A stretch of 46,183 nt of DNA from Verrucomicrobiota bacterium (GTDB lineage Bacteria; Verrucomicrobiota; Verrucomicrobiia; Limisphaerales; UBA9464). The position numbers were made by a program, and so were the translations under genes. The notes beneath the pieces were generated by a model. That model was not told the origin of the DNA, did not search any database, and worked only from the letters and a program-made list of their open reading frames with translations. Each line of letters starts with the position of its first letter. Position 1 is the stretch's first letter. Below, in pieces: positions 1 through 46,183 of this stretch. The stretch spans positions 1-46,183 of the forward strand of contig JARXAF010000090.1 of assembly GCA_029865985.1 (NCBI GenBank), written 5' to 3'.

Positions 1-1
1 A

Positions 2-1876
2 GGCGGCAAGTCCAACACCGGTGAAGGTGGTGAAGACCCCGAGCGCTTCACCCCCTTGCCCAATGGCGATTCCAAGAACTCCGCCATCAAACAGGTGGCG
101 TCGGGCCGCTTTGGCGTGACCAGCCAGTACCTGGTCAACGCTCAGGAACTCCAGATCAAGATGGCCCAGGGCGCCAAGCCCGGTGAGGGCGGCCAGTTGC
201 CCGGAACCAAGGTCTATCCGTGGGTGGCCAAGACTCGTCACTCGACCCCGGGTGTGGGTTTGATTTCGCCGCCGCCGCACCACGACATCTATTCCATCGA
301 GGATCTGGCCGAGCTGATCCACGATCTCAAGAACGCCAACATCCACGCCCGCATCAGCGTCAAGCTGGTGTCCGAGGTGGGCGTCGGCACCATCGCTGCC
401 GGTGTGGCCAAGGCTCATGCCGATGTGGTGCTCATTTCGGGATACGACGGCGGCACGGGTGCTTCACCGCAAACGTCCATCAAGCACGCGGGTATTCCGT
501 GGGAACTCGGTCTGGCCGAAACCCATCAGACCTTGGTGCTCAACAACCTGCGCTCGCGCATCGTGGTTGAGACCGACGGTCAATTGAAGACCGGACGCGA
601 CGTGGTCATCGCCGCGCTGCTCGGCGCCGAAGAGTTCGGCTTTGCCACCGCACCGCTGGTGTCACTGGGCTGCATCATGATGCGCGTGTGCCACCTGAAC
701 ACCTGCCCTGTCGGTGTCGCCACCCAAGACCCGGAACTGCGCAAGCGCTTCACCGGCGAACCGGAGCACGCGATCAACTTCATGCGATTCATCGCCCAAG
801 AAGTCCGCGAGATCATGGCCCAATTGGGCTTCCGCTCCATCACCGAGATGGTGGGTCGCACCGACCGGCTCGAGCCCCGCAAGGCCATCGAACACTGGAA
901 GGCCAAGGGCGTTGACTTCAGCAAGATCCTCTATCAGCCGGAAGCCGGCCCTGAGGTCGGTCGCTATTGCCAGATGGTCCAAGATCACGGCATCGACAAG
1001 TCGCTAGACATCACCCAGTTGCTGCCGCTGTGCCGACCGGCCATTGAGCGGGGCGAAAAGGTCAAGGCGACCCTCCCGATCCGAAACGTCAACCGCGTCG
1101 CCGGAACCATCACCGGCAGCGAACTGACCCGCCAACGCGGTGCCGCCGGCCTGCCGGAAGACACCATCCAAATCACCTTCCAAGGCAGCGCGGGCCAAAG
1201 CTTCGGTGCGTTCATGCCCAAGGGCATGTCGTTCACGCTCGAAGGCGACGCCAACGACTACTTCGGCAAAGGCCTGAGCGGCGGCAAGCTCATCCTCTAT
1301 CCCCCGGCGGCGAGCACGTTCGCCCCGGAGAAGAACATGATCGTCGGCAACGTGGCGCTGTACGGTGCGACCCAAGGCGAGGTCTTCATCCGCGGCATGG
1401 CGGGTGAGCGCTTCGGCGTCCGCAATTCCGGCGTCAAGGCCGTCGTCGAAGCCGTGGGTGACCATGGCTGCGAATACATGACCGGCGGAACGGTGGTCAT
1501 CCTCGGCCCTACCGGCCGCAATTTCGCCGCGGGCATGTCCGGCGGTGTCGCGTATATCTACGACGAGGCAGGAGACTTCGCCTCCAAGTGCAACCTGCAA
1601 ATGGTTGCCTTGGAGAAGCTGGAAGAATCCGACAACGCCGTGCTCCAAGAGATGATCCAAAACCACGCGATCAACACCAAGAGCACCCGGGCCGCTTCCA
1701 TCCTCAAGGACTGGAGCACCACTCAGGCGAAGTTCATCAAGGTGATGCCCCGCGACTACAAGCGTGTCCTCACAGCGCTGCTCAAAGCCCAGGCCGATGG
1801 CCTCACGGGCGATGACGCGCTGAACGCCGCCTTCGAAGCCAACTCCAAAGACGTCTCCCGGACCGGTGGGGGCTAA
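2..1876 (+). CDS. gltB: Glutamate synthase large subunit, C-terminal part (partial, 5' end outside window)
   Basis: Catalyses the NADPH-dependent transfer of the glutamine amide to 2-oxoglutarate, giving two glutamates, together with the GltD product. The reading frame is open from base 2, upstream of the TTG at 56 listed in the ORF track, and begins with the family signature [16 protein letters not shown] of the FMN-binding synthase domain, so the 5' end is simply cut by the window. Further on are the 3Fe-4S cysteines in [15 protein letters not shown] and the glycine-rich C-terminal beta-helix (GXGXG) domain, with repeats such as GKGLSGGK and GGTVVILG. The N-terminal glutaminase domain is not visible. 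gltD follows 66 bp downstream on the same strand, the usual pairing. The identification is secure; only its completeness is unknown. Confidence 0.97.
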
Positions 1877-1942
1877 TATTCAAGCGCGACACAGAACCCC
1901 GCAAATCGTCACGAGACCTAGGCCTTCAAACGACATAGAGAC

Positions 1943-3421
1943 ATGGGAAAACCCACAGGATTCCTCGAATACGCTCGCGAACTTCCTCTCGACCGTAGCG
2001 CCCTGAAACGCATCAAGGACTGGAACGAGTTCCATGAGCACATGGACGACCAGCACCTGCGTCAGCAAGGCGCCCGGTGCATGGATTGCGGCGTGCCCTT
2101 CTGCCACAATGGCACCCTGGTCAGCGGCATGGCCAGCGGTTGCCCCATCAACAACCTGATCCCCGAGTGGAACGATCTCGTGTATCGAGGGCTGTGGAAG
2201 GAAGCACTGGACCGTCTGCACAAGACCAACAACTTCCCTGAATTCACCGGTCGGGTCTGCCCCGCTCCGTGCGAAGGCTCCTGCGTGCTGGGCATCAATG
2301 CGCCGCCGGTGACCATCAAGAACATCGAGTGCACCATCATCGACCACGCCTGGGAAAAAGGCTGGGTCAAGCCGCAGCCGCCCAAGAAGCGCACCGGCAA
2401 GAAGGTGGCCGTCATCGGTTCCGGTCCCGCCGGCCTTTCAGCGGCGGCCCAGCTCAACCGCGCTGGCCATTATGTCACCGTGTTTGAGCGCGCCGACCGT
2501 CCGGGCGGTTTGCTCATGTACGGCATCCCGAACATGAAGCTCGACAAGCAGAAGGTCGTGCTGCGCCGCATCAAGCAAATGGAGCGTGAAGGCATCGCCT
2601 TCCGCTGCAACACCGAGGTCGGTCGCGACATCACCTCCGCCCAGCTCATCGAAGACTTCGACGCCGTGGTGTTGTGCACCGGTGCCACGAAGCCGCGCGA
2701 CTTGCCCATCGAAGGCCGTCAGTCCAAGGGCATCCACTTCGCCATGGAGTTCCTCCACGGCAACACCAAGGCCCTGCTCGACAAGGCGCAGCCTCCGATC
2801 TCGGCGGCCGGGAAGGATGTCATCATCATCGGTGGTGGCGACACCGGCACCGACTGCGTGGGCACATCCATGCGCCACGGCTGCAAGAGCCTGATCCAAG
2901 TGGAGATCCTGCCCAAGCCGCCCACCGAGCGCGCCAAGGACAATCCCTGGCCGGAGTGGCCCAAGACCTACAAGATGGACTACGGTCAGGAAGAGGCCGC
3001 AGCCGTGTACGGGGCCGATCCGCGCGTCTACCTGACGACCGCCAAGAAGTTCCTCACCGACGATCAGGGCAACGTGTCCGGAGTGCATCTGGTGGAGATC
3101 CGCTGGGAGCGCAACGACAAGGGGCAATTCACCCCGGTCGATGTTCCGGGAACCGATCGCGTGGTTCCGGCACAACTGGTCCTCTTGGCCATGGGCTTCC
3201 TCGGGCCCGAGCAGCCGTTGCTCGAGTCGCTCGGGCTGGAGCGCGATCCGCGTTCCAACATCAAGGCCGAGCATGGCCGCTTCAACACCAGCATCCCCAA
3301 AGTGTTCGCGGCCGGTGACTGCCGCCGCGGTCAAAGCCTCGTGGTGTGGGCCTTCAATGAAGGCCGCGGTGCCGCCCGTGAGTGCGATCGCTACCTCATG
3401 GGTTCCAGCTCACTGCCCTGA
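1943..3421 (+). CDS. gltD: Glutamate synthase small subunit (NADPH, FAD, Fe-S)
   Basis: 492 aa, the usual length for the family. It passes electrons from NADPH through FAD and two 4Fe-4S clusters to the large subunit. The N-terminal ferredoxin-like part has two cysteine groups, CMDCGVPFC and CPAPCEGSC. The FAD-binding Rossmann motif is [10 protein letters not shown] near residue 158, and the NAD(P)H-binding motif GGGDTGTDC lies near residue 298. The C-terminal [15 protein letters not shown] is the conserved FAD-contacting end. The ATG at 1943 gives a start ([12 protein letters not shown]) typical of GltD. It follows gltB and is followed by a strong terminator, so gltBD appears to be a two-gene operon for ammonia assimilation. 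Confidence 0.97.
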
Positions 3422-3463
3422 TCCACGGATCTCCGAAAGATCTTCGGCAACGCATTGCTCTCG

Positions 3464-3503
3464 GAAGGCGAAGAGAAACCTCTCTTCGCCTTCTTGCTTT
3501 CTC
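3464..3503 (+). terminator. Rho-independent terminator of gltBD
   Basis: A perfect 12-bp inverted repeat (GAAGGCGAAGAG / CTCTTCGCCTTC) with a 6-nt loop AAACCT is followed by the T-rich run TTGCTTTCT. It starts about 40 bp after the gltD stop and upstream of the IF-1 ATG, so it should separate the two transcription units. The T tract is interrupted, but stem quality and position are convincing. Confidence 0.8.
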
Positions 3504-3544
3504 CCCGGCCCCGCTTCAGCCCAGACTGTCCCCACTCGACCGCC

Positions 3545-3793
3545 ATGCCCAAGGAAGATGCCATCCATGTCCCCGCCCAGGTTCTGGGCCCACTCGGAGT
3601 CGCCGCCTACCGCATGCGCCTGTCCAACGGATATGAGCTGGTGGCGCATGTCACCCGCAAGCTCCAACCGGTGATCGGCCCGATCCAACCGGGCGATCAG
3701 GTGGATCTCGAACTGTCCCCGTTCGATTTGTCCCGCGGACGCATCATTGGCCGCATCGGTCCTTCCGGAAGTATTGCCAACGCCGCCGTCTAA
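3545..3793 (+). CDS. infA: Translation initiation factor IF-1-like protein (diverged)
   Basis: 82-aa S1/OB-fold protein. The ORF track starts at a TTG at 3455, which lies upstream of the gltD terminator; the ATG at 3545 gives MPKEDAIHVPAQVLG, the usual IF-1 beginning. Other IF-1 signatures are LSNGYELVAHV, QPGDQVDLELSPFDLSRGRI and the 70-80 aa size. IF-1 binds the ribosomal A site during initiation. Unusually, the basic segment that normally reads like GKMRKNYIRI is replaced by RKLQPVIGPI, and there is a tail of about ten residues, so this may be a specialised or second IF-1 copy. The family call is solid; equivalence to the housekeeping factor is less sure. Confidence 0.85.
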   Translation: MPKEDAIHVPAQVLGPLGVAAYRMRLSNGYELVAHVTRKLQPVIGPIQPGDQVDLELSPFDLSRGRIIGRIGPSGSIANAAV

Positions 3794-4163
3794 ACGACGC
3801 AGCCTGAACAACGCTGTGTCATTGTCCGAAGCGGCCGATAGCGCCAACCTCGGGTGGGTCAGGCGGCCGGTCGGGTGGCCATCGAGGCCTTCGTCGCGGC
3901 GGCCGAACCGTCCTGATTTCCCGACCAATTGCGTCTCGAGCGCCTGTCACCATGGCGTCCTCGGAAACTCTTCTTCTCGGGTTCCGCCGGGAATCCGGGA
4001 CAGGCTCTCTCCGAACCCGGTTGGCCTGGTCGCCCCGCCCTGGTGTCCAGGGACGGCCGGAGGATGGGGGGCGCATCGTTTTGGAATGACCGCTAGAAAT
4101 CGTCCCTCTCAGGCCACAACGGACCGGTTGATCACCGCCCCCACTTGACCCAAAGTATCCCCC
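3794..4163 (+). other. 370-bp intergenic stretch without a convincing gene
   Basis: This lies between the IF-1 gene and the asparagine-synthetase-like gene. The open frames here (for example 3747-4148) overlap infA and have proline/arginine/serine-rich translations with no recognisable family, so they are not called. It contains a small stem CCCTGG-TGT-CCAGGG and one reverse copy (GGGACAGGCTC, 3997-4007) of the GGAGCCTGTCCC motif found elsewhere in the window. No tRNA-like cloverleaf or clear promoter was seen. Confidence 0.5.
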
Positions 4164-5486
4164 ATGCACCCCGAGTACGTTGAACGCGTCGTCAACCTCC
4201 TGGACCCCGCGCAGAATCGCTTGCGGAACACCTCCTACGAAGAGGCCGTCCAACGCGTGCTCAGTGGTGACGCAGCCCGTGTCGCTGAAATTGACGGTTC
4301 CTTCGCGCTGCTGGCCCGCAACGGCAAGACCGTGCGCATGGCCCGGTCCCTCGATCGCCCCATGCGATATTTCCTGGCCAAACGCGCCGAGGGGCCTGCC
4401 CTCATCGTGGCCGACCGCATGGATGCCATCCACGCCCAGCTCGAACGCGAAGGGTTGTCCGACCAGTTCCATCCGAGCTACACCCGTATGGTTCCGGCGC
4501 ATTATGTCGTCGAAATCCAACTCATCGGATGCCCCGACCCCGACCCGCTCTACACCCGCTACTTCAATCCGCTGCCCAACTCGCTGCCGGCGGACCTCGA
4601 CACTATCGGTCGCCAATACATCGGCGCGTTGGCGGACGAAATTGGCAAGCAACTCGGATCCATCGATCCGAAGGAACCCATCGGGGTGGCCTTTTCCGGC
4701 GGTGTCGATAGTGGTGCGGTCTTATTGGCCACCTACTTCCAGATGCGCCGTCTGGGCATGAGTCCATCGCGGCTCAAGGCCTTCACCCTGAATCTCGGAG
4801 ATGGCCCCGATCTGGCACAGGCGCGCCGCTTTCTAGAACCACTCGGTCTGAGCCTCTTCCTCGAGGAAATCTCCGGAAACCCTGCCGAACTCAATCCATC
4901 TGAAACGCTCCGGGTCCTCGAAGACTACAAGCCTTTGGACGTGGAGTGCGGATCCATGGCTCTGGCCCTCTGCCGCGGCATTCGCGAACGGTATCCCGAC
5001 TGGAAGCACCTCTTCGATGGCGACGGCGGCGATGAAAACCTCAAGGACTACCCGATCGAGGAGAACCCCGAACTGACCATCCGCTCAGTGGTCCACAATC
5101 TCATGCTCTACCACGAAGGATGGGGCGTCGGACGCATCAAGCACTCATTGACCTACAGCGGTGGCCTCAGCCGCGGCTATGTGCGCACCTATGCTCCCGC
5201 TCGGAAGCATGGATTCGAGGGATACAGCCCCCTGATGAGCCGGGGCGTGATGGCTGTCAGCGAATCCATTCCGTTCATCGAACTCACCCGATACGACGTA
5301 CCCACCCTTTACTCGCTCAAGGGCGAGGTGGTGCGACGCGGAATCAAGGCCGTGTTTGGTGTCGATATGCCCATCTTCGAAAAACGCCGCTTCCAACACG
5401 GCGCCATCGCCAAGGAAAGCCTCCGGCAACGAATCCCGGCTCAAGAGGCCAAATACCGCCGGGAGTTCATGGCCTTGTATTCCTGA
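4164..5486 (+). CDS. Asparagine-synthetase-like ATP-pyrophosphatase protein lacking the glutaminase Cys
   Basis: 440 aa. The C-terminal two thirds form an AsnB-type adenylating domain: the PP-loop SGGVDSG is at residues 178-184 and the acidic motif FDGDGGDEN near residue 286. The first 130 residues resemble only the later part of a class II glutamine amidotransferase domain (DGSFALLARNGK, then DRPMRYFLAKR). The N-terminal nucleophile Cys2 and the segment after it are absent, since the protein starts MHPEYVER. It could therefore use ammonia or another amine donor, or make a different amide, rather than being a classical glutamine-hydrolysing AsnB. The ATG at 4164 is the first in frame and has no clear Shine-Dalgarno. 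It stands alone, convergent with the response regulator. The substrate is not predictable from sequence. Confidence 0.8.
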   Translation: MHPEYVERVVNLLDPAQNRLRNTSYEEAVQRVLSGDAARVAEIDGSFALLARNGKTVRMARSLDRPMRYFLAKRAEGPALIVADRMDAIHAQLEREGLSDQFHPSYTRMVPAHYVVEIQLIGCPDPDPLYTRYFNPLPNSLPADLDTIGRQYIGALADEIGKQLGSIDPKEPIGVAFSGGVDSGAVLLATYFQMRRLGMSPSRLKAFTLNLGDGPDLAQARRFLEPLGLSLFLEEISGNPAELNPSETLRVLEDYKPLDVECGSMALALCRGIRERYPDWKHLFDGDGGDENLKDYPIEENPELTIRSVVHNLMLYHEGWGVGRIKHSLTYSGGLSRGYVRTYAPARKHGFEGYSPLMSRGVMAVSESIPFIELTRYDVPTLYSLKGEVVRRGIKAVFGVDMPIFEKRRFQHGAIAKESLRQRIPAQEAKYRREFMALYS

Positions 5487-5569
5487 GCCAACGATGCCGT
5501 TGGATCGTTGCGCGTCCCGATCCTGTAGGGGCGTTCGACCGGTTCAGAGCACACACCACTGACCACGCT

Positions 5570-6322
5570 TCAATCGCCCTGTGAAGAGGCTTGGGCAGAC
5601 TGCTGGGCTCGTTCTTGGTTCAGGCTCAGGAGCTTTCTTTCGGCCTGAGACCGATTGTGAACCCCCAGTTTGACATAAATACGGCGGATGTAAGTACGAA
5701 CGGTGGCGTAGGTCAGTCCGACAGCCTCTGAAATTTGCTTCACGGAATCGCCGGTTTCGACCATTTGCCGAAGCAGTTCATTTTCCTTGGCAGTCAATTC
5801 CGGGAGATCGTGAGCCTTCTGGTGCTCCCGTGATCCGTGGAATCGCCAGACTTCGAGCAGACGGCGGGCTATTTGAGCATCCAGTGGCGAGCCACCCCCG
5901 GCAGCCAATGTCACACCATCCACAATCGCCCGCCATCCAGAGCGCTTGAGCATGTAGCCCACCGCACCGGAACTCAGTGCTTCCCGGATGCTCGAGTCGT
6001 CTTCGAAAACCGTCAGAACGATAAACGAGGTGTTGGTCATCGAGGCGCTCAGAGCCCGGAGTACATCGATGCCTGTTCCATCGGGAAGTCCGAGATCCAG
6101 CAGCACGATATGGGGTTGCCACTCCGGCAACCGCTGAATGGCATCCCGAACCGTTCGTGCGCCCCCCAAGAACTCGAACTGAGGCTGGTGCCCAAGGCAT
6201 GCGGCCAGCATTTCACCGAAGCCGGAAGAATCCTCCACCATCGCCACCTTGACCCGTGGTTTATCCCACGACATGTCCGGGGGTAAGTGGTCCGATTTGG
6301 ATTCAATCATCGCGGGGGTCAT
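5570..6322 (-). CDS. Response regulator, NarL/FixJ (LuxR) family
   Basis: 250 aa. An N-terminal receiver (about 23-140) has acidic residues E30/D31, phospho-acceptor D76 in VLLDLGLPDG, a conserved threonine in IVLTVFED and lysine in GYMLKRS. The C-terminal LuxR helix-turn-helix is at about 177-235 (LTAKENELLRQM, then QISEAVGLTYATVRTYI). It is likely phosphorylated by the kinase encoded immediately upstream: the ATG overlaps the kinase stop in an ATGA (6319-6322), implying translational coupling. A later start at Met17 (MSWDKPRVKVAMVED) would also keep the whole receiver. Target genes are unknown; the divergent genes from 9921 onwards are obvious candidates by position. Confidence 0.92.
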   Translation of the reverse strand: MTPAMIESKSDHLPPDMSWDKPRVKVAMVEDSSGFGEMLAACLGHQPQFEFLGGARTVRDAIQRLPEWQPHIVLLDLGLPDGTGIDVLRALSASMTNTSFIVLTVFEDDSSIREALSSGAVGYMLKRSGWRAIVDGVTLAAGGGSPLDAQIARRLLEVWRFHGSREHQKAHDLPELTAKENELLRQMVETGDSVKQISEAVGLTYATVRTYIRRIYVKLGVHNRSQAERKLLSLNQERAQQSAQASSQGD

Positions 6323-9300
6323 ACAACCAATCGAGGCACTTGGATCAGGATGACAGAGCAGCCGGGGCGAGAAAGCACTGAAGTCGTCCCTCCGAAATCT
6401 TTGGCCCGATTCAGGATGCTCGACAATCCGCGGCCCGACAACAATGCGGTCTGCAAGTCAAACCCGCAGCCATTGTCTTCAACACGGAAGGAAACCGAGT
6501 CGTCGCTGACCCTCAAATGCATCTCCAACTCGGTGGCTCGACCATGTTTCACGGCATTGCGAGTCAACTCCTGGGTCGCCGCGATAAGCAACTGCCGGAC
6601 CCATCCACTGATCTCGTGCTCATGACCTGACAACATCTTGAAATCGAGCCCCACAGCGCAGACATCTAAGTAGCTTTTCGCCAGAAGCTCCAAATGTTTT
6701 GCAACGTCTTCAGCGGACTCGGAGACATCGCGCAGCAGCCACACCATCTTGTCCAACGATTCAACCGCCTGAACCGATCGCCCATGAATTCGATCGACCA
6801 TACCCAAGGTGGTAAACTCTAGACCCGAAGCATTCTTCACCTGCTCTGCCAAGAGCTGAATTTCGCTCAACCGATTGCCCAAATCATCGTGTAGACTTCG
6901 ACCGATACGAAGTCGGTCTTCTTGGATTCCTTCCAGTGTGCGGATACGAAGCTGACGTTTCTGGAGTGTCGATCGATAGAAATGCCAGAAAGCAACCCCA
7001 ACCAGCGAGAGAACCGCGGCTATGAAAATGTTCCGCCATCGTTTTACCAGTTGTTGGTACTGGTCCAACTTCACGCTGATGGAGGGTGCATCCTTCCAAT
7101 CACCTCCAAACTGTTTGGTTTGAACCCGCAGAACCAAGTCTGACCAAGCACCTCCATCCAGTTTGATCTGAATATTCCGGGGACTCAATGTGCTGGCTGG
7201 ATTGGCCATCTGAATGGGTTCCCCATCCCGCGAGTACCTCCAATCGATACTTTCCTGAGCAAGGGAACAGCGAATCAGTGGCGGACGAAGGGTTGCATCT
7301 AGGTTTCTTCGAAATCCCAACAGGATATCAACTCCCCCGGGAATGACCAAAGGGTTCATGGAAACCACGCCATTAAAATAACCGTTGGCTCCGGTGTAGA
7401 TTTGGCCAATCCCAACCCGTGGCTGCCAAGCCTTGTTTTCCTCAGCATCGAGCCGAAACACAGCAACTCCCTTGTTCGAGGGCAAAGCCACTTCTCCCGA
7501 CGGCAAAACACATGGTTTTCCCGAGCGTTTGGAGGTCAAACGAATGTCCGAAAAGCTGGAGAAATGAACCACCCGACGGATGACTTCCGCATCGACCTTT
7601 GACTCAGGGTGCCCGCGTTTGTTGGCGAAGTACTCGTTGAGCCATGTTGGATTCACTTCCAAACACCCTTCATCTGTGGCCAACCAAAGGTTCGATTGCT
7701 GATCTTGGAACCATTTGGAATTCAAGCGCGGGAAAACACCTTGTTGGGAACCGAGAATCGCCACCGCCTGACCGTTCTGAATGGCCACCTGAGAACCTCC
7801 CACCACCAACAATCGATCCTGACGATCCACAAACAGCGACTGAAGGGAGTTCACTCGGTTCAACTCCTCCGAAATGTTTTCCCACCGATTCTTGGACCAG
7901 CAACGGAGGATCTTTCCGTCGATCACCCAGACCCGATCCTTCTGTGTGGCCAAATCAAAAACAGGGCCTTCCGTCGGGATCACCCTCAGAGCCGACGTTT
8001 CGGCTGGAATGTGGACGATGTTCCCGATATCGAGCCCGGCCCAAATGCCCCCCAATTCATCCACCGCGAGAGAAATCACCCTGCGGCCCTTGGTTGTGCC
8101 GGAATAATCCTGCGTTGGAACAGCCCGACCATCGCGATCCAAAATCAGCAACAGACCGCGCCCGCCCACAACCAAGCCCCGTGGTGACACGGCGAGCGAA
8201 CTCACATAGCCATCCACCGGCAGCTGTGGAGAAGCGTTCGTCACCGCCTTCAACTCATCCCCATGGCGAATCATTAATCCATGGCTCCCGGCAGCGACCC
8301 AGAATCCACCGTGGTCATCCGAAACGGCGCTGAGCACGACGAACATCTCCCTTCGGCCAATGACCTCAACGGTCTGTCCCCCGCGCGAATCCATGGGAAC
8401 CGCTCCTGGCGTTCCCTTCAACGTCAGCAAACGAATTGGATCTCGGCTAATCAACCGGAGGCCGGACACTTCGCCACCCACCCACCAGTTTCCCAAATGA
8501 TCCTCGTGGATGGCTTGAATGGGTTCCGAATACTCGAACGCCTTGTAGATTCGACGATCCTTACCTTCATGCTGGATATGATAAATCAGCCCTTGGTCGG
8601 ACCCCATCAAGAACGCTCCACGCGAGGTGTCGTGATAGCAGCGTTCCGACCGAAATAGGGAAGCCTCGTCGTCGGGTTGCCGTTGCCAAATGCCGTCGGT
8701 CCGAGTGAAAAGCTTCAGTTGTTTTGATTCGGTCAGGATAGAAAGCCAAATCCGCTGCTGGCGGTCCTCAAACATCCCGCACCGATACACCCGCTCTCCA
8801 GAGGCAAGCGGTCCGGGAATTTGCGTCCAGCCTTGCGGGGTTCCACGCCAAAGAGTGCCCTGATCATCCACCCGATACACACCGCCCTCTCGCCCCCCCC
8901 ACAAATCCAACTTCAGACCCACGGATTTTGATTTGGAAGCCGGCTCTGACGGAAAACTGGCCTCCATCGTTCCGCGTCGCCCGCGGATCTCACTGCCTGT
9001 CTTGAACCACACCCACCCCAATCCGTCCTTCGCCAAGTTGGATCCCTCGAAGCGGCTTTTTTCATACACGCCGTCCGACCGGAGCTGAATGGAGAAAATG
9101 GCCTTTCGACCCTGCATCCAAAGTAGCCCAGAACCGTCGGTGAAAATGTCTTCAATGGATTCGTCCTTCAGGTCTGCGAGTTCCTCCGGGATGCGGAACG
9201 TCTTTCCGTCGAAGATTCTCAAACCATACTGGCTGCCAACCCACAGCAAACCATCATTGGACTCCCACAATGCTTGGACCGGTCCGCCGGGCAAACCATC

Positions 9301-9537
9301 GCGTTCGCCCCAACTTTCGTTCAAATAAGGCTCTAAAATGGGGGCGGGCAGCACTGGGGCGGTTTTCTCGACTTGAGCTTGGGTGCTCCTCGTCAAAAAC
9401 AACGCCAACAACGCCAGCACCGAAAACCACGCGCTCATCGCGGGCCACAACACAGTGCCCACCCGAGAAACCGGACGCCTGGGCCCAACGGATCGCCCCC
9501 CCTGGGGCCATTTTGGACCATCAGGGTTGTTCTCCAT
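6319..9537 (-). CDS. Two-component sensor histidine kinase with periplasmic propeller (Reg_prop/Y_Y_Y type)
   Basis: 1072 aa from the ATG at 9537; a GTG at 9561 would add 8 residues. Order: N-terminal signal/membrane segment (WFSVLALLALFLT), a long periplasmic region with propeller-like repeats (SNDGLLWVGSQYGLRIFDG, HEDHLGNWWVGGE, DELGGIWAGLD) and a following Y_Y_Y-like beta domain, a membrane helix (NIFIAAVLSLVGVAFWHFY), a HisKA_3 dimerisation domain with phospho-acceptor H883 in RSLHDDLGNRLSEI, and a HATPase domain (ELTRNAVKHG, VEDNGCGFD, SGRGLSSI). In Bacteroidetes and Verrucomicrobiota such propeller kinases often sense oligosaccharides; the ligand here is not predictable. It forms an ATGA-coupled operon with the downstream response regulator. 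Confidence 0.92.
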   Translation of the reverse strand: MENNPDGPKWPQGGRSVGPRRPVSRVGTVLWPAMSAWFSVLALLALFLTRSTQAQVEKTAPVLPAPILEPYLNESWGERDGLPGGPVQALWESNDGLLWVGSQYGLRIFDGKTFRIPEELADLKDESIEDIFTDGSGLLWMQGRKAIFSIQLRSDGVYEKSRFEGSNLAKDGLGWVWFKTGSEIRGRRGTMEASFPSEPASKSKSVGLKLDLWGGREGGVYRVDDQGTLWRGTPQGWTQIPGPLASGERVYRCGMFEDRQQRIWLSILTESKQLKLFTRTDGIWQRQPDDEASLFRSERCYHDTSRGAFLMGSDQGLIYHIQHEGKDRRIYKAFEYSEPIQAIHEDHLGNWWVGGEVSGLRLISRDPIRLLTLKGTPGAVPMDSRGGQTVEVIGRREMFVVLSAVSDDHGGFWVAAGSHGLMIRHGDELKAVTNASPQLPVDGYVSSLAVSPRGLVVGGRGLLLILDRDGRAVPTQDYSGTTKGRRVISLAVDELGGIWAGLDIGNIVHIPAETSALRVIPTEGPVFDLATQKDRVWVIDGKILRCWSKNRWENISEELNRVNSLQSLFVDRQDRLLVVGGSQVAIQNGQAVAILGSQQGVFPRLNSKWFQDQQSNLWLATDEGCLEVNPTWLNEYFANKRGHPESKVDAEVIRRVVHFSSFSDIRLTSKRSGKPCVLPSGEVALPSNKGVAVFRLDAEENKAWQPRVGIGQIYTGANGYFNGVVSMNPLVIPGGVDILLGFRRNLDATLRPPLIRCSLAQESIDWRYSRDGEPIQMANPASTLSPRNIQIKLDGGAWSDLVLRVQTKQFGGDWKDAPSISVKLDQYQQLVKRWRNIFIAAVLSLVGVAFWHFYRSTLQKRQLRIRTLEGIQEDRLRIGRSLHDDLGNRLSEIQLLAEQVKNASGLEFTTLGMVDRIHGRSVQAVESLDKMVWLLRDVSESAEDVAKHLELLAKSYLDVCAVGLDFKMLSGHEHEISGWVRQLLIAATQELTRNAVKHGRATELEMHLRVSDDSVSFRVEDNGCGFDLQTALLSGRGLSSILNRAKDFGGTTSVLSRPGCSVILIQVPRLVV

Positions 9538-9561
9538 GAAACGCTGGTGTGTCGTGTTCAC

Positions 9562-9920
9562 TCTGTCATTTGAGGCAGCGGCTCACATCCAAGAAAACCC
9601 CTACTCGTACGGCACTGCTCGCAGAGCCAATGGTCTCCACTCCGGACTTCGCTCAAGCCAGAGACGTGGCATCTCCAATTGGATACACGTTCGTTGGAAA
9701 TATGCTCCTCAGACACACCAGATTGTCAATTCTTCACCACATCTGGTCATTTGACAGGCCTGCAGCGACACACCAGCGACAACCCGTTACTACTTTTGTG
9801 GACCTTCCGTTACAGACAATCGTTGGGTAAGAATTTACCCGTATCTAACTTAGTCTCGACCTTTAGAGCACGCTTACCCAAGCGGTCCGGAACGGTTGAA
9901 GGCGACAGAACTGAACCAGT
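9562..9920. other. Divergent intergenic regulatory region between the sensor kinase and the 112-aa ORF
   Basis: About 360 bp, richer in A+T than the flanking genes. It holds back-to-back TTGACA hexamers (minus strand at 9724-9729, plus strand at 9751-9756), neither with a convincing -10 element at normal spacing. It also holds the short palindrome GGGTAA-GAAT-TTACCC (9825-9840) and a nearby CTTACCCAA (9873-9881). Short ORFs in the track here overlap each other and look accidental. This is the likely promoter and operator region for genes on both sides. Confidence 0.45.
9823..9881. promoter_or_regulatory. TTGGGTAAG motif pair including the palindrome GGGTAA-N4-TTACCC
   Basis: TTGGGTAAG is present at 9823-9831 on the plus strand, where it forms half of a perfect 6-bp-arm palindrome (9825-9840). 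It recurs inverted as CTTACCCAA at 9873-9881. A third copy is at 10211-10219, near the 3' end of the 112-aa ORF and about 95 bp before the LuxR-type gene. Placement between two DNA-binding regulators suggests an operator, but that is an inference from spacing alone. Confidence 0.35.
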
Positions 9921-10259
9921 ATGCACAGCGCCAGCATGAGCCTCGGTAAAGACCTCAAGGGACAATCCACCTACCTCCGGTGGTTCTTGGAAGAGCACCC
10001 CTCGGAACGTCAATGCTTGCTTCGCATGTACCCATCCCAGCGACGGTGGTTGGTTCGAGTGCTTCTTTGCACCCGCTGGGTTTCCTTGTTGGAGACAGAA
10101 ATCAACATGGCAGCGGCATTGGCCGAAATCAGCATCCGAGATCGACCCAGCAACTTGCAAACCATCGCCGATGCTTACTTACGCCGCCCCCCGACCAAAG
10201 GGGTGTCCCGTTGGGTAAGTTGGGCATTGAACGCCAATCCCTTATTGCTGTGTAAATGA
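9921..10259 (+). CDS. Hypothetical protein, 112 aa
   Basis: Not recognised. The ORF starts at an ATG (an alternative ATG is at 9936) and ends 52 bp before the LuxR-type regulator. The protein is basic, tryptophan- and arginine-rich and mostly helical in appearance (YLRWFLEEHPSERQCLL, RRWLVRVLLCTRW), without signal peptide or clear membrane span. Codon choice looks coding-like, with many GCC, ATC, CGC and CTC codons, and no better frame exists here. Its place directly upstream of a DNA-binding regulator and downstream of a palindromic operator candidate suggests a regulatory partner, but no function can be assigned. Confidence 0.5.
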   Translation: MHSASMSLGKDLKGQSTYLRWFLEEHPSERQCLLRMYPSQRRWLVRVLLCTRWVSLLETEINMAAALAEISIRDRPSNLQTIADAYLRRPPTKGVSRWVSWALNANPLLLCK

Positions 10260-10283
10260 TTTTCGGATTGATTCTGCCGGTTT

Positions 10284-10295
10284 TTTTAATTAAAA
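10284..10295. promoter_or_regulatory. AT palindrome TTTTAATTAAAA upstream of the LuxR-type gene
   Basis: A perfect 12-bp AT-only palindrome sits inside the 52-bp gap before the ATG at 10312, within a strongly AT-rich patch (TTTTTTTAATTAAAATAAA) of an otherwise GC-rich region. It is likely part of a promoter/UP-like region or a regulator site for the downstream gene; no exact -35/-10 pair can be fixed. Confidence 0.35.
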
Positions 10296-10311
10296 TAAAC
10301 CCCAATAAAAC

Positions 10312-11244
10312 ATGTACCGTTCCGCCAGATCACCTGAAACGTCACCAGACTCCACGGTTCGCCTTTACTCTTGGAACCTCATCGATTCCAAGGCGGGCCT
10401 GCGCCTCAAAGGATACGCCACCGATCCGTCCCGAGGCGAACGCGGCAAGGCGTTGCTCACGGCTCCTATCGTGGGTCGCATCGGGCAGTATCTGCTCTCC
10501 CAAAAGGGATGCCTCTATCGATTGGAATCTCCGGGAACCACCGACGCGGAAAAGGCATCTTCCATGCGCGCGGCCTTGGAGCAGGTGAAACCCGTGGGAG
10601 ACGAACCCAGCGGCCCGGGACGGGATCTGGAGATCATCGTTGCTGATCAGGACCCCAAGACTCGCCGTTTCTTGGCAGAATTGTGCGAAAGCCAAGGCCT
10701 CTCGGTCCATGAATCCGACTCCCCTGAGCAGACGGTGGACCTCATCCTTCAAGGCAAGGGCGACGGAGCCATCCTTCGCATCTTTGGCAACGGCGCTTTG
10801 GGTGTGCCTGTTTTCCGAATGTTGGCAGCGGTTCAGTGGCCCCGGAAGACCCTTTTCATCCCGCTAGAAACCATCTCCAACTGGGTGGAAATCCAAAACA
10901 TCATCGATAGCGGCAACTCCGTCGACTACGCGGAGTCCCGACGCATGTCCCGAGCCATCGAAGCGCTTTTGGACGGCCGCATTGGCCTTTCGCGTGATGT
11001 GCTCGTAGAAAGCACTGCCTCGCCCCTCAAGAGCGTCTATCCGCTCTCCGATCGGGAGCGAAACATCGCCGCCATGCGCGGTGCTGGCGTCTCCTGTCAG
11101 GATATTGCCGACCAACTGGGCCTTTCGGTGAACACGGTCTACGCCCACACTCGGAACATTGCCCGCAAGACCCGTCCTTTGCGTGGGGAGTTCGCGGCCA
11201 TTCAACCGGTGATGCTCAGGGCGGAGTCTGCAGTGGCTGCTTGA
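10312..11244 (+). CDS. LuxR-type regulator with degenerate receiver-like domain
   Basis: 310 aa in three parts. Residues 1-100 are an unrecognised domain (RLKGYATDPSRGERGKALL, APIVGRIGQYLL). Residues 106-225 resemble a receiver: beta-1 LEIIVADQDPKTRRFL keeps acidic D112 and D114, but the beta-3 end reads GAILRIFGNG, so the phospho-acceptor aspartate is missing. Residues 244-290 form a LuxR/GerE helix-turn-helix (LSDRERNIAAMRGAG, then IADQLGLSVNTVYAHTRNI). Such atypical regulators usually act without phosphorylation or respond to a partner or ligand. It lies divergent from the propeller sensor kinase and its response regulator, and is followed by a sugar-phosphate mutase. DNA-binding function is likely; target and signal are unknown. 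Confidence 0.75.
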   Translation: MYRSARSPETSPDSTVRLYSWNLIDSKAGLRLKGYATDPSRGERGKALLTAPIVGRIGQYLLSQKGCLYRLESPGTTDAEKASSMRAALEQVKPVGDEPSGPGRDLEIIVADQDPKTRRFLAELCESQGLSVHESDSPEQTVDLILQGKGDGAILRIFGNGALGVPVFRMLAAVQWPRKTLFIPLETISNWVEIQNIIDSGNSVDYAESRRMSRAIEALLDGRIGLSRDVLVESTASPLKSVYPLSDRERNIAAMRGAGVSCQDIADQLGLSVNTVYAHTRNIARKTRPLRGEFAAIQPVMLRAESAVAA

Positions 11245-11292
11245 TGCTGGATTTCAGCGCCTCTTTGGGCTCCCATAGCGCAACAACACGCT

Positions 11293-12714
11293 ATGGGAGC
11301 CATCAAGTTTGGAACAGACGGCTGGCGCGCCGTCATTGCCGAAGATTTCACCTTTGCCAATCTGGACCGAGTGGCCCAGGCGACGGCGGATTATTGGCGA
11401 AGCCACCCGGTCGATGACGTTAACGGTGACCGGGCCATCGTCGGTTATGACCGTCGATTCCTTTCCGAGCAATTTGCGGCCCGGGTGGCCGAAGTGCTGG
11501 CAGGCAACGGGTTCATCGTCACCCTGACCGACCGCCCCACCCCGACGCCCAGCGTGTCCTTCGAGGTGAAGCGGCAAAAGGCCATCGGCGGCGTGATGCT
11601 CACCGCCAGCCACAATCCGGCCATCTTCAACGGGTTCAAACTCAAGGCTTGGTATGGAGGTTCGGGGGAACCGGCCATTTGTCAGGCTGTCGAGGCTCTG
11701 CTGGATCGAAACCCCGTCCGCGCCACGCCCTTGGCGCAAGCCATCAAGGCCCGCTCGGTTTCGGTCAAAGACATTCGAGGAGCCCACTACGCGGCGCTCA
11801 AAAAGCTGGTCGATTTTCCTCTCATCGCCGCTTCTGGACTCAAATTTGCCCATGAGGCACTGCATGGCGTGGGTGCTGGGTGCTTTGACGAACTGCTCGC
11901 AGGCACAACCTGTCGGGTGACCACCATCAACGCCGAGCACAACCCCGGATTCGCCGGCATCAACCCGGAGCCCATCGCCCGGAACTACATCCGCTCGATT
12001 CCTTTCCTCAAGAAGCACCCGCACGATTTGTGCTTGGTCACCGACGGTGATGCCGATCGCGTCGGCGGCCTGATGGGCGATGGTGCTCCGCTGACCACCC
12101 ATCAGATCATTTGCCTGCTGCTGCGCCACTACGTCAAAAACCGGGGTATGACCGGCAAGGTGGTCAAGGCGTTGACCACCACATCCATGGTCGACCGCAT
12201 GTGCGCAAAACTGGGTCTGGAGTTGGTTGAAACCGGCGTGGGCTTCAAGTACATCGCCAGTGAGATTCTCAAAGGTGGTGTTCTTCTGGGGTTCGAGGAA
12301 AGCGGCGGCATCGGTTTCCCGGGCCATATCCCGGAGCGGGACGGCATCGCCGCCGGACTGGTGCTGCTGGAGATGTTGGCCATGGAGCGCAAGCCGCTGA
12401 AGACCCTGCTCCGCGAATTGGAAAAGGATTTCGGCCCCCACCGTTACGCCCGCATCGACACGACTTTCCCACTGGAAAAACGGGCCGCTCTGATGCAGTT
12501 CTGCTCGGAGCATCCTCCGGCCCGTCTGCTGAAGTCGAAGCTGGCCACCGTGAAGGCTTACGACGGGGTCAAGTTCATCGCTCAAGACGGGTCTTGGCTG
12601 ATGCTGCGAGGCTCCGGCACCGAGCCCATCCTGCGCATCTATGCCGAAGCCAAGACCGACGAAGACGCCCAGTCCCTCCTACAGCTCGGCGTGCGGCTGA
12701 CCCGCAAGGTTTGA
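11293..12714 (+). CDS. Phosphoglucomutase/phosphomannomutase (alpha-D-phosphohexomutase family)
   Basis: 473 aa, normal length. It interconverts hexose 1- and 6-phosphates through a phosphoserine. All four family motifs are present: N-terminal FGTDGWRA, catalytic serine S106 in TASHNP, Mg-binding DGDADR at 251-256, sugar-specificity loop GFEESGG near 333, and the phosphate-binding loop RGSGTEP at 439-445. Whether the substrate is glucose, mannose or glucosamine phosphate cannot be told safely from the motifs. The ATG at 11293 is right for the family, since MGAIKFGTDGWRA puts the first motif at the N-terminus. It converges with deoC. Confidence 0.93.
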   Translation: MGAIKFGTDGWRAVIAEDFTFANLDRVAQATADYWRSHPVDDVNGDRAIVGYDRRFLSEQFAARVAEVLAGNGFIVTLTDRPTPTPSVSFEVKRQKAIGGVMLTASHNPAIFNGFKLKAWYGGSGEPAICQAVEALLDRNPVRATPLAQAIKARSVSVKDIRGAHYAALKKLVDFPLIAASGLKFAHEALHGVGAGCFDELLAGTTCRVTTINAEHNPGFAGINPEPIARNYIRSIPFLKKHPHDLCLVTDGDADRVGGLMGDGAPLTTHQIICLLLRHYVKNRGMTGKVVKALTTTSMVDRMCAKLGLELVETGVGFKYIASEILKGGVLLGFEESGGIGFPGHIPERDGIAAGLVLLEMLAMERKPLKTLLRELEKDFGPHRYARIDTTFPLEKRAALMQFCSEHPPARLLKSKLATVKAYDGVKFIAQDGSWLMLRGSGTEPILRIYAEAKTDEDAQSLLQLGVRLTRKV

Positions 12715-12763
12715 CGTGGGGTGGCGCCTGAGACAGCGCCTAGCCGGACTTTCGCTACCTCCT

Positions 12764-13444
12764 TCAGTAGCCACCGATTGCGGTTGCGTGGCCGGTCACG
12801 ATGGCCACGCCAGCACTGGTCCCCAGGCGGCTGGCTCCTGCTTCGAGCATCGCCAGCGCCGTGGCCGTGTCGCGAATTCCGCCGCTAGCCTTCACGCCCA
12901 GAGCGGACCCGACGGCCTGTCGCATTAGCCGTATGTCTTCCAGGGTGGCTCCACCGGAGCTGAAGCCCGTGGAAGTCTTCACGAACTTGGCACCTGCCTC
13001 CACGCAGAGGGAACAGGCGCGGAGTTTCTCGTCCTCGGAGAGCAGGCAGGTTTCCAGGATCACCTTCACCCAGACTCCTTGGGCGGCTTCGACCACATCG
13101 CGGATCTCACGGAACACGGCACGGTCATCCCCATCCTTGATTCGGCCGATATTCAGGACCATGTCGATTTCTTGAGCTCCCAGATCAATGGCCACCTCGG
13201 TCTCGTAACGTTTGGCATCCCCGTCCATGGCTCCGAGGGGGAATCCGACCACCGCCGCCACCTTCACTTCTGAACCTTCCAGCAAGGCGGCCGCCTGAGC
13301 CACCCGACTTCCGTGGACACACACGCTCCAGAACTGATGTTCCAACGCCTCGGCGCAAAGGCGTGCGATATCTGAAGCCCGAGCCTCAGGCTTGAGCAGG
13401 GTATGGTCGATGTGACGGGCCAGATCGCGGGCGCTCCATTGCAT
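12764..13444 (-). CDS. deoC: Deoxyribose-phosphate aldolase
   Basis: 226 aa from the ATG at 13444. It cleaves 2-deoxyribose 5-phosphate to acetaldehyde and glyceraldehyde 3-phosphate in deoxynucleoside catabolism. DeoC motifs: HIDHTLLKPEA at the N-terminus, VVGFPLG, catalytic D94 in EIDMVLNIG, Schiff-base K156 in FVKTSTGF, and the conserved VKASGGIRD. The track's longer ORF (start 13750) reads through the repeat array and the end of the TonB receptor gene; that extension is not family-like and overlaps another gene, so the internal ATG is preferred. It lies alone between the convergent mutase gene and a block of GGGAGCCTGTCCC repeats about 40 bp upstream. Confidence 0.95.
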   Translation of the reverse strand: MQWSARDLARHIDHTLLKPEARASDIARLCAEALEHQFWSVCVHGSRVAQAAALLEGSEVKVAAVVGFPLGAMDGDAKRYETEVAIDLGAQEIDMVLNIGRIKDGDDRAVFREIRDVVEAAQGVWVKVILETCLLSEDEKLRACSLCVEAGAKFVKTSTGFSSGGATLEDIRLMRQAVGSALGVKASGGIRDTATALAMLEAGASRLGTSAGVAIVTGHATAIGGY

Positions 13445-13484
13445 GCCCCCAATCTCCCGGTCCGCCGCCACCGGTTCAAGCTTG

Positions 13485-13560
13485 CAAGGGAGCCTGTCCC
13501 TCAAACGTGCCCAGAACAGGGAGCCTGTCCCTTGTTGGGAGCCTGTCCCTTGTTGGGAGC
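13485..13560. repeat. Tandem array of the palindromic repeat GGGAGCCTGTCCC
   Basis: Three full copies of GGGAGCCTGTCCC begin at 13488, 13519 and 13537, with a fourth, broken copy at 13555 (GGGAGCCTGCAG). The last three are spaced exactly 18 bp apart (unit GGGAGCCTGTCCCTTGTT). Each unit can form a small hairpin GGGA-GCCTG-TCCC. The array lies between the deoC start and the terminator of the TonB receptor gene. The same core occurs elsewhere in the window, inside genes. Confidence 0.85.
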
Positions 13561-13570
13561 CTGCAGATAC

Positions 13571-13604
13571 AAAAAGACCGGCCCCTTTGTGGGGGGCCGG
13601 CCCT
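13571..13604 (-). terminator. Rho-independent terminator of the TonB-receptor gene
   Basis: Read on the minus strand, the stem CCGGCCCC / GGGGCCGG with loop CCACAAA is followed by TCTTTTTG. It starts about 40 bp after the receptor stop codon at 13644. GC-rich stem, U-tract and position all fit intrinsic termination. A second small inverted repeat (GGACCG / CGGTCC) lies between the stop codon and this terminator. Confidence 0.85.
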
Positions 13605-13643
13605 ATAAGAACCTTGGACCGCGAGGACGGTCCGTGGGGTAGA

Positions 13644-16616
13644 TCAAAACTTCTTGCTCGCCTGGACGTAGACGAACCGCCCGAGCAGGTCGTAGGTGGA
13701 CTTGTCGGTGTTGTCTTCTGACGAGGAGGCGATGAGCGGCGGCTTCTCATCGGTGATGTTGTTGACGCCGATCGCTATACTAGTGCCGTCATACCACGCG
13801 CCACCGTTAGCGCTCTTGAAGTTGTAGGCTAGACGCATGTCAACCGTGTAGTAGTCCGGAACGTTCCATACCAGATCATTGGCGGTGAATCCGTGGACGG
13901 TATCCCCGGTGAACAAGTAGCCCTGGTCAGCGACACCAGGAACGTAGCGTCCAACGATGCTGTATTGGAAGTTCTGGTAATCCCAAGTGGTGCCCGTGGT
14001 GACCAGGTAATCCGGCATCGCGCCGTTGGAGATGCCGGTGACTTGGGAATCGGTATACTGCCCGGCGAAGCTCAGGAATGGTGTGCCCGGACCTTGGTTC
14101 TGCTTGTACCCGAGCAGATAGTTGGCGTTGGCAAAGAGGTTAAATTCACCCAACGAGTCGGTGGGCACCTTGTAGTTCGCGGTGAAGTCGATGCCGTAAG
14201 TCCTCTGGGACGATCCGGGCAGCAACGGCACATCAAGATTGCCGAAGTTCGATGCGGTGACCTGATTGGCCGCGCCGGTGGTCAAGGGATTGCCACCCGA
14301 ATCGGTGTAACCCTTGGCCCAGCGGGATGCGTTCCCGAGGGCGTTGATGTCGGCAACGATCGCGGTCTGGTCGGGATAGTATCCGATGTTGTCCTGATTG
14401 ATGTAATAGTACTCCGCCGACAGTGTGAGGTTTTTGATTGCCTTGGGCGTGATCACGAGGCCACCGGTGAAGCTCTCCGAGTCGGCGGGCGGCAGTGCTG
14501 AATTGCTGATGTAGGTAACCTGCTGCTGACCCATCGCACCACCGACCGAGATCGTCGGGAAACTCTGCACCGCCGGACCAAAAAGACTATAGAGACCGGG
14601 GACAACGAACCCTTGAGAGTAGGCGCCGCGCACGGTCACTTGGTCGTCGAGAGGCTGCCAACGGAATCCCACCTTGGGTACGGTGGCATCCTTGGAAACT
14701 CCTCCGGTGTCCAACTGCTCGAAGCGACCGGAAGCGGTCAACTCGAAGCGGTACAACGCCGGGAGATTCTGCTCCGGGGATGCCAGCGGAACCCGCACCT
14801 CGGCGAACCCGGCGTAACGGTCCCGGGTGCCACCCGAGAATGGCAACTGGGCGCTATAGCCCAGGAGGGTTCCATTGATGGACTCCGGATCGAAGTTGAT
14901 GGCGAGGCTCTCGTGGATGTACTGAGCGCCCACCATGAAGGCGAGCGGTCCGGCCGGTAGTTCGAAGAGGTCTCCACCGAAAGTGGGATCGACACTGTAC
15001 AGTTCAGATCGGCCCGCTTGGTACCCAGTGTACCGGATCGCATCGATCGTCCGGGGATCGTTGTACCCGGGCAGCGCGAAGAAGTTGAACACCGGCACTC
15101 GGTTGCCGTTGGCGTCCCGGAGCTGGCTGGTGCGACCAGTCGGGTCGAAGGCCAGATCGGGGGCCAGGGCCTGGTTCAACAGACTACCATTGCCTGCGGC
15201 CGAGGTCTGGAGTTGCTCGCTCCGATTGAAGTTGAACCCCACATCCCAAGTAAATTTCTCGGCGACCTTGCCCTTGAACCCGGCCACGACGTGGAAAAAG
15301 TCGGTCTCTGAAACATAGCTGCGGTTGCCAAGCTCCGAGAACCGGTTTCGACCGCGGGGGGAGGATGAGCCTGCGTTGACTCCGTCATTGCCCAAATCTA
15401 CACCGAACGGGTTAGCGGCACTCGCGGCTGGAATAAAGAGGCCGGATTGCCCGATGCCAATCAGCGGAGGAGGAGCCAATTGGCCGATGCTCTCGGTCTG
15501 CGTGAACAGGAACTGCGTGTAAAAGGTCACATTCCCGTCGGCGAAGTCCTTCTCGAAGTTGGCGAACGCATTGCGACGGTCCTGCCCTTGGATCGATATG
15601 GTATTGAGCAGGGAGGTGTTGAGCAGCGGGAAGTTGGCTCCGGCCAACCCATTGGCCGCCGGCACCGTGTTGAGATTCAGGTAGGGGGCGTAACCCAACT
15701 GGGCGACGGCGGCCGCGTTGTAGTCCGCAACTGTCGGATAAGGCCCACCAGTCAACTGGGGTGGTGCCACCAAGCCGGGACGATACCCGGGAGCTCCGAC
15801 GGCAAAGGGAGACCCGGCTAGCAGGAAGTCGTCAACCCGCCCGGAGTAGGATGGACTGACGTAGGTCGGGGGATTGACGCCGCGATCGATCAACTCCTGA
15901 CGCCCCAGCGAGGCGGACTGGCGGTTCTTGGTATAGAGAGGGTCCGACTGGTAATAGTTGATGCCCGTGGTAAGGCGGACCCCATCCTTGGCGTAGCCGT
16001 AGACGGCATGGGCTTGGGTCTCGTTGAAATAACCATTGCCGGTGGCAAAGCCATAGCGTGTGCCGACCTCGAACCCGTTCCAGTTCTTCTTGGTGATGAT
16101 GTTAACGACGCCGCCCACGGCATCCGAACCGTAGATGGTGGAGGATCCGTCCTTTAAGATTTCGATGCGATCGATCATCGCCAGCGGCAGGGTGTTGACG
16201 TCCACCGCGGCCCCATTGCTGAACGCAGAGCTCGCCAGACGTCGGCCGTCCAGAAGAATCAGTGTGCTCAGGTTGCGCAAAGCCACGTTGGCCTCACCAA
16301 AACCACCGTTGTTCTCGGTCTGGCCGGCGTTGCCGCTACCCGCGAACGACGTGCTGTACCGCCGCAGCACAGCAAGAATATCTTGCTGGCCCGTCAGCGT
16401 GATGCGCTCGGCATCGACCGTCTCAACCGGAGCAACACCCACCGTATCGGCTGTCGGGATCAGCGAGCCCGTGATCTGGACCCGGTCCATGGTTTGAGCA
16501 GCCCCTGCGGTTTGAGCCCAAAGGACCGGAACTGCGATCAGTTGGGATCCGAGCCCGACGGTGATGGCATTCCGGAGAACTGTGCCCCGGAAGTGGCGAT
16601 AGTTGTGGTACGACAT
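13644..16616 (-). CDS. TonB-dependent outer-membrane receptor
   Basis: 990 aa from the ATG at 16616. The track start at 16760 gives a basic non-signal extension, whereas MSYHNYRHFRGTVLRN followed by a hydrophobic stretch ending in VLWAQTAGAAQ looks like a signal peptide. A plug domain spans roughly residues 45-170 (VALRNLSTLILLDGRRL, IEILKDGSSTIYGSDAVGG, VVNIITKKNW), followed by a long beta-barrel with alternating aromatic strands and a C-terminal phenylalanine (VYVQASKKF), typical of BAM substrates. It would import a ligand with TonB-ExbBD energy; the ligand is unknown and no SusD-like partner or transport gene is adjacent. It is monocistronic, with its own terminator, and divergent from the coiled-coil gene at 16844. 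Confidence 0.93.
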   Translation of the reverse strand: MSYHNYRHFRGTVLRNAITVGLGSQLIAVPVLWAQTAGAAQTMDRVQITGSLIPTADTVGVAPVETVDAERITLTGQQDILAVLRRYSTSFAGSGNAGQTENNGGFGEANVALRNLSTLILLDGRRLASSAFSNGAAVDVNTLPLAMIDRIEILKDGSSTIYGSDAVGGVVNIITKKNWNGFEVGTRYGFATGNGYFNETQAHAVYGYAKDGVRLTTGINYYQSDPLYTKNRQSASLGRQELIDRGVNPPTYVSPSYSGRVDDFLLAGSPFAVGAPGYRPGLVAPPQLTGGPYPTVADYNAAAVAQLGYAPYLNLNTVPAANGLAGANFPLLNTSLLNTISIQGQDRRNAFANFEKDFADGNVTFYTQFLFTQTESIGQLAPPPLIGIGQSGLFIPAASAANPFGVDLGNDGVNAGSSSPRGRNRFSELGNRSYVSETDFFHVVAGFKGKVAEKFTWDVGFNFNRSEQLQTSAAGNGSLLNQALAPDLAFDPTGRTSQLRDANGNRVPVFNFFALPGYNDPRTIDAIRYTGYQAGRSELYSVDPTFGGDLFELPAGPLAFMVGAQYIHESLAINFDPESINGTLLGYSAQLPFSGGTRDRYAGFAEVRVPLASPEQNLPALYRFELTASGRFEQLDTGGVSKDATVPKVGFRWQPLDDQVTVRGAYSQGFVVPGLYSLFGPAVQSFPTISVGGAMGQQQVTYISNSALPPADSESFTGGLVITPKAIKNLTLSAEYYYINQDNIGYYPDQTAIVADINALGNASRWAKGYTDSGGNPLTTGAANQVTASNFGNLDVPLLPGSSQRTYGIDFTANYKVPTDSLGEFNLFANANYLLGYKQNQGPGTPFLSFAGQYTDSQVTGISNGAMPDYLVTTGTTWDYQNFQYSIVGRYVPGVADQGYLFTGDTVHGFTANDLVWNVPDYYTVDMRLAYNFKSANGGAWYDGTSIAIGVNNITDEKPPLIASSSEDNTDKSTYDLLGRFVYVQASKKF

Positions 16617-16793
16617 AGGTGGGTTGATATGGGATGTCCTGGTCACATTTATTTGACAACGGGAATTGTGAGCTACGAAAAAGCCGCTTCGCAATCGGCG
16701 CAAGCGGTTTTGTTGGATGGATCGCAAAAAACACCTTCCACCGCACCAGGCACTGGCCAAGCGACAAAATCGTCAGGTTGACCGCCACGGCCG

Positions 16794-16823
16794 TTGACAG
16801 TTTTCCAAGCGCCAACCTAGTGT
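16794..16823 (+). promoter_or_regulatory. Possible sigma-70-type promoter for the coiled-coil protein gene
   Basis: A perfect TTGACA (16794-16799) is followed after 18 bp by TAGTGT (16818-16823), about 20 bp before the ATG at 16844. The -35 matches consensus; the -10 matches at only three positions. The position suits a promoter with a short leader. Confidence 0.35.
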
Positions 16824-16843
16824 CCGAGCAACATCTCTCTCAC

Positions 16844-17596
16844 ATGTACCGCGTTGCCCTCATTCTTGCCGTACTGGCCGCCATCGGAAGCCTGGCGCTG
16901 AGCTTCACCGTCACCAAACCCAAGATCGAAGGTTTGGTTCAGGAGCGCACCGAACTCCAGACCAACCTCGCCGCTTCGGAAGCCGCCAAGACCGAGGCCG
17001 AAAAGAAGGCCAAGGCCGCCGTTGCCACCGCCGACAAGAAGTCCTCAGAGCTGGCCGCCACTCAAAAGGAGTTGGAGACCGCCACCGCGGCCGCTGCGAC
17101 TCAGCAGGCCCGCGCCGACAAGTACTTCACCGAATACAACAAGACCCTGGCCGATAAGAACTCCGCGCAGGAGCAGTTGGCTCAGTGGGCCGGCACCGGC
17201 ATGAAGCCCGACCAGATCATCGCCATGAAGGGCGAATTGAAGGCTTCCAAGGAGTTGTCCAGCGTTCTGGCTGATGAAAAATCCATCCTCCAGCGCAATG
17301 TCGCCGCCCTGAAGAACAAACTTTCCAAGTACGAAGATGAAAATCGTGTCGTCGCCATGCCCGGGCTGAAGGGGGCCGTTGTGGCTGTCGATCCGAAATG
17401 GGAGTTTGTGGTGATCAACGTCGGCTCCCAGCAAGGCGCTCTCGAAGGTGGATTGCTCATGGTCCGCCGCGGCGACAAACTGGTCGGCAAGGTGAAGATC
17501 GTCACGGTTGAGGCCAATCGCAGCGTCGCCAACGTGCTCCCCGCTTGGAAACAAGGGGATGTCGCTGTTGCTGCTGGCGATCAGGTGCTGTATTGA
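16844..17596 (+). CDS. Membrane-anchored coiled-coil protein
   Basis: 250 aa from the ATG at 16844. The longer track ORF starts inside the divergent promoter region and has no family-like N-terminus. There is one N-terminal membrane helix (VALILAVLAAIGSLALSF), then a long alanine/lysine/glutamate-rich coiled coil at about 30-165 (ASEAAKTEAEKKAKAAV). A small C-terminal beta-rich domain follows (GAVVAVDPKWEFVVINVGSQ, MVRRGDKLVGKVKI) that resembles the beta domain seen in MreC-like or periplasmic scaffold proteins. A 53-aa lipoprotein gene follows after 7 bp, so the two probably act together at the envelope. No named family was recognised with confidence. Confidence 0.75.
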   Translation: MYRVALILAVLAAIGSLALSFTVTKPKIEGLVQERTELQTNLAASEAAKTEAEKKAKAAVATADKKSSELAATQKELETATAAAATQQARADKYFTEYNKTLADKNSAQEQLAQWAGTGMKPDQIIAMKGELKASKELSSVLADEKSILQRNVAALKNKLSKYEDENRVVAMPGLKGAVVAVDPKWEFVVINVGSQQGALEGGLLMVRRGDKLVGKVKIVTVEANRSVANVLPAWKQGDVAVAAGDQVLY

Positions 17597-17603
17597 TCCT
17601 TCC

Positions 17604-17765
17604 ATGAAGTTGATTGTTCAGCGGTGGAAGGGATTGGCCATGGCCGGGATGGTGCTGATGCTCCTGACCGGTTGCCGCACCGAAGATGAGTTGATTGGCC
17701 GTCCTTGGAACACCCCGAAGTCTTGGGAATCGGGACTGCCTTCGGCCATGACCGAGGGCCGTTGA
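17604..17765 (+). CDS. Small lipoprotein, 53 aa
   Basis: The track lists an 85-aa ORF from 17508 that overlaps the upstream gene. The internal ATG at 17604 gives a basic start (MKLIVQRWKG), a hydrophobic stretch and a lipobox-like LLTGC ending at Cys22. The mature part is only about 32 residues and includes the compact segment GRPWNTPKSWESGLP. It should be an acylated envelope peptide. It is tightly linked (7 bp) to the membrane-anchored coiled-coil protein, which suggests a joint role, but function is unknown. Confidence 0.65.
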   Translation: MKLIVQRWKGLAMAGMVLMLLTGCRTEDELIGRPWNTPKSWESGLPSAMTEGR

Positions 17766-18065
17766 TCCCAGATTCATGATCGGTCCTTTGCCATTGGGGC
17801 GATCGATTCGGATCGGATGGTTTGGTTGACGGGGCTTCAACGATCGGCTTTGTCGAACGTCTTCAACCCTGAAAATCGGGTGCCGTTAATGCCCAAGATT
17901 TCCACGGCATCGTCAAAAGATCCGAAACACAACGATCCGAAACAACGTGGCCATGAATGCCTCATCGAATCGTAACCCGAACGCGTCAACGAGCTTGTTG
18001 TCCATTTCCCTTGACCGGCCGGTGATGGCACTCCCACCCTTCCTCACCGCCCAAAAGGCTTCTCA
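17766..18065 (+). other. 300-bp leader region upstream of mreB
   Basis: No ORF is supported. It contains a direct repeat GATCCGAAACA at 17919-17929 and 17934-17944, and the inverse core TTCGGATC at 17807-17814. TTGACG- and TTGACC-like hexamers occur, but no convincing -10 could be paired with them. It probably carries the promoter of the mreB operon. Confidence 0.4.
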
Positions 18066-19094
18066 ATGCTAGCGCAGATCAAAGGTCTCTTCTCGAACGA
18101 CATCGGAATCGACCTCGGAACAGCCAACTCCCTCGTCTACGTCAGGGATCAGGGGATTGTTTTGCGTGAACCCTCGGTGGTCGCCATCCAAGCCGGCACC
18201 ACCAATGTCTTGGCCGTTGGTGAAGAAGCCAAGCGGATGCTCGGGCGCACTCCCGGCAACATCGTTGCCATACGCCCCATGAAGGACGGCGTCATCGCCG
18301 ACTTTGAAATCACGGAAGCGATGCTGCGCCACTTCATCCAGAAGGTGCACCACCGCAAGTTGATCATGCCGCGGGTGGTTGTCGCCGTCCCCTCGGGCAT
18401 CACCGAGGTTGAAAAACGAGCCGTCAAGGACTCCGCCACCCACGCCGGGGCCCGCGAAGTGTACCTCATCGAGCAACCGATGGCATCGGCTATCGGCGTG
18501 GGTCTACCCGTCCACGAACCTTCGGGCAACATGATCGTCGACATCGGCGGTGGCACCTGCGAGATCGCGATCATCTCGCTGGCAGGCATCGTCTTCAGCC
18601 GCAGCGTTCGCGTGGGCGGCGATGAATTCGACGAAACGATCGTCGCGCACATGAAGCGCGCACACAATTTAATGATCGGCGAACGTACCGCCGAGGAGAT
18701 CAAGATCCGTGTCGGGTCGGCGTTTCCGTTGGACCAGGAATTGACCATGGAGGTGAAGGGCCGCGATCTCAGTGCGGGCCTCCCCAAGACGGTCGTCATC
18801 CGTTCCGAGGAAATCAGGGCCGCCCTGCAAGAACCGCTCTCGAGCATTTTGGAGTCTGTCCGCATCACGTTGGAACGGTGCCCCCCGGAATTGTCTGCCG
18901 ACTTGGTGGACAAGGGCATCATGATGGCCGGCGGTGGAGCGCTATTGCGCAATATCGACCGCTTGGTCTCTCAGGAAACCGGCCTCCCGGTCCACATCGC
19001 CGACGATCCGTTGAGCGCAGTGGCCACGGGCACCGGACGTGTGCTGCAGGAACTCTCCTTCCTTCGAAGAGTCGCTTCGTCCACGTCGACCTGA
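18066..19094 (+). CDS. mreB: Rod shape-determining actin homologue MreB
   Basis: 342 aa, family length. It forms membrane-associated filaments that organise lateral-wall synthesis. ATPase motifs: phosphate-1 [15 protein letters not shown] near the N-terminus, phosphate-2 [15 protein letters not shown] near residue 160, and adenosine motif [10 protein letters not shown] near residue 290. The N-terminal [14 protein letters not shown] fits a membrane-binding start. It is the first gene of the elongation operon mreB-mreC-mreD-mrdA-rodA-rng, with mreC 36 bp downstream. Confidence 0.97.
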
Positions 19095-19130
19095 TCTCCC
19101 CGGTGTGCGTTCGTCCTGAACGGATAGAAC

Positions 19131-19937
19131 GTGCTGAAGCGGACCCATTACCTTGCATTGGCCGGCGTAGGACTCCTGACGCTGGGCCTGCTGAATTTGC
19201 CTGTGTCTCTCCAGACGCAGGTCAAGTCGGCTATTGGTGCTTCGTTCCTGCCTCTCTTCGGCATCCGTGCGGCTTCAGACTCCTTGCTGGATCGAGCCGG
19301 TTACCAGGTGCTTCCCCGTTCCACCCTCATCGACAACCTCCTGCGTCTCGAACGCGAGAACGCTGAACTCAAGGTTTCGGCCCTCCAAGGAACGGATGCA
19401 TTGGCCGAAAATCAGCGACTGCGGGCTACCATCGGCGCAGCACCGAGAGGCCCCTGGCATCTCAAACTGGCTCGAGTAGTCGGTCGTGATCCGACGACGT
19501 GGTGGCGAACCCTTCAAATCAACCTCGGTTCCCGAGACAACCTGAAACCCGATCACGTGGTGATGAGCGGCGAGGGACTGGTGGGCCGGATTAGTCAGGC
19601 GGGCCTGACCCACTCGCAAGTCGCCCTCGTGGGTGATGCCGAATGCGGGGTGGCCGTGGTGGTCAAGGAAACCCGCGATTTGGGCATCATCAAGCCGGGG
19701 CAAACCCTCTCAGGTGATGGCGGTCTGGTGGAAATGACCTTGCTGCAGAACTGCCCTGGGATCATGGCCGGGCAGGTGGTGCTGACCAGCGGTCTGGGCG
19801 GAATCTTTCCAGCAGGACTTCCTGTTGGAACCATCGTGGACACACGGAACGAGAACGGCAACGTGTTCACCACCGCCCGAATCCGTCTGGCGGCCAACCT
19901 CAACCGTCTGGAAGAAGTGTGGGTGCTTCAGCCATGA
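19131..19937 (+). CDS. mreC: Rod shape-determining protein MreC
   Basis: 268 aa from a GTG start. One N-terminal membrane helix (HYLALAGVGLLTLGLLNL) is followed by a short coiled coil (LLRLERENAELKVSALQG) and the two-barrel MreC domain, with typical stretches VVGRDPTTWWRTLQINLGS, GLVGRISQ and GLGGIFPAGLPVGTI. It links cytoplasmic MreB to the periplasmic PBP2. The stop overlaps the mreD start in ATGA (19934-19937). Confidence 0.95.
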   Translation: MLKRTHYLALAGVGLLTLGLLNLPVSLQTQVKSAIGASFLPLFGIRAASDSLLDRAGYQVLPRSTLIDNLLRLERENAELKVSALQGTDALAENQRLRATIGAAPRGPWHLKLARVVGRDPTTWWRTLQINLGSRDNLKPDHVVMSGEGLVGRISQAGLTHSQVALVGDAECGVAVVVKETRDLGIIKPGQTLSGDGGLVEMTLLQNCPGIMAGQVVLTSGLGGIFPAGLPVGTIVDTRNENGNVFTTARIRLAANLNRLEEVWVLQP

Positions 19938-20497
19938 ACCGCTTCACCTTGATCTTCCTGTTTCTGGTCACCTGGCTGTCAGTTTTCGCCCAGACCCAGT
20001 TTTCGACGCTTCGACAACTCCTCTCCGTCCCCTTGGCACTGAGCCCGGCTCTGGTCTGCTATGCGGCATTGACCCACGGATTTGGCGTCACCATCAGCCT
20101 GGCCGTTTTGAGCGGTCTGTGGATTGATTCACTCTCGGCATCGCCACTCGGGGTCAGCACCATGCCGCTGTTCCTCCTGGGGTTCACCCTGCAACTGCAA
20201 CGCCACCTCATCCTGCGAGATCAAGGTTTCGCTCAGTTTTGGATCGGGCTCGGAGCTGGCGCTGGTGTGCCGCTCCTGACCTTGGGAGTGTTGTCCCTCA
20301 CCCGTTCCCAACCGGTCACCGGCGGGTTCACATTCATCCAACTTCTGCTGATGGGGCTGCTCAATGGAGTCGCCTGCCCTGCCCTCTTCTGGATGTTCGA
20401 TTTCCTGCACCGGATCTTCGACTACCGCCCCCTCACCACCTCCAGCTTCCGCACCGATCGGGAAACCGTCCGGGGCCGTCAATTCCGCCCCCGTTGA
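19934..20497 (+). CDS. mreD: Rod shape-determining protein MreD
   Basis: 187 aa from the ATG at 19934, which overlaps the mreC stop; the track's GTG at 19919 lies further inside mreC. It is very hydrophobic with about five membrane spans (LIFLFLVTWLSVFAQ, VTISLAVLSGLWIDSL, MPLFLLGFTLQLQ). MreD sequences diverge strongly, so the call rests on length, membrane topology and position between mreC and the PBP2 gene. The basic C-terminus is RETVRGRQFRPR. Three bases separate it from the next gene. Confidence 0.88.
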   Translation: MNRFTLIFLFLVTWLSVFAQTQFSTLRQLLSVPLALSPALVCYAALTHGFGVTISLAVLSGLWIDSLSASPLGVSTMPLFLLGFTLQLQRHLILRDQGFAQFWIGLGAGAGVPLLTLGVLSLTRSQPVTGGFTFIQLLLMGLLNGVACPALFWMFDFLHRIFDYRPLTTSSFRTDRETVRGRQFRPR

Positions 20498-20500
20498 ACC

Positions 20501-22525
20501 ATGCTCATCTTTGACCAGTTCAACAAGGGAGAGCGGCCGCTGCGGTGGATGGCCGGAGTGATCGGCGCAGGCTTGTTGCTGCTGCTCATCGGCCTCCTGC
20601 GGGTGCAAATCCTCAGCCACCACCGTTTCGAACAATCCCTGCAAACCCAGAGTTTTCAATCCGTGCGGGTTCCCGCGCTGAGAGGACGCATTCTTGATCG
20701 GAATGGACGCGAATGTGTGGGCAATACCCCGCGATACCGTCTGGATGTCTATCTGGAGGCCCTGAGTCGGGATTTTTCGAAGGAATACGGACGATTGCGT
20801 CGTGAAGTCATCGCAGCGCGCGGAGGAACCAACCCAGTGTCCCCGGGGCTCTTGCATCGGATGATGTCCAAATTCCGTCGGGAGGCGCCCCGAATCCTGA
20901 TCCGACCCGAAGAAAACACCCTCCTCTGGAGACAAGCCCGCTACAACGTGGTGAGCAATGTCGTCACGAAGGTGGCCGCCAAGATCGGACTGCCGTTGAC
21001 CCTCACCGAATCCGAACTCCAACGACACTGGGCCAACACCCGAGCCCTGCCGCTGGCGGTTCTCAAGAAATTGACTCCGCAACAAGTGGCCCTCCTGACC
21101 GAACAATCGTGGTCCATTCCTGGAATCAGAACGGAGCTGCAGGCGGTCCGCAATTATCCACACGGCCCCTTGGCGGCCCATGCCCTGGGGTATTTGGTCC
21201 GGGCAGATGACTTCGAAGGCGACGAGGGTGAATCCTTCGACTACCGGCTTCGAGACTACAAGGGAGCTGCCGGTCTCGAGGCGGCTTTCGACGCCTCTTT
21301 ACGGGGCGTCTCCGGCACCAAGAGCATCCTCGTCAACAGCGACGGATATCGTGTGGGTGAGACCGTCACGGCCGAACCGGTGCCGGGTCAGAATTTGATC
21401 ACCACTCTGGACATCGATGTCCAAAAGGCGGCCGAGGCGGCCCTGTCGGCGGTGAGCGGCGAGGAGCGCGGAGCGGTGGTCGTTCTAGATGCCCGCAACG
21501 GCGATGTGTTGGCCATGGCCAGTGCCCCCAGCTTCGATCCGGGCGAATGGATCGATGGCATCAGCCGAAACCGTTGGACCAATTACTATGACGTACCCAA
21601 GCGGACCCCTCTGATGAATCGCGCCACCGATGGTGCCTACTCCCCCGGTTCCACTTTCAAAATCGTGACCGCACTGGCTGCCTTGGAAAACGGACTGGAT
21701 CCCAACCAGGTGCAAATCGTTGAACCCAATCCGTCCAAGCCGGGCAAGGGGATCTACCACCGCGGGAACATCAAAATCGAGGATACTGCACCTCCGGGTC
21801 CCTACGACTTTCGTCGCGCCTTCATCCGATCCTCCAACGCCTACTTTATCCAGCTGGGGTTGGATGCCGGATACGACCGCCTGCTCACCACGGCCCACCG
21901 GTTCCATTTCGGCGAGCAGACACGCATCCAACTCCGACCGACCGAGGAACGTTCTGGTTGGATGCCCGAACCGGCCGAAGCCCGGGCCGAACGCTGGCCC
22001 CAAGGCCGGTTGGCCAACTTCAGCATTGGACAAGAAGTCACGGTGACTCCGCTGCAATTGGCAGTCATGGTCGCCGCAGTGGCCAATGGCGGCACGGTCT
22101 ACTACCCCCGCTTGGTGGATCGCCTGGAGTCCGGAGATCCCCTGAGCGAGGAGGCTCCCAGCACCATTCGGCCGGGTCAGGTGCGCAGTCGACTGGAAAC
22201 CCGACCGGAATACCTCGCCCACATCCGCGCCGCCATGCGGGATGACGTCCTGGACACCGAAGGCACCGGCACCAGCGCCCGCGTCACCGATTACTCCGTC
22301 TGCGGCAAGACCGGGACGGCCGAGATCAAGGGCAACGGCGTGAAGGACAAGGTGACTTGGTTCGCCAGCTTCGCTCCGTTTGAATCCCCCCGCTACGCGG
22401 TGGTCGTCATGGTGGAAAGCGGTGCCTCCGGCGGGCGGACCTGCGGCCCGGTGGCGCGGAAGATCTATGAACACCTGCGGGGACGAGATACGGGCTCTGG
22501 CCGGCCCATCGCCATGAACCCATGA
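20501..22525 (+). CDS. mrdA: Penicillin-binding protein 2 (elongation transpeptidase)
   Basis: 674 aa class B PBP that cross-links peptidoglycan during elongation together with RodA. N-terminal membrane helix (VIGAGLLLLLIGLLRVQIL), pedestal region with RGRILDRNGRECV, then the transpeptidase: catalytic S384 in SPGSTFKI (S-x-x-K to K387), the SSN triad near 443 in RSSNAYFI, and KTGT at 603-606. The pedestal is somewhat longer than in proteobacterial PBP2. It lies between mreD and rodA, and its stop overlaps the rodA start (ATGA, 22522-22525). Confidence 0.95.
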   Translation: MLIFDQFNKGERPLRWMAGVIGAGLLLLLIGLLRVQILSHHRFEQSLQTQSFQSVRVPALRGRILDRNGRECVGNTPRYRLDVYLEALSRDFSKEYGRLRREVIAARGGTNPVSPGLLHRMMSKFRREAPRILIRPEENTLLWRQARYNVVSNVVTKVAAKIGLPLTLTESELQRHWANTRALPLAVLKKLTPQQVALLTEQSWSIPGIRTELQAVRNYPHGPLAAHALGYLVRADDFEGDEGESFDYRLRDYKGAAGLEAAFDASLRGVSGTKSILVNSDGYRVGETVTAEPVPGQNLITTLDIDVQKAAEAALSAVSGEERGAVVVLDARNGDVLAMASAPSFDPGEWIDGISRNRWTNYYDVPKRTPLMNRATDGAYSPGSTFKIVTALAALENGLDPNQVQIVEPNPSKPGKGIYHRGNIKIEDTAPPGPYDFRRAFIRSSNAYFIQLGLDAGYDRLLTTAHRFHFGEQTRIQLRPTEERSGWMPEPAEARAERWPQGRLANFSIGQEVTVTPLQLAVMVAAVANGGTVYYPRLVDRLESGDPLSEEAPSTIRPGQVRSRLETRPEYLAHIRAAMRDDVLDTEGTGTSARVTDYSVCGKTGTAEIKGNGVKDKVTWFASFAPFESPRYAVVVMVESGASGGRTCGPVARKIYEHLRGRDTGSGRPIAMNP

Positions 22526-23733
22526 CGACTTCCCTCCATCAGAACCGCCGAGCCGAGGCAGCCATCCTGTGGCCCCTGTGGCTCTCGGTGTTGGGACTGA
22601 TGATCATCAGCGCGATGTTCATCTTCAGCACCACCGGCAGCGCCGAGTTGGCGAGGGGGGCATCCTGGTACCAGTGGACGGCCACTCGCCAAGTCATGGC
22701 CTTTGGCATTGGCATCCTCGCGGTCCTCGGCATGAGCCTTGTCGACTACGGCCGACTGGCCCGTTGGGCGATGGTCGGCTACTGGGTTTCCATCACCTTG
22801 CTGGTCGCGGTCTATATCCTGGGCACGTCGCGCAATGGCGCACGACGTTGGTTGGATATCGGCCCACTGCAGTTTCAGCCCAGTGAACTCGCCAAGCTGA
22901 CCTTTCTCTTCGCCATGGCCAACTTCCTGGCGCGTCCCGCCGCGGAATTGCGTTCCCCGGGAATCTTCCTGAAGGCCTTGGTCCTCACACTTCTCCCACT
23001 GGGGCTCATCCTCAAGCAACCCGACCTGGGCTCGTCCCTCGTCTTCTTGCCCATCACCTTGGTCATGATGCTCGTCGCGGGAGTCCCTCAACGCTTTATC
23101 GCCAAACTCCTGGGCGGAGCTTTTCTCATCGTCACCTTGATCGCTGTGGACATCTTCATCGCGCCGGCCAACTGGCGACTGATCCGATTGCAAGACTACC
23201 AGCGCGAGCGGTTGCTGGTGTATTTTGATGCCGATTTCGCGCCCGCTTCAGCGACCCCGGAGCTGCGTCAGCGCGCCGCGCAGCGCAAACGACAAATGTC
23301 CTGGAATGTCGAACAGGCGTTGATCTCCGTCGGGTCGGGAGGTTTCACCGGCAAAGGCTGGCGGGAAGGCACCCAGCATCGACTCGGATACCTGCCCCGC
23401 TTGGGAGCCCACAACGACTTCATCTTCTCGGTCATCGCCGAGGAACGCGGTTTTGTCGGCAGCGTGGCGGTGATCACCTTGTACGGCATTATCCTCTTCA
23501 GCGGCATCAAGACCGCGAGTGAATCGCGCGACCGACTGGGTCGCTTGCTCGCCGTCGGTGTCGTCACCCTCTTCTTCATCCACGTCTTCGTGAACATCGG
23601 CATGAACATCAAATTGATGCCGGTCACGGGCATTCCACTGCCCCTGCTCAGTGCAGGCGGAACCTCAGTGCTGTGCTCCCTGATCGCGGTCGGTGTTCTT
23701 CAAAACATCCATTTGTACCGCAAACGGTACTAG
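22522..23733 (+). CDS. rodA: RodA, SEDS peptidoglycan glycosyltransferase
   Basis: 403 aa polytopic membrane protein that polymerises lipid II glycan strands, paired with PBP2. SEDS signatures: NGARRWLDIGPLQFQPSELAKL-type segment near residue 110, KQPDLGSSLVF, AHNDFIFSVIAEERGFVG near 295, and the C-terminal VNIGMNIKLMPVTGIPLPLLS segment. About ten membrane spans. Its position after mrdA and the elongation context identify it as RodA, not FtsW (a second SEDS gene lies at 45446). Confidence 0.95.
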   Translation: MTTSLHQNRRAEAAILWPLWLSVLGLMIISAMFIFSTTGSAELARGASWYQWTATRQVMAFGIGILAVLGMSLVDYGRLARWAMVGYWVSITLLVAVYILGTSRNGARRWLDIGPLQFQPSELAKLTFLFAMANFLARPAAELRSPGIFLKALVLTLLPLGLILKQPDLGSSLVFLPITLVMMLVAGVPQRFIAKLLGGAFLIVTLIAVDIFIAPANWRLIRLQDYQRERLLVYFDADFAPASATPELRQRAAQRKRQMSWNVEQALISVGSGGFTGKGWREGTQHRLGYLPRLGAHNDFIFSVIAEERGFVGSVAVITLYGIILFSGIKTASESRDRLGRLLAVGVVTLFFIHVFVNIGMNIKLMPVTGIPLPLLSAGGTSVLCSLIAVGVLQNIHLYRKRY

Positions 23734-23751
23734 AACTCGAAATCTACAGAC

Positions 23752-25737
23752 ATGAGTCAACAGACATTCAAACGCGGCAAGGGGCCGATGCGTTTCAAGC
23801 CCACCCGGGGCATCGGCACTCCCAACCCCAACCGATCGGCCACCAACGCCCGCATGGAAGCCATCGGCGAGAAAACCACCGAGGAACGGGTGTTCGACAT
23901 CCGACGCCATGAATCCGAAATCCGCCGAGCTGAAAACCGGGCGGCCGGACTTCCCGAGGACAGCATCGACGCCCCCGAGGTCAATCTGACCAAGAACGGC
24001 CGGGACCAGACCTACCGTTCCCCCGATCTCTCCCGCCCCGAGGAGGCCCACGACGAACCCGCCGAACAGGCACCCAAGCCGCCTCGCGAACCCAAGGGCC
24101 TCATCGAGAAGGCCCGGGCCGCGGTCAAGGAGGTCGTCAAGAAGGTCAAGCGGTTGATCCGCCCCGAGGAGAAGATCGTCAAGGAAGTAGTCATCAATGC
24201 CGAACCCCTGGAAACCCGCGTTGCGGTGCTCGAAGAGAGCAAACTCGAAGACCTCACCGTCGAGCGCACCGGCGACGACCGCTTGGTTGGCTCCATTTAC
24301 AAGGGCAAGGTGAAGAACCTCGAGGACGGACTCAAAGCCGCCTTCGTGGACATCGGCTTCGAGAAGAATGCCTTCCTCCACTACTGGGACATCATCCCCA
24401 ACACCTTCGATTCCAGCGTCGAGATCGTGGAACGCGATGACAGCGGGAAATCGCGCCGCAAAGACAAGCCCAAGATCACCCAGAAGGATGTCCCCCGACT
24501 CTTCCCGCCCGGAAGCGAGATCATCATCCAAGTCACCAAGGGACCTATTGGCACCAAGGGACCGCGCGTCACCACCAACCTTTCCCTACCCGGCCGCTAT
24601 CTCGTCCTGTTGCCCAACTCCGACCAGTCGGGCATCAGTCGCAAGATTGAGAACGTCGAGGAGCGCCAGCGTCTCAAGAAGATCGTCCGCGAACTGACCA
24701 TCCCCGAGGGCATGGGTGTCATCATCCGCACCGCCGGCGAGGACAAGCGCAAGGCGTACTTCGTGCGTGACCTGGCCCTGCTGCTGGAAGAGTGGAAACT
24801 CATCCAGGATCGCATCAAGAGCCAGCCGATGGCCTCCTGCGTCTATCAGGAGCCCGACTTGATCGAGCGCACGGTCCGCGACTTCCTCACCGAAGACGTC
24901 GACAAGATCGTCATCGACGACATCAAGAAGTTCGAATCGATCCGCGACAGCATCAAGCGCATCAGCCCACGGTCCGCCCGCAAGGTGCACTTCTACAACG
25001 AAGCCGAGCCGCTGTTCGACCGCTACAACATCACCCGCCAGCTCGAGGCGGCCTTCAGCCGTCAGGTGAACCTGAAGAGCGGCGGCTACCTCATCATCGA
25101 CGAGACCGAGGCGCTCGTGGCCATCGACGTCAACACCGGCAAGCACAAGCAGGCCGGCACCAAGGACCACGACGCGACGATCCTCAAGGTGAACCAAGAC
25201 GCCGCAGACGAGATCGCTCGCCAGCTGCGCCTGCGCAACATGGGCGGCATCATCGTGCTGGACTTCATCGACATGAAATCCCGCCGCGACCAGCAGTCCA
25301 TCTTCCAGCGAATGAAGGAGAACCTGAAGCGCGACAAGGCCAAGACGCACGTCTTGCCGCTTTCGCAGCTCGGGCTCATGGAGATGACCCGCCAGCGCCA
25401 GACCGAGAGCGTCCGCTCCTCGCTCTACGACGATTGCGAACACTGCAAGGGCCGTGGCGTGATCAAGAGCGCGGAGACCATGAGCGTCGAAATCCAGCGC
25501 AAGCTGACCCAGATACTCAAAGGTCGTCCGCGCGACGATGGCGACTTCCAGGTCAAGATCGTCTGCAACCCGCGGGTGCTCGATCGCCTGCGGACGCGCG
25601 ATGAGAAGCTACTCATCGAGCTGGAAAAGAAATTCTTCGCCAAGCTCAGCTTCCGTCCGGACCCCACCTATCACAACGAGGAGTGGAAGATCTTCAACGC
25701 CATGAACAACGACGAGTTGGCCAAGTCGCGGAACTGA
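23752..25737 (+). CDS. rng: Ribonuclease E/G family endoribonuclease
   Basis: 661 aa. The catalytic half has an S1 domain from about residue 180 (GSIYKGKVKNLEDGLKAAFV) with an internal charged insert (SGKSRRKDKPKITQK), the metal-binding acidic residues in VAIDVNTGK near 456 and VLDFIDMKSRRDQ near 503, and the Zn-link CEHC near 562, followed by a small C-terminal domain. The first 170 residues are a charged, lysine/proline-rich extension not seen in minimal RNase G. No long C-terminal degradosome scaffold is present. It cuts AU-rich single-stranded RNA in rRNA maturation and mRNA turnover. It sits 18 bp after rodA at the end of the mre operon; linkage of mre genes and rng also occurs in other bacteria. 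Confidence 0.94.
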   Translation: MSQQTFKRGKGPMRFKPTRGIGTPNPNRSATNARMEAIGEKTTEERVFDIRRHESEIRRAENRAAGLPEDSIDAPEVNLTKNGRDQTYRSPDLSRPEEAHDEPAEQAPKPPREPKGLIEKARAAVKEVVKKVKRLIRPEEKIVKEVVINAEPLETRVAVLEESKLEDLTVERTGDDRLVGSIYKGKVKNLEDGLKAAFVDIGFEKNAFLHYWDIIPNTFDSSVEIVERDDSGKSRRKDKPKITQKDVPRLFPPGSEIIIQVTKGPIGTKGPRVTTNLSLPGRYLVLLPNSDQSGISRKIENVEERQRLKKIVRELTIPEGMGVIIRTAGEDKRKAYFVRDLALLLEEWKLIQDRIKSQPMASCVYQEPDLIERTVRDFLTEDVDKIVIDDIKKFESIRDSIKRISPRSARKVHFYNEAEPLFDRYNITRQLEAAFSRQVNLKSGGYLIIDETEALVAIDVNTGKHKQAGTKDHDATILKVNQDAADEIARQLRLRNMGGIIVLDFIDMKSRRDQQSIFQRMKENLKRDKAKTHVLPLSQLGLMEMTRQRQTESVRSSLYDDCEHCKGRGVIKSAETMSVEIQRKLTQILKGRPRDDGDFQVKIVCNPRVLDRLRTRDEKLLIELEKKFFAKLSFRPDPTYHNEEWKIFNAMNNDELAKSRN

Positions 25738-25753
25738 TCGCTGCGTCAAACAC

Positions 25754-25790
25754 CGCCCCTGTCGATGAATCGGCAGGGGCGTTTTCTTTT
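25754..25790 (+). terminator. Rho-independent terminator of the mre-rng operon
   Basis: A 12-bp stem CGCCCCTGTCGA / TCGGCAGGGGCG (one G-U pair) with tetraloop TGAA is followed by TTTTCTTTT. It begins 16 bp after the rng stop. A textbook intrinsic terminator. Confidence 0.93.
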
Positions 25791-25958
25791 GACCCAACGA
25801 AGCCGGGTACTCTGAAGGAACTTCTGGAAAGGCCCACCCGCTGCAAGCGCAGGCACATCCCGGGAGCCCCCCGTTTTCCAACACTTAAAAATTTCACTGG
25901 CCGCGAAAGCCCGGGACGTTAAAAACAAACCCAATAGCCCCGTCAGGAATCGCAAGCC

Positions 25959-26744
25959 ATGAACCTTCAACGCCGCAGTTGCACCAGCGCCTTCACCCTG
26001 ATCGAACTGCTGGTCGTCATCGCCATCATTGCAATCCTGGCGGGCATGCTCCTGCCCGCCTTGTCCCGAGCGAAGAGCAAGGCAGTCAAGACCTTGTGCG
26101 CCAGCAACTGCAAGCAGTGGGGCATCGCGGTCAACCTGTACGCCTCCGACAACCAGAACTCTTTCCCCGACAACAGCGGCGGCGCCGGTTTCAGCTGGAT
26201 GGTGCCCACCATGAGCAACTTCTGGAACGGCTACCTCATCAAGAACCGCCGCACCTCGGCCAACAACACCCGTGCGGCCAATGACGTGTTGTTCTGCCCC
26301 ACCGATGACTGGCACCGCGCCGCAGAACGCGGGATGATCAACACCGACAACCAAGCCCAATTGATCGGTTACTTCTACTTGCCGGGCCGGCAAACCGGAG
26401 ACGCCGATGTCACCGGCGGAGCCCAGGGCACCGCAGAATGGTTCTTCAAGAAGAAGCTCGGTGGCATGTTCGAAGCAGCGCCCATCATCATCGACCGCAT
26501 GCAGGCCGTTGGTTCCAAGACCACCAATATCCTCGACGCCAAGCTGAACTGGTACACCGATTACAACGGCAAGAAGGTGGCCACGGCCGTTCACCGGATC
26601 ACCCGCGGTGCGCCGGAGGGCGGCAATTTCGGATTCGAAGACGGCCATGTCGAATGGCAGCCCAATAAACGGGTCTCACTCGGCTCCGACTACAACGGCT
26701 GGCAATGCTTCTTCAAGATCCCGGTGGCCACCCCCGTTCCGTAA
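25959..26744 (+). CDS. Type II secretion-type pseudopilin (prepilin N-terminal motif, H-X9-DG class)
   Basis: 261 aa. A short basic leader ([11 protein letters not shown]) precedes [19 protein letters not shown], the prepilin peptidase site and hydrophobic helix, with the conserved E5. The C-terminal part [13 protein letters not shown] matches the short DG-containing motif of the abundant prepilin-like proteins of Verrucomicrobiota and Planctomycetes. These are thought to be surface or pseudopilus subunits; individual roles are mostly unknown. It is monocistronic, lies after the rng terminator and converges with gspK. The ATG at 25959 is the only start that gives an intact leader. Confidence 0.9.
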
Positions 26745-26763
26745 TCGATTTCTTGACCCATTA

Positions 26764-26787
26764 CGTGAGCCGGCTTTCCAGCTCACG
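26764..26787. terminator. Stem-loop between the convergent pseudopilin and gspK genes
   Basis: CGTGAGC and GCTCACG form a perfect 7-bp stem, extendable by GG/CC with one mismatch, in the 114-bp gap between convergent genes. There is no T tract on either side, so a bidirectional terminator is only a guess from position. Confidence 0.35.
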
Positions 26788-26858
26788 GAGAACGCGTCGG
26801 GCGATTTTGCATCGGCCCCGAGGACTCGCCCTTCGTCAGACGACATTCCAACCGAGAC

Positions 26859-28004
26859 TCACTCCCGGCGAAAGGTCAGCACGGGCATCTCCCGCAAACT
26901 GGTGCGTCGCAAGACCGCTATGTACCGACGGGACAAAGCCCCCAAACGGGCAGTGACGCGTACCTCGAAGGTGCTGCTGACGGTCGAAAACACCGCCAGC
27001 GGCGTGCCTTGGTTGGGCATCACCGGAACCCCCTGCAAGCGGGCGATGTCTTGGGGCCCGCGGGCCGGTGTGTCGTCGTAGGTGCCATCCACCCCATCCA
27101 TGCCCGCGCGCTGCTCTTGGATGTTGCGGGCAATGTTCTCGTCACCGCCACAAGCCATGACCAGCACCGGATACGGAGCGGTGTTGATGTTCACCTGACC
27201 GCTGGACACCGCTGAGAACACATCGGCCAGCCCCACCGAACCCGCGATGCCTTGGCCAAGGAAGGTGGATGCCCCCATGCGATGACCCGCGGAATGAGCT
27301 GCCGAATGCGTCGACAACATCGCGCCTCCCCCTTCACTGCGAGGCCCCCAGTACAACTGCGGAGTGATCCCGCGGATCTTCAGCAGTTCGGACATGTCGT
27401 CGATCGGACCGTTCTTGGCGACATAGGGCGGATTGAGCATCCGGTAGAAATCGCTCTCCGCGCCGCCTCCCATCGCTGAGTCATCGTTCGGGTCGATCCA
27501 GTCCCGGATCGCTGAAGAAACATCGGCCGAGTCTGAGGATCCCGCACCGCACAACTGCAGGATCAGCTCCAACAACTGGGGATTGCGGGTGGCGATGGAG
27601 TTGATGTTGAGGTAGCGCTCCGCGTCCAAGATTTCGATGGAAATGGTCCCGTCTCCCAGCGGTACATCCTGGAGCGACACTCCCTCGAAGGGATTGTCCG
27701 CGATGTTGGTCGGCCCCACGCCCCCGGCCCAGAATTGGTTGAGACCGTCGTAGGTTTGTTCACCCGGAATCTGCCGCGACAGGGACAGGACCCACTTGGC
27801 CATCTCGACGCCTGAGCGCCCCATCCATTCCATCTCGCTCTCGCTCTGGGTTCGGGTGGCCAAACGCCCCTCGACCTTCATGGTGTAGGCGAACGCCGTC
27901 ACGATCACCGCCATGGCGAAGATGAGCAGCATGACGATGAGCAAGGCGACTCCCCGCTGACGATGACGCAAGAATCCTCGGCGCTGAATCCAGGGCAGGT
28001 TCAC
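26859..28004 (-). CDS. gspK: General secretion pathway protein K (minor pseudopilin)
   Basis: 381 aa from a GTG that overlaps the gspJ stop (GTGA, 28001-28004). The N-terminus RQRGVALLIVMLLIFAMAVIV is the GspK prepilin-type helix. Large alpha-helical inserts typical of the family follow (LNINSIATRNPQLLELI, SAIRDWIDPNDD, DMSELLKIRGITPQLYW), then the late VNINTAPYPVLVMACGG segment. GspK caps the pseudopilus tip with GspI and GspJ. It is the last gene of a minus-strand cluster. Confidence 0.9.
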   Translation of the reverse strand: MNLPWIQRRGFLRHRQRGVALLIVMLLIFAMAVIVTAFAYTMKVEGRLATRTQSESEMEWMGRSGVEMAKWVLSLSRQIPGEQTYDGLNQFWAGGVGPTNIADNPFEGVSLQDVPLGDGTISIEILDAERYLNINSIATRNPQLLELILQLCGAGSSDSADVSSAIRDWIDPNDDSAMGGGAESDFYRMLNPPYVAKNGPIDDMSELLKIRGITPQLYWGPRSEGGGAMLSTHSAAHSAGHRMGASTFLGQGIAGSVGLADVFSAVSSGQVNINTAPYPVLVMACGGDENIARNIQEQRAGMDGVDGTYDDTPARGPQDIARLQGVPVMPNQGTPLAVFSTVSSTFEVRVTARLGALSRRYIAVLRRTSLREMPVLTFRRE

Positions 28005-28690
28005 GGTGTTCCTCCAATCACTCCCTGAGCCTCACGCGGCACTGCAACCGTAGGCAGGCGCACCACCCGACTGACGATTTGCGCCGGCTCTCGAGAACCC
28101 TTGGACTGACCGAAACCCAAGGTCACCCGGACAATCACCGGCAACTGATTGGTCGATAGCCACTCCTCAACAAAGTCCCGCTGCTGACCGTCCCAGAACT
28201 CCAGTTGGAACAATTGGACCTCTCTGGCCAAGACGATACTGGCCGGCTCTCCACCCTGCTCGAAGTCGGCCAGAAGTGAATTCTGTTCCAGCACCAAATC
28301 ATTCCCTCCGGGAGGAACATAGAAACTAACCCGGCGGAGCCGCTCTCCACCGAACATCCCGCTGTTGGGAAAGGAATCCGAGAGGTCTGCCGCGAAGCTC
28401 ACCGCCGCGAATTGGCCCGACGTGTCGGCCTGGAAAAAATAAAGGCGCGGATTCGAGGCGAACATGGTGGCCGAAACGAGGGCGTCCTCCACTGTGCGCA
28501 TGGCCATTCGCGCCCGCTGGGAATCGGTGGTGGAACGGATCGCCGCCTGAGAACTCTGGAAGATCAGTCTCCAGGTCGAGTAGATCATCATGAGGATCAG
28601 GGCGAAGAGGAAGATGGCTACCATGACCTCCATCACCGTGAATCCCGCGCGTCGGAGGCTCCGCCTCCCGGAATGCCACAACGCTTTCAT
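28001..28690 (-). CDS. gspJ: Minor pseudopilin GspJ-like
   Basis: 229 aa. Basic leader then GFTVMEVMVAIFLFALILMM, a prepilin cleavage site and helix, followed by a beta-rich domain (LRRVSFYVPPGGNDLVLEQ, VQLFQLEFWDGQ) of GspJ type and size. Its order H-I-J-K and the ATGA overlap with the I-like gene (28687-28690) support the assignment. Confidence 0.8.
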   Translation of the reverse strand: MKALWHSGRRSLRRAGFTVMEVMVAIFLFALILMMIYSTWRLIFQSSQAAIRSTTDSQRARMAMRTVEDALVSATMFASNPRLYFFQADTSGQFAAVSFAADLSDSFPNSGMFGGERLRRVSFYVPPGGNDLVLEQNSLLADFEQGGEPASIVLAREVQLFQLEFWDGQQRDFVEEWLSTNQLPVIVRVTLGFGQSKGSREPAQIVSRVVRLPTVAVPREAQGVIGGTP

Positions 28691-29091
28691 CGACCCGCCC
28701 CCTGGACGTATTGCTTGGGGAAGAGGAGCACGCTCATGCGCCGCTCGGATCCCTTGGGTCCGCCGACAATGACAAAATCGGCACGGAAGAGGCCGTTGGT
28801 CCCGACTTCATAGACCGTTCGGCTCCATTGGTATCCGGGGTAGAGTTTGCCGAAGTCGCCATTGTCGGACATTTCTTCCAGACGGTTGGAAATGGACAAT
28901 TCCGCTGCCAAACTGCTGGCGTCCACCTCGACCCGATTGAGGGATTTGGCCGATTTGAGCGCGGTGGAACACACCGAAATGAACCCGAAGAGCGCCAACG
29001 CCATGATGGCCGAGGCGACCGCCACTTCGATGAGCGTGAAGGCCTCGCTGGATTGTCCTGGGCCGGCTGATTGGACAGGGTGACACCTCAT
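28687..29091 (-). CDS. Minor pseudopilin GspI-like
   Basis: 134 aa from the ATG at 29091, which overlaps the upstream stop in ATGA (29088-29091). The longer track start at 29169 reads through the end of that upstream gene. Leader ending SSEA, then FTLIEVAVASAIMALALFGF, then a short globular part with SLNRVEVDASSLAAELSISN, as in GspI/PilV-type proteins. Size and position between the H- and J-like genes fit. Confidence 0.75.
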   Translation of the reverse strand: MRCHPVQSAGPGQSSEAFTLIEVAVASAIMALALFGFISVCSTALKSAKSLNRVEVDASSLAAELSISNRLEEMSDNGDFGKLYPGYQWSRTVYEVGTNGLFRADFVIVGGPKGSERRMSVLLFPKQYVQGAGR

Positions 29092-29678
29092 CGGAGATCC
29101 TCGATGGAAAGGCGCGCCGTGATGACCTCCAAGGTGAGTCGCTTCACCTCGAGTCCTCCTTTGAGCCAACTGAGTTCAGCACTCATTGCGTCGCTGGTGC
29201 CATTGGGAAAGAAACGAATCGCAGCCAGTGAAGAACTCATCATGTTCTGCCCGTTCACCAACAAACTCCGGAACGCGACATCGTCATTGAGTTGACCATG
29301 GTAAGGCGGCTTGGACATCGGGCCCGATTGCATATCCTGCGAATCCCGGAGCCGATCGAAGGAGGCCATGGACACCCCATTGGTGGCTCCCATCACGCCT
29401 TCCGGAGCCGGTTCCACCAGAACCCTGCCCTCCGCGCCATAGAGCACCACCTGCATCGGCCGATTGCCCATGATGGCCCGCGCCCGGGCCTCGTTGCAGG
29501 CGGACTCCATCACCTCGAGAGTCTCGGCCATCGCACTCTTTTTATTGGCCATGAATCGGGGGACGGCCACGAACATCATCACGGCCACCAGCATCACTGC
29601 CACCACGAGTTCGATCATGGTGAAGGCCGCGCGGGCGGCACGGTTTCTGGACCCGATGTGGAAGGCCGTCCTCATCAC
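29088..29678 (-). CDS. Pseudopilin GspH-like
   Basis: 196 aa. Leader with basic residues, then AAFTMIELVVAVMLVAVMMF, then the GspH/FimT-type segment VPRFMANKKSAMAETLEVME followed by a beta domain. It is the first pseudopilin after gspF, 9 bp downstream. A second ATG directly after the first would shorten it by one residue. The H assignment rests on order and the early-helix motif. Confidence 0.75.
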   Translation of the reverse strand: MMRTAFHIGSRNRAARAAFTMIELVVAVMLVAVMMFVAVPRFMANKKSAMAETLEVMESACNEARARAIMGNRPMQVVLYGAEGRVLVEPAPEGVMGATNGVSMASFDRLRDSQDMQSGPMSKPPYHGQLNDDVAFRSLLVNGQNMMSSSLAAIRFFPNGTSDAMSAELSWLKGGLEVKRLTLEVITARLSIEDLR

Positions 29679-29687
29679 TTCAGGCGC

Positions 29688-30977
29688 TCACCGTGTGGAA
29701 ATGCTCTCGGTGATCTTGAACATCGCGGACATCACCCCCAGCAACATGAAACCCACCACGAAAGCGATGGCCACAATGATCACTGGTTGGATGAGGTTGG
29801 TCATCGCCGTCAAACCGACATTGAGGTCGTTTTCATAGGTGTCGGCCACATTGGACAAGGCGGCGGGCACATCGCCGGTCTCTTCGCCAATCTTGATCAA
29901 GTCGATCATCAGCTGCGGGAAGAGCCGGCTCTTGGCCAGAGGTTGGGCCAAGGTTTTGCCATCGGTGACAGCCTCCCGAGTCCGGGCGATGGCCTCTTGA
30001 ATGACCACATTGGGCATGACCTGTTCGGTGATGCGCAGCGCCTGCAACACCGGCACGCCGTTTTGCAACAAGGTGGAAAGCGTGCGGGCAAATTGACCGA
30101 AGAGATTCAGTCGCACCACCTTGCCAATCACCGGCAGGCGCATCACCAAACGGTCCAGGGTCTCGCGACCGACCTTGCTGGCCCGGTAGCGTCGGAAACC
30201 GACCACGGCTGCACCGCCAGCCAGCAACAATGCCCACCAATAGCCACTCAGGAAACCACTGATGGCGATGAGCATCTTGGTCATCGCCGGGAGTTCAATC
30301 TTGGTGTTGTCGAAGAGGGTCATGAACTTCGGCAACATGACCGTCATGAAGAAGATCACGAGCGCTCCGCCCACGACGCACACCACGGCCGGATAAATCA
30401 TGGCCGACTTGAACTTCGATTGAACCTCGGCAAAACGGTCGAAGTGGGCCGCTTGCCGGCGCAGCACTTCCTCCAATGCACCGGACTGCTCTCCGGCCCG
30501 GACCATGTTGATGACCAAATCGGGGAAGATGTGGTTCTGACGGGCCATGGCGTCAGAGAGGCTGCGACCCTCGGTCACATCTTGCTTGAGCTGGCGGCTG
30601 GCCTCACCGGGGATGCCCTTGGAGGAAAGGCTTTCCATGCTCCGCAAGGCCATGGTGAGAGGCATGCCGGCCCGCAACAAGTTGGCCAATTGCAGGGTGT
30701 ACATGGCCAACTCCTTCAGTCCGGGCCTCTGTGGACCGCGCTTGAAGATTTGGCTCAAACCGGCCTTGGAACCTTCTGCGGCGGCGCGCGCCGCGGGGGA
30801 ACCCGCCGATGCCGTGGACTTCGCCGGTTTGGCCGAACCCTTACCTTGCACCACGGAAACCGGGATGACCCCCAGCCGTTCGACTTGCGCCACGGCAGCC
30901 GCCCGATCCCCGGCCTCGAGGACTCCTTCGACGAGTTCTCCCGAACGCCGTCGTGCCTTATAGTTGAATTGCGCCAT
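29688..30977 (-). CDS. gspF: Type II secretion inner-membrane platform protein GspF
   Basis: 429 aa, normal length. N-terminal FNYKARRRSGELVEG with the adapter region; an Ala/Ser/Lys-rich linker at about 47-70 is family-variable. Two T2SSF domains follow, each with a typical MAxxLxxGMPL-like helix (LQLANLLRAGMPLTMALRSM; RTLSTLLQNGVPVLQALRI) and membrane spans (VCVVGGALVIFFMTVMLP; VIIVAIAFVVGFMLLGVM). GspF anchors the GspE ATPase and assembles the pseudopilus. No gspE, gspD or major gspG is in the window. Confidence 0.94.
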   Translation of the reverse strand: MAQFNYKARRRSGELVEGVLEAGDRAAAVAQVERLGVIPVSVVQGKGSAKPAKSTASAGSPAARAAAEGSKAGLSQIFKRGPQRPGLKELAMYTLQLANLLRAGMPLTMALRSMESLSSKGIPGEASRQLKQDVTEGRSLSDAMARQNHIFPDLVINMVRAGEQSGALEEVLRRQAAHFDRFAEVQSKFKSAMIYPAVVCVVGGALVIFFMTVMLPKFMTLFDNTKIELPAMTKMLIAISGFLSGYWWALLLAGGAAVVGFRRYRASKVGRETLDRLVMRLPVIGKVVRLNLFGQFARTLSTLLQNGVPVLQALRITEQVMPNVVIQEAIARTREAVTDGKTLAQPLAKSRLFPQLMIDLIKIGEETGDVPAALSNVADTYENDLNVGLTAMTNLIQPVIIVAIAFVVGFMLLGVMSAMFKITESISTR

Positions 30978-31038
30978 GTCGCGTGCCGTTTGGATAACCG
31001 GCGCGCGCCGAAAGTTCCATCTCCCCGATGCAGAGGAT

Positions 31039-31350
31039 TCAGCTCACGGCCAGAAGGGACACCCGTTGCCCCTGCGCATTGCGGCTGATTCCCTGCCCCC
31101 TCGGATCCACCTGCAGGACTCCATCCACCCAAAATGCATACTGGTGATGACCATGACGAATGCTCACGGACGCCTGCCAGGAACCGTCAAACGCCTGGGT
31201 CATGGGGTGGGTCTCCGGATTCCACGCATTGAATTCACCCACCACAGCCACTTTCTGAGCCTGAGGGGCCAAACAGATGAAGTTGACCGGGACCAGCGCC
31301 TTGGAGCCAAGGGATCGCGGAGGACCTGGTGGACGGGGAGCCGGATTCAT
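31039..31350 (-). CDS. Small carbohydrate-binding module 48 (glycogen-binding-like) protein
   Basis: 103 aa from the ATG at 31350; an earlier ATG at 31410 would add 20 residues rich in Cys and Arg. Nearly the whole protein is one CBM48/AMPK-beta-type fold: VNFICLAPQAQKVAVVGEFN, the FNAW signature, GSWQASVSIRHGHHQYAFWV and VDPRGQG. Such stand-alone modules bind alpha-glucans or act in regulatory complexes. It lies 61 bp upstream of gspF on the same strand and probably shares its transcript; a role in secretion is not evident. Confidence 0.8.
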   Translation of the reverse strand: MNPAPRPPGPPRSLGSKALVPVNFICLAPQAQKVAVVGEFNAWNPETHPMTQAFDGSWQASVSIRHGHHQYAFWVDGVLQVDPRGQGISRNAQGQRVSLLAVS

Positions 31351-31539
31351 GGATTCTCGAAATTGTCTCTGCTCGCACTCGATCTCACGCAGACACCGTG
31401 CGCACCGCATGCGAGCCGGCTAAGAAAACCATTTGTAATCTCGGAGCAAGTGGATTTCGCGACAATCAGCCGATTCCTCAAATCCACCGTTCTGCAGGCG
31501 GGTTGCGGATTGAATCGTTTCCAGAGATCCTCACCCCCA

Positions 31540-32274
31540 GTGCTGGGTACTTGGATCAACGCAGCCGCCGGAGTCGGGGCCCTCCTCTGGGCTCGACGGT
31601 CCCTCGGCACCGAGAATCCGCCGCCCAACTCAGGGCGGTTCCGTTGGGGGGCGGCCGGATTGGCGTTGCTCATCGGCGGAACCGGGATCGCTCACACCCT
31701 GCCGCACTCCATTTCAGGAGCGATCCGTTTTCTCGGGATTGCGGTGGTGGGCCTCCTGTCGGGAAATCTGACCGGCCGAATTCTCGGGCTGCAGCGAAGG
31801 CTAGACCTCTGGGGGCGTACTCTTTCCAGTCACCTCCCCACTCCATCAGGAAAACCGATCCGCTTTTCTGGTGCGCTGGCCATGGGAGGGCTCCTGGCCT
31901 TGAACCCGCTGCTCATCCCGGCAGCCATCCAAGACGGCCTGGAACATCGATGGATCGGACTCGCCCTCAAATCTGCCCTAGATGCCATAGCGGTCCACGC
32001 ATGGGTTCGGAGCCTGTCCCCTATTCGATGGAGCCTGTCCCTAGCGATGCTGGGAGTGATCCTTCTTTGGCAATCCGCCTGGACGGTTGGATCCGCGTCA
32101 GCGGCGGATTGGCTGCAGTCCCAAGGGATTTCCGACTCCGTGATGCTGGCTTCCAGTCTCCTGATTCTTTGCAGTGCCCCTGCCATCGCCGGCATCCGGC
32201 GAGCCGCTCTGGCCAATTTATTGCCGACGCTGGTCTGGATTCCGCTCCTCAACTTCTGGCTTCGCAGCCACTGA
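31540..32274 (+). CDS. DUF554-like integral membrane protein
   Basis: 244 aa from a GTG at 31540, chosen because VLGTWINAAAGVGALL matches the family's N-terminus (like M-GT-VN-AA). In-frame alternatives are TTG 31510 and GTG 31450, and the track's 30964 start runs antisense through the CBM48 gene. About seven membrane segments; family landmarks are IPAAIQDGLEHRWIGLALKS, ALDAIAVHAW and LANLLPTLVWIPLL near the end. Two copies of GGAGCCTGTCCC lie in its coding sequence and encode WVRSLSPIRWSLSLA. Function of the family is poorly defined (possible transporter). It is divergent from the CBM48/gspF cluster. Confidence 0.75.
   Translation: MLGTWINAAAGVGALLWARRSLGTENPPPNSGRFRWGAAGLALLIGGTGIAHTLPHSISGAIRFLGIAVVGLLSGNLTGRILGLQRRLDLWGRTLSSHLPTPSGKPIRFSGALAMGGLLALNPLLIPAAIQDGLEHRWIGLALKSALDAIAVHAWVRSLSPIRWSLSLAMLGVILLWQSAWTVGSASAADWLQSQGISDSVMLASSLLILCSAPAIAGIRRAALANLLPTLVWIPLLNFWLRSH
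32009..32041. repeat. Two copies of GGAGCCTGTCCC inside the DUF554-like gene
   Basis: GGAGCCTGTCCC occurs at 32009-32020 and again at 32030-32041, 21 bp apart, keeping the reading frame (translated as RSLSP and WSLSL). It has the same core as the array at 13485 and the copy at 33683. Confidence 0.8.
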
Positions 32275-32436
32275 TGGGATCCGCGGTCAGAGGCCTAGGA
32301 CTTCGAAGACGCCATCAACCTTGAAGAGGTCCTCATACAAACCAGACCTTGATAAACCGGTCCCAAAACCGTTTGTCAGCCCCCTCCCAGCAGCTCTCCC
32401 TTCCCTCAATCGCCTTCGGGCTCTAGGCTCAGGCCC

Positions 32437-33186
32437 ATGACCCCATGGTTGAGTTCCCTTGGTTGCCCGATGGTACTGTGGTCAGGGCTCTGGACCCTGC
32501 CGCTGGCGGCGCAGGTTCCGATTCCTCCGGCTCAGTTGGCCAAACTGCCGCCCGCACTGAAACGACCTGTGGACTTCAAGACTGAGGTCTATCCGCTCTT
32601 CAAGTCGGCCTGCTTCAAGTGCCACGGTCCCGAAAAGCAAAAGGGGAAATACCGGATGGATACCCGCGAGGGAGCATTCAAGGTGACCGGTGACCACGGC
32701 CCAGCCATTCAAGCCGGACAGAGCGACAAGAGCGCCATCATCCTCATGGCAGCCGGGTTGATCGACGAAATGCTCATGCCCCCGCCCGGAGGCAAACCCG
32801 GCGAGAGCGACCCTCTGACGGCCGAACAAATCGGTCTTTTGCGGGCTTGGATTGATCAAGGAGCCCAATGGCCCGACGGTCCCATCGCCGAAGTCATCCA
32901 ACCGGTGCGATTTGATGCGGATATCCAGAAACTCCTCACGGCCTCCTGCTCGAAATGCCATTCCGGCCCCACCGCTGAAGGCGGTTTCTCGGTCGATTCC
33001 CTCGAACGAGTACTGGCTGGAGGCAAGTCCTACGGCAAGGTGGTGGTGCCCGGCGACCTCCGAAAGTCCTCACTCCTGACCATTCTCGCTGGAAAGGACG
33101 AAGACATCCCCAAGCCGGAAGCGCACCGGATGGCCGGCAAGCCCCTTAAAATGGTGGAAGAGTGGATCCGGCAGGGCGCGAAGTAG
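32437..33186 (+). CDS. Planctomycete-type cytochrome c (PSCyt1) protein
   Basis: 249 aa, exported (signal-like MTPWLSSLGCPMVLW with a following hydrophobic stretch ending LAAQ). Two haem-binding CxxCH motifs: C59-FKC-H63 followed by GPEKQKGKYRMDTREG, the typical PSCyt1 continuation, and C171-SKC-H175. Repeated segments such as LMPPPGGKP and LLRAWIDQGAQWP are typical too. Usually this domain is fused to PSD1/PSCyt2 proteins; here it stands alone as a tandem pair. Probably a periplasmic electron carrier. The 3' end overlaps the convergent reductase gene by 41 bp. Confidence 0.9.
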   Translation: MTPWLSSLGCPMVLWSGLWTLPLAAQVPIPPAQLAKLPPALKRPVDFKTEVYPLFKSACFKCHGPEKQKGKYRMDTREGAFKVTGDHGPAIQAGQSDKSAIILMAAGLIDEMLMPPPGGKPGESDPLTAEQIGLLRAWIDQGAQWPDGPIAEVIQPVRFDADIQKLLTASCSKCHSGPTAEGGFSVDSLERVLAGGKSYGKVVVPGDLRKSSLLTILAGKDEDIPKPEAHRMAGKPLKMVEEWIRQGAK

Positions 33187-33928
33187 CTTCAGAGTCAGCC
33201 CGCACGTACCGCAGGAACCGCTCATCGCCCACTGTCCGAACCTGAGCCAACCGAAAACGCGCGGCATCCGCCAAACACGCGGCCAGCGGTCCATCCGCGA
33301 TGGTGGGCGCGGCCCGTCCCCCAAAAACCCGAGGCACGCAGGTCAGACGGATTTCATCCACCCGATTTGCCGCGAGGAGCGCCGCGTTCACCCGACCTCC
33401 CCCCTCCGCCGCCAAACGCCGAATCCCGTGACGCTCTGCCAACCACGACAAGGCGGCTGAAAAATCAAGGCCTTCCCCGGGTGAAACCCAAAGTTCGGCT
33501 CCCAACTGACGCAATCGTTCACGTTGAGCTTTTGGAGCGCTTTCAGCGACCAAAACAACGATAGGAGCCCCCGGATGCTTCCAAAGTTCGGCTTCAGAGG
33601 ACAGCGAAGCGGCCCCACTCACCACCACTCGGACAGGCGCCGGAGCCAATCCCGCCCTCCGCCGGGCCGCCAGATGCTTTGGGGAGCCTGTCCCCAAGGT
33701 GGCCCCGGTCTCTTCGACGGTGCGGGCACCGCACAGCAGCGCATCAGCGGTGGCTCTCAATGCATATAGAGCCCTTTGATCATCAGAACTACCAAAGGTG
33801 GTCACCTCCCGCCCGGCCGTTGCCACCTTGCCGTCGGCCGTCATGGCCATGTTAATGACCACATAGGGGAAAACCCTGGCACCCCGGGAATCCTTCCGCT
33901 GATCAATGGAGGAACATGGCGTCGCCAT
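33146..33928 (-). CDS. RibD C-terminal-type (dihydrofolate-reductase-like) NADPH reductase
   Basis: 260 aa from the ATG at 33928; the track's 34021 start lies 119 bp inside queA. Family landmarks: FPYVVINMAMTADGKVA at the N-terminus, DALLCGARTVEE, LAAEGGGRVNAALLAAN and VDEIRLTCVPRVFGG. It matches the pyrimidine reductase domain of riboflavin synthesis without the deaminase half, so it may be a stand-alone 5-amino-6-(ribosylamino)uracil reductase-like enzyme or a related pterin/folate reductase. It overlaps the end of queA by 26 bp (same strand) and PSCyt1 by 41 bp (convergent). One GGAGCCTGTCCC copy lies in it. Confidence 0.82.
   Translation of the reverse strand: MATPCSSIDQRKDSRGARVFPYVVINMAMTADGKVATAGREVTTFGSSDDQRALYALRATADALLCGARTVEETGATLGTGSPKHLAARRRAGLAPAPVRVVVSGAASLSSEAELWKHPGAPIVVLVAESAPKAQRERLRQLGAELWVSPGEGLDFSAALSWLAERHGIRRLAAEGGGRVNAALLAANRVDEIRLTCVPRVFGGRAAPTIADGPLAACLADAARFRLAQVRTVGDERFLRYVRADSEATSRPAGSTLPPF
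33679..33697. repeat. GGAGCCTGTCCC palindrome inside the RibD-C gene
   Basis: TTGGGGA-GCCTG-TCCCCAA is a perfect inverted repeat with 7-bp arms and the same GCCTG loop as the array at 13485. It is the longest-armed copy in the window. Confidence 0.8.
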
Positions 33929-34973
33929 AACTAAAGAACCGGTATTTCTCTCGAATTGCCTCGGCATAGGCAGCCATAACGAAATCTCGTCCTCGCAATC
34001 CACCGGGATCGGCGAACGCACTGACCAACATCAACAACGTACTCTTGGGCAGGTGAAAGTTGGTCAGCAGGGCATCCACCACTCGGAAAACATGGGGGGG
34101 ATGGATAAAAATCCGGGTCCGCCCAGAACCGGGTTGAATGAGCCCTTCAGCACGGGCCGCCACCGTTTCCAAAACCCGCATGCTGGTGGTCCCGACGGCA
34201 ATCACCCGCCGCCCTGAAGCCTTGGCTTCATTGAGGGCTTGAGCTGTCTCGATTCCCAACTCGTAACGTTCTTCGTGCATGGTGTGGTCTGAGACCGCCT
34301 CCGCCTTGACCGGAAGGAAGGTTCCCGCCCCAACATGCAGTGTGACATAACGCAACCGGACGCCTTTGGCCTCCAAGGCTTGCATTACCCGCTTCGTGAA
34401 GTGCAGTCCCGCCGTCGGAGCCGCCACGGATCCCGCCTGCCGGTTGTAGATGGTCTGATACCGCGCGGCATCGTGATCACTGGCCCCGGATCCACCTCGC
34501 TCGATGTAGGGGGGCAGCGGGATTTGCCCGATTCTTAGAAGCCGTTCCCAGAAGAACTCCGACTGATCCCATTGGACCAAAATGTGCCCTTCGGGATTCT
34601 TGTCCAAGACCTCACACACCAACAACCCCGTTGCGGGATCGCCAAATTGCAGGCGCATGCCCGGCCGTACCCGTTTGCCGGGACGAACCATGGACCACCA
34701 ACGACCAGCCTGAGTCTCCTCCAGCAACAGCAGTTCCACCTGGCCCGGTGACTCCATTTTGCGACCCATCAGTCGGGCGGGAATGACCCGGGAATCGTTC
34801 ATCACCAGCACATCTCCTTCTTGGAGGAGATTAACGATATCGAAAAAACTCTGGTGCTCAACACCTTGAGATTGGCGGTTCAAAACCATCAACCGAGAAC
34901 CATCCCTCTCAGCGCTCGGGGATTGGGCAATCCGATCGATCGGCAGTTCGAAATCAAAATCCGCAACACGCAC
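33903..34973 (-). CDS. queA: S-adenosylmethionine:tRNA ribosyltransferase-isomerase (queuosine synthesis)
   Basis: 356 aa, family length. It transfers and isomerises the ribosyl of SAM onto preQ1 in tRNA to make epoxyqueuosine. QueA landmarks: DFDFELPIDRIAQSPSAERD at the start, VLVMNDSRVIPARLMGRK, YQTIYNRQAGSVAAPTAGLH, FTKRVM and the late LTNFHLPKSTLLMLVSAFA. The ATG at 34973 is the family start. It is divergent from mraZ and overlaps the RibD-C gene by 26 bp, so the two are likely co-transcribed. Confidence 0.96.
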   Translation of the reverse strand: MRVADFDFELPIDRIAQSPSAERDGSRLMVLNRQSQGVEHQSFFDIVNLLQEGDVLVMNDSRVIPARLMGRKMESPGQVELLLLEETQAGRWWSMVRPGKRVRPGMRLQFGDPATGLLVCEVLDKNPEGHILVQWDQSEFFWERLLRIGQIPLPPYIERGGSGASDHDAARYQTIYNRQAGSVAAPTAGLHFTKRVMQALEAKGVRLRYVTLHVGAGTFLPVKAEAVSDHTMHEERYELGIETAQALNEAKASGRRVIAVGTTSMRVLETVAARAEGLIQPGSGRTRIFIHPPHVFRVVDALLTNFHLPKSTLLMLVSAFADPGGLRGRDFVMAAYAEAIREKYRFFSYGDAMFLH

Positions 34974-35211
34974 TCAGGGAGAAAAAGGGAAACAATGCAA
35001 AATGTCGATCTCAAGATGATCAAGTTGTTAACGGTATTTACTGGGTTTTCAACCCATGAAGCCCCCTGTGCATAACTTGTGCATAACATATAGTAAGAAA
35101 AAGCAACGAGTTAGTTGCAAAAAGGGAGAAGATTAGAGTAAGAAGGGGCCGTCCACGGGACCTTGGAATTTCTCGTGGTATTTGAGGGATAAAATCGCTG
35201 ACGGAGTTTGA
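34974..35211. promoter_or_regulatory. AT-rich divergent control region between queA and mraZ
   Basis: 238 bp, clearly richer in A+T than its surroundings and without a supported gene. It contains the hairpin TGGGTT-TTC-AACCCA (35042-35056), two DnaA-box-like sequences, the inverted repeat GCAAC-N6-GTTGC (35103-35118), purine-rich AAAAAGGGA at 34982 and 35119, and AT-rich GGATAAAATC about 20 bp before mraZ. It should hold the promoters for queA and for the dcw cluster. Classical TGGGA-type MraZ boxes were not found. Confidence 0.55.
35067..35086 (-). promoter_or_regulatory. Two DnaA-box-like sites (TTATGCACA), 11 bp apart
   Basis: On the minus strand both 35067-35075 and 35078-35086 read TTATGCACA, which fits the general DnaA-box consensus TTATNCACA exactly. 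They are direct repeats with an 11-bp period, about one helical turn, so two DnaA molecules could bind the same DNA face. They lie about 125 bp upstream of mraZ in AT-rich DNA. Confidence 0.5.
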
Positions 35212-35721
35212 ATGGCCACCGCAGGTGACATCATGGAGACAGGAACCGGTTCTGCTGGAGTGAATCCAGCGGCGAATCGGCCCCGTTTCACTTGGCGATA
35301 CGACCACAAGCTCGACGCTCAAGGCCGCGTTCCCTTGCCGGCAAAATGGCGCCCCGAAGACCCTTCCAGCCTGTCCCTCATGGCGGTGATGATTAAGCAC
35401 CCATCGGAAGCGGAGTTCGTCATGGTGCTTCCAGTTGAGCAGTTCGAGCGGTTCAGCAACCCGATTTGTCAGGGCGACTTCACGGATCCGCTGCGGTTGG
35501 CCGAGCGCCACGACTATGTGGACCGCATCATCGAACTGGAACTCGACAGCGCCGGCCGCATTTCTCTGCCCAAAGAGATGCGCAGCGCAGCCGCACTGAC
35601 CGACGACGTCCTTTTCGTCGGTTGCATCGACCGATTCGAGGTCTGGAACCCCGAGTCTTATCAGATGGCTCGCCTTTCGGAACGCCTTCTCAAGAAGGTC
35701 CAGAACCCCCAAAAAACATGA
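35212..35721 (+). CDS. mraZ: Transcriptional regulator MraZ
   Basis: 169 aa. Two SpoVT/AbrB-like half-domains carry the MraZ signatures: HKLDAQGRVPLPAKWR near residue 32 and LELDSAGRISLPKEMR near residue 108. An N-terminal extension of about 25 residues (MATAGDIMETGTGS) precedes the fold; a start at Met8 is possible. MraZ usually regulates its own dcw operon. It is the first gene of that cluster here, and its stop overlaps the next ATG (ATGA, 35718-35721). Confidence 0.93.
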   Translation: MATAGDIMETGTGSAGVNPAANRPRFTWRYDHKLDAQGRVPLPAKWRPEDPSSLSLMAVMIKHPSEAEFVMVLPVEQFERFSNPICQGDFTDPLRLAERHDYVDRIIELELDSAGRISLPKEMRSAAALTDDVLFVGCIDRFEVWNPESYQMARLSERLLKKVQNPQKT

Positions 35722-36113
35722 AGTTGCTGGCTCTGTTCAACCCGCGCTCCTGGTTTTCTAGGGGTCAACCCGACCCGCTCAGTCCCCTCCACAGAACCTC
35801 GGGCCTGGGCGGGGTGCCGATCGGTTCTGTAAAGGCCTTGCCGGAAACCTTGGCTCGGCGATTTTTCTCGTTCGAAAACCAACGCTTGCCGGCGCGGAAT
35901 CTCATCCAGGGCGAGTTGCAACTCCCCGCCGTGACCCCGGTGCGCAATGACCTCGTTGAGGACGATGTCGAACTGGTCCGTCGTCGCCGAGAAACCCGAT
36001 TGCTGCATGAAACCCGACCGCCGGGAGCTGGCGGAACCCACGACCCCGAACTGGCCGTCAATCGCCTGAGGAACCGGGAACCGGTGACCCATCGATTGGT
36101 AGCACGGGATTGA
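35718..36113 (+). CDS. Hypothetical protein coupled to mraZ
   Basis: 131 aa, not recognised. In the track it is hidden inside the ORF 35466-36113, but the ATG at 35718 overlaps the mraZ stop in ATGA, and the stop lies 15 bp before rsmH. This spacing is the same as between the proven genes here. The protein is basic and soluble-looking (RRFFSFENQRLPARNL, VEDDVELVRRRRETRLL) with no signal or membrane span. An extra gene between mraZ and rsmH is unusual. It could be a small division-related or RNA-associated protein; no function is claimed. Confidence 0.6.
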   Translation: MKLLALFNPRSWFSRGQPDPLSPLHRTSGLGGVPIGSVKALPETLARRFFSFENQRLPARNLIQGELQLPAVTPVRNDLVEDDVELVRRRRETRLLHETRPPGAGGTHDPELAVNRLRNREPVTHRLVARD

Positions 36114-36128
36114 ACGCACTCATGCCGC

Positions 36129-37070
36129 GTGTCCCTGTTTTCACATCAACCCGTTCTGCTGACCGAAGTGGTGACTTCACTCCAACCCAAGGCTCACGGC
36201 CGCTACCTGGATGGCACTCTGGGCGGTGGTGGTCACGCTTCGGCGATTTTGGAGGCGAGCTCTCCGGATGGTTTTCTCTACGGATGCGACCGGGACGCCG
36301 AAGCTCTGGCGGCCGCCCATGATCGTTTGAAACCTTACGGCGACCGATTCAAGACCCGTCAGTGCAATTTCACCGAGGCAGACCGTTGGATCGCACCCCA
36401 GTCCTTGGACGGAGTTCTCCTCGATCTCGGTGTCAGTTCCCACCAACTGGACACGCCTGAGCGCGGGTTCTCTTTCCAAAAAGACGGTCCCTTGGACATG
36501 CGCATGGACCAGAACGGGACAGGCCCCACCGCGGCGGACTTGGTCAACAGCCTGCCCGCAGATGAATTGGCCGACTTGTTCTGGAAACTGGGGGATGAGC
36601 GTCATTCGCGCAAAATCGCCCGAGCCATCGAAACCGAGCGCCGCAATCGCCCCTTCACGACCACCGGGCAACTGGCGCAGTTCATCGAGCGTATTTGCCC
36701 CCGTCGCGGAGCACCGACCCATCCCGCCACCCGCTGTTTCCAGGCACTGAGAATCGCCACCAACGATGAGCTGACATCGGTCCAAGACGGGCTGGAACGG
36801 GCCTTCCGTCTCCTGATTCCGGGCGGGCGGCTCGCAGTCATCAGCTTCCAATCCCTCGAAGATCGCATCGTCAAAGAGTTCATGCGCCGGGAAGCCCGGG
36901 ACTACGACTTCGAAGGGCCGGAAGATCATCCGGATTTTCGGCACCCTCGACATCCCCGGGGCAAGGAACTCGCCAGAAAAGGTCTCGTGGCTTCGGAGTC
37001 CGAACTCGACACCAACCCAAGAGCCCGCAGTGCACGACTGCGCGTGCTGGAACGCCTCCCGGAACCATGA
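36129..37070 (+). CDS. rsmH: 16S rRNA (cytosine(1402)-N4)-methyltransferase
   Basis: 313 aa from a GTG start. SAM-binding motif YLDGTLGGGGHASAIL near the N-terminus, FTEADRWI, LDLGVSSHQLDTPERGFSF near residue 100, GPLDMRMD, and the late ISFQSLEDRIVKEFMR segment are all characteristic. It methylates C1402 of 16S rRNA. It lies in its usual position after mraZ in the dcw cluster and overlaps the next gene in ATGA (37067-37070). Confidence 0.96.
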   Translation: MSLFSHQPVLLTEVVTSLQPKAHGRYLDGTLGGGGHASAILEASSPDGFLYGCDRDAEALAAAHDRLKPYGDRFKTRQCNFTEADRWIAPQSLDGVLLDLGVSSHQLDTPERGFSFQKDGPLDMRMDQNGTGPTAADLVNSLPADELADLFWKLGDERHSRKIARAIETERRNRPFTTTGQLAQFIERICPRRGAPTHPATRCFQALRIATNDELTSVQDGLERAFRLLIPGGRLAVISFQSLEDRIVKEFMRREARDYDFEGPEDHPDFRHPRHPRGKELARKGLVASESELDTNPRARSARLRVLERLPEP

Positions 37071-37459
37071 GCACCAAAAACCGTTCCGAAATGCGGCTGG
37101 GGACCATCGTGCGAGCCATGCTGGGTTCCGCACTCATCGCAACTTTGGGATTCTTGTGGATCCTTCAAAGCCGGGCCCACCAACGGCTTCAAGATCAGAT
37201 CAGCCAATTTCGCACCCAATGCACCGTGCTGGAGCGCTCCATCGGAAGGGATCAGCAGGAGATTGAAAAACTCCTCACCCGACCGGCTCTCATCCGCCGT
37301 ATCCAGGAACTCAAGCTGGGGTTGACCAACATCGCCTACCGCCAGGTGATCCATGTCACCAACCCCACTCCCGGCAGCATCCCCTCTTCCGAACTCACCC
37401 GTCATGCGGTTCCACCAACTGCCCCCGCCCCACCTCTGGCGGTGGCCGTTCCTCGCTGA
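37067..37459 (+). CDS. ftsL: FtsL-like division protein
   Basis: 130 aa bitopic protein: basic cytoplasmic N-terminus, one membrane helix (MLGSALIATLGFLWILQ), then a periplasmic coiled coil (QDQISQFRTQCTVLERSIGR), ending in a proline-rich tail. FtsL sequences are poorly conserved; the call rests on this architecture and on the position between rsmH and ftsI. It would recruit FtsI/FtsW through FtsB-like partners. Confidence 0.8.
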   Translation: MSTKNRSEMRLGTIVRAMLGSALIATLGFLWILQSRAHQRLQDQISQFRTQCTVLERSIGRDQQEIEKLLTRPALIRRIQELKLGLTNIAYRQVIHVTNPTPGSIPSSELTRHAVPPTAPAPPLAVAVPR

Positions 37460-37467
37460 AACCTGAA

Positions 37468-39633
37468 ATGACCCAGCCGACACCCCCCGACAAGACGCTG
37501 ACTGGACTGACCGTCCTGTTCTGTGTCGTGTTCGCCGGGCTGGCCGGTCGGTTGATTTACATTCAAGGCATTCGTCCCGATTCACCCCGGTACACACTGG
37601 GAGCCTCTCCGGCTCGCACCAGCTACATCCCGGCTCCTCGAGGAGAACTGCTCGATCGACGCGGCGAACGACTGGCCTACTCGCAATACGCGTACAACCT
37701 GCGAGCCAATCCAGTGGTGATCAGCAATCAAGCCCCTCATTTGGCGGCCCTGCTTTCACCGCTGTTGTCCATTCCCGCCGGCGTTTTGGAAGACCGCCTG
37801 AATGTGCGGCCCGAGCTGCGTTGGAAGCCGCATTTCAACACCAACTCCACCGGTTTGGTCGCCACCCAGTGGGTACAGATTCTCTACACCAACCAGAGTG
37901 TTCTGCTGGCTTCCAACCTGTCTTACGTGGAATGGACGCGGGTCCACACCAATCTGAAAACCTTCCGCTCCCCGGAGGAACGACAACTTCTGGCGGCATC
38001 GGCGGCGGTGGCCCATCGCAGGACCAACAGTCCCCCCATCGCTGCCTGGAACCTGCTGGCCAAATATCGTTTCCGGAAGGAAATCGCCCGAGACAACCGG
38101 TCGATCAACCTCGCGCTGAAACGGATCCAACCCCAATTGAAGGAAGTGCGGGAAAACGGGATCACTGCCGAGATCATGGAGCGGCGCGTGATGCCGCACG
38201 GCGAACTGGCCACTCCACTCCTGGGGACCACCACCAACGGGGTCATTCCCATCGTTGAATACCGCACGGCGACCAACCGCATCCGAGTCCGCACCCGAGA
38301 ATTGCCGCCCGAAATCCACGGTGCCGACGGCATCGAGCGGCAGTTCAACGACGAGCTTGAAGGTGTCGCCGGACAGGCAGTGATCCGACGGGGCAAAGGA
38401 CGCGAATTGGCCGGCAGTCGTGAAATGGATTTACCTGCTCAGCCCGGCGCCAATGTCCGGCTGACCATCGACGCCAACCTCCAGTACGTCGCGGAAAACG
38501 CGTTGCGACAGGGGATGTCCAAGCTCAAGCCCAACTGGATGTCGGCCATTCTGGTCCGGCCGTCGACCGGAGAAATTCTCGCTCTGGCCAACGCCACGGA
38601 CCCCGACTACTCCCCGGCCCACCAGCCCAACTCAGCGGCACCGAGCGGCGGCCCGCGCAAACCCCAGCATCGCAATCATGCGGTGTCCGAGTTGGTGGAA
38701 CCCGGCTCCACCTTCAAGCTGGTCACCTACTCGGCAGCCCTGGAAGCGCTCCCCGGACGCAACCTGTCTCCCAGTTCTCGGATCGACTGCGAAGGCGGCA
38801 CTTGGCGACCGCCGGCCGGACGCAAGAAACCCATCGCCGATGCACGCGGCCACAAACTCCATACGGTCACCCTCGAGGAAGCCTTCGCTGCATCCTCCAA
38901 CGTCGGTGCCGCCAAACTGGGATATGCCCTCTGGGATCCCGCCGCACCGCCGCGATCCACCGCACTCGTGAAATACGCCGAAGCCTTCGGTTTCACCCGA
39001 CGGACCGGCATTCTCTGCGGCGGAGAGCCCAACACACGAATCCCCGCCTGGGACGGCCTCGGCACCCAACTCATCCTCTCCTACGGCTACGGCATCTACG
39101 CCACCCCTCTCCAAATCACCATGGCCTACGCCGCCGTAGCCAATGACGGCATCCTCATGGAGCCCATGCTGGTGAAATCGGTGGAAAGCCCCTCGGGCAG
39201 CGTGATTCGCCATATTGCCCCGCGTCAGGTAGGCCGAGCGGTTCGCTCCGAAACGGCCAAACAACTGGTGCAACTCCTGACCGCCGTGGTGAGCCCCAAA
39301 GGCACTGGCAAGGATGCCGCACTCGACGACTACACGGTCGCTGGCAAGACCGGAACGGCCAACAAGATGACCCAGGCTCACATGGCCGCCGGCGTCACTG
39401 CCCATTTCAGTACTTTCGTGGGATTCCTTCCAGCGGAGAACCCTCAGATTTGCCTGCTGGTCTGCGCAGACGAACCCACCGGATCGGACGGACGGGCCGC
39501 CTACGGAGCCGCCTGCGTGCCGGTCTTCAAGGAAATTGCCCGAGAGACCGCCAGCTATCTGACCATCCCGCCATCCCCCGTCCTTGCGGTCAGTGGGTCT
39601 GCCGCCGAACGCACCGCCCTATCGCGTCACTGA
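37468..39633 (+). CDS. ftsI: Division-specific transpeptidase FtsI (PBP3) with long pedestal
   Basis: 721 aa class B PBP; proteobacterial FtsI is near 590 aa. N-terminal membrane helix (TGLTVLFCVVFAGLAGRLIYI), RGELLDRRGERLAYS pedestal motif, then an enlarged region at about 95-270 with no recognised domain, then the transpeptidase: S414 in EPGSTFKL, SSN triad at 476-478 (AASSNVGAAKL) and KTGT at 627-630. It cross-links septal peptidoglycan together with FtsW. The next gene starts one base after the stop. Confidence 0.95.
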   Translation: MTQPTPPDKTLTGLTVLFCVVFAGLAGRLIYIQGIRPDSPRYTLGASPARTSYIPAPRGELLDRRGERLAYSQYAYNLRANPVVISNQAPHLAALLSPLLSIPAGVLEDRLNVRPELRWKPHFNTNSTGLVATQWVQILYTNQSVLLASNLSYVEWTRVHTNLKTFRSPEERQLLAASAAVAHRRTNSPPIAAWNLLAKYRFRKEIARDNRSINLALKRIQPQLKEVRENGITAEIMERRVMPHGELATPLLGTTTNGVIPIVEYRTATNRIRVRTRELPPEIHGADGIERQFNDELEGVAGQAVIRRGKGRELAGSREMDLPAQPGANVRLTIDANLQYVAENALRQGMSKLKPNWMSAILVRPSTGEILALANATDPDYSPAHQPNSAAPSGGPRKPQHRNHAVSELVEPGSTFKLVTYSAALEALPGRNLSPSSRIDCEGGTWRPPAGRKKPIADARGHKLHTVTLEEAFAASSNVGAAKLGYALWDPAAPPRSTALVKYAEAFGFTRRTGILCGGEPNTRIPAWDGLGTQLILSYGYGIYATPLQITMAYAAVANDGILMEPMLVKSVESPSGSVIRHIAPRQVGRAVRSETAKQLVQLLTAVVSPKGTGKDAALDDYTVAGKTGTANKMTQAHMAAGVTAHFSTFVGFLPAENPQICLLVCADEPTGSDGRAAYGAACVPVFKEIARETASYLTIPPSPVLAVSGSAAERTALSRH

Positions 39634-39634
39634 C

Positions 39635-40825
39635 ATGCTGACCGCGGAACCCATCCTCTCACCAGCGACCGAGGCTTCGGCTACGAAGGCATCGACGGCC
39701 GCATGCCGTCCAAACCGCTCCGCCCACAGCGGCAGCGAAACCTCGAAGTTCCCGCGGCGCATCGGCACAGCGGATCGCTCAGTGATCGATCCGCTGGCCA
39801 TCCGGCTTCGGCAAGCCCCCAGCGAACATCCGCTGCAACGACTTGATCTGTGTCGGATCGCCAAACAAGGCCGCATCTCCGCAGCGCTTGCCTGCTTCGT
39901 TCATGCGCTGCTCACCCAGGCGGGGCGTCGACCAGCCTTGCTCACTCCCGAAGGCGGACTCATCGCTGGCCGACTTTTTCCGCAACGACCGACCATCAGC
40001 GACGCTCCCGAGTGGGAACGACTCTTGGCGACCCATGTCCGCTCGGGGGGTGATTGCCTGATCACCGAAGAGGACGCGGAAATCCAGGAGTTGCTCAGTG
40101 GAGTGACGGCCCGCTCCGATTTCCAACAACCGTCTACGCCGCGTCTCTGGATCAAGCCGCAGGCATTGCATTGGCGCGGAAGCCGATTGCAAGTCCTCAG
40201 CACCGACGGCAGAGCCCGAATGGCCCACCTGCCACTGGTCGGCGGATCCAATCTCAAGGCCCTCGATCTCGCCCTGAATCTGGTCATCAACGCGGGCTGC
40301 TGCCCAACCCAATCGTTGGCCACCCTGCCCCTGTTGGAGGCTCCGACTGGGCTCCTCGAACCGGTCCATGCCGGGCAGCCCTACGGTGTTTTCGTGGATC
40401 GCGCCGCATCGGCCGCCGATCTGACGGAATTGCTCAATGAGGCACGCACCTTGTCCGGCCGTCGCATCCTTCTCGTGGTCGGAATCCGCGGAAGCACGAC
40501 GCTGGAAGAACGCCAAGCCATGGGTGCTGCGGCGGCGCTGGCAGACGAGGTCGTTTTCACCAGCGACAATCCTCGCCACGTGCCAGTACCGGCCATTCTG
40601 GCTGACTTGCAATCCGGACTGGGCGGCAAAGCCATCGAAGAACCCGACCGCCACACGGCGATCACGACCGCCATCCGGATGGCCAAGTCCGATGACCTCG
40701 TGCTCATCGTGGGCAAAGGCGGCAAACCCCTTCAGGAAATCGGCGGTGCGGTCATTCCCTGGGATGATCGGATGCATGCTCTGGACGCACTGGCCGGGCG
40801 CGGATGGGTGGGAGATTCACTATGA
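39635..40825 (+). CDS. Degenerate MurE-like protein (Mur ligase C-terminal domain kept, P-loop lost)
   Basis: 396 aa from the ATG at 39635, which directly follows the ftsI stop; the track's 39584 start lies inside ftsI. Residues 235-390 align well by eye with MurE: LLEPVHAGQPYGVFVD, TSDNPR at 309-314 and GKGGKPLQEIGG at 360. Upstream, the ATP-binding TGTNGKTT is replaced by RIAKQGRISA (74-83), VDYAHTP by VDRAASA, GRFN by GGSN, and the UDP-binding N-terminal domain with its DSR motif is missing. The middle domain is also about half normal size. It probably cannot be an active ligase. It sits in the murE slot and is ATGA-coupled to the next gene. Confidence 0.75.
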   Translation: MLTAEPILSPATEASATKASTAACRPNRSAHSGSETSKFPRRIGTADRSVIDPLAIRLRQAPSEHPLQRLDLCRIAKQGRISAALACFVHALLTQAGRRPALLTPEGGLIAGRLFPQRPTISDAPEWERLLATHVRSGGDCLITEEDAEIQELLSGVTARSDFQQPSTPRLWIKPQALHWRGSRLQVLSTDGRARMAHLPLVGGSNLKALDLALNLVINAGCCPTQSLATLPLLEAPTGLLEPVHAGQPYGVFVDRAASAADLTELLNEARTLSGRRILLVVGIRGSTTLEERQAMGAAAALADEVVFTSDNPRHVPVPAILADLQSGLGGKAIEEPDRHTAITTAIRMAKSDDLVLIVGKGGKPLQEIGGAVIPWDDRMHALDALAGRGWVGDSL

Positions 40826-41574
40826 GCACATTGCCCAAACCCCATTTGCTCGGTCTCTTGGCGGGCCTATTCATGGCCTCGGGCCTGGTCGTCTCCACGA
40901 CGCTGCTCACGCGGACCTGGCTCAAGGTGGCTGACGCTGAATCCATCACCGTGACCGGATCGTCCCGTCGAAATGTGAGCTCCGACCTCGTCGTGTGGCG
41001 TGGTTCGCTAACGGTCGAAAGCCCGACGCTCATGGCCGCACAAGCGCTGCTGAGCCAACAAGAAAGTGTTACCCGCGGTTTCCTCACAACCCAGGGCGTC
41101 ACCAACACCCATTTCCATCCGATCGCCATCCAGCGCATCCAAGTCCGCGGCGCCAAGCAATCCGGCGAAGCGGAGGGCGAAGCAGAAAACCCCACGACCC
41201 GCTTCCGCCTCAGCCGAACCATCGAGGTGCGTTCGGGCGACATCGACACGGTGCTGAGCATGGATGCCAAGACCTCTCAATTGGTCAATCAGGGCATCGA
41301 GTTCACCGCAACCCCTCCGGAGTTTGTCTGGACCAAGGCCGGTGAAGCCAAGATCGAGATGCTCGCCGATGCAGCCCGCGATGCCCGCGCCCGAGCCGAA
41401 CAAATCGTCTCCCAAGGCGGACGCTCCATCTCGCGGATGCGTTCGGCCAAGATGGGCGTCTTCCAAGTGACTCCCCTTTATTCCACCCAGAACACCTGGG
41501 ACGGAATGAACGACACCACCTCGCGGGAAAAAACCGTCACGGCCGTGGTGAATGCGAGCTACGCCCTGAAATGA
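40822..41574 (+). CDS. SIMPL-domain (DUF541) envelope protein
   Basis: 250 aa from the ATG at 40822, which overlaps the previous stop (ATGA, 40822-40825). One N-terminal membrane/signal helix (LLGLLAGLFMASGLVVSTTLL), then the SIMPL fold: SITVTGSSRRNVSSDLVVW at the start, repeated helices such as AKIEMLADAARDARARAEQI, and the C-terminal EKTVTAVVNASYAL strand. Similar proteins are periplasmic and of unclear function (oxidative or envelope stress). A SIMPL gene between the murE and murF slots of a dcw cluster is unusual. Its stop overlaps murF (ATGA, 41571-41574). Confidence 0.85.
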   Translation: MSTLPKPHLLGLLAGLFMASGLVVSTTLLTRTWLKVADAESITVTGSSRRNVSSDLVVWRGSLTVESPTLMAAQALLSQQESVTRGFLTTQGVTNTHFHPIAIQRIQVRGAKQSGEAEGEAENPTTRFRLSRTIEVRSGDIDTVLSMDAKTSQLVNQGIEFTATPPEFVWTKAGEAKIEMLADAARDARARAEQIVSQGGRSISRMRSAKMGVFQVTPLYSTQNTWDGMNDTTSREKTVTAVVNASYALK

Positions 41575-42974
41575 TGGAACCGGTGACACTCCAATTCATC
41601 GCCGAAGCCTCCGGGGGGATTTTGCATCCTCTCGAGGCGGGCTGCATGACGGTGTCCGGCCTCTGCACCGATTCGCGCCGTCTCCAAGCAGGCGAACTGT
41701 TCTTGGCGCTCCGCGGTGAACGCTTTGATGGGCACGATTTCCTCAAAGACCCCACTCTCAAGACCGCCGCGGCCGTCTTGATTTCTGAAGATCGACGGGC
41801 CGACGTGCCTCCTGGTTTGCCCGTCGTCACGGTCCAGGACACCCGCGCCGCCTTGGGACGCATTGCCGCCGCCTACCGGAAAGGGTTTTCAATTCCAGTG
41901 TTTTGTGTGGCCGGCTCCAACGGCAAGACGACCACCAAGGAATTGCTCGCGGCCTTACTGGAGACGCAAATCCCGACCCTCCGTTCCCAGGCCAGCTTCA
42001 ACAACGACATCGGCGTCCCGCTGAGCCTTCTCGGAATCAACCCCTCTCACCGGGCGGCCGTTCTGGAAGCCGGCACCAATCATCCCGGGGAACTGGCCCC
42101 GCTGATCCAGCAAATCGCCCCTCGATACGGGTTGGTCCCACAAATCGGCCGTGAGCATCTGGAACATTTCGGCGATCTGAACGGGGTCGTCGACGAGGAG
42201 TGCGCTCTGGGCGAAAACCTGCCCGCCGACGGCATCTTGTTCCTGAATGGTGATTGCGAAGCGGCTCGACCGCTGGCCGCCCGCACTCATGCCCGCGTGG
42301 TCCGCACCGGCTTCGGCCCAGAGAATTCATGGCGTGCGCGCATTCTGGAAAACGGCTGGAACTTCACCCGGTTTGAAATCATCGCACCCCAGGCCGAATG
42401 GTGCGGGGTTTTTGAGATCGCAGTACCCGGCCGTCACATGGTCTCCAACGCCACCTTGGCACTGGCAGCCGCCGCTGAATTGCACATTCGGCCCGAGGCA
42501 GCCCGACAGGCACTGGCCCGTTTTTCCGGAGCCAAACAGCGCCTTCAATGGTCCGAGCAGCGCGGAATCCGCTGGCTCGACGACACGTACAACGCCAACG
42601 CCGATTCCACCCTGGCCTCGCTCCAGACACTTTCAGATCTCCCGTGCACCGGGCGCCGGGTGGCCGTGTTGGGCGACATGGCTGAACTGGGGGAACACAC
42701 CGACGAAGCCCATCGGGAAATCGGAGCCGCGGCCCATCGGCTGGGCATTGACCTGCTGGTTTGCATCGGACGCTCGGCCAAGTACACTGCTGCTGGAGCT
42801 TTCGGAATGCATCAGGTGCTCGCGTTCCCCGATGTGGAGCAAGCCGTGCCTGCGCTGCGACCCCTCATCCGATCCGGTGACTGCATTTTGGCCAAGGCCT
42901 CCCGGAGCAGCCGACTCGAACGTCTCTTCGAGGCGCTCAAAACAGAAACGGTTGAATGCGGGGATAACCGCTGA
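41571..42974 (+). CDS. murF: UDP-MurNAc-tripeptide--D-Ala-D-Ala ligase
   Basis: 467 aa, normal length. N-terminal domain with CTDSRRLQAGELFLALRGE (substrate-binding DSR motif), P-loop VAGSNGKTTTKELLAALL near residue 112, central SFNNDIGVPLSLL, EAGTNHPGELAPL, and a complete C-terminal domain (WLDDTYNANADSTLASL, VLGDMAELGEHT). It adds D-Ala-D-Ala to complete the UDP-MurNAc pentapeptide. All catalytic motifs are intact, in contrast to the MurE-like gene two positions upstream. Confidence 0.96.
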   Translation: MMEPVTLQFIAEASGGILHPLEAGCMTVSGLCTDSRRLQAGELFLALRGERFDGHDFLKDPTLKTAAAVLISEDRRADVPPGLPVVTVQDTRAALGRIAAAYRKGFSIPVFCVAGSNGKTTTKELLAALLETQIPTLRSQASFNNDIGVPLSLLGINPSHRAAVLEAGTNHPGELAPLIQQIAPRYGLVPQIGREHLEHFGDLNGVVDEECALGENLPADGILFLNGDCEAARPLAARTHARVVRTGFGPENSWRARILENGWNFTRFEIIAPQAEWCGVFEIAVPGRHMVSNATLALAAAAELHIRPEAARQALARFSGAKQRLQWSEQRGIRWLDDTYNANADSTLASLQTLSDLPCTGRRVAVLGDMAELGEHTDEAHREIGAAAHRLGIDLLVCIGRSAKYTAAGAFGMHQVLAFPDVEQAVPALRPLIRSGDCILAKASRSSRLERLFEALKTETVECGDNR

Positions 42975-42980
42975 CCCAGC

Positions 42981-44105
42981 ATGCTCTACAAGCTTTCAGA
43001 ATTATTCCCGACAGTCCCTTGGACGGTGTTCAAGTATGTCACCTTCCGCAGTGCTGGCGCCGCCATCACCGCCTTGGTGCTGAGTTGGCTCATGGGTCCT
43101 CGAGTCATCGAGGGTCTTCGGAATCTCAAATTCCGCCAGGACTACCAGCCCAAGGATGTTCGCAGTCCGGGCGATGCCACAGCCGCAGCCGCCGATCTGG
43201 CCAAACGGGGCACCCCCACCATGGGCGGAGTCCTGATCATGCTCGTCTTGGACATCTCGGTCTTCCTCTGGGCCCGCCCTAACATCTTGGTGATCCTCAC
43301 GATGCTTTCCCTGCTGGTGTTGGCCTTCTTGGGCTTCTACGACGATTGGCTAAAGGTCAGCAAACAAAGCGCAGCGGGCGCTCAGTCCCGGGTAAAGTGG
43401 ATTGTCCAAATCCTGCTGGCACTGGTGGTTGGAATCTATCTCTGGCAATTGCCCTCCACCCGCGGCTTGGTGACCGACATCCAAATCCCCTTCTTCAAGG
43501 ACCCCATCCTACGAGCCGTCCCTTGGATCGGCATTCCCCTAGTGGCTCTGACCATCATCGGCAGTTCCAATGCAGTGAATTTGACCGACGGCATGGACGG
43601 TCTGGCCATCGGCTGCACCCTGATTGTGGCCACGGTGATGCTCATTCTGACCTACCTGTCCGACAACGTGAAGTTGGCCACCTATCTTCAAATCCCCCAC
43701 GTCCGTGGTGCGAGCGAACTGACGGTTGTTTGTGCGGCCTTCATCGGAGCTTCCTTGGGTTTTCTGTGGTTCAACTGCCATCCGGCCGAGGTCTTCATGG
43801 GCGACACCGGCTCGCTGGCCCTGGGCGGCGCACTGGGCATCATGGCCGTCCTGATCCACCAACCGCTGGTACTCCTCATCGCTGGCGGGGTTTTTGTGGC
43901 CGAAGCTGCCAGCGTGATGCTTCAGGTGGGCTGGTTTAAATACACCCGACGCAAGTACGGCGAAGGACGCCGCATCTTCCGCATGGCGCCCTTGCACCAC
44001 CATTTCCAGAAGCTGGGATGGAAGGAATCGAAAATCGTCACACGGTTCTATATCGCCGGAATTCTCTGCGCCGTGGTGGCGTTGAGCACCCTCAAGATCC
44101 GATGA
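42981..44105 (+). CDS. mraY: Phospho-N-acetylmuramoyl-pentapeptide transferase (lipid I synthase)
   Basis: 374 aa polytopic membrane enzyme that moves phospho-MurNAc-pentapeptide to undecaprenyl phosphate. Signatures: KRGTPTMGGVLIM, FYDDWLKVSKQ (DD motif), NLTDGMDGLAIG, MGDTGSLALGG and MAPLHHHFQKLGWKESKIV (HHH). About ten membrane spans. It lies 6 bp after murF. Its stop overlaps an ATG at 44102 (ATGA). Confidence 0.97.
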   Translation: MLYKLSELFPTVPWTVFKYVTFRSAGAAITALVLSWLMGPRVIEGLRNLKFRQDYQPKDVRSPGDATAAAADLAKRGTPTMGGVLIMLVLDISVFLWARPNILVILTMLSLLVLAFLGFYDDWLKVSKQSAAGAQSRVKWIVQILLALVVGIYLWQLPSTRGLVTDIQIPFFKDPILRAVPWIGIPLVALTIIGSSNAVNLTDGMDGLAIGCTLIVATVMLILTYLSDNVKLATYLQIPHVRGASELTVVCAAFIGASLGFLWFNCHPAEVFMGDTGSLALGGALGIMAVLIHQPLVLLIAGGVFVAEAASVMLQVGWFKYTRRKYGEGRRIFRMAPLHHHFQKLGWKESKIVTRFYIAGILCAVVALSTLKIR

Positions 44106-44503
44106 GCGACACCCACCACAACAACCCCAGTTCCGGTCCATCCCAATCCCATGGATTACCGGCTCGAATCTCTGTCCGGATGTTCCTTGATCGCTCCGGT
44201 TTCGGTTGTTTAATGATGGCTCGTCGGCGGCACTCCGTTTCCCTATCGAAACCGTGTCGCATCGCCGCGGCGATTCGTGCATACCCAGCCACAAGCCTCA
44301 TTCTACCATCCACGATCCACGGTTTCGACCGAACTGGATGGGCACCGCTTTTTGGAAACAGTCCTGACAACCGTTTCCGGTCCGCGCTCAACGCGGTCAT
44401 TACCCCTTTCGTCTCGACCCGGGTGGAGGACCCGGTTCGGGACGAATCCGACACAACTCCATCCTCGATCTACGACGCACCGTCTACCTGCCTAATCCCA
44501 TGA
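44102..44503 (+). CDS. Uncharacterised 133-aa ORF in the murD slot
   Basis: No family recognised. The ORF starts in ATGA overlap with the mraY stop and ends in ATGA overlap with the LysM gene start (44500-44503), so it bridges the two exactly. In many dcw clusters this slot holds murD (about 450 aa). The translation (Ser/Arg/Pro-rich) shows no Mur-ligase motif; a stretch [19 protein letters not shown] only faintly recalls the start of MurD. Codon use is less biased than its neighbours, with TTA, CTA, TCT and CCT codons. It may be a real small gene, a relic of an internal deletion of murD, or spacer DNA that happens to be open. Confidence 0.4.
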
Positions 44504-45378
44504 GCATCCCCAACTCCCCGCTGCTGCCTGGCTCCAAACTGGAACAGGCCGCCAAGAGCAAATCCACCTTCAGCATCGCTGCCTTCATTTTCAGCGCCCA
44601 CGTGGCGGTGTTCCTGGTGGTCTTGCTCAATGGTTGCAACAAGGAGAGTTCCGCCACCAATGCGGAGCCGTCCGCCGCCACCAATCAGATCGATTTGGCG
44701 GTTCAACCCGGAGCCGGCGACACCAACGCCATGGCCCTGCCCCTTGGATTGGATACCAACACCGTGGCCAACCCTCCGGGCGGCGCAGTGACCTTCCCTC
44801 CGTTGGCCAGCGTGACCAACGCACCCGTGGCTCCGCCGAACTTGGGCGTCACCCCGCCGGTTGGATCTCCCACCGGTGACACGACGGCCAATGAAGCCGC
44901 CGGTGCCGGCTCAGAATACAAGATCAAGGGCGGCGACATTGCCTACAACATCGCCAAGACCCACGGGGTCTCCCTCAAGGCGCTCAAGGATGCCAACCCG
45001 AATGTGGACCTGGGCAAGTTGAAGCCGGGGCAGACGATCCAAATCCCGGCCGCCAGCGCCTCCAACTCGAAGGCTGCGGCGAACTCGGTCAAGGCCGACT
45101 CCTCTAGCGAACCGGCTGCAACGGGTGCGACCACGCCCTACACGGTCAAGGGCGGAGACACCCTCGGCAAGATTGCCAAGAAGCACGGGACAACGCCCAA
45201 GGCTATCCGCGCCGCCAATGGTTTGAGCAGCGACAAGATCAACGTCGGTCAGAAGCTCAAGATTCCCGGCAAGGGTGCGGCCGCTGAGACGGCCGAGCCG
45301 ACCGCGAAGGCCCTGACGGTGCCCGAGCCCGCTGCGCCCATCCCCGCCCCCCTACCGGTGCCGGGCACGGGCCGCTAA
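44500..45378 (+). CDS. Membrane-anchored protein with two LysM domains
   Basis: 292 aa. One N-terminal membrane helix ([19 protein letters not shown]), a Pro/Thr/Asn-rich periplasmic linker (about 50-140), then two LysM repeats: [20 protein letters not shown] near 145 and [20 protein letters not shown] near 210, ending in a Pro/Ala-rich tail. LysM binds GlcNAc-containing glycan, so this should tether envelope to peptidoglycan or guide septal enzymes. The Cys in [11 protein letters not shown] could be a lipobox, but the helix starts about 25 residues in, so a membrane anchor is more likely. It precedes ftsW. Confidence 0.9.
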
Positions 45379-45392
45379 ATCGGCACATCGAA

Positions 45393-45421
45393 GGGACGTC
45401 CGGCCCGCAGCCGGACGTCCC
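45393..45421 (+). terminator. Strong stem-loop between the LysM gene and ftsW
   Basis: GGGACGTCCGGC / GCCGGACGTCCC form a perfect 12-bp stem with loop CCGCA, 15 bp after the LysM stop and 25 bp before the ftsW ATG. There is no T tract, so it may be an mRNA-stabilising or attenuating hairpin rather than a full terminator. Confidence 0.55.
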
Positions 45422-45445
45422 GACGGCTCCTGATCTCCTTCCGCC

Positions 45446-46183
45446 ATGCGTTCCACCTCCATCCTGCTGCTGCTGACGGTCAGCCTCCTGCTGGCCTTGA
45501 GTTTCACCATGCTCGCCAGTGCCGTGATGATGGAGTCGAAGTTCTCCAGTTTCGTCACCGTGCAGGCCGTGGCGATCATCGCAGGGGCGGCGTTGATGTG
45601 CATTCTTTGGAGGAGCGATTACCGCATCTGGCTCAAGTTGCACTGGTGGTTTTACGCTTTCGCCATCGTGACCTTGGCGATGGTGCTCTCACCGGCGGGC
45701 ACCTACCGCAATGGAGCCCAGCGCTGGATTTTCGGCATCCAACCGGCGGAGTTCGCTAAAATTCCGTTGCTGCTGACCCTGGCTGCCTGGGGCGCACGCT
45801 TCGGATCCCGCATGCGCTTTGGCGGCACGGTTTCCACCTTCGTGTGGGGTTTGTTTCTGCCGGGTATGGTCGTCGTGCCGTTCCTCGGATTGCTGTACAA
45901 ACAACCGGACCGCGGAACCATGATTCTCTTCGGCATGGTCACCGTGGTGGTTCTTCTTCTCAGCGGCATGCGCAAACGGTACGCCATCATTCCGACCCTC
46001 CTCGGGGCCGGTCTGGCATTCCATTTCTACAATTCCAGCAAGATGGTCCGGGACCGGATGGATGCGTTCCTGCATCCCGAACTCTTCCCTCAAACGACAG
46101 GTTCCCAGGCACTCAAGTCGCTGGCGGCACTGCGAGAGGGGGGATTGGAAGGAGTCGGCCTCGGATCGGGAGTCATCAAGCTC
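45446..46183 (+). CDS. ftsW: FtsW, SEDS division glycosyltransferase (partial, 3' end outside window)
   Basis: 246 codons are open from the ATG at 45446 to the window end; the gene is missing from the ORF track because no stop is reached. Membrane spans LLLLTVSLLLALSFTMLAS and others, SEDS signatures NGAQRWIFGIQPAEFAKIP, YKQPDRGTMILF and LAALREGGLEGVGLGSG. Position after the mraY/LysM genes in the dcw cluster makes it FtsW rather than RodA, which is present at 22522. It polymerises septal glycan with FtsI. Confidence 0.93.
   Translation, partial: MRSTSILLLLTVSLLLALSFTMLASAVMMESKFSSFVTVQAVAIIAGAALMCILWRSDYRIWLKLHWWFYAFAIVTLAMVLSPAGTYRNGAQRWIFGIQPAEFAKIPLLLTLAAWGARFGSRMRFGGTVSTFVWGLFLPGMVVVPFLGLLYKQPDRGTMILFGMVTVVVLLLSGMRKRYAIIPTLLGAGLAFHFYNSSKMVRDRMDAFLHPELFPQTTGSQALKSLAALREGGLEGVGLGSGVIKL

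Follow-up and report, generated by a model that had tools for sequence, protein, structure and literature searches.

The open reading frame at 39635-40825 of the window (the whole stretch of 46,183 nucleotides analyzed here, one entire contig of the draft Verrucomicrobiota genome G000, with 216 contigs and 92% completeness) is, as far as can be judged from its sequence, a MurE-family pseudoenzyme, in which the ATPase site disappeared long ago while the gene has been retained in the dcw operon. We assign a probability of about 60% to the overall reading that this dead MurE is kept in a bacterial family (f1) in which the stem peptide of the wall is no longer assembled residue by residue. The reference enzyme is the UDP-MurNAc-L-Ala-D-Glu:meso-DAP ligase, as known from E. 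coli (b0085), M. tuberculosis (2wtz) and Verrucomicrobium spinosum (PMC3681970).

The Pfam scan confidently identified the Mur_ligase_C domain (E-value 4e-18, 66.8 bits vs. the cut-off of 28.4), and reported neither Mur_ligase_M nor the N-terminal UDP-binding Mur_ligase domain. The TIGR01085 (murE) profile scored 132 bits vs. the cut-off of 257, with only positions 246-471 aligned. The HHalign comparison of a profile built from 32 sequences of the pseudo-MurE family with an intact MurE from the same order yielded an end-to-end alignment (probability 100, E-value 2e-57), with ~60-90 residues deleted from the pseudo-MurE, which takes out the DH and the carbamoyl-lysine (Mg-binding) region. The AlphaFold model, generated from a 28-sequence alignment, is confident for residues 54-396, while residues 1-53 are predicted to be disordered (pLDDT < 50). 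The top PDB matches reported by Foldseek for this model were all MurE (E-value 2e-25 to the MurE structure 8g6p); among the best fold matches the mycobacterial, E. coli, S. aureus and T. maritima enzymes are represented, and so is the MurE-like subunit of the plastid RNA polymerase. The initial annotation of a MurE-like protein in the murE slot is thus borne out by the TIGR01085 profile, the HHalign alignment and the fold match.

Comparison with the canonical MurE revealed that the operon place, the C-terminal domain, the overall fold and the DNPR and GKG motifs are alike, whereas the P-loop, the carbamoyl-lysine segment and the UDP domain are missing, and the DYAHTP and GKGHE motifs are altered (Table 1). 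The two substitutions read initially from the letters (AKQGRISA at the P-loop, VDRAASA for VDYAHTP) are both correct by alignment, and the absence of the UDP-binding N-terminal domain, also proposed there, agrees with the missing Pfam match and the disorder of residues 1-53. The P-loop and the carbamoyl-lysine segment are absent from every aligned f1 sequence. Together with the missing N-terminal domain this substantiates the assignment as a pseudoenzyme of the MurE family, which on these grounds should be incapable of acting as a canonical ligase. The suggestion that it binds a DAP-containing precursor is doubtful: DNPR is retained across most of the genus, but not throughout the family, and R390, E469 and the UDP-binding domain are lost.

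Table 1. Features of the window, with positions counted from its first nucleotide.
Feature	Position	Strand	Basis
mreB-mreC-mreD-PBP2-rodA elongation operon (intact lateral-wall machinery)	18066..23733	+	Pfam
mraZ	35212..35721	+	Pfam MraZ
mraW/rsmH	36129..37070	+	tblastn vs. same-order dcw cluster
ftsL-like	37067..37459	+	lies after mraW and before ftsI, a place conserved in f1; without Pfam match
ftsI (PBP3)	37468..39633	+	Pfam Transpeptidase and PBP_dimer
Pseudo-MurE, 396-aa MurE homolog without ATPase site	39635..40825	+	Pfam, TIGR01085, alignment, AlphaFold/Foldseek, HHalign
Disordered, fast-evolving tail replacing the UDP-binding N-terminal domain (residues 1-53)	39635..39793	+	pLDDT, dN/dS
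Lost P-loop position, AKQGRISA for TGTNGKTT	39860..39883	+	aligned with MurE of E. coli and of the same order
Mur_ligase_C domain, residues 242-362	40358..40720	+	Pfam
VDRAASA replacing VDYAHTP	40394..40414	+	alignment
DNPR motif, retained in this copy	40565..40576	+	alignment
GKGGK replacing GKGHE, DAP-contacting Glu lost	40712..40726	+	alignment
SIMPL (DUF541) gene	40822..41574	+	Pfam; alternative start at 40804
murF, intact	41571..42974	+	TIGR01143, 359 bits, above cut-off
mraY	42981..44105	+	tblastn
Vacated murD slot, ~400 bp, non-coding	44106..44499	n/a	murD occupies the same place in sister families
LysM protein	44500..45378	+	Pfam LysM
ftsW, cut by contig end	45446..46183	+	Pfam FTSW_RODA_SPOVE

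The first half of the dcw cluster lies in the window in the order mraZ, mraW, ftsL, ftsI, pseudo-murE, SIMPL gene, murF, mraY, LysM gene and ftsW. The frame of 396 codons, ftsI directly before it and the ATGA coupling to the next gene, all described initially, were verified from the coordinates: pseudo-murE starts 1 nt past the ftsI stop (39633), and the overlap at 40822-40825 couples it to the SIMPL gene. In many members of the family the latter separates pseudo-murE from murF, and it persists in two species (G029, G063) in which pseudo-murE is lost. The vacated murD slot revealed no MurD remnant, tRNA or Rfam match. In several genomes of the family it spans 335-450 bp and is non-coding, and within the genus it contains conserved blocks, GGCGATTCGTGCATACCC at 44269 and GGTGGAGGACCCGG at 44422, one of them partly common to another genus; the slot could possibly provide a promoter, a leader or an RNA that serves the LysM-ftsW half. 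Elsewhere in the window, a sensor kinase with a two-component-regulator propeller (6319-9561) adjoins a LuxR-type response regulator (5570-6322).

The identical 396-aa form is found in seven further species of the genus (G002, G006, G010, G015, G017, G001 and G014; 70-72% identity), and this shared architecture rules out a frameshift or sequencing error. Other members of the genus (L018-L022) possess the N-terminal domain, hence its loss is limited to a subclade; the remaining genera of the family have in this slot a protein of 430-450 aa with the N-terminal domain, in which the P-loop is equally gone. The frames are open in all complete copies, and R113, Q248, D255, R339, K361 and Q367 are invariant across the 32 sequences. 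For residues 61-396 the dN/dS values (Nei-Gojobori) are 0.05-0.14 in most close pairs; most of these pairs give 0.1-0.28 for MurF, and the disordered tail (residues 1-60) of the pseudo-MurE gives 0.4-0.95. The gene is therefore maintained, with an open frame and under purifying selection in the relatives, as the initial annotation had supposed from the intact frame. A slowly eroding relic, held in place only by the translational coupling of ftsI to the SIMPL gene and murF, would account for the loss of the N-terminal domain in one subclade, the erosion of DNPR and other motifs, and the absence of the gene from five genomes of the family in which the slot could be read (G019, G027, G029, G033 and G063). 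The latter observation indicates that the pseudo-MurE is not essential family-wide. However, the low dN/dS of the core, the confidently predicted fold, the invariant residues and the open frames argue against decay; the selection test rules out a decaying pseudogene and largely refutes the relic explanation, which we regard as very improbable.

The initial expectation that a genuine MurE would be encoded elsewhere is contradicted by the genome searches. The TIGR01085 search of the G000 genome reported only the pseudo-MurE and fragments of MurF and Mpl, and the Mur_ligase_M search (E-value ≤ 0.01) matched just two, namely MurF, encoded in the window, and Mpl, on contig C65; replacement by another member of the Mur-ligase family is thus rejected for this genome. 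Among 50 genomes of the family (9 genera; 28 genomes of good quality, i.e. ≥ 90% complete and ≤ 5% contaminated), not a single one encodes MurE or MurD above the curated cut-offs. In 13 genomes besides G000 an unbroken contig runs mraY-LysM-ftsW-murG without murD, and in 12 of these it continues to ddl with no match to MurC; in one example (L107) the interval between MurG and Ddl is occupied by murB, with ddl as the next gene. The family retains mraY, murG, murB, ddl, murF, ftsI/W and mreBCD/PBP2/rodA, and as far as tested it is devoid of MurC too, with Mpl and MurF left. Many of the genomes sampled are draft MAGs, and the 92% completeness of G000 would likewise allow intact murC, murD and murE to reside on unassembled contigs. 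Nonetheless, the score of 0/50 including 28 genomes that are ≥ 90% complete, the gene order that continues without interruption over the vacant murD and murC slots, and the fact that the same searches detected intact MurE in 65 and MurD above the cut-off in 86 sister genomes make the probability of such an artefact almost negligible.

Mpl was found in 48 of the 50 genomes, including all 28 of good quality, and is present in a single copy per genome, except for one case split into two fragments. The Mpl of G000 scores 452 bits against TIGR01081 (equivalog cut-off 388.7), with an intact P-loop TGTHGKTT and the signature TAFFDKRSK, which corresponds to the (S/T)AFFDKRSK signature of the Mpl family (PMC3060825). 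Its identity across genera (76-83%) is above that of MraY, Ddl, MurG and MurF. The ratio of the Mpl and MraY distances is ~0.71 within the family vs. 0.94 between families that possess MurC, MurD and MurE, and although these values come from few, non-independent pairs, they suggest that Mpl evolves somewhat more slowly relative to MraY in the family. The comparison of Mpl neighborhoods revealed no partner genes conserved between genera, beyond single genera. The known Mpl enzymes (TIGR01081; PMC3060825), with which the Mpl of this family shares the signature motifs and whose equivalog cut-off it exceeds, are dispensable recycling enzymes that act alongside MurC, MurD and MurE; in this family, unlike in the known cases, Mpl appears to be the sole ligase left able to put a stem peptide onto UDP-MurNAc.

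We propose the following pathway: MurA and MurB would make UDP-MurNAc (MurB is present, MurA is assumed), Mpl would load a ready-made stem tripeptide onto it, MurF would add D-Ala-D-Ala supplied by Ddl, and MraY, MurG, FtsW/FtsI and RodA/PBP2 would finish the wall. The joining of recycled tripeptide to UDP-MurNAc by Mpl is an established route in E. coli (PMC9928106), and Mpl accepts tri-, tetra- and pentapeptides (PMC3060825). That Mpl carries the stem-peptide flux in the family is, in our judgment, quite probable. Since recycling alone gives no net growth, the tripeptide needs an outside source or an undiscovered synthase; our analysis identified neither. The cell would most likely obtain the tripeptide by scavenging, both from the muropeptides of other bacteria and from its own turnover, and if Mpl does carry the flux, we slightly favor such an exogenous origin over a synthase.

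The pattern extends beyond the family. Among 146 genomes of the order, Mpl is found in 134, MurE above the cut-off in 68 (3 of them dead by motif), and MurD above the cut-off in 86, of which 24 were counted as pseudo (23 by motif and 1 by family membership). About half of the 146 genomes lack intact MurC, MurD and MurE, with Mpl near universal; the MurC counts are soft, as at the level of the order MurC was tested only at E-value ≤ 1e-62 and is undercounted, being missed in some genomes that possess both MurD and MurE. In the MurD sequences of families f2, f6, f22, f28, f43, f51 and f60 most of the P-loop is retained, whereas the Mg-binding Glu is gone, and in several the carbamoyl-lysine is missing as well; f57 combines a dead MurE with a MurD without the lysine, and f15 and f33 possess dead MurEs. 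Where tested, the pseudo-MurD genes exhibit dN/dS values of ~0.1-0.3, i.e. purifying selection. In the wider set of MurD reading frames inspected (L122-L126 and L135-L156, from f2, f6, f8, f13, f20, f22, f28, f33, f43, f51, f57 and f60), most of the P-loop and often the D-Glu-binding SPACSSFDQF are kept, while most lack the catalytic Glu and/or the carbamoyl-lysine, forming a pseudo-MurD counterpart of the pseudo-MurE. The MraY+MurF tree groups f1 with f2 and f57 (support 86/98), thus MurE may have been inactivated only once, early on, in the lineage leading to f1 and f57; a parsimony reconstruction over 30 rows required 4 state changes, with weak support for the deep forks of the tree used.

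The glutamate racemase was found in 38 of the 65 genomes with intact MurE, compared to 3 of the 81 without it; these three genomes fit the simple model poorly. Many genomes with both MurD and MurE lack a MurI-type racemase, which implies that they need another source of D-Glu, e.g. DapF, which in Chlamydia can serve as the D-Glu racemase (PMC5885031). Five further genomes (G050, G088, G101, G114 and G147) possess an apparently intact MurE, no MurD and no detected MurC, and are unexplained by the simple Mpl model; Mpl might load L-Ala-D-Glu there, followed by addition of DAP by MurE. These data also bear on the possibility that an undiscovered tripeptide synthase operates in the order, with the pseudo-MurE (or, in other families, the pseudo-MurD) as its substrate-binding subunit. 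Genomes of 3-6 Mb from many families have commonly lost MurC, MurD and MurE, and total dependence on neighbors would be costly for them, and the pseudo-MurD under purifying selection still possesses the P-loop and mostly the D-Glu-binding motif. On the other hand, no candidate ligase was found in the dcw or Mpl neighborhoods, and the glutamate racemase is almost always lost along with MurE; we therefore consider a synthase unlikely, though the most credible of the alternatives.

As to the dead MurE itself, a protein-protein role fits best, because the subclade of the window lacks the UDP domain. It would most likely be a non-catalytic part of a cytoplasmic Mur assembly, which holds or positions MurF, MurG or Mpl at the membrane. 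The scaffolding of the divisome, proposed initially, or of the Mur enzymes is plausible, and we put it forward tentatively, at somewhat below even odds. In Bordetella MurE-MurF binds MurG, and in Thermotoga MurG binds MurD, MurE and MurF (PMC6420597). The MurE-MurF fusion of Bordetella pertussis with its MurG scaffold (PMC6420597; PDB 8f5d) places MurE inside a physical assembly, but both halves of the fusion are active enzymes, unlike the pseudo-MurE.

Another use of the fold would be regulatory, the pseudo-MurE sensing the levels of UDP-MurNAc-peptide or nucleotides, or binding a different machine. In plants, the MurE-like protein PAP11 is built into the plastid RNA polymerase as a structural subunit. 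PAP11 (PDB 8r5o, 8w9z) ranks with the closest matches in fold and sequence beyond the bacterial MurE and offers a precedent for a MurE homolog as a structural part of another complex; it belongs, however, to another machine and lineage, whereas the pseudo-MurE has kept its place in the dcw operon and is reduced further. The loss of the UDP-binding domain in the subclade of the window speaks against sensing, and the place in the dcw operon beside murF favors a role in the wall, hence we judge regulatory reuse to be rather unlikely and prefer the scaffold.

Tannerella forsythia (PMC5388701, PMC5790795) is alike in being a walled bacterium without early steps of peptidoglycan synthesis that scavenges muropeptides, but it lacks the synthesis of amino sugars (MurNAc auxotrophy), whereas the family of the window lacks the stem-peptide ligations and possesses MurB. 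We give an even chance to the generalization that this family and about half of the sampled genomes of the order make their wall via Mpl-loaded tripeptide in the absence of MurC, MurD and MurE, with one dead Mur ligase (MurE in this family, MurD in others) repeatedly kept as a structural part of the Mur assembly. These three ligases are regarded as universal and essential in wall synthesis and as drug targets, and they are essential in the related Verrucomicrobium spinosum. The dcw genes were described as highly conserved in Verrucomicrobiota in a 2025 survey (PMC12283558). Our search of literature titles and abstracts found no description of Mpl replacing MurC, MurD and MurE, although such absence is not proof. 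If true, a lineage without these three ligases, in which Mpl has been promoted, would represent a second way of making the stem peptide, and would imply that it either depends on muropeptides shed by the community or possesses a tripeptide synthase yet to be discovered. The dead MurE and MurD that persist would allow the structural role long suspected for Mur ligases to be examined in nature, apart from catalysis.
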